A DNA stretch of 42,588 bases from the NCBI GenBank assembly GCA_029974835.1, contig JARKQN010000084.1, positions 1 to 42,588 on the forward strand, in the 5' to 3' direction. The notes under the pieces were generated by a model. The model saw nothing but the letters and a program-made list of their open reading frames with translations. It did no database searches and was not told the DNA's origin. The position numbers and the translations under genes are program-made. Numbering within the stretch: the stretch's first letter is position 1; every line of letters starts with the position of its first letter. The stretch is from Bacteroidales bacterium (GTDB lineage: Bacteria; Bacteroidota; Bacteroidia; Bacteroidales; VadinHA17). Below, piece after piece: positions 1 through 42,588 of the stretch.

Positions 1-398
1 TAACAGAGTTTAATATATTCCTTTGTCTGTTCAATATTGTTTCTCAGCTGTTTGGGATCAGGGCTGTGATATTCAAAGTTTGAACCGTACCCCAGGCATT
101 TCACCGGGCTGTCGGCAAAGCGTTTTTTCACTTCGGCTCTCTGTGCGGGTGTCAGGTTTGTTTCGACCTTATGGGCATGCTGGGTTCTGAGCTCGACCCC
201 CAGGTAACCTGTTTTGCTGAGGTTTTCTATCAGTGTGGGAAGGTCCCAGTCGCGTCCCCACTGGTAGGTAACAAAACCAAGTTTCATACCCCTGGCAGGA
301 GGCAAGGGAGGAAGAGGTATTTTTCCCATTAATGCCAGTGCTGCGCCGGCACCGAAGCCTGCCTGAATAAATTCTCGTCGCGAAATATGTTTTTTCAT
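1..398 (-). CDS. Tat-exported TIM-barrel sugar phosphate isomerase/epimerase-like protein (partial, C-terminus missing)
   Basis: An ATG on the minus strand at 396-398 opens a frame that runs to the window edge without a stop, giving 132 codons of the N-terminal part. The protein begins with a twin-arginine leader (SRREFIQ, then an Ala/Gly-rich stretch ending near PLPPLPPARG). It continues with KLGFVTYQWGRDWD and GYLGVELRTQHAH, the usual beta1/beta2 pattern of AP-endonuclease-2/xylose-isomerase-like barrels. Such proteins are metal-dependent epimerases, isomerases or hydratases acting on free or keto sugars; the reaction here is unknown. The metal ligands lie in the missing part. It follows an exported Gfo/Idh/MocA gene by about 100 bases, but a strong hairpin lies between them, so it may be transcribed separately or at reduced level. 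Confidence 0.75.
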   Translation of the reverse strand, partial: MKKHISRREFIQAGFGAGAALALMGKIPLPPLPPARGMKLGFVTYQWGRDWDLPTLIENLSKTGYLGVELRTQHAHKVETNLTPAQRAEVKKRFADSPVKCLGYGSNFEYHSPDPKQLRNNIEQTKEYIKLC

Positions 399-440
399 GT
401 AAAAGAAATTTTTTAAAGTTTATTTTCAATAAGGAATAAA

Positions 441-472
441 GGTGCTGCGGTATTATGCAATACTGCAGCACC
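441..472 (-). terminator. Long stem-loop, probable intrinsic terminator or attenuator
   Basis: Bases 441-454 pair with 459-472 to make a 14-pair stem with one G-U wobble and a four-base loop (ATGC). T-rich sequence follows on both strands: about 473-480 on plus, and TTTATTCC on minus. It lies directly downstream of the Gfo/Idh/MocA gene ending at 501 and before the isomerase starting at 398. It most likely ends or weakens the upstream minus-strand transcript. Its symmetry would allow action in either direction. Confidence 0.65.
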
Positions 473-500
473 AAGTTTTATTCAGTGTCGGAAAGGCTTA

Positions 501-1862
501 TCAGACATTTTCAGGCACCACGTATGGTTTCCTGTAAACGCGGGTAAGCATCTGGTCGGCTTCCTTGTCCTTTACAAATTTTTCCTTTGCACCGTCGAAA
601 CGGAGGTCGCGTCCGAGGCGGTATGATATGTTGGCCAGAGCGGGAAGCACTGATGACATATATCCTTCGAGGATATCGCAGTTAAGTGCTTCTTTCTTAC
701 CTGCCCTGATGGCATCGATGAAGTTACCGTAATGACCGCCGCCTCCCGGAGGTGCCATCAGGTCGGTTGGTTTCTCCCCGACATTTGATCCGGCGAAGGG
801 TTTGTTTTCGCGGCGCCTGAAGGCCTGCCACTGGCTTCCGTTAATTTCAAGATATCCTTCGGTGCCATAGAAGATATTGCCTATCTGTATCTCGAGTTTT
901 CCTTCAGAGTTGGTATATCTGCCTCTTGTTTCGAATTCGAGTACTTTTCCGTCATTGTATTTGAAAAGGGATGTCTGGGTATTCGGTGTCTCCTGCGAAC
1001 ACTCTTTCGGATCGATACCGTATAAACCTCCTGTGGAGTAGATATACACAGGGTGTTCGTTTTTATTCAGACCCCAGCGGGCGATATCGAACTGGTGCGG
1101 GCCCTGGTTGGCGGTGTCGCCTCCTCCCGTTGCCCAGTGCCAGTGCCAGTTATAGTGGACCTTCTTTTCGTTGTACGGCTGCCACTGGCACGGTCCAAGC
1201 CACATGTCATAATGGAGTGAAGCAGGCGGCTCGCTGTCGGGTGCTATCCCGAACGAGTCACGCGGCTTGAAGCAGAGTCCCTTGGCCATAAACACCTCGC
1301 CTATACCGCCGTTATGAAGGAACTTAATGGCTTCGATCACCTGGGGTATAGATCTGTTCTGGAAGCCGGTCTGCACAAGCACGTTGTATTTACGTGCGGC
1401 TTCAACCATTTTCCGGCCTTCCCACACACGGTGTGTGGCAGGTTTCTCAACATACACATGTTTTCCGGCCTGGCAGGCCCAGATAGTGCCGAGGGCGTGC
1501 CAGAAATTGGGTGTGGCAAACGAGACAGCGTCAATCTCCTTATCCTCGAACACTTTGCGCATGTCCCATTCGGTTTTCGGAGTTTCGCCGGCCCGCGACA
1601 CAATAGTTTTGATGCGCTGGTCCCACGTTGCCTCATCAACATCACAGATGGTTTTCAGACGCACATTTTTGCTGTCTTTCATGCCAAGAAAGCTGTTAAT
1701 ATGCGTTCCTCCCTGCCCCCTGATACCTATAACGGCAACCGTAATCCTGTCGTTTGCACCAATAATGGAGTTATAGGAATTCCTGCCGAATCCCACTCCG
1801 CCGATTGCAATACCGGCTGTTCCGATAACACTCGTTTTAATGAAATCTCTTCTCTTTGTCAT
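501..1862 (-). CDS. Tat-exported Gfo/Idh/MocA family oxidoreductase
   Basis: A 453-residue NAD(P)-dependent oxidoreductase of the glucose-fructose oxidoreductase family, which oxidises or reduces a sugar hydroxyl, often at C3 or C1. The leader carries KRRDFIK at residues 3-9, a twin-arginine export signal, implying export already folded with its dinucleotide. The Rossmann motif GIRGQG is at 46-51 and the family EKP motif at 139-141. An aromatic WHWHWATGGGDTANQGPHQFDIARWG segment (seen around the middle) supplies the substrate-side Asp/His. The ATG at 1862 was chosen over a TTG 27 bases upstream because it starts the Tat leader directly. It lies 51 bases after an exported TIM-barrel protein gene, probably in one operon with it. 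Exact substrate is unknown. Confidence 0.88.
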   Translation of the reverse strand: MTKRRDFIKTSVIGTAGIAIGGVGFGRNSYNSIIGANDRITVAVIGIRGQGGTHINSFLGMKDSKNVRLKTICDVDEATWDQRIKTIVSRAGETPKTEWDMRKVFEDKEIDAVSFATPNFWHALGTIWACQAGKHVYVEKPATHRVWEGRKMVEAARKYNVLVQTGFQNRSIPQVIEAIKFLHNGGIGEVFMAKGLCFKPRDSFGIAPDSEPPASLHYDMWLGPCQWQPYNEKKVHYNWHWHWATGGGDTANQGPHQFDIARWGLNKNEHPVYIYSTGGLYGIDPKECSQETPNTQTSLFKYNDGKVLEFETRGRYTNSEGKLEIQIGNIFYGTEGYLEINGSQWQAFRRRENKPFAGSNVGEKPTDLMAPPGGGGHYGNFIDAIRAGKKEALNCDILEGYMSSVLPALANISYRLGRDLRFDGAKEKFVKDKEADQMLTRVYRKPYVVPENV

Positions 1863-1913
1863 TTCAGATTGGTTTTTGGTTAGTAACAAAAATTTTATAA
1901 AATTAATATTTTC

Positions 1914-2903
1914 CTATTCCAGTATATTCCTCATATATTCTATGCATTTTGCCACCTCCCTTGCGGGGTCGGAGCCTTCGGGGATACGGTATTCAAGTTC
2001 AACATCCACATTTATGGGCCACTTTTCTTTTCTGAGCAGTAGAAGAATATCGGCAATGGGTGTCTCCCCCTGACCGAAAGGCATATTTGTGTCCGGAGGA
2101 TTGCTTTTTGGCCCTGTTTTATCCTTTATGTGGATGCTTTTTATCTTATCGTGGTATTTTTCAATTATGGTGTTCGGGTGTATTCCTGTAGCACCGAAAA
2201 AGTGGCCGGCGTCGAAGTTAAGTCTGTTTGCAGGGGAGTATGCAAGGTACTTGTCGAACGAAAAGCCTGATTCGGCAACCTGAGAATGATTATGGAATAT
2301 TGCGAGGCTTTTATGTTTTTCGGCGAATTTTCCCAGGCGCTGGCAGGCTTCTTCACTCATTTCGTCCGTAATCCCGTAGGTTCCGAGGACTTTTGCCGCG
2401 GTGAATGCATAATCAATTTCATCGTCGTACCACGAGGATGGGGCAAATTTTACGATATGAACATTTATTCCTGCGTTGTTGAATTTTCTCCTCATCTCCT
2501 CATATCTCGACATTGGGAGGGATATCCTCCACTGATGCTGCTTTTCCCTTGCCTCCCGGGTTGCTTTCTCGAATTCTGCCTTTTCCTTATCGGTCATTGT
2601 GCCGCGAGGCCTCGCCGGAAGCTGGGGCAGACCGAGGTCTTCTTCGGCAACGCTCCTCAGTTCAATTGAGTTTATGCCTGCCAGAAGAAGGTATTGTATC
2701 ACATCATCTACCTTATGAGGCATAGCCCGGTAGCTGTAGGTTGTACATCCCAGTTGAACACCCCTGACCTTTGAGTTGGGTTTTCTGGTTTTTTTAACAG
2801 GTTGTGCCTGAAGGTTGAAAGGCAATGCTGCCAATGCAGCTGCCGAAGCAGCGGTACCAATGAAATAACGCCGTGAAATTATTTTTGCCGACATATCAGT
2901 CAT
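1914..2903 (-). CDS. Tat-exported TIM-barrel sugar isomerase/epimerase-like protein
   Basis: A 329-residue AP-endonuclease-2/xylose-isomerase-like barrel with the leader SRRYFIG at residues 10-16 followed by an Ala-rich segment, typical of Tat export. Family features seen are GVQLGCTTYSYRAM (beta1), GINSIELRS (beta2), AIFHNHSQ, LNFDAGHFFGATGIHPN, SIHIKDKTGPKS and NVDVELEY, which supply the His, Asp and Glu metal ligands. Between beta2 and beta3 there is a charged, Lys/Glu-rich helical insertion. The protein is a close paralogue of the one at 18928-19953: in the last 80 residues I count 54 identical positions. Family members carry out epimerisation, isomerisation or hydration of sugars and keto sugars. 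It sits 18 bases after the SGNH hydrolase and just before a Gfo/Idh/MocA gene, so it probably acts on the product or substrate of that enzyme in the periplasm. Confidence 0.85.
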   Translation of the reverse strand: MTDMSAKIISRRYFIGTAASAAALAALPFNLQAQPVKKTRKPNSKVRGVQLGCTTYSYRAMPHKVDDVIQYLLLAGINSIELRSVAEEDLGLPQLPARPRGTMTDKEKAEFEKATREAREKQHQWRISLPMSRYEEMRRKFNNAGINVHIVKFAPSSWYDDEIDYAFTAAKVLGTYGITDEMSEEACQRLGKFAEKHKSLAIFHNHSQVAESGFSFDKYLAYSPANRLNFDAGHFFGATGIHPNTIIEKYHDKIKSIHIKDKTGPKSNPPDTNMPFGQGETPIADILLLLRKEKWPINVDVELEYRIPEGSDPAREVAKCIEYMRNILE

Positions 2904-2921
2904 ATTTAATTTAAGATCATT

Positions 2922-3671
2922 TTACTGAATAAATTTAAGCCAGGCCGCTGCCATCAGCTGTGCGCCTGCGAGCGAGGGATGGACGCCGTCGCCCGTCCAG
3001 TATGAACCGGGAGCGCGTTTAATACCCTCATCGAATATTTTCTGAAAGGGTACAAAGAGGGCCCCGAACCGGTCGGCAATCTCCCTGGCAGCTTTCTGGT
3101 AGCCGTAGAATTCGGGATACCATTTATCATCAACAGCCTTTATGCCGGGAACTGCAAAGGGTTCACATATAATCAGCTTTACATTCGGGAGGGCCTTCCT
3201 GGTTCTTTCGAGAAGCGCGATATAGTCGGTACGGTATTTTTCCAGCGTGCCGTTGTAGTTGCCGTTAAGGGTGTGCCAGATGTCATTTACACCGATCAGG
3301 ATACTCAGCACATCAGGTTTAAGGTCGATGCAGTCTTTATCCCACCGTTCGGCAAGCTGAAAAACCTTATTGCCCGATATGCCCCTGTTGTAGATTTTCA
3401 GGTTAAGAGGGGCATATTTCTCAAGCAGTGCCGCCCCTGCAATCATTGCATAACCCGAGCCCAGGGAAGAAGCATTGTTAAAACCCTCATTCTGTTTGTT
3501 TCTTCCTGCATCAGTGATTGAATCGCCCTGGAAAAGCACGGTATAATCTTTCTGAAGCCTGACTTTGCCTGCGGCGGCTTCGGAGGGCAATGCCGAGAGA
3601 ACCTCCGGTATGACAGCGGCAGCAATGCTTCCCGCAGCCGCCTTCCTGATAAAATTTCTTCTTGTGTTCAT
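2922..3671 (-). CDS. Exported SGNH/GDSL-family hydrolase (esterase-like)
   Basis: A 249-residue SGNH hydrolase. All four blocks are present: GDSIT with nucleophile Ser51, the Gly of NRGISGN near residue 100, GVND with Asn129, and DGVHP with Asp228 and His231. The N-terminus has RRNFIRK followed by an Ala-rich segment, a Tat-type leader. Exported enzymes of this type usually remove acetyl or other acyl groups from glycans, for example rhamnogalacturonan or xylan acetylesterases; a phospholipase-type role is also possible. It lies between the CstA-type transporter (22 bases upstream) and the TIM-barrel gene (18 bases downstream), which favours a sugar-ester substrate. Confidence 0.86.
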   Translation of the reverse strand: MNTRRNFIRKAAAGSIAAAVIPEVLSALPSEAAAGKVRLQKDYTVLFQGDSITDAGRNKQNEGFNNASSLGSGYAMIAGAALLEKYAPLNLKIYNRGISGNKVFQLAERWDKDCIDLKPDVLSILIGVNDIWHTLNGNYNGTLEKYRTDYIALLERTRKALPNVKLIICEPFAVPGIKAVDDKWYPEFYGYQKAAREIADRFGALFVPFQKIFDEGIKRAPGSYWTGDGVHPSLAGAQLMAAAWLKFIQ

Positions 3672-3693
3672 TTTTTCACTTTTAAAAATAAAA

Positions 3694-5139
3694 TTAAATA
3701 TCCGGAAGAGTTTCTTTTTTCCTGAGAGATCCGAGATAAAAAATAAATCCTGCCAGGGCAGCAGTTACAGCAATGATTCCTCCTGAATAGGCCACCTTTG
3801 CAGGAAGCGAAAAACCTTCAGGGGCAAACAGAATATAAGTCACCGAGACAGCCGTCATAAAAAGTGCAGGCACCAGTGTAATATAAAAGAACTTTGAGGA
3901 TTTAACCAGGTATGCGGTTATTGCCCAGAGGACTATCATTGCAAGGGTCTGATTTGACCAGGCAAAGTACCGCCAGATAACGGCAAAGTCCATTCTGGTA
4001 ATGGCAAACCCTATGGCAAACAGGGGTATGCTGATTAATAACCTGTTTTTTATTGATTTCTGTTTCATGTTCAGAAAATCAGCCACTATCAGTCTGGCGC
4101 TTCTGAAGGCTGTGTCGCCCGACGTTATCGGTGCGGCAACCACACCGAGCAGAGCCAGCAGGCCGCCGAATTTCCCCAGAAGAGAATTTGAAACTTCATT
4201 TACAAGGATGGCGGCATTGCCCTTATTGGCAGTCATCACATCGTTTAATTCCCTGATGCCGCCCCAGAAACTCATGCCAATTGTGGCCCAAATCATTGCC
4301 ACAACAGCTTCTGCTATCATAGCGCCATAAAATACCCTTCTGCCCAGTTTCTCATTCTTAATGCACCGCGCCATCATGGGCGATTGTGTAGCATGAAACC
4401 CTGAAATGGCACCGCATGCAATGGTAATAAACATCATCGGAAAAACCGGGAATTTGTCAGCGTTTACATGATAGTTCCTGAGCGTTGAGGAAGTGAGTTC
4501 AGGTATATGAAAGCCTCCCGCCAGCAGGGCAATGATAAGCCCTGCCGCCATAAAAAAAAGTGCAAAACCAAATACCGGATATATTTTACCGATAATCTTG
4601 TCGATCGGCAGAAGGGTTGCCAGTATGTAATAAATAAAAACAACCCAGACCCAGAACGTTGCGCCAAGAGTTGAGGGAGTAAGCCCGGCGAGAATTCCTG
4701 CAGGACCCATTATAAACACGGCACCCACAAGAACCATCAGCACCACTGTAAAGCCTCTCATAAACTGTTTTACGCCCGTGCCCAGATAGATGCCTGTTAT
4801 TTCGGTGATGCTTAACCCGTTATGTTTAATCGACAGCATGCCTGAGAAATAATCATGCACGGCTCCGGCAAAGACTGACCCAAGAACGATCCATATAAAG
4901 GCAACGGGGCCCCACATTGCACCCGCTAGGGCACCGAATATCGGTCCGAGACCGGCAATATTCAGAAACTGAATAAGAAAAACTATCCACCATGGCATGG
5001 GAATATAGTCCACGCCGTCGCCAAGAGTGTATGCCGGTGTCGGACGCGATGGGTCAGCCCCTGCAATCCTTTCAATGAATCCTGAGTAGAAGAAATAACC
5101 GGCCAGAAGTATTATCAAACAAACCGAAAATGTGATCAT
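3694..5139 (-). CDS. Short-form CstA family carbon-starvation-type transporter
   Basis: A 481-residue inner-membrane protein with roughly a dozen hydrophobic segments. The first half shows CstA-family signatures: an N-terminal helix, ADPSRPTPA, DGVDYIPMP, then FLNIAGLGPIFGALAGAMWGP and a VHDYFSG segment. Characterised relatives (E. coli CstA and BtsT, about 700 residues) take up pyruvate or peptides. This version is shorter, as is common in Bacteroidota, and lacks the C-terminal extension. It is followed after 22 bases by the SGNH hydrolase and the exported sugar-modifying enzymes, so it may import a small product such as a keto acid or oxidised sugar. That substrate is inference only. It starts 45 bases after the stop of the coiled-coil gene. 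Confidence 0.85.
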   Translation of the reverse strand: MITFSVCLIILLAGYFFYSGFIERIAGADPSRPTPAYTLGDGVDYIPMPWWIVFLIQFLNIAGLGPIFGALAGAMWGPVAFIWIVLGSVFAGAVHDYFSGMLSIKHNGLSITEITGIYLGTGVKQFMRGFTVVLMVLVGAVFIMGPAGILAGLTPSTLGATFWVWVVFIYYILATLLPIDKIIGKIYPVFGFALFFMAAGLIIALLAGGFHIPELTSSTLRNYHVNADKFPVFPMMFITIACGAISGFHATQSPMMARCIKNEKLGRRVFYGAMIAEAVVAMIWATIGMSFWGGIRELNDVMTANKGNAAILVNEVSNSLLGKFGGLLALLGVVAAPITSGDTAFRSARLIVADFLNMKQKSIKNRLLISIPLFAIGFAITRMDFAVIWRYFAWSNQTLAMIVLWAITAYLVKSSKFFYITLVPALFMTAVSVTYILFAPEGFSLPAKVAYSGGIIAVTAALAGFIFYLGSLRKKETLPDI

Positions 5140-5184
5140 TGATATTATCTGTTACCTGCAAGTCATTAATAAATGCATATATCC

Positions 5185-6375
5185 TTATTCCGTCCTGTTT
5201 TCATCAAGCCTTGTTTTTGCCTCAACAGCCAGTCTCTCGCTCTCTTCGATCAGGTCCTCAAGAAGGATCTGCTTTGATCTTTTTTCCTGCGGAGGATTGA
5301 GTTTCTCCGCCTTCTCAAATTCCACGACCTTTGAATAGATGTCCCTGGGGAGGTCTACGCCGCATTTTGAAAGAATCTCAAGAAACTGGTATGAGAAGAA
5401 ATAATCAATCTGTATCTTCCGTTTTGCCGTGTGTGTGAATTTGCCGATTATCCTGCAAATGTTTTCCCTTTCCTCGGGGGTGAGCTGGTCGACAAACTCA
5501 TAGCTTTCAATCTTTTTGAGTGTAAGAAGCACCGGTTCAAGCGAATCGAGGGTGATAACATAAACGTTATAATCGCCCATGTTATATGAAAACTGGTTTA
5601 CCGCTTCCGCGGTGTTTGAGGGAATAACAAGGAAGATGTCACTTTTCACTTCATCCTGTTTTGCATACTTTTTCACCTCTTCCGCTTGTTTCCTGATATA
5701 CTTCGGGAAATTGTCCAGATCATCGCCCGACGGGCTTTTGGCATCAAAAACGACATATTCTCCGGCTATTCTCACCGTATTGTCAGGGTTACCCCTGAAG
5801 GGAGCTTTTTCTATATAGTCAATCTGGTGGAGGCGGCAAAGGTTCCTGATGGCGTTCTTCACCGACTCTTCATGGTTCCGCCATGTGAGCTTCATTCTCT
5901 CGTTCGCCTCAGCTATTTCCCTTACTCTTTCGTCTTCAAGCCTTTGTCTTTCTTCCTCAAGACTTTTGCGTATTGCGTTTACTGAAGCTATATTTTTATT
6001 AAACTCCTCCGATCTTGTCTGTTCGGCCTGCTCGAAACGGGCTACTTTTGCCGAAAGTTCCGATTTTTCCTTATTCAGCACGGAAAGTTCGCCCTGCATG
6101 GATGAGAGTTTTCTCTCAAGTTTGTCCATGTTCTCCCTGGCATCCTTCAGCCGCGCGGCGGAGTTATCGAGATTGTTCTGCAGCTCTTTTATCCTGGAAT
6201 CCTTAAGGGAAATTTCATTTTCAACGGAGACTATCCTTTCCTGCAATACGGAAAATTCATTATAGGCCTCATAGCTGAGCTTTCTTACATGGCTCCATCT
6301 GAAAAGCCTTGTCCAGAATGAGAGCTCCTTTACCAGTTCAAAAAAGGAAAACAGTTTCGCGAAACCTGAGTTCAT
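5185..6375 (-). CDS. Coiled-coil protein with RmuC-like nuclease-type domain
   Basis: A 396-residue protein with a basic, aromatic N-terminus (residues 1-30), a long Glu/Lys-rich coiled coil (about 40-165) and a globular part (about 175-320). The globular part contains NPDNTVRI (196-203), EYVVFDAKSP (206-215) and SDIFLVIPSN (245-254). This order resembles the RmuC DNA-recombination protein, where a PD-(D/E)XK-like core follows a coiled coil; Asp211 and Lys213 would be the D-x-K pair. The C-terminal 80 residues are charged. There is no clear transmembrane helix, unlike classical RmuC. The start overlaps the stop of the upstream amidohydrolase gene by four bases (ATGA), indicating translational coupling. 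RmuC kinship is a pattern judgement; function is unknown. It is the only gene in this region with no obvious carbohydrate link. Confidence 0.65.
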   Translation of the reverse strand: MNSGFAKLFSFFELVKELSFWTRLFRWSHVRKLSYEAYNEFSVLQERIVSVENEISLKDSRIKELQNNLDNSAARLKDARENMDKLERKLSSMQGELSVLNKEKSELSAKVARFEQAEQTRSEEFNKNIASVNAIRKSLEEERQRLEDERVREIAEANERMKLTWRNHEESVKNAIRNLCRLHQIDYIEKAPFRGNPDNTVRIAGEYVVFDAKSPSGDDLDNFPKYIRKQAEEVKKYAKQDEVKSDIFLVIPSNTAEAVNQFSYNMGDYNVYVITLDSLEPVLLTLKKIESYEFVDQLTPEERENICRIIGKFTHTAKRKIQIDYFFSYQFLEILSKCGVDLPRDIYSKVVEFEKAEKLNPPQEKRSKQILLEDLIEESERLAVEAKTRLDENRTE

Positions 6376-7457
6376 ATTTTAAGCTTATACCATTTTACGG
6401 CATTACGGTAATATATTTTGTCAACCACTTTCCGGGGCAGCTTAAGCCCTGCGAATTTTCCATGGAATTTGTCCGAAGTCATTTCGAGGCTTGTGGTAAA
6501 ATATCTCCAGTCGTCCGTCCACGTCCTGTGCATTCTCTCCATGAATGCTTCAGGGTTTCTGCTGCCGCTGTAACCAACATCTGTTCCGTAAAGCAGCCTG
6601 TCCTGGTATTTTATGCAGAAATCCCTCACTTTCTTCCTGTCGGAAAGTGACTGGTACTGCAGATGGCATATTCTGGCCGACATGTCGACTGCCATATTTG
6701 GAAATTTATCCAGCCGTCTGGCGAGGCTGTCGACATTCCATTCAAGGCTGCCGAGATGGCATCCGATGAAGATGAGGTCCGGATTTTTCTCAAGGAATCT
6801 GTCTCTAGCGGTTATCTGGTCCTCGTAGGAAGGGAAATCGGGGTGGAGGAACATGTGGTACTGCGGATTTCTTGCAAAATAGCTGCTGTCGCTTGAAACT
6901 GTCATCTGGTCGAGGGGGAGCCAGCAGTTGCGGGGTTCGCCGAGGTGGCCTGCAATGGGAAAACCTTTGGACTTAATGAAACTGACCACCGGGTCGAGTC
7001 CGGGATCGTCAACCATGATGAAACGGCCCGATCTGTCGCGCACCACCATACCTATGTTTTTCCATATCTTGACGGCGACGGCTCCCGGGGCAGCAAGGTC
7101 CTTTGTAAGCTGTGCAATAATTTTATCTGTCCATTCCCTGGTCCCCCACCCTGCCGTGTCGAAAAGGAAAGTCGGGCCGAAGAAGACCCTCCCCGGATTC
7201 CTTGCGGCACTTGCGGATGCCAGGTCAAATTGTTTCCTGATATTGGCCGAATCCCCGTGATCGACATTCAGGGTGATAAGTATGAAATTATCGGATGCCG
7301 CCTGCTTCTCAAAAATCCCGTCATCGCTGTTGATATGAACGTGCGCGTCTATTTTCGGGACAGAGGCAAAATCATCCTCAAAATAGAATTTTGTCTTACA
7401 ACCTGCACCTGTCAGAAGCAAAACAACCAATAGTGCTGAAAAAACCCTGGATGGCAT
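6372..7457 (-). CDS. Lipoprotein amidohydrolase (TIM-barrel metal-dependent hydrolase)
   Basis: A 361-residue protein with a lipoprotein leader ending in LLTGAGC (lipidated Cys20), so it is anchored in the periplasm or outer membrane. Metal-binding motifs of the amidohydrolase-2 family follow in order: KIDAHVHIN (His39, His41), AGHLGEP, FIGCHLGS and LLYGTDVGY (catalytic-type Asp). Family members include decarboxylases, lactonases and amide hydrolases. In this carbohydrate setting a sugar-lactone or related hydrolase is plausible but not shown. It is the first gene of a possible operon; its last codons overlap the start of the coiled-coil gene by four bases. The 154 bases upstream hold no gene and no promoter I can recognise. 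Confidence 0.82.
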   Translation of the reverse strand: MPSRVFSALLVVLLLTGAGCKTKFYFEDDFASVPKIDAHVHINSDDGIFEKQAASDNFILITLNVDHGDSANIRKQFDLASASAARNPGRVFFGPTFLFDTAGWGTREWTDKIIAQLTKDLAAPGAVAVKIWKNIGMVVRDRSGRFIMVDDPGLDPVVSFIKSKGFPIAGHLGEPRNCWLPLDQMTVSSDSSYFARNPQYHMFLHPDFPSYEDQITARDRFLEKNPDLIFIGCHLGSLEWNVDSLARRLDKFPNMAVDMSARICHLQYQSLSDRKKVRDFCIKYQDRLLYGTDVGYSGSRNPEAFMERMHRTWTDDWRYFTTSLEMTSDKFHGKFAGLKLPRKVVDKIYYRNAVKWYKLKI

Positions 7458-7611
7458 GGATAGTGAGGTTTTAGCCGGTTAAATTTAATTAAAAGTCACC
7501 TGAATAATGAATAAAAAATGTTAAATTATGTCATTGCGTCTGCCTGGGAACATTTTGGTTTTATCTCTCTCTGAGGGTCATTATCCTTTGTGCTTTGACG
7601 ACTTATCCTGC

Positions 7612-9804
7612 TTACCTTGATCTGCCCATGGTGAACTCCAGTAAACCTCCCTCCATTATTTCATCGTGGGTAATATATGTCCGGTCCAGCACTTTTCCGT
7701 TAAGTCTGACCCGTTTCACATATTTGTTTTCAACGGATGCGCCGGGGGCTTTTACAATGAAGAATTTCCCGGGGCCGACCTTTATTACGGCTTCTCTGAC
7801 AATAGGAGAGCCCAGCTGGTATTTCATATCGGGAGGGAAGACCGGATAGAAACCCATGGCGCTCAGGATATACCATGCAGACATCTGGCCGCAGTCCTCG
7901 TTGCCGATGAGTCCATCCGGGGAGTTTTTATACATGGTTGTCTGTATTATCCTGTTAAGCTCCTGGGTGCGCCAGGGTCTGTCAGCGTAGTTAAAAAGGA
8001 AAGTGGTATGATGGCCGGGCTCATTTCCGTGAGCGTATGCCCCTATCAGTCCGGTTATATCGGCCGAAGCCTCCTCTCCCCTGACTCCTTCGCTGAGGGC
8101 AAACATCTGGTCAAGTTTGTCTGCAAACTTTTCCTTTCCGCCGAGCAGTTCTGTAAGGCCTTCCACGTCGTGTGGCACCAGCCAGAGGTACTGCCAGGCA
8201 TTTCCCTCCGTATAGTCGCTGCCTTCATGTTTTGAATAAAGGGGATCGAATGGCGTTGTCCATTCTCCCGATAATTTTTTACCCCTGAAGAAGCCGGTTT
8301 CGGGATCAAACAGATTACTGTAACTCTGGGACCGTTTATAGAAATATATCGCATCCTCGTGTTTACGGAGCTTTTCAGCAACAAGGGCTACCGCCCTGTC
8401 GTCAACGGCTATCTCGAGCTGCTTTGCAACCGACTGCCGGATTATGTCGGCCGGAATGTACCCGAGGCTGTCGTAGAGCCTCATGCCATCGCGGTCGTAT
8501 AACGATGAAGCCTTAATTGCCTGAAAAGCCACTTCGCGGTCAAAATCGCCGATCTCTTTCATCACAGCTTCCGCAATCACGGATATTGCATGGTTGCCCA
8601 CCATGCAGAATGTTTCGTTACCTTCCAGTTCCCAAACCGGGAGCAGGCCGGTCTGACGATAGTGATCGAGCATCGACTTAACCATATCGTTTACCCTTTC
8701 GCCCTGAATGATTGTGAAGAGAGGATGGAGAGCCCTGTAAGTATCCCATAATGAGAACACTGTATATCTTTTATACCCCTCAGCTTTCTGCACATCTCCC
8801 TTAACACCCTTGAATTCGCCGTTTTCATCTGAGAATAACGACGGAGCAATCATTGTGTGATACAGGGCTGAATAGAATATTTTTTTCTGATCATTGTCGG
8901 GGGATTTGATTGTGATCTTTGACAATTCCTTTTCCCATGCATCGGAGGCCGCAGCCTTAACGGCTCCGAAATCCCATCCGGGTGCAGATGATTCGAGGTT
9001 TGCAATCGCATTCTCAATGCTCACCGACGACAGGGCTGTTTTTACCAGCAATTCTTTTGCTTCGAACCTGAAAATGCCTGCCGATCGCGCCTTCCCTCCT
9101 ATCTCAGTGACACTCCATGATTTTACCGGCTCCGAGAATCTTGTTGCGAAGAATACATGCTGATCCTCTGCCCAGCCCTGTGACAATCTTACCCCGGTCA
9201 CGGTGAAGCTGTCGGCAAGCGAAATCTCCGTTTTGTAGGGTTTGTCCCAGTTAATGGCAAAGCCAAGGTTTATCAGAAGGTTTTTCGGTCCCTCTCCGGG
9301 GAAAACATATTTCTGAAAGCCTGCTCTTTCCGTAACAGTGATTTCAACTTTTATGTCATTGCCGAGTCTGACGGAGTAATAACCCGGTTCGGCATATTCA
9401 TTTGCATGACTGAATTTAGCCGAATATCTTTTAAGAAAGTCACGGTTGCTTTCACCTTTCCGGATTTCGGGTTCGCAGTTTAGCGGCAGAAATGATATAT
9501 CGCACAGATCGCCGATACCCGTACCGGAAAGATGCAGATGGCTGAAACCGGCAATCACCGAATCGGAATAATGATAACCCGAGCACCAGTCCCAGCCCTG
9601 TGTTCCGTTGTCGGGACTGACCTGCACCTGTCCGAAGGGGTATGCCGCACCCGGGAAGGTGTGGCCGTGAAAACCGGTACCGATGAAGGGATCGACCCAG
9701 GCAGTCAGCCGTTCAGTACCCTGAGACGGCAAGCCTGAAGGTCTGTTACAGGCCTGAATCAGCATAAGGGAGATTAGTATTCCTGCAGTCAGATATTTTG
9801 ACAT
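7612..9804 (-). CDS. GH92 family glycoside hydrolase (alpha-mannosidase-like lipoprotein)
   Basis: A 730-residue GH92 protein with a lipoprotein leader (LMLIQAC, Cys19). The N-terminal beta-sandwich begins with VDPFIGTGFHGHTFPGAAYPFG (split by family convention at the GTG) and contains SPDNGTQGWDWCSGYHY. The (alpha/alpha)6 catalytic domain carries YTEGNAWQY with Glu533 as the expected general acid, HGNEPGHHT (592-600) and GNEDCGQMSAW (634-644), which contribute the base and calcium site. Length and motif order are those of complete GH92 enzymes, which are calcium-dependent exo-alpha-mannosidases inverting the anomeric centre. The neighbour 20 bases upstream is a lipoprotein TIM-barrel isomerase-like gene, probably co-transcribed. 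Confidence 0.93.
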   Translation of the reverse strand: MSKYLTAGILISLMLIQACNRPSGLPSQGTERLTAWVDPFIGTGFHGHTFPGAAYPFGQVQVSPDNGTQGWDWCSGYHYSDSVIAGFSHLHLSGTGIGDLCDISFLPLNCEPEIRKGESNRDFLKRYSAKFSHANEYAEPGYYSVRLGNDIKVEITVTERAGFQKYVFPGEGPKNLLINLGFAINWDKPYKTEISLADSFTVTGVRLSQGWAEDQHVFFATRFSEPVKSWSVTEIGGKARSAGIFRFEAKELLVKTALSSVSIENAIANLESSAPGWDFGAVKAAASDAWEKELSKITIKSPDNDQKKIFYSALYHTMIAPSLFSDENGEFKGVKGDVQKAEGYKRYTVFSLWDTYRALHPLFTIIQGERVNDMVKSMLDHYRQTGLLPVWELEGNETFCMVGNHAISVIAEAVMKEIGDFDREVAFQAIKASSLYDRDGMRLYDSLGYIPADIIRQSVAKQLEIAVDDRAVALVAEKLRKHEDAIYFYKRSQSYSNLFDPETGFFRGKKLSGEWTTPFDPLYSKHEGSDYTEGNAWQYLWLVPHDVEGLTELLGGKEKFADKLDQMFALSEGVRGEEASADITGLIGAYAHGNEPGHHTTFLFNYADRPWRTQELNRIIQTTMYKNSPDGLIGNEDCGQMSAWYILSAMGFYPVFPPDMKYQLGSPIVREAVIKVGPGKFFIVKAPGASVENKYVKRVRLNGKVLDRTYITHDEIMEGGLLEFTMGRSR

Positions 9805-9824
9805 TGTGTATTTTTAAAAAGGTT

Positions 9825-10706
9825 TTACAGAGGCATTACAACATAGCCTGCATTATTCAGGAATTCGAGACTCATCCGGCAGCTTGTAAACTGGTCATAA
9901 TTATATTTTTCCACTTCCACAATGCCGTATTTCATACCCGAAACCCCGGCCGATTTCCATATTTTCTCAAAATCCATCTTACCGCTTGCCCCGAGTTCGG
10001 CCTCATCCTTTATGTGCCATAATTCAAACCGTCCGGGATATTTTGCAAAATAATCCACGGGGTCGGCACCGCCTTCGACACACCAGTAAAGATCGAGCTG
10101 GAAAAACACTTTCTCAGGGTCGGTATTCTGAAGCATGAAATCATAGAGGACGACAGTGCTGTCGAAAATTGTCGTAAACTCCCTGCTGTGGTTATGATAG
10201 CCAAACCGTATGCCGGCCTTGTTGCATTTTTCTCCCACTGCGTTGAAGTAGTCGCAATACCTTTTTATTCCTTCAAGGCTTTCGTAGGCATCCCTTCCCA
10301 TCGACGGCTGTACGATATATTTTGCTCCCACTGCCAGATGAGCGGCAATGCAAGTATCCCACCACGCCATGGCAGCATCCCAGTCTTCGGGAGCCGGGGC
10401 CGGACGTCCGGTATGGGAACTGAGAACATTCATGCCGTTTTTAAGGCAAAGCGCCTTAAATTCTTCGGGTGAAAGATTATAGAATTTGCCTCCGGCGTAG
10501 CCTGCCGGTTCCACAAACCTGTAGCCCATTCCGGCCACCTTCCGGATCGACCCGGGTACGTCTTTTTTAATTGAATCGCGGATCGAATAGAGCTGAAGCC
10601 CGATATTCTTTCCTTTTTCCCGTGTTGAACAGGAACTGACCGCAAATGCCATCATCGTTAAGGCAAAGGCAATCAGCGTCAGAGAATTAAATGTTCTTGT
10701 TTTCAT
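9825..10706 (-). CDS. Lipoprotein TIM-barrel sugar isomerase/epimerase-like protein
   Basis: A 293-residue AP-endonuclease-2-like barrel with a lipoprotein leader ending AVSSC (Cys26), so it is exported by Sec rather than Tat. Motifs seen are IGLQLYSIRDSI (beta1), GYRFVEPAGY, GYHNHSREF (metal/active His), FFQLDLYWCVEGG (Asp ligand), LWHIKDEAE (His) and GIVEVEKYN (Glu). It is more distant from the two Tat-exported paralogues in this window than they are from each other. Relatives are annotated as sugar phosphate isomerases, but an exported protein is unlikely to meet phosphorylated sugars, so a free or oxidised sugar is the more likely substrate. It is placed between GH39 (117 bases upstream) and GH92 (20 bases downstream). 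Confidence 0.84.
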   Translation of the reverse strand: MKTRTFNSLTLIAFALTMMAFAVSSCSTREKGKNIGLQLYSIRDSIKKDVPGSIRKVAGMGYRFVEPAGYAGGKFYNLSPEEFKALCLKNGMNVLSSHTGRPAPAPEDWDAAMAWWDTCIAAHLAVGAKYIVQPSMGRDAYESLEGIKRYCDYFNAVGEKCNKAGIRFGYHNHSREFTTIFDSTVVLYDFMLQNTDPEKVFFQLDLYWCVEGGADPVDYFAKYPGRFELWHIKDEAELGASGKMDFEKIWKSAGVSGMKYGIVEVEKYNYDQFTSCRMSLEFLNNAGYVVMPL

Positions 10707-10823
10707 TTTTGATTTTATTGGTTAATATTTAATGTAACATGGTTGTTTTTCAATATAGAACAGGTTTTATGTCCATCCCGGATCATTCATGCAGGGAATT
10801 GTTTTTTCAAATACATACTGTTT

Positions 10824-12503
10824 CTACCATTTTATTTCGAACAGGCTTACGCCCTGGCGCTGAATTGATCCTGACACCAGGACTTTCCCCGATTCGGCTT
10901 TTAATTTCTGTGGTTTTGCGGCAGGCTTTAACGTTGCTGCCTCCTCAAGCATTCTGATTTGCCGGGGAGACGGGTCAGGTGGAGATCCCATTTTCTTCCA
11001 GGCTTCAAAAGAGTTGCCATGTTCACTGTCGATCCTGTACTCCCTCACAGTAACCTTTGCCGAAGGAACCGGTCTAATTAAAATTTCAAAAGGAGTGCCG
11101 GGGGCTTTGACGTCATCATCGTGGTAGTTCCAGATCATTACAAAAGCACTCTTTTCTCTTTTTGAGGCGAGCACTCCGATATCGGGTACATCTCCCCTTA
11201 CACCTGATTCAATAATACTTTCATATCCCGACCCCAGATTTGAATGTGCAGCTACCCTTGTGCCATCCATCATACCGAACATTCTGAATACGTTAAGGAC
11301 CGGTTTACCCACCCCGTTTGTAGACAGGTCTCTGAAACCGTGAAACCATGGCTGGTCTTCAAACTCGAACGACCACGATACAATGCCGGTCAGGTTCACA
11401 TTATGGTGAATTGCCAGGTCGAATATTTTTGCAAAAGAAGAAGCTGTATAAACGGAATACATGGTACCGTTTCTGTATCCGTTCTGAGGGTAGACATCCA
11501 TACCGCAGGCAGCGCATCCTTCGGGATCACATTCGCCTATTATGACCGGCAGCCTGCTGAACCTGGGATGTGAGGCCACAATTTCAAACCCCCTGCTGAC
11601 ATTTCTCAGCTGAACACCCATGTTCATCCTTACGACCCCATCGCGGAAAACAGGTGCTCCTTTGGCATGGAAAGCGACAAAATCGAGAGGAGCTCCCCTG
11701 CCGCCAGTAGCGTAATTTATTCCCGTATCGCAGTGATTCAGAAATTTTTCGAGGAACTGGCCGGCATTCCGGCTTCCCGGGTTTGTCGTATGGGGCCCGC
11801 CGATCCTGGCTGAAGGTAAAGCCCTCTTAACGGCATCGGCTGTGTAATCATACAGTTTGCAGTATTCATCAAATGTTCCTCCCCAGTATTTAATATCGGG
11901 TTCATTCCATAGCTCCCACAGCCATGTTCCGGCTTCCGCCTCACCGTATTTTTCAACAAAATGGGTAACCAGATTATATATAAGTGCGGCCCATTTTCCG
12001 TAATCCTCCGGAGGAAACGACCAGCCTGTGTAAATATCGTCATATGGGTCACCGGGTTTCCAGAAATGTCTGTAAGGCTGCGGCTTTGAAGAAAGCGCTT
12101 CAGGCATAAAGCCAAGTTCGACAAGAGGTTTCATGCCCCGTTCAATCCATGTATCAAATATCCGGTCAATGATCTGCCAGTTGTAAACAGGGTTTCCGTT
12201 TGCATCTTCGGAATAAACGTTTGTTGAACCCCATTTCAGGGCGGGAGTCCCGTCGCCTGACGTCAGAAGATTATGCGTTCGCACATATACAGGCACAGGG
12301 CTTAATGCTGCCAGGTCCGACAGAAGTTTTTTTCCGTCTTTCATATACGTGTAATTGGGTTCGTCGTAACCGAACCATGCCCACGCCCTGCTGAATGACC
12401 CGATCTCTGATGACAAATCAACGGTTATGTCAGCTTTAAGGTTCTGCTGCTGTGCATATACGGAGCTGCATGCCAGCAGGAATAACAGGAAATTAAATCT
12501 CAT
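10824..12503 (-). CDS. GH39 family glycoside hydrolase (beta-xylosidase-like)
   Basis: A 559-residue exported enzyme with a cleavable signal peptide ending near YAQQQ (residue 20). The TIM-barrel shows clan-A features: ELWNEPDIKYWGG with acid/base Glu201, and VIIGECDPEG with nucleophile Glu324. GWSFPPEDY and HTTNPGSRN are also typical of GH39. A small C-terminal beta domain follows (about 430-559). Known GH39 enzymes are retaining beta-xylosidases, alpha-L-iduronidases and a few other exo-acting enzymes; beta-xylosidase is the default guess. It faces a divergent plus-strand gene across 116 bases of AT-rich sequence that should hold both promoters. The nearest match to the family -7 box there (TAATTTTA) is imperfect, so no promoter is called. 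Confidence 0.87.
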   Translation of the reverse strand: MRFNFLLFLLACSSVYAQQQNLKADITVDLSSEIGSFSRAWAWFGYDEPNYTYMKDGKKLLSDLAALSPVPVYVRTHNLLTSGDGTPALKWGSTNVYSEDANGNPVYNWQIIDRIFDTWIERGMKPLVELGFMPEALSSKPQPYRHFWKPGDPYDDIYTGWSFPPEDYGKWAALIYNLVTHFVEKYGEAEAGTWLWELWNEPDIKYWGGTFDEYCKLYDYTADAVKRALPSARIGGPHTTNPGSRNAGQFLEKFLNHCDTGINYATGGRGAPLDFVAFHAKGAPVFRDGVVRMNMGVQLRNVSRGFEIVASHPRFSRLPVIIGECDPEGCAACGMDVYPQNGYRNGTMYSVYTASSFAKIFDLAIHHNVNLTGIVSWSFEFEDQPWFHGFRDLSTNGVGKPVLNVFRMFGMMDGTRVAAHSNLGSGYESIIESGVRGDVPDIGVLASKREKSAFVMIWNYHDDDVKAPGTPFEILIRPVPSAKVTVREYRIDSEHGNSFEAWKKMGSPPDPSPRQIRMLEEAATLKPAAKPQKLKAESGKVLVSGSIQRQGVSLFEIKW

Positions 12504-12619
12504 ATATTAAATTCCGCAACAGTTGCCCGAAAAGTAATATTTTATAAATGATTTCTATAAAATTTGCGGAATAAAAAAAAGTAATTTTACCATATTCTAA
12601 TTTTAAACATTTTAAAAAA

Positions 12620-13120
12620 ATGAAATCAACCGGATTATTTTTAAGCTTAGTGGCTGCATTTTTGCTGCTGGCAGGCGTTCAGGGCAATGCACAGGGAGTA
12701 AACTTTTCAGGCACATGGACCTTCAATGAATCCAAGAGTCCGGCCTCTGAAGGAGGATTCAGGTTTGCCCCGTCAAAACTTGTTGTAACTCAAAGCGGCA
12801 ATGATCTTACAGTTCAGAGGACATCTCCGGGCATGGACGGGGAAATGACCACAACCGACAAGTTTACCCTCGACGGCAAGGAGTGCATAAACACCATGTT
12901 TGGTGACAACAAGCGGAAAACTGTTGTGAAATGGTCGCCCGATTCCAAAACCCTAATATTCAGCCACTCAATGTCGTTTGAAATGGACGGTCAGTCGATG
13001 CAGTTCAACTCAACGGAAAACTGGAAGCTTAATGAAGCTGACAAGACTCTCTCGGTTGAAACCATTATGACAACTCCTAACGGAGAGATGAAGACCACCA
13101 ACGTTTACGACAAGAAATAG
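12620..13120 (+). CDS. Small exported beta-rich protein, lipocalin-like (function unknown)
   Basis: A 166-residue protein with a Sec signal peptide ending near GNAQG (residue 25). The mature part alternates short strands: NFSGTWTFNESKS, KLVVTQSGNDLTVQR, KFTLDGKE, KTVVKWSPDSKTLIFSHS, STENWKLNEADKTLSVE. It begins with the GTW motif seen in lipocalin-like and related small beta-barrel proteins of environmental bacteria. No catalytic residues are apparent. It is transcribed alone between two oppositely oriented glycosidase genes, and its end converges on the GH2 gene with a 12-base gap. A role in binding a small hydrophobic or sugar ligand is only a guess. Confidence 0.72.
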   Translation: MKSTGLFLSLVAAFLLLAGVQGNAQGVNFSGTWTFNESKSPASEGGFRFAPSKLVVTQSGNDLTVQRTSPGMDGEMTTTDKFTLDGKECINTMFGDNKRKTVVKWSPDSKTLIFSHSMSFEMDGQSMQFNSTENWKLNEADKTLSVETIMTTPNGEMKTTNVYDKK

Positions 13121-13132
13121 AACAGGTTCAAA

Positions 13133-15577
13133 TTATTTAACCACATCAATTGTGAAGGTGAGGCTGTTCAGTCCTTCACCTGATATTTTAACGCTGGCTT
13201 TCCCCGGGGTATCGAGGGATTGCAGGTAGATAAGAAGCTTTCCGTGGTAGGACTTCTGCCTGTTATCCTTATAATCTTCGGTATTCCGGGGATTGGCATC
13301 TTCCATTCCAAGGAGGCGGAGAGGGCCCGAAATTTCGCAGGATATTTCATTGGCGGCATCGTAAACGGGGTTGCCGTTTTTATCAACCACAGTCACATAT
13401 ATCCTTGATAAATCGGTGCGATCGGCCTTTATGACCATAGCATCGCACATAGCCTTAATTGCGGCAGGCTCAGACCACGATCTGAGAATGCTTTCGGCGA
13501 GTATCACGCCTCCCTTGCGCCCGACAGCTTTCAGCTCGCCTGCTTCGTACGGAACATCCCAGGAGATTGTCCGGTTCGTGAAATCTTTCAGATATTTTGT
13601 ACCCAGAGAGTTGCCGTTTAAAAATAGTTCAACCTCATCGCAGTTTGTGAATGCGTTAACACTGATCATCTGTCCTTCATTGTATTTCCATACCGGTTCG
13701 ACCCGTTTGTGAGCCCATATATTTGATGTTTCAGGGCCTGTCGCTCTTGAGGTTGTGCCGATCCACACCATTGGTTTGCTGCTCCAGAGACTCTGACGGA
13801 AGAAGAACTCAGGCTTCCTGTTTCCCGCAAGGTCAATAAGACCTGAAGTGCTGTGCCTGGAGGGATATTGCCCCGCCTCGCCAAGGTATTCTATACCTGT
13901 CCACAGGAACTGGCCGGCCACATAGTCGTTTTCAACGACAGCATTCCACGCCTCGAGGCTCATCCCGTTTTCGCTGCCGTAGAGAGGCCGTGCGGGATAC
14001 TTTTCGTGGTCGCCGGCATATCTGAACTCCTGGTAATTGTATCCCGCCACATCAAGGGCGGCGGCATACCCGGTTTCGTTAGACATCAGGGCTGAGGCAA
14101 GCCCTGCAGTTACAGGCCTAGAGGCATCATATTTCCTGACTGTTGAAACAAGCAGCCTTGCAATCTCGCCGAGACGGTTACCATCGGGAAGCGAAGGATC
14201 ATATTTTGCAGATGTCTGCGGATTGGCTTCGGTGCCGAGAACCGGGTGAGAATAGGGATCGTTGGGATAGTCTATTTCGTTTCCGATGCTCCACATGATT
14301 ACCGATGGATGATTCCTGTCGCGGAGGATAAAACCGGTAAGATCCTTTACGGCCCATTCATTAAAATATTCTGCATATCCATACTTTGAGGGAGTACCGC
14401 GGTTCCATCCTTCAACCCATTTCTTCTTAGGCAGTTCCCATTCATCGAAAGCCTCATTTATCACAAGGAATCCGAGACTGTCGCAAAGGTCAAGAAAATC
14501 GGGAGAATACGGATTATGGCTGGTTCTGATTGCATTGCACCCCAATTCCTTTAATAATAAAAGCCTTCTTTCGGTTTCCCGGCGCGGAACTGCAGCACCA
14601 AGAGCCCCGGCATCATGATGGAGGCAGACTCCCTTTAACTTCATTGCCCGGCCATTGAGACTGAATCCCTTTTCGGGGTCAAACCTGAAATATCTTATTC
14701 CTGCCATTGTGGTCACTTCATCATGGAATCCCCTTCCGCTTACTGTTGTTACCAGCCTGTACAGGAAAGGATTATCAATATCCCACAACTGAGGCTTTTC
14801 TATTTCAATCTTCTGGCTGACAACACTTTCCATTCCTGCACCCGTTGATTGCCTTGATGATGAAGTGCCGACAAGTTTATTGCCTTCATAAAGTCTGTTG
14901 GTTACCTCAAAGTCCGTCTTCCTGTCTTTGCCTTTATTCACAACCTTCACCTCAATATTCATTTCAGCTTTATCGTCCGAAACAACCGGTGTTGTGTAAA
15001 AAACACCCCATATTTCAGCATGCAAATCGGGAACATGTATCAGTTTAACATTCCTGTATATACCCGAGCCGGTATACCAGCGGGAGTCGGCGAATTTTGA
15101 ATGATCCGCCCTTACAGCAACGACGTTCGTTTTTTTGCTGATCAGATATGGTGTAATGTCGTAATAAAAGGAGATATAACCGTTCGGCCTTTTGCCAAGG
15201 CTGGTCCCGTTAATCCACACTTCACTGTTGTTGTAAACACCTTCAAAAAGGATGAATGTCCTGCCTTTTTTCCATGCGGCCGGTATCGTGAAGCTCTTCC
15301 GGTACCATGCTATGCCTCCGGGAAGATATCCGGTTCCGCTGGCCCATTGCGCATTGAAGGGCCCTTCTATGCTCCAGTCGTGAGGGAGGTCAACGGTTCT
15401 CCATCCTGAATCGTCGAAAGCGGGCGACTCCCACCCCGGCTTATCACCCCTGAAAAACTGCCATCCGAAGTTGAAATTGAGTTCACTTCTGACAGTGCCC
15501 TGCGACAAGGCAGATATCCCTGATGTCATTAATATAAGTGTAATAACAACACTATTTATTTTGCTTTTTATAGTCAT
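13133..15577 (-). CDS. GH2 family glycoside hydrolase (beta-galactosidase-like)
   Basis: An 814-residue exported GH2 enzyme with a signal peptide ending near SALSQG (residue 27). Domains in order are: jelly-roll sugar-binding domain (about 30-190, with WRTVDLPHDWSIEG and WYRKSF), immunoglobulin-like domain (about 195-300), TIM-barrel (about 305-600) and further C-terminal beta domains of the kind found in Bacteroidota GH2 proteins (about 615-814). The signature RTSHNPYSP is at 351-359, acid/base Glu434 sits in SIGNEID, and nucleophile Glu536 in LYGSENG. Both catalytic residues are present. Beta-galactosidase is most likely; beta-glucuronidase or beta-mannosidase cannot be excluded. It stands alone with 175 bases upstream before a divergent plus-strand gene. 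Confidence 0.92.
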   Translation of the reverse strand: MTIKSKINSVVITLILMTSGISALSQGTVRSELNFNFGWQFFRGDKPGWESPAFDDSGWRTVDLPHDWSIEGPFNAQWASGTGYLPGGIAWYRKSFTIPAAWKKGRTFILFEGVYNNSEVWINGTSLGKRPNGYISFYYDITPYLISKKTNVVAVRADHSKFADSRWYTGSGIYRNVKLIHVPDLHAEIWGVFYTTPVVSDDKAEMNIEVKVVNKGKDRKTDFEVTNRLYEGNKLVGTSSSRQSTGAGMESVVSQKIEIEKPQLWDIDNPFLYRLVTTVSGRGFHDEVTTMAGIRYFRFDPEKGFSLNGRAMKLKGVCLHHDAGALGAAVPRRETERRLLLLKELGCNAIRTSHNPYSPDFLDLCDSLGFLVINEAFDEWELPKKKWVEGWNRGTPSKYGYAEYFNEWAVKDLTGFILRDRNHPSVIMWSIGNEIDYPNDPYSHPVLGTEANPQTSAKYDPSLPDGNRLGEIARLLVSTVRKYDASRPVTAGLASALMSNETGYAAALDVAGYNYQEFRYAGDHEKYPARPLYGSENGMSLEAWNAVVENDYVAGQFLWTGIEYLGEAGQYPSRHSTSGLIDLAGNRKPEFFFRQSLWSSKPMVWIGTTSRATGPETSNIWAHKRVEPVWKYNEGQMISVNAFTNCDEVELFLNGNSLGTKYLKDFTNRTISWDVPYEAGELKAVGRKGGVILAESILRSWSEPAAIKAMCDAMVIKADRTDLSRIYVTVVDKNGNPVYDAANEISCEISGPLRLLGMEDANPRNTEDYKDNRQKSYHGKLLIYLQSLDTPGKASVKISGEGLNSLTFTIDVVK

Positions 15578-15752
15578 AATGCCAGGGTGTTTTAATAATG
15601 GACTAAATTAAAAAATTCCTTCAACAGAGGGGAAGAGAAATATAAAACTTGTATTTTTAAATCTGATTTAAAAGCAACGAGTGCCCTGAAACGGTCCGGA
15701 AAATTACCATACATTGTCATATAATCTATAAACCGTAGTAAATCAATAAATT

Positions 15753-16487
15753 ATGAGAAAGCTCTTTGCAATAGCAGCATTGCTGATAATCGGGTCAGAT
15801 CTCTTTTCCCAGGTTCAGATGAAGCCCGAAGAAACAGAAGACTGGTCGAGAAAGCCGGAGATGGTCACTCCGGGAGGGTGCAACATGCCTCCTTCCGACG
15901 CCATAATACTTTACCGTTCGGCCGGGGATGCAGAGAAATGGTCGGATTCAAAGGGGAATCCCATAAAATGGAAAACAGAGGATTCTCTTACCGTTACGCC
16001 GAGAGGCGGGGTAATTCAGACGAGGCAATCATTTGGTGACTGTCAGCTGCATGTTGAATGGAGGACACCCTCCGAAGTTTCCGGATCGGGCCAGGGCCGC
16101 GGAAACAGCGGCGTGTTTCTTATGGGTCTTTACGAAGTCCAGGTGCTCGATTCATGGGAAAATGAGACGTACTATAACGGCCAGGCCGGATCGATCTATA
16201 AGCAGCATATACCCCTTGTCAATGCCAGCACCCCTCCTGGAACATGGCAGACTTTTGATATTGTTTTCACCGCTCCCAGGTTCAACGAAGACAAGTCTCT
16301 TAAAACACCAGGCTATATAACGGTATTCCATAACGGCGTGCTTATCCAGAATCATGTTGAACTGAAGGGCCCGACAGTATTCATCGGAAAACCTGAATAC
16401 AAATATCATGAACCGAAGCTGCCGCTGACGCTGCAGGACCACACTAACCCTGTATCTTTCAGAAATATCTGGATCAGAGAGCTATAA
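15753..16487 (+). CDS. Exported DUF1080 / 3-keto-disaccharide hydrolase family protein
   Basis: A 244-residue protein with a Sec leader ending near LFSQ (residue 19) and a single concanavalin-like beta-sandwich domain (PF06439 type). Typical motifs are DAIILYRSAGDAEKWSD, WKTEDSLTVTPRGGVIQTR, FGDCQLHVEWRTP, GNSGVFLMGLYEVQVLDS, PPGTWQTFDIVFTAPRF and FHNGVLIQNHVEL. Members of this family have been shown to cleave 3-keto-glycosides, by hydrolysis or beta-elimination, after a partner Gfo/Idh/MocA enzyme has oxidised C3. Here it heads a plus-strand series with a TIM-barrel protein, a Gfo/Idh/MocA dehydrogenase and a second, Tat-exported TIM-barrel protein, which is the partner set expected. A 216-base gap follows before the next gene, with several CCGGC repeats but no clear terminator. 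Confidence 0.88.
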   Translation: MRKLFAIAALLIIGSDLFSQVQMKPEETEDWSRKPEMVTPGGCNMPPSDAIILYRSAGDAEKWSDSKGNPIKWKTEDSLTVTPRGGVIQTRQSFGDCQLHVEWRTPSEVSGSGQGRGNSGVFLMGLYEVQVLDSWENETYYNGQAGSIYKQHIPLVNASTPPGTWQTFDIVFTAPRFNEDKSLKTPGYITVFHNGVLIQNHVELKGPTVFIGKPEYKYHEPKLPLTLQDHTNPVSFRNIWIREL

Positions 16488-16703
16488 AGGCCGGTATGCA
16501 GATACAGAAAAGGAAGGAAATTGAAAATAAAAAACCGGCAGAGGGATGTGAATATAAACCGGCGGACCTGAAATATGGGAATGCCTGCCGGCCCTGAAAC
16601 GATGGCGGATTACTTTTTACAGCAGTTAATAAACGCGGGTTTATAAAAAAGACTGAATTTATCAACCGGATACAGATAACTTACAAACCTAAAAACCATA
16701 AAG

Positions 16704-17699
16704 ATGAACAGACCTGTTACATTATTCACCGGCCAGTGGGCCGATCTTAAGCTTGAGGAGCTTTGTAAAAAAGCCAGGGATTTCGGTTATGACGGACTGG
16801 AGCTTGCATGCTGGGGCGACCATTTCGAGGTAAACAAGGCTGATGCCGCCTATTGCAAGGCAAAGAAAGACCTGCTGGCGAAATACGGCCTGAAGGTTTA
16901 CGCCATTTCAAACCACCTCGTGGGTCAGGCTGTATGCGACAGGATTGACCAGAGGCATAAAAGCATTCTGCCTGATTACATATGGGCTGACGGCTACCCG
17001 GAAAAGGTAAACCAGAGAGCCGCTCAGGAGATGATTAAGACGGCTGAAGCTGCTGCACGCCTCGGAGTGGAAGTGGTCAACGGATTCACGGGAAGCTCCA
17101 TCTGGCATCTGATCTATTCGTTCCCTCCTGTCACCCAGGCAATGATTGACGAAGGCTATGCCGACTTTGCCGCGAAATGGATTCCCATTCTCGACAGGTT
17201 TAAACAGCTCGGCGTGAAATTCGCCCTTGAAGCTCATCCAACCGAAATAGCGTTTGACATACCCTCGGCGGAAAGAGCCCTTAAGGCAATTAACAATCAC
17301 CCTGCATTTGGATTCAACTTCGACCCGTCCCATTTCGGGTACCAGGGAGTCGACTACGTCAAATTCATTTTCACCTTTGCCGACAGGATTTTCCATTCCC
17401 ACATGAAAGATGTTTACTGGTCGGATGTGCCTGTGGATGCCGGAGTTTTCGGAGGGCATACCGACTTCGGTTCCAAAGGCAGATACTGGGATTTCAGGAG
17501 TCTCGGCAGAGGCAAAATCAATTTTGAGGAGGTGATAAGGGCACTTAACAGGATTGGTTACAAAGGTCCTCTTTCGGTGGAATGGGAAGACAGCGGGATG
17601 GACAGGGAATTCGGGGCAAAAGAGGCCGCCGCTTTCGTCAGGAAGATGGACTTCCCTCCGTCGGCGGTTGCTTTCGACGCAGCATTCGAAAAGAAATAG
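16704..17699 (+). CDS. Cytoplasmic TIM-barrel sugar isomerase/epimerase-like protein
   Basis: A 331-residue AP-endonuclease-2/xylose-isomerase-like enzyme with no export signal: the barrel starts at once with [20 protein letters not shown]. The likely metal ligands are Glu176 (ALEAHPTE), Asp207 (NFDPSHFG), His233 (HSHMKDVYW) and Glu293 or Glu295 (SVEWEDSG). It belongs to a well-conserved group repeatedly found beside Gfo/Idh/MocA dehydrogenases, and such a gene follows 53 bases downstream. By comparison with E. coli YcjR, which epimerises 3-keto sugars next to Gfo/Idh dehydrogenases, a keto-sugar epimerase, isomerase or hydratase is likely. Phosphorylated sugars are not required. Confidence 0.87.
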
Positions 17700-17752
17700 T
17701 ACCGGAGACCGGCATAAAACATCAATGTAAAACCTGAAGAAATTAAAAAGAT

Positions 17753-18889
17753 ATGAAAAAAATAAAACTGGGAATGATCGGCGGAGGGAAAGGAGCCTTT
17801 ATAGGTGATGCCCACCGTCGCGCTTCGAGAATCTGCAACGATTTTGAACTCGTGGGCGGTGTCTTTGACTCGGACTACGAAAAGAGCAAAGAATTCGCCG
17901 CATCGGAAGGAATAGCTCCCGACAGGTGCTATCCGGGTGTTGAGGCAATGGTAAAAGGAGAACTTGCACGCCCTGAAGAAGACAGGATGAAGGCCGTGGC
18001 CATTGTAACACCAAATTACCTGCACTTTCCCTTTGCAAGCCTGCTGCTTAAAAACGGTTTCCATGTAATGTGCGAAAAACCCATGACAATGACCGTTGAA
18101 GAAGCCGAGGAACTTGTAAAGCTGGTTAACCAGAAGAAACTCACTTTCGCCCTTACCCATACATACACCGGCTATCCGATGGTAAGGCAGATGCGCGAAA
18201 TGATAAGGTCGGGAATGCTGGGCACCATCCAGAGAATTGACGCACAGTACTACCAGGGATGGGTTAACTCAATAATCCACGGGGCAGGCAGCAGGATAAC
18301 AGGAGTGTGGAGATTCGACCCTGCCATGTCCGGCGTCAGCAGCTGCATGGGCGACATAGGTGTTCATGCCTTTAACCTTATCGAGTACACAACCGGTCTT
18401 GAGATCAAAGAGGTCCTTTCCGACCTTAATCCCATAAAAGATGACTTCACGATGGATCTTGACGGTACTGTACTCCTCCGCTTCGAAAATCCAAAGCTGA
18501 AAGGAGTGATAAGGTCGTGCCAGGTGGCAACAGGCGAGGAAAACAATATAACCCTTGCAGTGTACGGTTCAAAGGCAAGCCTCAAATGGGCCCAGGAAAA
18601 TCCGAACTACCTTTACCTGCTCACCGATTCCGAACCTGTGAAGGTTCTTAAACCGGCTCATGGCTACAATTCCGAGTTTGCCGAGAAAAGCCATACAATG
18701 CCGTGCGGACACCCGGAAGGCATCTACGAGGCTGTGGCAAATATTTACAGGGGAATGGCTAAATCAATAAGGGGCGAAAAGTTCTTCCCCGGCGAATTTC
18801 CGACCGTGCACGACGGCGTGAGGGGCATGAAGTTCATCCATAGCGTTGTAAACTCCAACCGGGACGGCAACATGTGGAAGAAACTCTGA
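17753..18889 (+). CDS. Cytoplasmic Gfo/Idh/MocA family dehydrogenase
   Basis: A 378-residue NAD(P)-dependent sugar dehydrogenase without a leader. The glycine-rich dinucleotide site GMIGGGKGAFIGDAHR is at residues 7-22, the EKP motif at 108-110 (MCEKPMTM) and the substrate-side GDIGVHAFN at 200-208, giving Asp201 and His205. The preceding sequence GSRITGVWRFDP and the long loop are typical of the subgroup paired with TIM-barrel partners. It probably oxidises or re-reduces C3 of a sugar in the cytoplasm. The gene is 53 bases after one TIM-barrel gene and 38 bases before another, so the three are very probably one transcript. Confidence 0.9.
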   Translation: MKKIKLGMIGGGKGAFIGDAHRRASRICNDFELVGGVFDSDYEKSKEFAASEGIAPDRCYPGVEAMVKGELARPEEDRMKAVAIVTPNYLHFPFASLLLKNGFHVMCEKPMTMTVEEAEELVKLVNQKKLTFALTHTYTGYPMVRQMREMIRSGMLGTIQRIDAQYYQGWVNSIIHGAGSRITGVWRFDPAMSGVSSCMGDIGVHAFNLIEYTTGLEIKEVLSDLNPIKDDFTMDLDGTVLLRFENPKLKGVIRSCQVATGEENNITLAVYGSKASLKWAQENPNYLYLLTDSEPVKVLKPAHGYNSEFAEKSHTMPCGHPEGIYEAVANIYRGMAKSIRGEKFFPGEFPTVHDGVRGMKFIHSVVNSNRDGNMWKKL

Positions 18890-18927
18890 TACACTTAAAA
18901 CATTATCTGTAAAAACATTTCACTTTT

Positions 18928-19953
18928 ATGAAACCACAAACAACCAGGAGAATTCTTTCGAGGCGCGATTTTCTGGGCACTTCGCTGGCAGCCGCTTCTG
19001 CAGTTATTTTTTCGCCATCCGCTTTTGCTGCTGACCAGCAGAAGAGAATGCCGCGACCCGGCTCAAAGTTCGGAGGAGTGCAGATAGGAGCAATAACCTA
19101 CAGCTGGCGCAGTATGCCCGGAGGTGTCGAAAACATCATTAATTACTGCAGGGAGGCCGGTATCAGTTCAATCGAGCTGATGAGCAATGATCTTGAATCG
19201 TTTCTCGGAGCCCCGCAGAATACAGCCGCCGGGCAGAACGCACGGAACCAGACCAACCTGTCACAGGAAGAGAGGGCCAGGCTTGCAAAGGAACGCGAAG
19301 CTGCAACAGCAAAATACAACGAGGACCTTAAAAAATGGAGAACCTCCCTTCCCCCCGAAAAAGTAAAACAGGCCAAAAAGATGTTCGACCAGGCAGGCAT
19401 CAGGGTACATAACGTAAAATTCTCACCCTACCGGTGGTCGGATGAAGAGATTGATTATGCCTTCAGAACGGCAAAGGCCATGGGCGCCATGGGAGTGACC
19501 GACGAAATCGGTGAGGAAGCGGTAAAGCGACTGGCTCCCTTTGCCGAAAAGCACAGAATGAAGGCTATATTCCACAATCACATGCAGTTTGCTACTCCCG
19601 GCTTTACCTACGACACATTCCTGAACGTATCGCCCGCCGTGATGATGAACTTCGATGCAGGTCATTTCTTCGGCTCGACCGGCATTCACCCCAACGAGAT
19701 TATAAAGAAATACCACGACAGGATTGCCACCATTCACATGAAGGACAAAACAGGACCGAAATCGAAACCTGCAAACACCAATGTTGAATGGGGACTGGGT
19801 GAAACCCCGATTGCCGATGTCCTCCTGCTGCTGAAGAAAGAGAAATGGCCAATCAACGTCGACATCGAACTGGAATATCCCGTTCCTGCCGGTTCGGACG
19901 CCGTAAAGGAAGTTAAAAAATGTGTTGAGTTCTGCAGGAAGATATTATCCTGA
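18928..19953 (+). CDS. Tat-exported TIM-barrel sugar isomerase/epimerase-like protein
   Basis: A 341-residue barrel with a textbook twin-arginine leader, SRRDFLG at residues 11-17, followed by an Ala/Ser-rich segment ending at SAFA. Motifs are GVQIGAITYSWRSM, GISSIELMS, AIFHNHMQ, MNFDAGHFFGSTGIHPN, TIHMKDKTGPKS and NVDIELEY. A charged insertion of roughly 40 residues after beta2 (NLSQEERARLAKERE and following) is shared in kind with its paralogue at 1914-2903; 54 of the last 80 residues are identical between the two. It ends the plus-strand DUF1080/TIM/Gfo series and is followed by a terminator. Its likely role is a periplasmic step on a free or oxidised sugar, whereas the TIM-barrel enzyme two genes upstream acts in the cytoplasm. 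Confidence 0.88.
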   Translation: MKPQTTRRILSRRDFLGTSLAAASAVIFSPSAFAADQQKRMPRPGSKFGGVQIGAITYSWRSMPGGVENIINYCREAGISSIELMSNDLESFLGAPQNTAAGQNARNQTNLSQEERARLAKEREAATAKYNEDLKKWRTSLPPEKVKQAKKMFDQAGIRVHNVKFSPYRWSDEEIDYAFRTAKAMGAMGVTDEIGEEAVKRLAPFAEKHRMKAIFHNHMQFATPGFTYDTFLNVSPAVMMNFDAGHFFGSTGIHPNEIIKKYHDRIATIHMKDKTGPKSKPANTNVEWGLGETPIADVLLLLKKEKWPINVDIELEYPVPAGSDAVKEVKKCVEFCRKILS

Positions 19954-19975
19954 CAATCAGTACTTCCAACAATAT

Positions 19976-20007
19976 AAACCCTGTATGGAGTTTTCCGTTC
20001 AGGGTTT
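19976..20007 (+). terminator. Intrinsic terminator after the DUF1080/Gfo/TIM series
   Basis: AAACCCTG at 19976-19983 pairs with CAGGGTTT at 20000-20007, with a 16-base loop that can form a small inner pairing, followed by a T-rich run to about 20016. It lies 22 bases after the stop of the Tat-exported TIM-barrel gene and next to the convergent small gene ending at 20023. It may serve both strands, but the T run is clearer for plus-strand transcripts. Confidence 0.75.
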
Positions 20008-20022
20008 TTTATTTTTTACCGC

Positions 20023-20298
20023 CTATTTCTTTTTCCTGACGAAGGCAATGACGATTCCGGCCACAATAACAACGGCTGCTGCAACAAGCACCACATTGCT
20101 GGCGGCTCCTTTCTTTCCTTCTGCAGGGGCTTTCTTCTCATCTTCAATGGCGTAGTAAAAGGTCGGTTTGGCGATGGTATCCATATTAACCGAATCTTTT
20201 TTCGGTTTTGGCTCTTCCTGACCTGCGGCAAAACAGAAATTACCGGCAGCCAAAGCTGCAGCAAGTGATAACGTTAAAAGTGTTCTTCTCATAATCAT
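20023..20298 (-). CDS. Small exported protein with C-terminal membrane anchor (unknown function)
   Basis: A 91-residue protein. It has an N-terminal signal peptide (RRTLLTLSLAAALAAGNFCFA), a short acidic and lysine-rich middle (about 27-66), then one hydrophobic helix (about 68-87) and a terminal basic cluster RKKK. This layout puts the middle in the periplasm with the C-terminus inside, and resembles sorting-signal tails, although no LPxTG or PEP-type motif is present before the helix. An alternative start two codons downstream (20292) is equally possible. It follows the GT-C/TPR gene by 16 bases and is the last gene of the long minus-strand operon. I recognise no family; it could be a small partner of the membrane proteins before it. 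Confidence 0.65.
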   Translation of the reverse strand: MIMRRTLLTLSLAAALAAGNFCFAAGQEEPKPKKDSVNMDTIAKPTFYYAIEDEKKAPAEGKKGAASNVVLVAAAVVIVAGIVIAFVRKKK

Positions 20299-20314
20299 GT
20301 TTATTTAATCATTT

Positions 20315-22381
20315 TTATTTCAGTTTTTTTGCAATGCTGTCATATTTCCCGGCCATCTCCGGGTCTGATTCCCTGCAGAGTTCTGCCAGCGCCTCCACTG
20401 CAGGTTTGTATGCGGGATTGACCCTGAGGCACTGCCGCAATATACTTCGTGCCCCGGCAGGATCTTTTCTGCCGGCAAGCCGGGCAAGTTCCACATAAGC
20501 CTCAGAATATTTCCTGTTGAATTCAATAAGCCTTCTGAAATATCCGCCGGCCCGGTCATCTTCTCCCCTGCGGGCCGAGATGATCCCCGAATACATCAGT
20601 GCCGGTTCAAAGAACGGGTTTACTTCAAGAGATTTCTTCAGAACAGAATCGGCCCTTAACGAATCTCCCGACCTGTTCAGGACGACTGCAAAATTATAAA
20701 AAATCATTTCATCTCCCTTCTCAGTCCGGAGAGCTCTTTCAAAAAGATCTTCAGCCTCATCATAACGGTTTTCTTCCAGCGCTTTAAAACCGAAATAGTC
20801 ATCCTTTGTTTTCCTTTCTATTACCGCGCAAACAGGTGCGCCCCCTGCTTTCGCCACGTATAATGAATTTCCGGGAGGCCAGTGATTCTCCCTGAGCCTG
20901 AACGGCAGAATATACCTGTTGGTGGAGAGGTAATAATCCCAGTCATAACAACTTCTCTCCTCATTTCGCAGGTAAATATTTTTTACCAGGGGCATATTCC
21001 GGAAATACCATTCGGCCGAAAAATTCGAGGCAACGACAACTGTGTCGGCGATACCTTTTTTCTCAAGATGATTAATCAGCCATCCGGCTGCTTCGGACTG
21101 GCCGATGAAATAATAATCCGTTTCATATTTCCCGTTAGCCCCCTTTACCCCTCCTGCAAGCTCATTGAAATAGAGATAAGCATAACGGTAATTGCTGATC
21201 AGATACTTTGCGGGATGGACGGAAAGCATGACAAAAACGAATATTATCAGAGGCTTAAAACGTCGGACCCGGTCTGTTGTAATAAAACTTGTTATGCCGG
21301 CTGAAGCAATTATCACGATACCGGGATAAAGAAACAGGAACTGTCTCCAGCCGCTGTAAATATTTGGTTTTGTTATTATTTCATAAATAACAGGGAAGAG
21401 CACCGAAAAAAGTATAAGACTCCATGGCAGAATTTTATCCTTCCCGGCCGCTTCCCTCAATCTAACCGGAAAGAGCGCTGCTCCTGCCAGCACTGAAAGG
21501 GGTAAGGTTACAAGCAGGTATTTCAGAAGGTAATACCATGGCATATAATCGGTCCATTCGAAGCTCCCTTCGAAAATCTCACGGAAAGTGAGCGGGAATC
21601 TGCTCATCAGCAGATGCGCCCTGACCGGGTTTAGGACAGGATTCTGCAGACCATACGGCCAGTAAAGCACGCTTAATAACCAGGCAGCGGCTGAGATGAG
21701 GGTTATCAGTGCCAGCCGCTCCGCCTGTTTCTTTATACCAATTCTTAAACCGTTAATGTAATCAATTGCCACTTTAACGAAGAAGAACAGGTACAGGTAG
21801 CAGATGAGCAGCATCCCTCCTGCCCTGATGCTCATGCAGAAAGCAATGCTCAGGATCAGGATCACCGATTCGCCGGCAGGCATTCTTTTTTCTGAGGCGA
21901 GAAACCTGATTATGGAATAAATTCCTGCCAGATATCCGAGGGCGAAGGGAATATCCTTGAGGTTATTCTGGGAATGGCCGAGGAAAGTGGGTGAAACCGC
22001 AAAAAGCAGCAGTGCCGTTACTCCCGCGTTGAACCCGGCCACTCTCCACGCAAGCAGGGAGGCAAGAAGAATCGAAAGCCAACCGGCGAGCGTGGCCATA
22101 AGATGACGGAAACCATATATGTCGTTAATCCCGAAGGTCCTTATTAACAGGGTGGTAAAATTATCATACGACTGACCGTAATATTTCAGATGGGTTCCGG
22201 GTGTGTTGAGGCATGTAAGGTCTTTGCCGCCACTTGAGTAATAATTATTTACCGAAACCGAATGGTTATAGTGCAATACCTCATCACAGCTCACGCCCGC
22301 CTTTCTGCTTCCGGCAGTCATGATGGCAAGCAGGATCAGGGCCAGAGCAGTAAAAATGAGCTTTTGTCTTTTACTCTCCAT
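20315..22381 (-). CDS. GT-C-type membrane glycosyltransferase-like protein with C-terminal TPR domain
   Basis: A 688-residue protein. After the first transmembrane helix it has SCDEVLHYNH with Asp33-Glu34, the acidic pair in the first external loop of GT-C enzymes such as the GT39 and ArnT groups. About ten more hydrophobic segments extend to near residue 405. A soluble periplasmic-type region follows, and residues from about 520 onward form TPR-like repeats (YFGFKALEENRYDEAEDLF, FYNFAVVLNRSGDSLRADS and others). Such proteins move a sugar from a polyprenyl-phosphate carrier to a protein or glycan acceptor. The GT2 gene directly upstream could supply that carrier-linked sugar: its TGA overlaps this ATG by one base (TGATG). 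The donor sugar and acceptor are unknown. Confidence 0.75.
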   Translation of the reverse strand: MESKRQKLIFTALALILLAIMTAGSRKAGVSCDEVLHYNHSVSVNNYYSSGGKDLTCLNTPGTHLKYYGQSYDNFTTLLIRTFGINDIYGFRHLMATLAGWLSILLASLLAWRVAGFNAGVTALLLFAVSPTFLGHSQNNLKDIPFALGYLAGIYSIIRFLASEKRMPAGESVILILSIAFCMSIRAGGMLLICYLYLFFFVKVAIDYINGLRIGIKKQAERLALITLISAAAWLLSVLYWPYGLQNPVLNPVRAHLLMSRFPLTFREIFEGSFEWTDYMPWYYLLKYLLVTLPLSVLAGAALFPVRLREAAGKDKILPWSLILFSVLFPVIYEIITKPNIYSGWRQFLFLYPGIVIIASAGITSFITTDRVRRFKPLIIFVFVMLSVHPAKYLISNYRYAYLYFNELAGGVKGANGKYETDYYFIGQSEAAGWLINHLEKKGIADTVVVASNFSAEWYFRNMPLVKNIYLRNEERSCYDWDYYLSTNRYILPFRLRENHWPPGNSLYVAKAGGAPVCAVIERKTKDDYFGFKALEENRYDEAEDLFERALRTEKGDEMIFYNFAVVLNRSGDSLRADSVLKKSLEVNPFFEPALMYSGIISARRGEDDRAGGYFRRLIEFNRKYSEAYVELARLAGRKDPAGARSILRQCLRVNPAYKPAVEALAELCRESDPEMAGKYDSIAKKLK

Positions 22382-23310
22382 CAGTCAGCGGTTGTTCCGC
22401 CGTAAAACTTCTTTACAAAATATACCGGTCTGTTCTGTGATTCCTTGTAAGTCCGGTAGACATACTCCCCGATGATCCCCAGGAATACAAGCTGGATGGA
22501 ACCAAGGAAATAGATACTCAGGAGGGTTGAAGACCAACCCGGCACAGCAATGTGCATTGCTTTTGCAACGAGCACATAAATTCCTGCAGCCAGAAAAACA
22601 ATAACACCTGTCAGACCCAGGAAAAAACAAAGCCTCAGGGGAAATTTTGAGAAAGAGAATATTGCATCACCGGCAAGGCGGAGCAGTTTCAGGAATGTCA
22701 TTTTCGGTTTGCCCGAAAACCGTTCGTCGCGGACAAAGTCAACAAATCCCTGGCGGAAACCGATAAATGACCTGATGCCCGGCAGATATCTTATATTCTC
22801 CCTGACGGATAAGAGAGCATCTGCAGCCTTTCGCGTCATCATTGAAAAATTTCCGGCATTGCCGATATCACCGAGCCCGGCGACCTTTCCGAAAAGCCTG
22901 TGAAAAAGCTGCATGTACAGGTTTCTCATACGGTTCCCCTTTCTGGATGATTTTCTTGCACTGACAACATCAAATCCCTCTTTCCTTATAAGATTGTACA
23001 TATCGGATAGCACTTCAGGCGGATCCTGAAGGTCTCCGTCCATCATCGCAACAAGGTCGCCCGAGGCATGCTCAAGTCCTGCAGTATATGCAGCCTGGTG
23101 CCCGAAATTTCGTGAGAGGGCAAGTACTTTAATTTTCGGATTGGCCTTCCTGTGTCCGAGCAGGATTCCGAGGGTGTTGTCGGTGCTGCCGTCGTCTACA
23201 AAAATAATCTCATAATCGGCTATAAACGATTCGATTGCAGGTACTGTCCGTTTAATCAGTTCTTTAAGTACCTGCTCCTCGTTAAAAACAGGTATTACTA
23301 CCGACAACAT
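22381..23310 (-). CDS. GT2 family polyprenyl-phosphate glycosyltransferase-like protein
   Basis: A 309-residue protein of the DPM1/GtrB/ArnC-like group. The N-terminal GT-A domain begins LSVVIPVFNEE and carries VDDGSTD (38-44) and MDGDLQDPPE with the DxD at 91-93. NFGHQAAYTAGLEHA is typical of dolichol- or undecaprenyl-phosphate sugar synthases. Two C-terminal membrane helices (about 230-255 and 265-290) match the GtrB topology. The expected reaction is transfer of a sugar from a nucleotide donor to undecaprenyl phosphate at the inner face of the cytoplasmic membrane. It begins 8 bases after the ThuA gene and overlaps the following membrane protein gene by one base. Confidence 0.88.
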   Translation of the reverse strand: MLSVVIPVFNEEQVLKELIKRTVPAIESFIADYEIIFVDDGSTDNTLGILLGHRKANPKIKVLALSRNFGHQAAYTAGLEHASGDLVAMMDGDLQDPPEVLSDMYNLIRKEGFDVVSARKSSRKGNRMRNLYMQLFHRLFGKVAGLGDIGNAGNFSMMTRKAADALLSVRENIRYLPGIRSFIGFRQGFVDFVRDERFSGKPKMTFLKLLRLAGDAIFSFSKFPLRLCFFLGLTGVIVFLAAGIYVLVAKAMHIAVPGWSSTLLSIYFLGSIQLVFLGIIGEYVYRTYKESQNRPVYFVKKFYGGTTAD

Positions 23311-23318
23311 ACTAAAAA

Positions 23319-24530
23319 CTAATTAGCTCCCAATCGTTCAATGGCAAAATCAGCCTCATCCTTCAGTTCCGGAACAGCCTGAAGCTTTTTGATGGCCGGA
23401 AGCGAATAATCTGTTCCGATCCAGCTCAGTTCCCTGAGGACCAGCTTCTTTGCCTCAACTGTTGCGGAAGGGTTATTAAGCAGTTCTGTAAGCTTCTTTT
23501 CGATCTCAAGGAGTTTTGTCTTGTCGCCTGCAGCCCTGCGTATCTCTTCCTGTATTCCTGTATAGAACCTGGTGCTTTTGCCGATATCGTATTCTCCGAG
23601 ACCTTCAATATTCTCATCGAGTGTGCGGATCTTCAGGTTTGATCTGACGGATATTGCAGCTGCGCTCGGGAAGTCGGGCGGCACTTCCTGTGTTACCTTT
23701 CCTGAAGCGGCCCACTCTGCACCGCGCTGCAGTGTTGTGATGAATCCTGCGCATTTGAGGGCAATATTCTCATCACCTGAAGGGAATCCCAGTGTGGTAT
23801 GGAATACTCTTCCCTTACCGTATGTAACTGCCATCATAACAGGCTCTTCCCTGCCTGTTCCCCCGCCTGTTGTATCGCAGAAGGCAGTAGCGAGAACATC
23901 TATATTCCCTGCCGGTCCCCTGAGGCGTGCAAACAGAAGGTCGTCCGGGTGCATCCACCTGACAGGCAGACCTTTTGTGACGGGATGCCCGGGGTTTCTC
24001 ATTCTTACTTCAAAATCGCGTGTCTTTCCGTACCATCCTGCCGGCCCCGGTGTGGAATCGACAACCATTCTGCCGGCCCGGTTAAAGTAGACATATGGTC
24101 CGGTCTTTTCGGAGCGGTCTCCCCATCCCGTCAGGCCGCATATTTCCTCATACTCTTTCCATCCCGGAAAGGCAGATGATGCGGCATGGTACACTACAAC
24201 TCCTCCCCCGTTTTTTACGTATCCGGCAAAATCCTGTTTTGTGTTTTCGCTCCACTGGTCGCCCGAGTAATTAAGAACGACAACATCATATTTGGAAAAT
24301 TTTGGCCGGAAGCCGGTCATATCTCCACCTGCATCTGGGGAATTGACAATTTCAGCCTTAAAGAGACCTGATTCTTCGAGTATCTGTTTAAGCAGTGTAC
24401 TGCTTGTCTGCCAGTCGATTGTATTCTGACCTGTGACGATGAGAGCGGCATACTGAGTGCTTTTCCGGCATCCTACTGCGATTAGTGCAAGAGCAGCTGC
24501 TGTTAAAATGAAATATTTTATCTTTTTCAT
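23319..24530 (-). CDS. ThuA-domain lipoprotein
   Basis: A 403-residue protein with a lipoprotein leader ending LIAVGC (Cys21). Residues about 27-260 form a ThuA (trehalose-utilisation) domain with a glutamine-amidotransferase-like fold. Motifs include YDVVVLNYSGDQW, GGGVVVYHAASSAFPGW, YEEICGLTGWGDRS, HPVTKGLPVRWMHPDDLLF and YGKGRVFHTTLG. The C-terminal about 120 residues are helical and may be a repeat-type scaffold. In Sinorhizobium, ThuA works with the Gfo/Idh-type dehydrogenase ThuB in a 3-keto-disaccharide route, and here two exported Gfo/Idh/MocA genes lie immediately upstream (10-base gap to the nearer). A role on oxidised sugars in the periplasm is therefore plausible. Confidence 0.86.
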   Translation of the reverse strand: MKKIKYFILTAAALALIAVGCRKSTQYAALIVTGQNTIDWQTSSTLLKQILEESGLFKAEIVNSPDAGGDMTGFRPKFSKYDVVVLNYSGDQWSENTKQDFAGYVKNGGGVVVYHAASSAFPGWKEYEEICGLTGWGDRSEKTGPYVYFNRAGRMVVDSTPGPAGWYGKTRDFEVRMRNPGHPVTKGLPVRWMHPDDLLFARLRGPAGNIDVLATAFCDTTGGGTGREEPVMMAVTYGKGRVFHTTLGFPSGDENIALKCAGFITTLQRGAEWAASGKVTQEVPPDFPSAAAISVRSNLKIRTLDENIEGLGEYDIGKSTRFYTGIQEEIRRAAGDKTKLLEIEKKLTELLNNPSATVEAKKLVLRELSWIGTDYSLPAIKKLQAVPELKDEADFAIERLGAN

Positions 24531-24540
24531 GGCTGGTCAA

Positions 24541-25854
24541 TTAAACTGTTGGCAATGTCCATGGTTTGCGGTAAGGGCGGCTCAGGAGGCGGCTTGCCGT
24601 GGGGTTATCAATGATTTCCTCCTTGTCCGGATCCCACTTTATTTTCTGACCTGTAGTCATTGAGATTTCTCCTAGAAGTGCCACCGATATTGCGCGGTAT
24701 GCGGGTTCTATAGGGGCGATTGCCTGCTTGCGCGACCGGACACTGTCAACGAAGTTCTGGTAATGGTTATCACTCTTGTAGAGATGGGTTTCGTTATCTC
24801 CTATCTCCTCCTTCAGAATATTCGGGTCGGATGCGCTGATGCGGTTTCCGCGGTCAACATGAAGCCAGCCAAGGTCTCCGTACCAGCATGTTCCCATGCC
24901 TTTGGGAAGGCGGGATGAATTAGCCACTCTCATCTCGATGCCGTTGGCATATTTGCAGAGTATATCATATTCAACGGGGGCGTTGTAGATTCCGTCGACG
25001 GGGTATACTCCCTTTCCTTCAATTTCGACGGGACCTGTATATTCCAGCCCGGTGCCCCAGTTGGCAATGTCGATATGATGGCCGGCCCAGTCGGTAAGCT
25101 GTCCGCCCGAGTAATCGAGTATCCACCTCCAGTTCCAGTGACAGACGCCGCGGTAAGGCACTTTAAGTGCGGGACCCAGCCACATCTCCCAGTCGAGTTC
25201 TTCAGGCACATCCTGCACTGGCGGGGTACCGATACCCCTTCCGCCGTCGGGCAGGCCCACTTCAATATATTTTACTTTTCCTATTCTTCCGTTAATTACC
25301 AGCTCGGCTCCCTTGTGAAAGTTTGCCTGCGAACGCTGCCAGCTTCCGGTTTGCCAGATGACACCGTTATCTTTTACGGCTTTTACTATTACTTTGCCGT
25401 CGTTGATGGTTCTGCATATTGGTTTTTCGCCATACACATCCCATTTTTTCCTGGCAGCTTCCGAATAGATTATTCCGTGCCAGTGGTCGGGGAGGGCAAT
25501 AAGAACCGCATCCAGTTTCTCTTTTTCCATGAACTCCCTGTAATCGCCGTATGTACGGCAATCTTTGCTGCGGTTGGTTTTATCGACCACATCCTTTGCC
25601 GATGCAAGTCTTTTGGCATCAACATCGCAGAGGGCTACAAAACGGACCTGGTCTTTGAGCCTCATGAAGTCTCTCATATCGCTCATACCCTGAGAGCCTG
25701 TTCCGATGACACCCATCACTATCCTGTCGGCGGGAGGTGTCTGTCCTCCCAGCCCGAGTGATGAAGAAGGTACAATGTAAGGGATAATGACTGAGCCGGC
25801 CAGGGCTGAAGCCGACTTCCTGACAAAATCCCTTCTGGTTGATGTTTTTTTCAT
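24541..25854 (-). CDS. Tat-exported Gfo/Idh/MocA family oxidoreductase
   Basis: A 437-residue protein with a Tat leader (TRRDFVRK at residues 6-13). The dinucleotide site GVIGTGSQG lies at 48-56 and the EKP motif at 143-145. LPDHWHGIIY, WNWRWILDYSGGQLTDWAGHHIDIANWG (seen in the middle third) and SDNHYQNFVDSVRSRK are typical of the secreted Bacteroidota/Planctomycetota subgroup. It differs clearly from the other exported oxidoreductases in the window and is closest in layout to the one at 501-1862. It probably oxidises or reduces a sugar in the periplasm with tightly bound NAD(P). It lies between a second Gfo/Idh/MocA gene (28 bases upstream) and ThuA (10 bases downstream). Confidence 0.89.
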   Translation of the reverse strand: MKKTSTRRDFVRKSASALAGSVIIPYIVPSSSLGLGGQTPPADRIVMGVIGTGSQGMSDMRDFMRLKDQVRFVALCDVDAKRLASAKDVVDKTNRSKDCRTYGDYREFMEKEKLDAVLIALPDHWHGIIYSEAARKKWDVYGEKPICRTINDGKVIVKAVKDNGVIWQTGSWQRSQANFHKGAELVINGRIGKVKYIEVGLPDGGRGIGTPPVQDVPEELDWEMWLGPALKVPYRGVCHWNWRWILDYSGGQLTDWAGHHIDIANWGTGLEYTGPVEIEGKGVYPVDGIYNAPVEYDILCKYANGIEMRVANSSRLPKGMGTCWYGDLGWLHVDRGNRISASDPNILKEEIGDNETHLYKSDNHYQNFVDSVRSRKQAIAPIEPAYRAISVALLGEISMTTGQKIKWDPDKEEIIDNPTASRLLSRPYRKPWTLPTV

Positions 25855-25882
25855 GTCAGTTAAGTTTGTATAAAGTTAATAT

Positions 25883-27220
25883 TTAAACCTGAACAGGCAA
25901 GCCCGGAACAGGTGGTTCGAATTTCATGTCCACCGGACCCATCTCAATTTTTTCAGGTCCCAGTTTTAAATCCGATTTAAGGATATCATCCCAGGTAACC
26001 AGCCTGCCGGTATAGGCGGCTTCTCTTCCCATGATTGCTGTCAGGGTTGAGTAGGCAGTCTGTTCAGCCTCATTTACATAGTTACCTGTCCGTATTGCCC
26101 ATACAAGGTGCATGTGTTCCTGAACGTATGAAGGTATTCTGAGAGAATTAGTAGGATTGCCGTTTTCATCGGGCGGATACTCAAATTTCCAGATAATTTT
26201 TCCGTCGAGATCCCAGATTGTGTTCTGGCAGTTTGTATATCCTTCGGTACCGACTACTATCTCGCCCGTGCCATTTGCACATCCGTCTATTTGCCGGCAC
26301 ATGCTGTGGGAGCTTATTCCTGAACCATAGTCGAAGTCCACACTGAAGAAGTCGTACTGGTCGCCAGTCACTCTCCTGTGTCTGCCGCCGTATCCGATGG
26401 CTCTTTCGGGGTGTTTTCCCATGAACCAGTTTACAACATCGATATTATGAACGTGGGTATCCAGGATATGATCGCCTGAGAGCCAGATGAAGTTATTCCA
26501 GTTCCTGATCATATATTCCATATCGTTCCAGCCCGGTTCCCTCAGCCTGAACCATACATGGTCCTGATTCCAGTATGCTTTGGCAGATGTTATCCTGCCG
26601 ATGGCACCTGATGCAACCTGTTTGTATGTCTCGATATAATCTTCCTGGTGACGGCGCTGTGTTCCCGTAACAACGTTAATACCGATTGCCTCGGCTTTTT
26701 TGGCTGTGGCCAGTATTGACCTGATACCTGTAGGGTCGACTGCAACAGGTTTTTCCATGAACACATGTTTCTTCTGTGTGACGGCTTCAAGGAAGTGGTC
26801 GGGTCTGAATCTTGGTGGTGTAGCCAGGATAACCACGTCAATTTCTTCGATGGCCATCAGTTTTTTATATCCGTCGAAGCCAGTGAAGCAGTTTTCTGCA
26901 GGAATAGGAAGGCCGAATGAAGCGAATCTTTCGCGGCAGGCATCTATTTTATCCTGGAAGACATCGGCCACTCCGATTATTTCGAGGTCGGGTCCTGCGC
27001 TTATGAAGTTGATGGCAGCTCCCGTGCCGCGTCCGCCTGCACCCACAAGTCCGGCTTTGAGCTTCCGCCCTTTCGGGGCGCCTCTAAGTACAGGCGGGAG
27101 CCCGGCCGGTTCGGCGGTTTTTTTACGGCCGCAACCCTCTATCAGTGCAGCAGCTCCCGCAAGGCCGAGCCCTGCCACTGCCGCGTTGCCAATGAATTTT
27201 CTTCTGTCAATTTTCTTCAT
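25883..27220 (-). CDS. Exported Gfo/Idh/MocA oxidoreductase with combined Tat and lipoprotein signals
   Basis: A 445-residue protein. DRRKFIGN (residues 5-12) is a twin-arginine motif and the leader ends with ALIEGC, so it is probably a Tat-exported lipoprotein anchored through Cys30. The Rossmann site LVGAGGRGTG is at 58-67 and MEKP at 155-158. GTQRRHQEDY and HILDTHVHNIDVVNWFMG carry the substrate-side residues. It begins 10 bases after the cytochrome/FGE-like fusion gene and ends 28 bases before the next Gfo/Idh/MocA gene. Anchoring this enzyme to a membrane, next to a membrane-bound cytochrome, may matter for electron transfer; that link is inference. Confidence 0.88.
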   Translation of the reverse strand: MKKIDRRKFIGNAAVAGLGLAGAAALIEGCGRKKTAEPAGLPPVLRGAPKGRKLKAGLVGAGGRGTGAAINFISAGPDLEIIGVADVFQDKIDACRERFASFGLPIPAENCFTGFDGYKKLMAIEEIDVVILATPPRFRPDHFLEAVTQKKHVFMEKPVAVDPTGIRSILATAKKAEAIGINVVTGTQRRHQEDYIETYKQVASGAIGRITSAKAYWNQDHVWFRLREPGWNDMEYMIRNWNNFIWLSGDHILDTHVHNIDVVNWFMGKHPERAIGYGGRHRRVTGDQYDFFSVDFDYGSGISSHSMCRQIDGCANGTGEIVVGTEGYTNCQNTIWDLDGKIIWKFEYPPDENGNPTNSLRIPSYVQEHMHLVWAIRTGNYVNEAEQTAYSTLTAIMGREAAYTGRLVTWDDILKSDLKLGPEKIEMGPVDMKFEPPVPGLPVQV

Positions 27221-27230
27221 CTGATGGTTA

Positions 27231-28766
27231 TTATTTCTTCGTTAATATCTGGCTGTCCGGCTCGCAAACGACCCTGAATCCCACATCAATGCAATCGGAG
27301 TACCACCAGATGCTTTTTGGCATCTGCGGGTCGGTTGTAAGCCATGCTTTTGTTTTTGTATGATCGCGCGCGGCGCTTCTCACGTCGCGGGCATCACTTT
27401 TGAACGAACCTCCTCTGATCACCCTTTCCTGTCCTTCGGAAGGCCCCCGGGGATCAACCCTTACAGAGTCGGCTGCATATGCTGATTCTGAGTAATAGTC
27501 GGAACAGAATTCGGCAACATTTCCTGACATATTTTTAATGCCCAGCGGATTGGGTTTAACCTGTCCGGGAGGTGCGGTACGCGACGAACTGTTAACCTTG
27601 TAAACAACGTAGGAGGCTATGTTTGATGTATCGGGTCTGAAAATCTTCTTAAAGAAACCCTCTGAAGTGAATTTTTTCGGGTCGCCTTCAAAGAAGTATG
27701 GTGTCTGCGTTCCTCCCCTGCAGGCATATTCCCATTCAGCCTCCGTGGGCAGACGGTACTTTTTACCTGTTTTCATTGAGAGCCAGCGGCAGTAAACATT
27801 TGCTGCGTGCCATGTCATGGTAATGGCAGGTCTGGAACCCTTGCCCCATCCCTGGTCGGGGGCTCCCCACGGAGGAGTCGGCCCTGATACGGCATCCACC
27901 TTTCTGCTTGTCACTACCTGCCCCTCAGTCCTTCCCTGGGATGAGGTCTCCCTGAAAAACGCCAGGTATTCATCCCACGTAACCTCCACCTCTCCTATCC
28001 AGAAAGGTGAAAGGGAGACTTCCCTTACAGGGCCCTCGTCAGGTTCACGAAGAGGCTCATTGTCCGGGCTTCCCATCCTGAAGGTTCCTCCCTCCACGGC
28101 GATCATTCTGAAAGAGACACCCGTACCCGGAATTTTTTCGGTAAAGTTTTCAAACTTTTCGACTTTCGCAGGCTCGGTGAATACAACCGCTTCAGCGCTC
28201 TTTGTTACACCGAAGGAGGTATCTCTTGCATGTATCAGGCTCCTGTCGAAATGCCCGACACCAAGGTGGCAGTTGATGCATCTTGGCGGATCGCTGCTGA
28301 GTGTATAAAACAGGTGTGCATCGCTTCCTTCCTTTGAAAGTGTTACAGGAAAGAGATTCTGATGGCATTCAAGACACGATTCTTCGTATACAAATTTCTT
28401 TGCGTTCTCAATAAGTTTTTTTGATTCCCAGTTTATATCCGCACTGTCCTTGAAGAGGTAGCCGTAAAGGTCCTTTAACCCATGTTTTGCTTTGGTGTAA
28501 AGATACCCTTTGCCTTTAGGTGCAAGATGACATTCGACACAGTGGGTGACAACACCCGAACTGTTATTGTAATGGGTGCCAAGCCTCCATGTCTGTTCGG
28601 CATGGGGGTGTATATGGCACGACATGCAATATTTATCGGTGGAAGTCCATGAAATGACTTTTTTTGCCGCAATCAGAAAAAGAGCGCACGTTATTATGCC
28701 TCCGGTAAAAATCCACCTCAGCGGTCTTCTTTTATTTAACCGACTGGATATCAACCTATTTCTCAT
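27231..28766 (-). CDS. Tetraheme NapC/NirT-type cytochrome c fused to an FGE-sulfatase (SUMF1)-like domain
   Basis: A 511-residue fusion. One membrane helix (about 18-38) is followed by four heme-binding motifs: CMSCH 47-51, CVECH 76-80, CLECH 131-135 and CINCH 163-167, with spacing like NapC/NrfH/CymA quinol dehydrogenases. After a linker (about 180-215) comes a formylglycine-generating-enzyme-like domain: GGTFRMGSPDNEP (226-238), RLPTEAEWEYA (338-348), NMSGNVAE (412-419), RGGSF (451-455) and DVGFRVV (494-500). The two copper-binding cysteines of true FGE are replaced, by Ser457 and Val462, so sulfatase activation is unlikely; a structural or binding role is more likely. The cytochrome half should take electrons from the quinol pool, or feed them to it, on the periplasmic face. 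Two exported sugar oxidoreductases follow directly, the first after 10 bases. Confidence 0.88.
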   Translation of the reverse strand: MRNRLISSRLNKRRPLRWIFTGGIITCALFLIAAKKVISWTSTDKYCMSCHIHPHAEQTWRLGTHYNNSSGVVTHCVECHLAPKGKGYLYTKAKHGLKDLYGYLFKDSADINWESKKLIENAKKFVYEESCLECHQNLFPVTLSKEGSDAHLFYTLSSDPPRCINCHLGVGHFDRSLIHARDTSFGVTKSAEAVVFTEPAKVEKFENFTEKIPGTGVSFRMIAVEGGTFRMGSPDNEPLREPDEGPVREVSLSPFWIGEVEVTWDEYLAFFRETSSQGRTEGQVVTSRKVDAVSGPTPPWGAPDQGWGKGSRPAITMTWHAANVYCRWLSMKTGKKYRLPTEAEWEYACRGGTQTPYFFEGDPKKFTSEGFFKKIFRPDTSNIASYVVYKVNSSSRTAPPGQVKPNPLGIKNMSGNVAEFCSDYYSESAYAADSVRVDPRGPSEGQERVIRGGSFKSDARDVRSAARDHTKTKAWLTTDPQMPKSIWWYSDCIDVGFRVVCEPDSQILTKK

Positions 28767-28820
28767 TAATTCCTTATCCCTGTTTAACTAATTAAAGATA
28801 TATTTTTGCCAGATAAAATT

Positions 28821-29759
28821 TCAATGATTAAGCTCCTTTCTGAAATATTCAATAGTTTTTTTCAGTCCTGAATTTAATGTCACCTCCGGGTTCCAGTTAA
28901 GAACAGCCCTTGCAAGTGAGATATCCGGCTGCCGTTGTCTTGGATCATCCTGGGGAAGGGGTTTGAATCTGATTTTTGACCGTGATCCGGTCAGCTTAAT
29001 TATGGACTGGGCAAGGTCTATAATCCTTATTTCCTCAGGGTTGCCGATATTTACGGGGCCGGTGAACTCATCAGGAGAATTCATTGCAAGGATTAATCCT
29101 TTAATCAGGTCGTCGATGTACTGAAAGCTTCTTGTCTGTGAGCCGTCACCGAAAATTGTAATGTCGTTTCCCTTCAGGGCCTGAACGATGAAATTTGAAA
29201 CTACCCTTCCGTCGTCACTTCTCATCCTGGGGCCATAGGTATTGAATATCCTTACAATTTTGACCCTTATTTTTTCCTGCCTGTGATAATTGATAAAGAG
29301 AGTTTCGGCGCATCTTTTCCCTTCATCATAACACGACCGCGGTCCGAGTATGTTCACATACCCGTGATAGCCTTCATGCTGAGGATGAACTTGCGGGTCG
29401 CCGTAAACCTCGCTTGTGGATGCCTGCAGTATTTTTGCCCCTGTCTTCTTGGCCAGTTCAAGAGCATTAATGGACCCGATTACTGAAGTGGTTATCGTCT
29501 TAATACTGTCGTGCTGGTAATAAACCGGTGATGCCGGACATGCAAGATTGTAAATCTCATCACAGGCAAGGTGTATCTTTTCGGTTACGTCCTGTTCCAG
29601 TACCCTGAAGAACCTGTTGTTCCTGAGATGCCGTATATTTTTCTCCCTGCCTGTAAAGAAATTGTCGAGACAAATGACATAATTCCCTTCTGCCAGGAGT
29701 CTCTCGCAAAGGTGAGAACCCACAAAACCTGACCCGCCTGTAATAAGAATTTTTTTCAT
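28821..29759 (-). CDS. uxs: UDP-glucuronate decarboxylase (UDP-xylose synthase), NAD-dependent epimerase/dehydratase family
   Basis: A 312-residue cytoplasmic enzyme of the short-chain dehydrogenase fold that converts UDP-glucuronate to UDP-xylose. Evidence: the NAD site GGSGFVG (8-14), [12 protein letters not shown] (111-122) and the UXS-specific block [12 protein letters not shown] followed by [11 protein letters not shown], which contains the Tyr144/Lys148 catalytic pair; RTYGP-type and [10 protein letters not shown] motifs follow. The ATG at 29759 was chosen because a TTG nine codons upstream would begin inside the promoter region. It is the first gene of the minus-strand operon, 54 bases before the cytochrome fusion gene. 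UDP-xylose would be a donor for glycan synthesis, fitting the two glycosyltransferase genes near the end of the operon. A close relative with dehydratase activity cannot be fully excluded. Confidence 0.87.
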
Positions 29760-29783
29760 ACAATCCCCGTAATAGGAAAAACC

Positions 29784-29813
29784 CAAAATTAATTTTTTAT
29801 GGCTAAAAGCAAA
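29784..29813 (-). promoter_or_regulatory. Bacteroidota-type promoter for the minus-strand operon
   Basis: On the minus strand, TTTG (29813-29810) is followed by 18 bases and then TAATTTTG (29791-29784), which matches the TAnnTTTG -7 box. The spacing is close to that known for the primary sigma factor of Bacteroidota. Transcription would start near 29779, leaving a leader of about 20 bases before the ATG at 29759. Confidence 0.55.
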
Positions 29814-29934
29814 TTAAAATCCCGGTAATTAAAGTTTTTTAGCATGAGATAACATTGGCGATGAACATTTTTAATTACGAACCGTTTAATTTTATACAGG
29901 ATAACCGGTATTAAATTTCCTAAAAAGTTACACC

Positions 29935-30882
29935 ATGAAAGCCTGTACGGTAAAAGCTTTTCTGACAATAACTGTTTTTTCCATCACTTTTTCTGTTGAA
30001 GCACAGATACCTGCAGGTGATGGTTATTTCTGGTACCGCGGCAATACACATACACATGCCCGGTACTCCGACGACAGTGAAATCAACGACGTGCCGATGA
30101 TTGCCAGGTGGTACAGGGAAGCAGGATATAACTTCCTGCTGCTGTCGGAACATAACAACCATCTGCTGGAACGAAAAATTTTCTGCTACGACAGATTAAG
30201 CCGCCCGAAAGAGAACTTTATAATGATTTGCGGACTTGAGCTGAGCATGTCGAGGCACGTCACGGCCCTCGGGATTGACAGGTTTCTTTCAGGGGAGAGG
30301 AGCCTCAGGGAGGCTGTAACGATGACACTCTCGGCAGGAGGAGTGCCGGTTCTTAACCATCCTATGGATCCCGTTGTGACTGCGAAAGAGTTCATTGAAA
30401 CAGAAGGTCTGAACCATATTGAGATTGTAAACGGGGGGAGGCTATTGGATACTCCGGCATCTATAGCACTGTGGGACAGTGTTATGTCGGAACCCGGCGG
30501 AAGAATAATATACGCGGTGGCAGCCGATGATAATCATTACAGCAGACAGAGGGTCGGAAGAGGCTGGATAATGGTAAAGGCTAAATCTCTGTCAAAGTCT
30601 GAAATCATTGAGAGTATCCGGTCGGGCAACTTCTACCCCACCACAGGTGTAATACTGGATTTTACCAGGACAGACGGGAAGAGCTTTCATGTCAGCTCAC
30701 AAAACGGAGACACCATAAAATTCTTTGGCCGTTACGGAAAATTACTCGGATCGGAAGCAGGCAAAGATGCATCATACCTTTTCAATGGCGATGAATTGTA
30801 CGTAAGGGCGGAGGTCACTGACAGACAGGGTAAAACTGCATGGACACAGCCGGTAATGATTAAAGGGGGCGGCAACCATTGA
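29935..30882 (+). CDS. Exported PHP-domain metallohydrolase (CehA/McbA-like)
   Basis: A 315-residue protein with a Sec signal peptide ending near VEAQ (residue 24). The PHP-type metal-site motifs appear in order: GNTHTHARYSDDS (His39, His41), LLSEHNNH, CGLELSM, PVLNHPMD and AADDNHY. PHP-fold hydrolases of the CehA/McbA group cleave phosphoesters, carbamates or esters using a cluster of metals. The C-terminal about 75 residues form a small beta domain (KSFHVSSQNGDTIKFFGR and on). It is divergent from the UDP-glucuronate decarboxylase operon across 175 bases, and no promoter of the usual type is clear on its side. The substrate is unknown; the export signal and setting suggest a glycan-linked ester or phosphate. 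Confidence 0.82.
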   Translation: MKACTVKAFLTITVFSITFSVEAQIPAGDGYFWYRGNTHTHARYSDDSEINDVPMIARWYREAGYNFLLLSEHNNHLLERKIFCYDRLSRPKENFIMICGLELSMSRHVTALGIDRFLSGERSLREAVTMTLSAGGVPVLNHPMDPVVTAKEFIETEGLNHIEIVNGGRLLDTPASIALWDSVMSEPGGRIIYAVAADDNHYSRQRVGRGWIMVKAKSLSKSEIIESIRSGNFYPTTGVILDFTRTDGKSFHVSSQNGDTIKFFGRYGKLLGSEAGKDASYLFNGDELYVRAEVTDRQGKTAWTQPVMIKGGGNH

Positions 30883-31040
30883 ACCGGGAAAATCCTGCGA
30901 AAAATCATCATCCCTTTCAGAGGTTATCAGAGAGAGAATCCGTGTATAGTTAAAACAAGTTAAATAAGGTTAATAACGGAATAGAATCTCTTAAATCTGT
31001 GTCTATTTTGTGACCTGAAATAATAACAGCCCGGGATTTT

Positions 31041-32420
31041 ATGCCTGCTTTTCTTAAATTTCCCCCTGCGTTCAAAAGAATTATTTTCTTTTCATGCCTT
31101 TATTTCCCGGTTTCATGTCAGGTTGCATACCCGCAGTCATCGGATCTGTCAGGTTATTCAGATGTTTACGGTAAAATCAGGGGCTATATCGACACCCTTG
31201 AAATTATTGACACGCATGAGCATCTGCTCAATCCTGCGCTTTTAAGAAGAACCCATATCCTGGATTTTTTCCTGCTTCTTAATCATCACTATTACAACGA
31301 CCTTATTTCGGCAGGCATGCCCGCCTCATATTTCGATACGCTCTTCAACGGCAACATCTCTCCTTTGCAGAAATGGAAGAGGATTGAACCTTTTTGGGAC
31401 AATTCCTTCAACACATCTTTTAACAGGATTGCCGGGATAGCCGCCCGGAGATTATATGGAATAAGGCAGATAAATGAGACTACCGTGGAGAGGCTTTCGG
31501 AAAAAATACGTGAAGCCAACTTCAGGAACAACTGGTTTGACATAATTCTGAGAGATTCCTGCAGAATCAGATACCTGATACAGGATGGCGAAAACCTTGG
31601 AGAGAACAGGGATTATATAAAATATGTCAGAAGGTTCACCCCCTGGCTGAATGTAAGAGCCAAATTCACAATTGATTCTCTTGCCATGAATCAGGTCGAG
31701 CCGATATTCACTCTTGAGGATTTTGTAAAATCGATGGAGAGGGAATTTGTGACTGGAACTGAAAAGGGTATGGCGGCGGTTAAGATAATTGTTGCCTACA
31801 ACAGGCCTCTCAGCATCGATGAACCCGATATAAATTCAGCCAGGAGAGTCTTCAGAAGGCTTACTGCCGGCGATGAAGGACTTGTCATTACTCTAAACGA
31901 GGCTAAACCGCTCCAGGATTACATGTTTCACAAACTTATGGAACTTGCCGGCAAATATCATAAACCGGTTGCCATTCACACCGGACTGTTATCCGGCAAC
32001 GGCAATAACATCAGGAACTCCGATCCCGCGCTTTTGTCAAATATCTTTTTAAAGTATAACCGCGTAAACTTCGTACTCTTTCACGGCAGCTACCCGTTTG
32101 GCGGGGAGCTATCCGCAATAGTAAAGAACTTTCCGAATGTTTACATCGACATGAACTGGGTATATGCGATATCTCCCTCCTACAGCAAGAGGTATTTATC
32201 CGAGTGGCTTGAAACTGTTCCTGTTTCCAAGATTATGGCTTTCGGGGGTGATTACAACATTGTTGAAAACATTTACGCGGAGTATTTCCTGGCAAAGCAG
32301 GTGATTTCTGAAGTGCTGGCAGAAAAAGTCATGAACGGATATTTCACTTCAGGCGAGGCGCTCAAAGTGGCGAGGATGATATTACATGATAATGCAGCCG
32401 GTTTTTACGGCCTGCCCTGA
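31041..32420 (+). CDS. Exported amidohydrolase-family protein
   Basis: A 459-residue protein with a hydrophobic leader (about residues 11-31, FKRIIFFSCLYFPVSC). The lipobox-like PVSC at 23-26 could make it a lipoprotein, although the cut near AYPQ is also possible. The mature protein is a metal-dependent amidohydrolase barrel: EIIDTHEHLL (His59, His61), AIHTGLLSG, LFHGSYPFGGEL and MAFGGDYN, the last giving the usual Asp. The order resembles uronate-isomerase-like and amidohydrolase-2 proteins, and it is longer than the lipoprotein at 6372-7457, to which it is not closely similar. It ends exactly next to the stop of the convergent BNR-4 gene, with no gap. Substrate unknown; a lactonase, decarboxylase or uronate-type isomerase would all fit the fold. 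Confidence 0.78.
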   Translation: MPAFLKFPPAFKRIIFFSCLYFPVSCQVAYPQSSDLSGYSDVYGKIRGYIDTLEIIDTHEHLLNPALLRRTHILDFFLLLNHHYYNDLISAGMPASYFDTLFNGNISPLQKWKRIEPFWDNSFNTSFNRIAGIAARRLYGIRQINETTVERLSEKIREANFRNNWFDIILRDSCRIRYLIQDGENLGENRDYIKYVRRFTPWLNVRAKFTIDSLAMNQVEPIFTLEDFVKSMEREFVTGTEKGMAAVKIIVAYNRPLSIDEPDINSARRVFRRLTAGDEGLVITLNEAKPLQDYMFHKLMELAGKYHKPVAIHTGLLSGNGNNIRNSDPALLSNIFLKYNRVNFVLFHGSYPFGGELSAIVKNFPNVYIDMNWVYAISPSYSKRYLSEWLETVPVSKIMAFGGDYNIVENIYAEYFLAKQVISEVLAEKVMNGYFTSGEALKVARMILHDNAAGFYGLP

Positions 32421-33800
32421 CTATTTTATCCTAATGGGTTTTTCAGAATCTTTCGACATACTGTAGGGCAGCATCCAGACCTTCCCAAAGCTTTTGTCGG
32501 TGAAGTATATTCGTGATTCCGAAAATTTATAGGCATCGCCGTCGGCCCACCATGCATAGAATTCCCTGCCGGCATTCAACGGCCGCCGTACATAAGAATT
32601 ATTAAAACGGCTTCCGGATGTTACATCATTCTGCTTACTCCATGTTTTACCTTTATCCCTGCTTATCCACACGGCTATCTCCCCTCCCACGCCGTAAATC
32701 TGCGGGCCCGGTTCGGAAGGTCCTATTACCTTCCATATATCCTTATCGATAATCAGGGTTCCGGCATCAAAGTTATTGTCGGGTTCACAGACCCTGCTAA
32801 AACTCCAGCTTCCGCCTGTTCTGCTCACCACCACCCATTCACGTGGTATCTCCGAAGGTCCCGGGATCACACTTCCCCCTATGCAGGCAAGTATAACAGG
32901 GTTTCCATCTCCATCGAAATTAATATCATAGATGTATGTAAGCTTCTTCTCCGAGAGGTAATCTCTCACCATTGCTTCATTTTTAATATCCCTAAGCGGA
33001 GTCTGAATGGTTTTTCCTTCTGCGTTTTTCCAGGTCTTTCCGAAATCATCGGAATAAATCAGGTAAAGGTTGGTTCGCCTGTCAGAGTCTCCCTCCGGGT
33101 GATAATTGAAGGCAATATAGATTTTGTTATTGTTTACTGCAGAAACATAACCTGTACCGCCCATTGAAACCAGCGCCCTGTCCCCGCTCCATTCGAGGCC
33201 GTCAGCACTTTCCGAAATATAAAGATCGAGGCCTTTCCTGTATTTCGAAAAAAGGAGCCGGAATCCCCTTTCCTGAAACCACCATGGCTGCGGAAATGAC
33301 ATCTCCTTAATCATTACCTCTTCAAATTTTTCAGTCGACCAGGGGGTGACGCTTTTGAAAACCAGTCCCGGGCGTGTTCTCATCCACCCGCTGACGAATA
33401 CCCACAGGAAACCCTTGCTGTCGATGGATAGTGATGCATTGTCGTAAGGGCTCCTTACTCCTCCCTTGTCGAAAACAACTACCGGCTTTGGCACCTTTCC
33501 TGTTCTGTGATCGAAATAAGAAATCATTATTCTCAGAGAGCTTTCTCCCGGTGATGATGTGCCTCCGTAAACAAAAAATGTTTTGCCTGCAGCAGAAGAA
33601 TAGATGGCGGTAGGGACATGTCTCGAACCGAATGTTGCAAAGCCGCCCGATAACTTGTAACCGTATTCGGTTTTGTCTCCCGTGTTGTACCATATACCCA
33701 TATAACCGTCCGCCACCGGATTCTGGGCCGTCAGACTTCGATTGATGTGGCCGGAAAGACTTAATAAAATCGTTAAAAGCAATATCCGGTTGAGATTCAT
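32421..33800 (-). CDS. Exported BNR-4 repeat protein (possible PL42-type lyase)
   Basis: A 459-residue protein. The ATG at 33800 was chosen because it begins a signal peptide (MNLNRILLLTILL, ending near SLTAQ) and avoids overlap with the divergent gene; a longer frame starts at 33863. The mature part is a multi-bladed beta-propeller of the BNR-4 family with the start DGYMGIWYNTGD, then AGKTFFVYGGT, SYFDHRTGKVPKPVVVFDKGG, FPQPWWFQERGF, FSKYRKGLDLYISES and RRPLNAGREFYAWWADGD. Some proteins of this family are polysaccharide lyases of family PL42, acting on L-rhamnose-alpha-1,4-D-glucuronate ends. No lyase activity can be proved from sequence. The gene at 36557-37945 is a paralogue. Confidence 0.82.
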   Translation of the reverse strand: MNLNRILLLTILLSLSGHINRSLTAQNPVADGYMGIWYNTGDKTEYGYKLSGGFATFGSRHVPTAIYSSAAGKTFFVYGGTSSPGESSLRIMISYFDHRTGKVPKPVVVFDKGGVRSPYDNASLSIDSKGFLWVFVSGWMRTRPGLVFKSVTPWSTEKFEEVMIKEMSFPQPWWFQERGFRLLFSKYRKGLDLYISESADGLEWSGDRALVSMGGTGYVSAVNNNKIYIAFNYHPEGDSDRRTNLYLIYSDDFGKTWKNAEGKTIQTPLRDIKNEAMVRDYLSEKKLTYIYDINFDGDGNPVILACIGGSVIPGPSEIPREWVVVSRTGGSWSFSRVCEPDNNFDAGTLIIDKDIWKVIGPSEPGPQIYGVGGEIAVWISRDKGKTWSKQNDVTSGSRFNNSYVRRPLNAGREFYAWWADGDAYKFSESRIYFTDKSFGKVWMLPYSMSKDSEKPIRIK

Positions 33801-33886
33801 GCTTTTCTGATTCTTCAATTCAATCAGGATAAAGATAATAATGTTTTTAAAATGAAACTGCACGGGAGTAAAAATACCCCTTTTTG

Positions 33887-33901
33887 TATATTTGCAAATA
33901 T
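33887..33901 (+). promoter_or_regulatory. TATATTTG -7 box inside a perfect palindrome at the PL10 start
   Basis: TATATTTG at 33887-33894 matches the TAnnTTTG -7 consensus on the plus strand. Bases 33888-33901 form a perfect 14-base palindrome (ATATTTGCAAATAT) that runs into the chosen ATG at 33900-33902. No clear TTG/TTTG -33 element is seen 19-21 bases upstream. If used, transcription would begin at or next to the start codon, giving a nearly leaderless message; a regulator could bind the palindrome. Confidence 0.35.
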
Positions 33902-35003
33902 GAGAACGGTAAATGGCATGTTAATGGCAATTCTGTTGCTAATGTCCTCCTTCGTGGCGGTCGGGCAAACTGACATAACAAAGCTGTCATGGGGCTATGT
34001 GGCAACGCGCATGCCCGTGGGCTGGTACGGTTCGGAAGAGTCGGTCAGGGTGGCTGAGAACATCCTGCTTTATCAGCGCGATGCCGGGGGATGGCCCAAG
34101 AATATTGAGAAACATCTTCCCTTAACTGAAGAAGAAAGAAAGAAAGTACTCACGGATAAGAAACTCAATGATGCCATCTTCGACAACAGTGCCACAACCA
34201 CAGAGATGCGGTTTCTTGAAAAGATGTACGTCAAGGTTCCGGATAAGAGATACCGGGAATCATTCAACAGGGGGTTGAGGTTTATTCTTGATGCGCAGTA
34301 TGAAAACGGAGGATGGCCCATGTTCTGGCCGCTGAGAAAGGGATATTACACTCATATTACATTCAACGACAATGCTATTGTCAATATCCTCAGGTTATTA
34401 CGAGACATAAACGAAAAGAAGTACAATTTCAGCCTGATAACCGACACATCTTTGCTTTCGCGTTCACAGAGGGCATACCGGCTTGGAATAGAATGTATTC
34501 TTAAAACCCAGATAATTGCCGACGGCAAACCCACAGTATGGTGTGCCCAGCATGATGAATTCACTCTGAAGCCTGCTGCTGCAAGGTCGTATGAACTTCC
34601 GTCATTCAGCGGATCGGAATCGGCCGGGATAGTACTTCTGCTTATGGAGATTCCTGAACCTTCGCCGGAAGTGATCAGGGCAGTGACCGGCGCAGTGGAG
34701 TGGTTCGACGCACACAGGCTTAAAAATACGCGGTGGGAATACTTTGTAAATGAGCAGGGACAGAGAGACCGGAGAATAGTGCATGACCCCGCAGCAGGGG
34801 ACATGTGGGCACGGTTCTACGACCTGGAAACCGGCGAGCCTTTCGTATGCGACCGCGACGGCATAAAGAAAAAGAGCCTTGAAGAGATCGGTTACGAAAG
34901 GCGTAACGGTTACAGCTGGTATACAGATGCTCCTGAAGAAGTTAAGGAAAAATATTCCGGGTGGCTGAAGAGGATTGCAGCTCAGAAAAATACCGGGCAT
35001 TAA
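33900..35003 (+). CDS. PL10 family pectate lyase-like protein
   Basis: A 367-residue exported lyase; a longer frame starts at 33852, but the ATG at 33900 begins the signal peptide directly (MRTVNGMLMAILLLMSSFVA). The toroid-type (alpha/alpha) domain shows family PL10 motifs: DAGGWPKN (61-68), DNSATTTEM (95-103), THITFNDNA (151-159), CAQHDEFTLKPAAARSYELPS with Arg229 as the likely catalytic arginine, then FSGSESAGI, and MWARFYDLETGEPF. PL10 enzymes cleave homogalacturonan by beta-elimination with calcium. The aspartates for calcium binding appear present. It faces the BNR-4 gene divergently, and its TAA stop shares bases with the stop of the convergent hydrolase gene. Confidence 0.9.
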   Translation: MRTVNGMLMAILLLMSSFVAVGQTDITKLSWGYVATRMPVGWYGSEESVRVAENILLYQRDAGGWPKNIEKHLPLTEEERKKVLTDKKLNDAIFDNSATTTEMRFLEKMYVKVPDKRYRESFNRGLRFILDAQYENGGWPMFWPLRKGYYTHITFNDNAIVNILRLLRDINEKKYNFSLITDTSLLSRSQRAYRLGIECILKTQIIADGKPTVWCAQHDEFTLKPAAARSYELPSFSGSESAGIVLLLMEIPEPSPEVIRAVTGAVEWFDAHRLKNTRWEYFVNEQGQRDRRIVHDPAAGDMWARFYDLETGEPFVCDRDGIKKKSLEEIGYERRNGYSWYTDAPEEVKEKYSGWLKRIAAQKNTGH

Positions 35004-36478
35004 TGGTTTTGCCGTAATTCTTCCAGCCTCTTCCATACCTCATCAGCAGTATGCAGCGCGTTTTGGGGCATCCTGCCGTTCTTTCCAAACACCAGGAGCT
35101 TGTCGTATGTCTCAATGGTCACCTTCGACTCGTCAACCTTCCCTTCTTTGTCCTTTACAAGGCCGGTATTGAGCCCAAGATGCCTGGCCATAAAATCATA
35201 CATTGCAAGCCTTTTGGAAATTCCGTAATCGTGTTTCTCAGCCGCCAGATGCACATTCTCAACGTTTTCAGTTTTGTTGTAGAGTGAATAAATCTTCTGA
35301 AGATACGGGTATTCTATTTCAGGCACGTGTTTTGTCCAGTCGTCGCCATCGGAAATCACCAGCATAGGGCGTGGTGAAGCCATGGCAGCTATTTCGGCGT
35401 TGTATGTAAGCAGGCCGGTACATGTCTGCAGAGGCATGCCGCTTTCACAAGGGCAGCCCCCGTAATAATACGAAGAAACCATTACAACAGGTACGCTGAC
35501 CGATATCCTTCCGTCGAGGGCAGTTGCAAGCATTGCCTGGGTAGCTCCGCCCGAAGCGCCGGTTATGGCAATTCTTTTACTGTCGGTAAAAGGCAGTGAA
35601 ACAAGGTAATCTATAGCCCTGATTGAATTCAGGGTCTGCATGGTATGAGCCAGACCGGTTCTGTGCAGTTCGCTGCTGAACTGCAGCCTTGACTCGCCCC
35701 AGGCAAACATGTCGTAGTTGAAAACAACCGCCCCCATCCTGGCAAGTGTGGCGCATCTGTACTGCATGTCGGGCCTGTAACGACCGTAAAGGTTTGTATC
35801 GGGATTAGAGAAATGTCCGTACGGGCATAGCACTACAGGGAAAGGTCCCCTGCCTTTTGAGGGCTTGTAGAGCGAACCGCACAGGTACACGCCGGGTATC
35901 GTTTCGATGGCAATATTGCTTACCGTGTATCCGTCATATTTCCTTTCAGGCGTAACAATGGGATTGAAAGGTGTCTTTGCCGGGAAGGGACTAAGCTTAA
36001 GCTGTTCAAGGAAACATTTTCTCAGCTCTTCCTTCCTGGCCTCCCAAATATCCGCACTGGTGCAGGCGGCCAGAAGCTGCCCGAGATGTTTTCTCCCCTC
36101 TTCAACCGGACGCTGGTAATAACTAAACCTGGTAACAGTGTACTCTTTTTCACCGGTTTTCTCATAAACCAGTCCGAGCGGGAGAAGAATGTTTGCCAGG
36201 GTGTTTTCCGCATCTGCCCTGTATCGCCAGGTAGGAAAAGAAACCTCTATACCTTTTACCAGGCTTTCGCTGTATTGAATTTTAACTTCATGTCGTGCCT
36301 CTGCATCCGCAAGCACTTCTTTCAGAGACTTATGGTAGACGTCTTCCGGCTTCTGGGCGAAAACAACCGGGAACATCATCAAAGCGACCAGAATAAATAA
36401 ATATTGCCGTTTACAGACAAAAATTCCTAAACTGCGGAGGACGCAAAAATTTTCAAAGAATAATCCAACAGGTTTCAT
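35000..36478 (-). CDS. Alpha/beta hydrolase (acetylxylan-esterase-like) with N-terminal STN-like domain
   Basis: A 492-residue exported protein. The ATG at 36478 is preferred because of its AT-rich leader; ATGs at 36499 and 36538 extend the frame by 7 and 20 residues. After a membrane-type leader (VCKRQYLFILVALMMF) comes an STN-like domain of about 75 residues (KSLKEVLADAEARHEVKIQY through EKEYTVTRF), as at the N-terminus of some SusC and FecR proteins. The rest is an alpha/beta hydrolase with GASGG (nucleophile Ser), SDGDDW (Asp) and EKHDYG (His). Relatives remove acetyl or related ester groups from plant glycans. It follows the second BNR-4 gene by 78 bases on the same strand. An STN domain on a hydrolase is unusual. 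Confidence 0.82.
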   Translation of the reverse strand: MKPVGLFFENFCVLRSLGIFVCKRQYLFILVALMMFPVVFAQKPEDVYHKSLKEVLADAEARHEVKIQYSESLVKGIEVSFPTWRYRADAENTLANILLPLGLVYEKTGEKEYTVTRFSYYQRPVEEGRKHLGQLLAACTSADIWEARKEELRKCFLEQLKLSPFPAKTPFNPIVTPERKYDGYTVSNIAIETIPGVYLCGSLYKPSKGRGPFPVVLCPYGHFSNPDTNLYGRYRPDMQYRCATLARMGAVVFNYDMFAWGESRLQFSSELHRTGLAHTMQTLNSIRAIDYLVSLPFTDSKRIAITGASGGATQAMLATALDGRISVSVPVVMVSSYYYGGCPCESGMPLQTCTGLLTYNAEIAAMASPRPMLVISDGDDWTKHVPEIEYPYLQKIYSLYNKTENVENVHLAAEKHDYGISKRLAMYDFMARHLGLNTGLVKDKEGKVDESKVTIETYDKLLVFGKNGRMPQNALHTADEVWKRLEELRQNH

Positions 36479-36556
36479 AGTATTGATATTTAAATCCATT
36501 CCTCTGGGTTTTATGCCGGAATTCAGCCAGAATACCATTGCGGCCCCGGATCAGAT

Positions 36557-37945
36557 TTACCGGCTTTTGGAATCAGCATTTTTCCTTAAAATTAGCGGTT
36601 TTTGTGAATCAGCCTCCATGTTATAAGGGAGTTCGCGGGTTTTAAGCCCTGTTTTGTTTGTAAACCACAGGTGCGATTCAGAAAGTTTACCGGCGTCGCC
36701 GTCGGCCCATAAAGCATAAAAATCATCATGTGCGTTCAGAGGTCTTCTGGCATATGAGTTATTACGTATACTTTCTGAGGTGATCATACGTATTCTTTTC
36801 CATGTTATACCTTCGTCCCTGCTTTCCCACAAAGCCATCTCTCCGCCTGTACCGAAATGCTGGGGACCGGGCTCTGTCGGCCCGATGATTCTCCATATTT
36901 TCTCCTTCGTATATAAGGATCCCATATCGTAGTTGTGTGTTGATTCGCACACTTTACTGAAAGTCCATCGGCCCGCCTTCCAGCGGATGATAAACCATTC
37001 CCGCGGATCGCCGGATGGACCTGGTCTGTAGTCTCTGCTTATCACAGCCAGTATTACGGGGTTACCTTCGCTGTCGAAGTTGAGGTCATTTATATATACA
37101 AGTTTTCCTTCAGCTTCGAAGTCTTTTATCAGGGCTTCACAATGCGGGTCGGTAAGAGGCGGTTTAATTACTTTACCGTCAATTGTTTTCCATGTCCTGC
37201 CAAAATCTTCGGTCTGAACGGCATACAGATTGGTTCTTTTATCCACATTACCTCCCGGGTGGTACATAAAGGCCGAAACAAGTTTATTCCCGAGCATGTT
37301 GGTTACCTGATAGTGGCCGCCCATGCCTGCAAGTTTTTTTTCGGTTTCCCAGTGAACGCCGTCAGGGCTTGTTGTCCAGTAGAGTTCTCTCCCGCCGGTG
37401 TATTTTGTAAACATCAGGATAAACCCCCTGTCTTTCACATACCATGGTTGCGGGTAAGTAATTTCTCCCTCCCTGACGAGGTCGAAGGCACTTATGCTGA
37501 AAGGCTCGCGGCTTTTATAGATGAATCCCTGCCGCGATCGTGCCCTGCCGCTCACAAAAACCCAAAGATAACCTGAGCCGTCAACGGACAGGGCTGCATT
37601 GTCATGAGGGTCGTTCACACCCTGTTTATCGTGCACAACCACAGGCCTGGGCACTTCTCCGCTTTTATGATCATAATAAGAGATCATATTCAGAAGGTGT
37701 CTTTCCCCGGCCGCGGTTGTACCTCCGTAGACAAAGAAGGTTTTGCCGGCTTCGGGAGAATATACCGCAACCGGGACATGGTTGGCAGTATATGTCCCAA
37801 GGCCGCCCGAATACTTATCGCCATATTCCGAGAACTGACCCAGGGAGAACCATATACCCCGGTAGCCGTCTGTGCGGGGGTTATGCGCACTGATAAAAAC
37901 CGAGCAGAGCACAAGCGGAAGAATCAGAGATGATTTATTAACCAT
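36557..37945 (-). CDS. Exported BNR-4 repeat protein (possible PL42-type lyase), second copy
   Basis: A 462-residue protein. The ATG at 37945 is preferred because it begins the signal peptide (MVNKSSLILPLVLCSVFISA); the longer frame to 38143 adds 66 residues without export features. The propeller repeats match the protein at 32421-33800 block for block: DGYRGIWFSLGQ, AGKTFFVYGGT, SYYDHKSGEVPRPVVVHDKQG, YPQPWYVKDRGF, MFTKYTGGRELYWTTS and RRPLNAHDDFYALWADGD. The two are clearly paralogues that have diverged, so they may act on different linkages of one glycan. It is placed between the SusCD operon terminator and the STN-hydrolase gene. Confidence 0.84.
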   Translation of the reverse strand: MVNKSSLILPLVLCSVFISAHNPRTDGYRGIWFSLGQFSEYGDKYSGGLGTYTANHVPVAVYSPEAGKTFFVYGGTTAAGERHLLNMISYYDHKSGEVPRPVVVHDKQGVNDPHDNAALSVDGSGYLWVFVSGRARSRQGFIYKSREPFSISAFDLVREGEITYPQPWYVKDRGFILMFTKYTGGRELYWTTSPDGVHWETEKKLAGMGGHYQVTNMLGNKLVSAFMYHPGGNVDKRTNLYAVQTEDFGRTWKTIDGKVIKPPLTDPHCEALIKDFEAEGKLVYINDLNFDSEGNPVILAVISRDYRPGPSGDPREWFIIRWKAGRWTFSKVCESTHNYDMGSLYTKEKIWRIIGPTEPGPQHFGTGGEMALWESRDEGITWKRIRMITSESIRNNSYARRPLNAHDDFYALWADGDAGKLSESHLWFTNKTGLKTRELPYNMEADSQKPLILRKNADSKSR

Positions 37946-38100
37946 AGACGTAAAAAATCCAGAATTATCCGATACCTTTTCTCCGGCAGCTTGTGTTCCT
38001 GCCGGGTTATTTTGGGACCTGTTTATTTTTAACCTCCTGTTAGCTTTTTTGTGTATTAACCGCGGCGAGTCGCATAAACTGAAGAAGGTATGACAAATAA

Positions 38101-38126
38101 AGCACCGCCCCATAAGAAGCGGTGCT
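38101..38126 (-). terminator. Intrinsic terminator downstream of the SusCD operon
   Basis: AGCACCGC at 38101-38108 pairs with GCGGTGCT at 38119-38126 around a 10-base loop. Two further A-T pairs extend the stem at its base. On the minus strand it is followed by TTATTTGTC, giving a T-rich tail; the plus strand has TTTATT. It lies 48 bases after the stop of the third gene of the SusCD operon and before the BNR-4 gene, separating these transcription units. Confidence 0.72.
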
Positions 38127-38174
38127 TTTATTACAACCGGCAATATTGGTTTTAAGTTATTGCCTCATCAGGTT

Positions 38175-39152
38175 CTAGTTATAATGATCAGGGTTTTCAT
38201 CCTGCCATTCATTTATACCGTCCCTGAATCTGTTACGGAATCTCAGGGTATCTGTACAATGGTAAGTCCAGCCGTTGCCGGGGTTCAGGTACTTGTACTT
38301 CAGGTAGATTCTTCTGTCCTGCAGGAGCTTCGACCTGTTGAATGTGCTCTCACCGTCGGGTTCGATGGTGTAGGTGGCACCGGCTCCGTCCGATACAAAG
38401 ACCGTGTTTCCTTTAAGTACGAGTTTCATTTCATTTTTACTGGTTACCTGGTTCAGGTACCCGTTGGCATATAGCGTTGAAGGACCAACAGTTTTAAGTA
38501 TCCATATCTTTGCCTCGGCGGTTGGTATTTCGGTTTTATAGGTAAAGATTGAATCGGGCAGTCCCGGACGTTCTATCCTTGCCTCTCCTCCATGCCAATA
38601 ATAACCGTAAAGCATGTTTTCGAACTTAAGGCCCACGATATTATACCTTTTGTTTTCCAGAATTGTATCGGCGTCTGCATTCTGAATATAGAACGGCAGT
38701 GCATAAGTTGCATAAATGGTATTAACCGAATCGTTAAGGAAATTTGCCGAATCGGGTTTTACAACCACATCACCCATGTGCTGGCCTGCCTTAATTATCA
38801 TTTTGCTGTTATTGCTCAGGGTATAATAATTTGACGGCATAACCTGGAGTGTTGCCACCGGTGTTGCCGGATCTTTTATGTGGGCGTAGGAAGAGCCCTT
38901 CATCTGAGCGAGAATTGCAGGAGTTACAAGAGCCGGATCGAGTGTAAAGGTAACTTCACGGTCAATGGTATTCTTTCTTACGCCACCAAGAGCAGCACCT
39001 ACTTTTATCTGCATTCCCTCGCCCACCACAAATGTTCTTACATCGATCTGGTACGGGAAATAGATGCCTGTGTAAACGTAGTCAAGAATATAATCCTCGT
39101 AGCATGACACTGCAGCCACGGAGAGAATTATAAAAGCAATAAACTTTTTCAT
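38175..39152 (-). CDS. Surface glycan-binding lipoprotein candidate (DUF1735/DUF4361 type)
   Basis: A 325-residue lipoprotein with the leader ending AAVSC (Cys17). The N-terminal part (IYFPYQIDVRTFVVGEGMQ, KVGAALGGVRKN, REVTFTLDPAL) fits the DUF1735 (BT_3987-like) domain. The C-terminal part, with YYWHGGEARIERPG, IWILKTVGPSTLYANGYLNQ and YHCTDTLRFRNR, fits DUF4361. Genes of this type are commonly third in SusC-SusD operons and bind glycans at the cell surface, often with solvent-exposed aromatic residues; Trp and Tyr are plentiful in the C-terminal half. It is 22 bases after the SusD gene and is followed by the terminator at 38101-38126. Confidence 0.83.
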   Translation of the reverse strand: MKKFIAFIILSVAAVSCYEDYILDYVYTGIYFPYQIDVRTFVVGEGMQIKVGAALGGVRKNTIDREVTFTLDPALVTPAILAQMKGSSYAHIKDPATPVATLQVMPSNYYTLSNNSKMIIKAGQHMGDVVVKPDSANFLNDSVNTIYATYALPFYIQNADADTILENKRYNIVGLKFENMLYGYYWHGGEARIERPGLPDSIFTYKTEIPTAEAKIWILKTVGPSTLYANGYLNQVTSKNEMKLVLKGNTVFVSDGAGATYTIEPDGESTFNRSKLLQDRRIYLKYKYLNPGNGWTYHCTDTLRFRNRFRDGINEWQDENPDHYN

Positions 39153-39174
39153 ATTGTTTCTCCTTTAATAGTTT

Positions 39175-41034
39175 TTAGTTCCATGAAGGCCATCCAGCAT
39201 TCTGTTCCAGCTTGCTCATACGCAATACCTCATTGTAGGGTATCGGGTTCCACGGTGACGGGAATTTCCTCTGGTCGGCGACATAAGTGGTATCGTATGT
39301 AAACGACAGATCAGAATTCTGTGTAATGGTCACGCCGTGTACCGGTTTGTTAATCACAGCTTCCCAGTTATTGTCGGTGGTCCAGCGCCTGAGGTCGTAG
39401 AATCTTACTCCCTCGAAGCACAAAGTAATTCTTCTTTCATTTCTTACAAGTGCGTCAAAGGCATCTGCTCCGGCATCGGCAACCTCAACGAGGTAGGCAT
39501 CGGGAGCTCCGGGGACGGCCGGGCTAAGTCCGTTAGCGTTATCGTAGGTCTTCCTTGCCCGGAGGTACTGAATGGCTGTTCTTGCAGATATTCCGTATCT
39601 GGTTTCATCAAGTGGTCCGACCACCTTATTGGCTGCTTCCGCGAAAGTAAGCAGCATCTGTTCCCATCTTATCAGGTAGCGGTAATGCGGCTGACGGTTG
39701 ATTGAAGCGTCGGACCAGTTAAGACCTGCAAAGATGAACTTTTTAATATGGAAGTTTGTAAGGCTGTTTGTGGGTTTCGCCCCGTAGGCATCTTTGCCGG
39801 GTCCGTTCGGACCGCTGTTCCAGTTCTCGAAAGTGTACATCAGGTTGGCAGGTGTGGCGGTGTTATTCCTGTAAACCGGACTGTTGTTGTAGAATATCAC
39901 GCTGTAGAATCTCGGATCGCGTCCTGCATATGGATCGTCCGGATCATAACCGCTTAACGGATCATCAATAGGCCTTCCGTTTGCCATCGGGAAAGCATCA
40001 ACAAGTTCCCTCGAGGCACCTATCTGACCGTTACCCTGGAAACCGCCCGGATAAAGCATTCTTTCAATTGCATCGTTTGAGGAGTTATAACGGGTAATTG
40101 CGATAGCTTCCGGTGAGTTGGGGTTAGTCCACTGAACAGGGTTTGTTGGCCTGAAGCTGTTTGCGGATGCGATCTGGTCGACAGTCAGTTTAAAGTTTAT
40201 TGCCTTGTAGGCATTGACGGCGGCGCTGTCGTATCTTGCCACATCGTTGCCGGTATTGAACCTGGGGCTTGCCCATGTCAGGTAAACGATAGCCTTGAGG
40301 GCTATCATCGAAATACCGTCGAAGCGGCCCCAGTACTTGCCGCCGGCATATACTCTGTCGCCTGCCACCGGTACCAGGAAGTCGCGGTGTGCTATGGGCA
40401 GGTATTTGATGGCCGAGTCGCAGTCACGGATTATCTGCGCCACGCATTCGTCGTAAGTGTTACGGGGCAGGTCTACGATGTCTGTTGCGCCGTAAACATC
40501 AGTCACGATCGGGAAACCGAGCATCTGACCCGTCTTGGTTCCTTTGCCGCCAAATTTCTGCAGGAGGTCCCATTCAAACCATGCCCTGAGAGCAAATGCC
40601 TCGCCCTGCAGACGGTTTCTCACAAGCTGGTTCCATCCGATATTGAGGACATATTTTGTATTGTAACCTTTCCTGTCTTTAAGAAAAAGGTTACAGTTAC
40701 GGATAGCCCTGTAATCGCGGTCCCAGTATGTTGCAAAGGGATCCTGCGAAGTCGTCATGGTGTTGTTGGCATACCTGCGCATTACGTGGGTTGAGCTGGT
40801 AATAACTCCGTCGTCGGTAATGGCATCCATATAGATGTCTTCATTTCCGGTGTAATTTCTCACGTTGGAGTTTACCTGGTCGTAACAGTAGCCGATAAGA
40901 CCCTGTACAAGGCTCTGGTAATCCCATAGCATATCCGTGTCGTAGTTTCCCTGCGGATATGGTTCAAGGTAATTGACGCACGATCCCAGTAAGGCTGCGG
41001 CGGCTGTAGTCAGTAATATGTTTTTTATCTTCAT
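39175..41034 (-). CDS. susD: SusD/RagB family outer-membrane nutrient-binding lipoprotein
   Basis: A 619-residue lipoprotein with the leader MKIKNILLTTAAAALLGSC; an ATG three codons upstream (41043) is an equal alternative. It has the SusD start NYLEPYPQGNY, helical TPR-like packing in the first half (DRDYRAIRNCNLFLKD, GEAFALRAWFEWDLLQKFGG) and the RagB C-terminal features YLIRWEQMLLTFAEAANKV, LVRNERRITLCFEGVRFYDLRRW and the closing WNPIPYNEVLRM. It forms the surface lid of the SusC channel and captures oligosaccharides. It starts 12 bases after the SusC stop (3 bases if the upstream ATG is used) and is co-transcribed with it. Confidence 0.95.
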   Translation of the reverse strand: MKIKNILLTTAAAALLGSCVNYLEPYPQGNYDTDMLWDYQSLVQGLIGYCYDQVNSNVRNYTGNEDIYMDAITDDGVITSSTHVMRRYANNTMTTSQDPFATYWDRDYRAIRNCNLFLKDRKGYNTKYVLNIGWNQLVRNRLQGEAFALRAWFEWDLLQKFGGKGTKTGQMLGFPIVTDVYGATDIVDLPRNTYDECVAQIIRDCDSAIKYLPIAHRDFLVPVAGDRVYAGGKYWGRFDGISMIALKAIVYLTWASPRFNTGNDVARYDSAAVNAYKAINFKLTVDQIASANSFRPTNPVQWTNPNSPEAIAITRYNSSNDAIERMLYPGGFQGNGQIGASRELVDAFPMANGRPIDDPLSGYDPDDPYAGRDPRFYSVIFYNNSPVYRNNTATPANLMYTFENWNSGPNGPGKDAYGAKPTNSLTNFHIKKFIFAGLNWSDASINRQPHYRYLIRWEQMLLTFAEAANKVVGPLDETRYGISARTAIQYLRARKTYDNANGLSPAVPGAPDAYLVEVADAGADAFDALVRNERRITLCFEGVRFYDLRRWTTDNNWEAVINKPVHGVTITQNSDLSFTYDTTYVADQRKFPSPWNPIPYNEVLRMSKLEQNAGWPSWN

Positions 41035-41046
41035 AGCTGTCATGAA

Positions 41047-42588
41047 TTAGAAATTAAACTTAACACCACCGGAGAATGTTCTGAACAGAGGGTAATTTGT
41101 CACTCCTGAATTTATTGATTCAGGATCGACATCCTTTACCTTTGAAAGAGTAAGGAGGTTTGCACCTCTCAGGTAAATACGCATTCCCCTTCCGCCCATA
41201 AATGCGAGTGATTTTGGCGGCACATTATATGCCAGCTCAATGTTCTGGATTTTGAAATAATCACCCTTTGTAAGCCAGAAGTCGGATGTGATGAAATTGT
41301 TATTCACTTTGTAGTAGGTAAGCCTCGGGTATTTTCCACCGATATTATCCTTTACAAAATTTGAATAGTTGTCATCGCCCCAACCGTTCCAGAAATAATC
41401 GTTGGTGAGTGCAAGATCGTAGAATGCCCTGCCGGCGCCGGTGATCCAGAATTCAATGTTTTTGTATCTGACCATTGCGTTAAGGCCGTAGAATAATCTC
41501 GGTGATGAATGGCCGATCATTGACTGGTCGTTATCATCAATGAACCCGTCGTTGTTCATATCTGCATATTTCAGGTCACCTGCTTTCAGCTCGGCATCGA
41601 AAAGCTGCGGCACGAGCTGCGTTTCGGCATCGGTGGCAAACTTACCCAGATAGTTCAGACCGAAGATTGCATCGGATGGTTTTCCGGTACGTTTCTGGTA
41701 GTCAAACCTGTAATTGGGTTCATCATATTTCAGTCTCTTCGTCACCCCTGTTGTGAAATTTCCGCCAATGGTGAAAGTAAGCTGTCCTATTTTCTGCGTG
41801 TATGAAATATCGCTCAGCAGGTACTGACCGCGGGTTTTTGTATAGTTATACCACGGCCTTGCCCCCTGGAGTCCCACAGTGTATGGCAGAACATTGTTTA
41901 CCTGAACAATCGCTCCATCATCAATTATGTCCTGGTAGGTCATTTCGAGCGACACTTTCTTATTGAAAAGGAGGGCATCAAAACCGGCGTTAAACTCAGT
42001 AATCACTTCCCATGACAGGTTTGGATTCCCGATTCTCTGCGGACTCGTTCGGGGAACGCTTGCATCTGTGGTGCTTCCGAACCATTGTGCAGTGGAATAA
42101 GCTCCGAAGGCACCGCCGGATGTATTTACACTGAGCCTGTCGATATAATAGAAAGGCGATATGAATGTTTCTACGCCCATTTGTCCGTACTGGGTTCTGA
42201 TCTTCAGGTAATCGACTACCCCGCTGAGGCCCGACATAAATCCTTCATCCGATATCACCCAGCCGAGGCCAAGGTTCGGGAAGAGTTTATACCTGTTCTC
42301 TTTGGCGAACCTGTCGCTTCCTGCATAGGTAAGCACCAGTTCGGCCATATATTTATCCTTCAGGTTATAGTTTGTATGCCAGATAAGGTTGGCCTGTCTC
42401 TCGGGTTCCTCTACATCATTTTTAAAAGTCTTGCCGCCGTAAAGAACAAGGTTCGACTGAATTGCATGATCACCGAATTTATTGTTGTATTCGAGGCTCT
42501 CGTATAATCCATACCTCTGGTAATAGTAGTCCATCAGTTTGGATTCCGAAGTCTGGTTTGCGGCAGCGTGTGATGAAGATTTGGTCAG
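41047..42588 (-). CDS. susC: SusC/RagA family TonB-dependent receptor (partial, N-terminal half missing)
   Basis: The frame is open from the stop at 41047 to the right edge of the window, 513 codons with no stop, so the true start lies outside; the ATG at 42534 is only an internal methionine. The sequence is the C-terminal half of a TonB-dependent outer-membrane barrel: long amphipathic strands (DKYMAELVLTYAGSDRF, LFPNLGLGWVISDEGFM, VDYLKIRTQYGQMG), SWEVITEFNAGFDALLFNKK, DLKYADMNNDGFIDDNDQSMIG and a final aromatic strand ending GGVKFNF. Full-length relatives are about 1000 residues, so roughly half is present. It should import oligosaccharides captured by the SusD protein. Plug and TonB-box regions are not in the window. 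Confidence 0.93.
   Translation of the reverse strand: MTKSSSHAAANQTSESKLMDYYYQRYGLYESLEYNNKFGDHAIQSNLVLYGGKTFKNDVEEPERQANLIWHTNYNLKDKYMAELVLTYAGSDRFAKENRYKLFPNLGLGWVISDEGFMSGLSGVVDYLKIRTQYGQMGVETFISPFYYIDRLSVNTSGGAFGAYSTAQWFGSTTDASVPRTSPQRIGNPNLSWEVITEFNAGFDALLFNKKVSLEMTYQDIIDDGAIVQVNNVLPYTVGLQGARPWYNYTKTRGQYLLSDISYTQKIGQLTFTIGGNFTTGVTKRLKYDEPNYRFDYQKRTGKPSDAIFGLNYLGKFATDAETQLVPQLFDAELKAGDLKYADMNNDGFIDDNDQSMIGHSSPRLFYGLNAMVRYKNIEFWITGAGRAFYDLALTNDYFWNGWGDDNYSNFVKDNIGGKYPRLTYYKVNNNFITSDFWLTKGDYFKIQNIELAYNVPPKSLAFMGGRGMRIYLRGANLLTLSKVKDVDPESINSGVTNYPLFRTFSGGVKFNF

Follow-up and report, generated by a model that had tools for sequence, protein, structure and literature searches.

A tetraheme cytochrome fused to an FGE-like domain with a candidate flavinylation motif, and its pairing with a Tat-signal Gfo/Idh/MocA dehydrogenase in Bacteroidales

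Glucose-fructose and aldose-aldose oxidoreductases keep electrons within their bound cofactor, and the glucose-fructose oxidoreductase of Zymomonas is exported by the Tat pathway. Glucoside 3-dehydrogenase in its classical form uses FAD together with a cytochrome, and the interchange of hydride and single electrons usually falls to a flavin. To our knowledge, there is no clear account of how the bound cofactor of an exported Gfo/Idh/MocA enzyme is re-oxidised outside the cytoplasm. Flavinylated carriers are already known from extracytosolic systems modified by ApbE, in which flavin and cytochrome modules interchange around oxidoreductases (PMC8238504). ApbE recognises the motif D-x-x-[S/T]-G-A-[S/T] and attaches FMN to its last residue; in one ApbE target, replacement of the motif Asp with Ala was of little consequence (PMC12052999).

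The locus described here is contained in a window, the whole stretch of 42,588 nt that was analysed, and centers on an open frame of 511 codons with an ATG start (Table 1). Pfam places Cytochrom_NNT (PF03264, E = 4e-24) in the N-terminal part of the product and FGE-sulfatase (PF03781, E = 2.7e-45) in the C-terminal part. Four CxxCH motifs lie at residues 47, 76, 131 and 163, and the single helix predicted in the AlphaFold2 model (residues 14–40) is N-terminal to all of them; from these c-type heme motifs, the protein beyond the membrane helix is predicted to be outside the cytoplasm. A C-terminal signature, TDPQxPKSxWW (residues 478–488), follows the FGE-like domain. The open frame, the Pfam matches and the motif positions thus agree with an earlier sequence-only reading, which had described four CxxCH motifs after one helix, followed by an FGE-like domain, in 511 residues.

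Table 1. Features of the fusion gene and of the genes downstream of it (coordinates of the window).
Feature	Coordinates	Strand	Evidence
Fusion of a tetraheme NapC/NirT-type cytochrome and an FGE-like domain	27231..28766	-	ORF, Pfam, four CxxCH, AlphaFold2 model
NapC/NirT-type tetraheme domain, residues 18–173	28248..28715	-	Pfam; heme-1 motif CxxCHxH
FGE-like domain, residues 221–470, without the FGE copper-cysteine pair	27357..28106	-	Pfam, alignment
Candidate ApbE flavinylation motif DAVSGPT, residues 291–297	27876..27896	-	Alignment and published motif
Thr297, predicted FMN attachment site	codon 27876–27878	-	Motif match
Gfo 1: Gfo/Idh/MocA dehydrogenase with Tat signal and lipobox, usual partner	25883..27220	-	Pfam, neighbourhood, fold
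Gfo 2: second Gfo/Idh/MocA protein with Tat signal, facultative	24541..25854	-	NCBIfam, locus comparison
ThuA-family protein with lipobox, facultative	23319..24530	-	Pfam, locus comparison
GT2 glycosyltransferase, same gene run	22381..23310	-	ORF, Pfam, locus comparison
Protein with hydrophobic N-terminal part and C-terminal TPR repeats, same gene run	20315..22381	-	ORF, Pfam, locus comparison

We examined the distribution of the fusion and of Gfo 1 in an even draw of 295 genomes from the order of the window, using cut-offs of E ≤ 1e-60 for the fusion and E ≤ 1e-100 for Gfo 1 orthologues. The fusion is a real gene and not a chance frame, because it recurs in 38 of the 295 genomes as well as on a KSB1 contig (L016), which together with Bacteroidales accounts for the tetraheme version among the best 80 loci of a collection scan. 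Gfo 1 orthologues occur in 39 of the genomes, including all 38 with the fusion; the only genome of the 295 with a Gfo 1 orthologue and without the fusion, G160, is also without an ApbE match. There are 46 fusion places, two of them partial (both in G233), and at 40 of the 46 the fusion is followed within less than 400 nt by Gfo 1 in the same orientation. The six exceptions are three from genus g90, with Gfo 1 inverted or 3 kb off, one with Gfo 1 at 9 kb, one with Gfo 1 on other contigs only, and a lone cytochrome fragment. There are 65 Gfo 1 places in all, 25 of them without an adjoining fusion. The genome of the window carries a second copy of the fusion, 58 % identical, again with Gfo 1 directly after it.

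The following genes are less constant. Fourteen of the named fusion loci extend 3.9 kb or more downstream. Gfo 2 and ThuA follow the fusion in six of these (L005–L010) and are absent from eight (L011, L013, L015, L017–L020 and L084), two of which, L015 and L084, are missing Gfo 1 too. The conserved unit is the fusion plus Gfo 1, with exceptions, and Gfo 2 and ThuA are facultative; a Gfo-Gfo-ThuA-cytochrome unit was rejected on the basis of these eight loci. The expectation that the neighbours stay beside the fusion across genomes is thus borne out in most places for Gfo 1, and fails for Gfo 2 and ThuA. The coupling of sugar oxidation to the respiratory chain, also put forward in the sequence-only reading, gains support from gene context, since fusion and Gfo 1 are found together in 38/38 genomes and mostly adjoin.

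In the window, the gap between the fusion and Gfo 1 is 10 nt, and that between Gfo 1 and Gfo 2 is 28 nt. Both Gfo proteins have twin-arginine N-termini (RRKF and RRDF, respectively), to which Gfo 1 adds a lipobox-like Cys30; ThuA (PF06283, E = 1.8e-22) has a lipobox-like Cys21. The two Tat-exported Gfo/Idh/MocA genes at this spacing and the ThuA lipoprotein after them had been correctly recognised beforehand. Gfo 1 matches PF01408 (E = 4.4e-16), and its residues G60, G62, E156, K157 and P158, comprising the Rossmann glycines and the EKP lysine, are invariant in 14/14 sequences. Its top fold matches are an aldose-aldose oxidoreductase (5a02) and YjhC, with 1rye and 1h6d also present and the Zymomonas glucose-fructose oxidoreductase at rank 10; in sequence, it bears a distant likeness to DgpA. 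Gfo 2 is a distant match to the NCBIfam model of the glycoside 3-dehydrogenase BT_2158 (E = 1.8e-44; 152 bits, below the cut-off of 750). From the Tat signal by itself, we infer that Gfo 1 would hold its NAD(P) tightly. The substrate may be the C3 hydroxyl of a glycoside, because the window also encodes a protein of the 3-keto-disaccharide hydrolase family, further Gfo genes and xylose-isomerase-like barrels, and because of the likeness of Gfo 1 to DgpA.

The GT2 and TPR genes at the end of the run also follow ThuA in L005–L007 and come directly after Gfo 1 in L018; they may act together in transferring sugar to exported proteins. Positions 7612–15577 and 32421–42534 of the window are devoted to glycan degradation, with GH92, GH39, GH2, pectate lyase, SusD and BNR-repeat proteins.

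The heme-1 motif is CxxCHxH in 49/49 NNT fusions, that of the window included; these are the rows of a 50-row alignment other than L058, a PSCyt1-FGE protein. The exchange at heme 1 perhaps shifts its potential. NrfH proper has CxxCHxM at heme 1 and a neighbouring NrfA. Neither feature is found in the fusion, whose heme 1 is CxxCHxH and whose neighbour is Gfo 1, and the NrfH model TIGR03153 scores 64.9 bits on it, below its cut-off of 134.2. A nitrite-reductase partner was rejected because the genome has an NrfH-like gene of its own elsewhere. That protein has CxxCHxM at heme 1, and its gene (L004) is followed by an NrfA-like gene with multiple CxxCH motifs. The heme part of the fusion is poorly modeled by AlphaFold2, as expected without hemes.

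Relatives of the FGE-like domain outside the NNT fusions were taken from the best 80 loci of the collection scan. Of these, 62 (L022–L083) were treated as being without the tetraheme domain and were picked by similarity to the FGE-like domain, not by their neighbours; going by the titles of the records, their sources include Planctomycetota, Verrucomicrobiota, Acidobacteriota, Rhodothermota and other Bacteroidota. Leaving out L034, L039 and L050, which have no FGE frame above 150 bits, 59 loci remained. (L003, L004 and L114 were left out of the neighbour table, and L002, L021, L022, L057 and L085–L113 out of the reference list.) Gfo 1 (above 200 bits) is found one or two genes after the FGE-like gene in 41 of the 59. 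In ten of the 59, the FGE-like protein itself contains one or two CxxCH motifs, and all five of those tested (L026, L044, L058, L064 and L073) are fusions with PSCyt1 (PF07635). Therefore, two different cytochrome families are joined to the same FGE-like domain. A Tat-signal xylose-isomerase-like barrel recurs beside the pair of FGE-like gene and Gfo 1 (L049, L056, L061, L063, L068 and others; confirmed by Pfam in L063), which suggests a further step on the product.

The neighbourhood was also examined in even draws from two phyla. An FGE-like gene was found in 21 of 119 Planctomycetota genomes, with Gfo 1 downstream within about 1.5 kb in 11 and not in the other ten, and in 14 of 115 Verrucomicrobiota genomes, with Gfo 1 within about 1.5 kb in none of the 14. 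Ten of these 14 form one near-identical group (L188–L197), with the motif DSVTQPTAPY or close to it, shared with or near that of L032 from Akkermansia muciniphila; members of this group mostly have a lipobox-like start, and neither ApbE nor Gfo 1 lies within about 1.5 kb of them. The genes at L145 and L186, from the draws, are those already taken from the scan as L046 and L073.

The AlphaFold2 model contains a confident FGE-like core, with most blocks above 90. Beside it, a loop at residues 276–293, running into the motif described below, has pLDDT below 50, which could also reflect poor alignment. Foldseek returned PvdO (5hha) and FGEs first for the FGE-like domain, and PvdO was also the best solved structure by profile. 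The core is strongly conserved in alignment A1, for which 60 of 75 rows were used, leaving out 15 long or heme-bearing ones. These matches and this conservation would fit a redox enzyme akin to FGE and PvdO, with the product of the Gfo protein as its substrate and the hemes as acceptors of its electrons. However, columns 451–461, after the GGS segment, which we take to be the place of the copper cysteines of FGE, contain no Cys in any of 107 relatives, namely the NNT fusions other than that of the window (L001) and the 59 loci without the tetraheme domain; the nearest are in column 462 (8/107) and column 464 (20/107). An active formylglycine-generating enzyme was thus rejected for lack of the copper-cysteine pair. 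The reading as a redox enzyme would also leave the ApbE linkage described below unexplained, and we regard it as very unlikely.

A feature absent from the sequence-only reading is the stretch DAVSGPT, which departs from the ApbE motif only in having Pro where the motif has Ala. In the 50-row alignment, residues 291 and 297 are Asp and Thr in 50/50, residue 294 is Ser or Thr in 48 and residue 295 is Gly in 49. Across the 107 relatives, the Asp is kept in all and the last residue is always Thr or Ser, with Ser in ten, all of them among the 59 without the tetraheme domain; the residue before it is Ala or Pro in 106. All 35 proteins of the two even draws end the motif in Thr or Ser, and 33 of them keep the Asp; in the other two, both from Verrucomicrobiota, it is replaced by Glu (L187) or Ala (L198), and the Thr is retained. 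The exchange of Thr and Ser, and of no other residue, at this position fits an attachment through the hydroxyl. Only 21 of the 107 relatives have the strict motif; four flavobacterial relatives read DAVSGATTPY. The Gly is missing in 50 of the 107, and most of the family have Pro for Ala; an ordinary ApbE might not accept these departures. Among the loci without the tetraheme domain, a test of the Gly against ApbE adjacency gave a weak difference (0/9 versus 19/50, p = 0.046), and in the full set this comparison is confounded by phylum.

Some of the motif may be inherited structure, and its Asp a structural relic, because the aligned FGE of T. curvata also shows DAV in this position but has no Thr. 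In an outgroup check of 30 FGE-family loci from 13 genomes, 11 have both D-x-x-[S/T]-x-[A/P]-[T/S] and DPQxPxSxW; a search of the whole proteins found neither motif in the other 19, which mostly have gaps at the aligned place.

The FGE-like genes are also linked to ApbE. ApbE adjoins the FGE-like gene at 19/59 of the loci that have no tetraheme domain. At these 59 loci, it accounts for 19 of the 329 genes located no more than three genes from the FGE-like gene and for 1 of the 449 at greater distance (Fisher p = 7e-7); Pfam confirmed ApbE in three of three cases tested. As far as the loci extend, no other strict motif is encoded within eight genes of the FGE-like gene at any of the 19. In the Planctomycetota draw, ApbE is divergent, just upstream and within about 1.5 kb in 17/21, and eight loci of the draw (L148, L149, L151, L156 and L160–L163) have the adjacent ApbE and no Gfo 1 within about 1.5 kb; in such cases, the FGE-like carrier may serve other enzymes. 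In the Verrucomicrobiota draw, ApbE is this close in only 3/14, and it is present somewhere in 13/13 genomes tested and also in the fourteenth, G304. In the flanks examined, no ApbE lies beside an NNT fusion. The gene is found elsewhere in 37 of the 38 fusion genomes, that of the window included, the exception being 61 % complete, as well as in 20/20 chosen genomes with an FGE-like gene. Since 231 of 257 genomes of the order without the fusion, and 268 of 295 overall, have ApbE, co-occurrence within the order is uninformative.

In a tree of 56 ApbE proteins, 33 of the 35 that are FGE-adjacent cluster together, joined by a single other, that of L053, where eight genes separate it from the FGE-like one; the two outside are from Pedobacter. 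The remaining 20 non-adjacent proteins are on the opposite side of the tree and include those of G303 and G304, genomes that also have an adjacent ApbE. The label changes twice along the tree versus 17.1 times in shuffles, none of 500 being as low. For this tree, ApbE proteins from 20 of 35 places in the chosen genomes were added, one being the adjacent ApbE of L073, counted once. The clustering is strong, as judged from these sequences, and stops short of a proven single origin, because the bootstrap is unsettled, the alignment includes long rows and the label in part tracks phylum.

The sequence-only reading had assigned a docking role to the FGE-like domain. In that case, the domain would only dock the enzyme or bind its substrate, electrons from the NAD(P)H of the Gfo protein would go straight to the hemes, and ApbE would serve something else. 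FGE-family folds do include the non-catalytic PorK/GldK, present among the sequence and fold matches, and the pairing with Gfo 1 would, on its own, fit. We nevertheless consider this unlikely: the Asp and the Thr or Ser of the motif are conserved, ApbE is linked and clustered and has no other strict motif nearby, and passing hydride to heme without a two-to-one-electron converter is chemically awkward. The motif and the linkage and clustering of ApbE make a covalent FMN carrier more likely than docking.

We thus propose that the fusion is probably an electron hub, in which FMN attached by ApbE to the FGE-like domain links the exported Gfo 1 to the hemes and to quinone. The protein would sit at the inner membrane, on its outer side, with an FGE-like domain that would have lost formylglycine formation and would instead carry FMN on Thr297, in a flexible loop. 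Outside the cytoplasm, Gfo 1 would most likely oxidise a hydroxyl of a sugar or glycoside and reduce the NAD(P) that it carries along; the tethered FMN would accept the hydride and pass single electrons to the four hemes, which would reduce (mena)quinone. In other phyla, the same module of FGE-like domain and Gfo protein would work without the tetraheme domain or with PSCyt1, so that only the output end changes. The bound cofactor of Gfo 1 would have to be re-oxidised by a partner, and a tethered flavin beside hemes and a quinone-type anchor is, in our view, the simplest arrangement that explains the conserved parts.

The direction of flow could be the opposite, from menaquinol through the hemes and FMN to the Gfo-bound NAD(P), with keto-sugars being reduced outside the cytoplasm. 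NapC/NirT proteins do usually oxidise quinol. One glycoside pathway includes a Gfo enzyme that reduces 3-keto-glucose (PMC10628242). The relatives joined to PSCyt1, however, suggest a module that gives electrons away. As the potentials of quinones and secondary alcohols also favour oxidation, reverse flow appears quite unlikely to us.

Taking the relatives together, we lean slightly towards a broader reading of the proposed hub, in which the FGE fold would be a novel type of substrate for ApbE: a carrier of tethered FMN, served by an ApbE lineage of its own in at least five phyla, that plugs exported Gfo/Idh/MocA enzymes into respiration through interchangeable cytochromes. If this is true, NAD(P)-dependent dehydrogenation could take place outside the NAD pool of the cell, and the cofactor would be re-oxidised where it is bound. 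In these loci of Bacteroidota and Planctomycetota, exported Gfo/Idh/MocA enzymes are a recurrent feature, and the proposal offers a concrete route for the re-oxidation of their cofactor. It also puts forward one more fold for the small set of proteins known to be flavinylated, and a candidate function for proteins filed in sequence libraries as sulfatase-modifying enzymes.

The closest described systems each share part of this arrangement. Those flavinylated by ApbE have in common with it an extracytoplasmic carrier, a motif like [S/T]GA[S/T] and a linked ApbE (PMC8238504, PMC11334425). Carriers named there include FMN-binding domains, DUF2271, DUF3570, Flavodoxin_4, FMN_red and proteins like fumarate or urocanate reductase (PMC8238504, PMC11334425), whereas here the carrier would be an FGE-like fold and the partner a Gfo/Idh/MocA enzyme. 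The terms "formylglycine" and "Gfo" do not occur in the main texts on flavinylation that were examined, PMC8238504 and PMC11334425 among them, and no account of a combination of FGE-like domain, cytochrome and Gfo protein was found among the literature matches listed. The NapC/NirT/NrfH cytochromes share the single N-terminal helix, the four CxxCH motifs and Cytochrom_NNT, and differ in having no fused FGE-like domain. With FGE, PvdO and GldK (PF03781), the fold and the family are common; the proteins described here differ in the absence of the copper-cysteine pair and in two subfamily motifs that 19 other FGE-family proteins do not have. Glucose-fructose and aldose-aldose oxidoreductases are among the best fold matches of Gfo 1; they keep electrons within the bound cofactor, whereas Gfo 1 has a cytochrome gene as its usual neighbour. 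The window shares with the 3-keto-glycoside pathways the 3-keto-disaccharide hydrolase family, the xylose-isomerase-like barrels and ThuA. Unlike in glucoside 3-dehydrogenase, an enzyme of NAD(P) type would here be wired to a separate flavin carrier.
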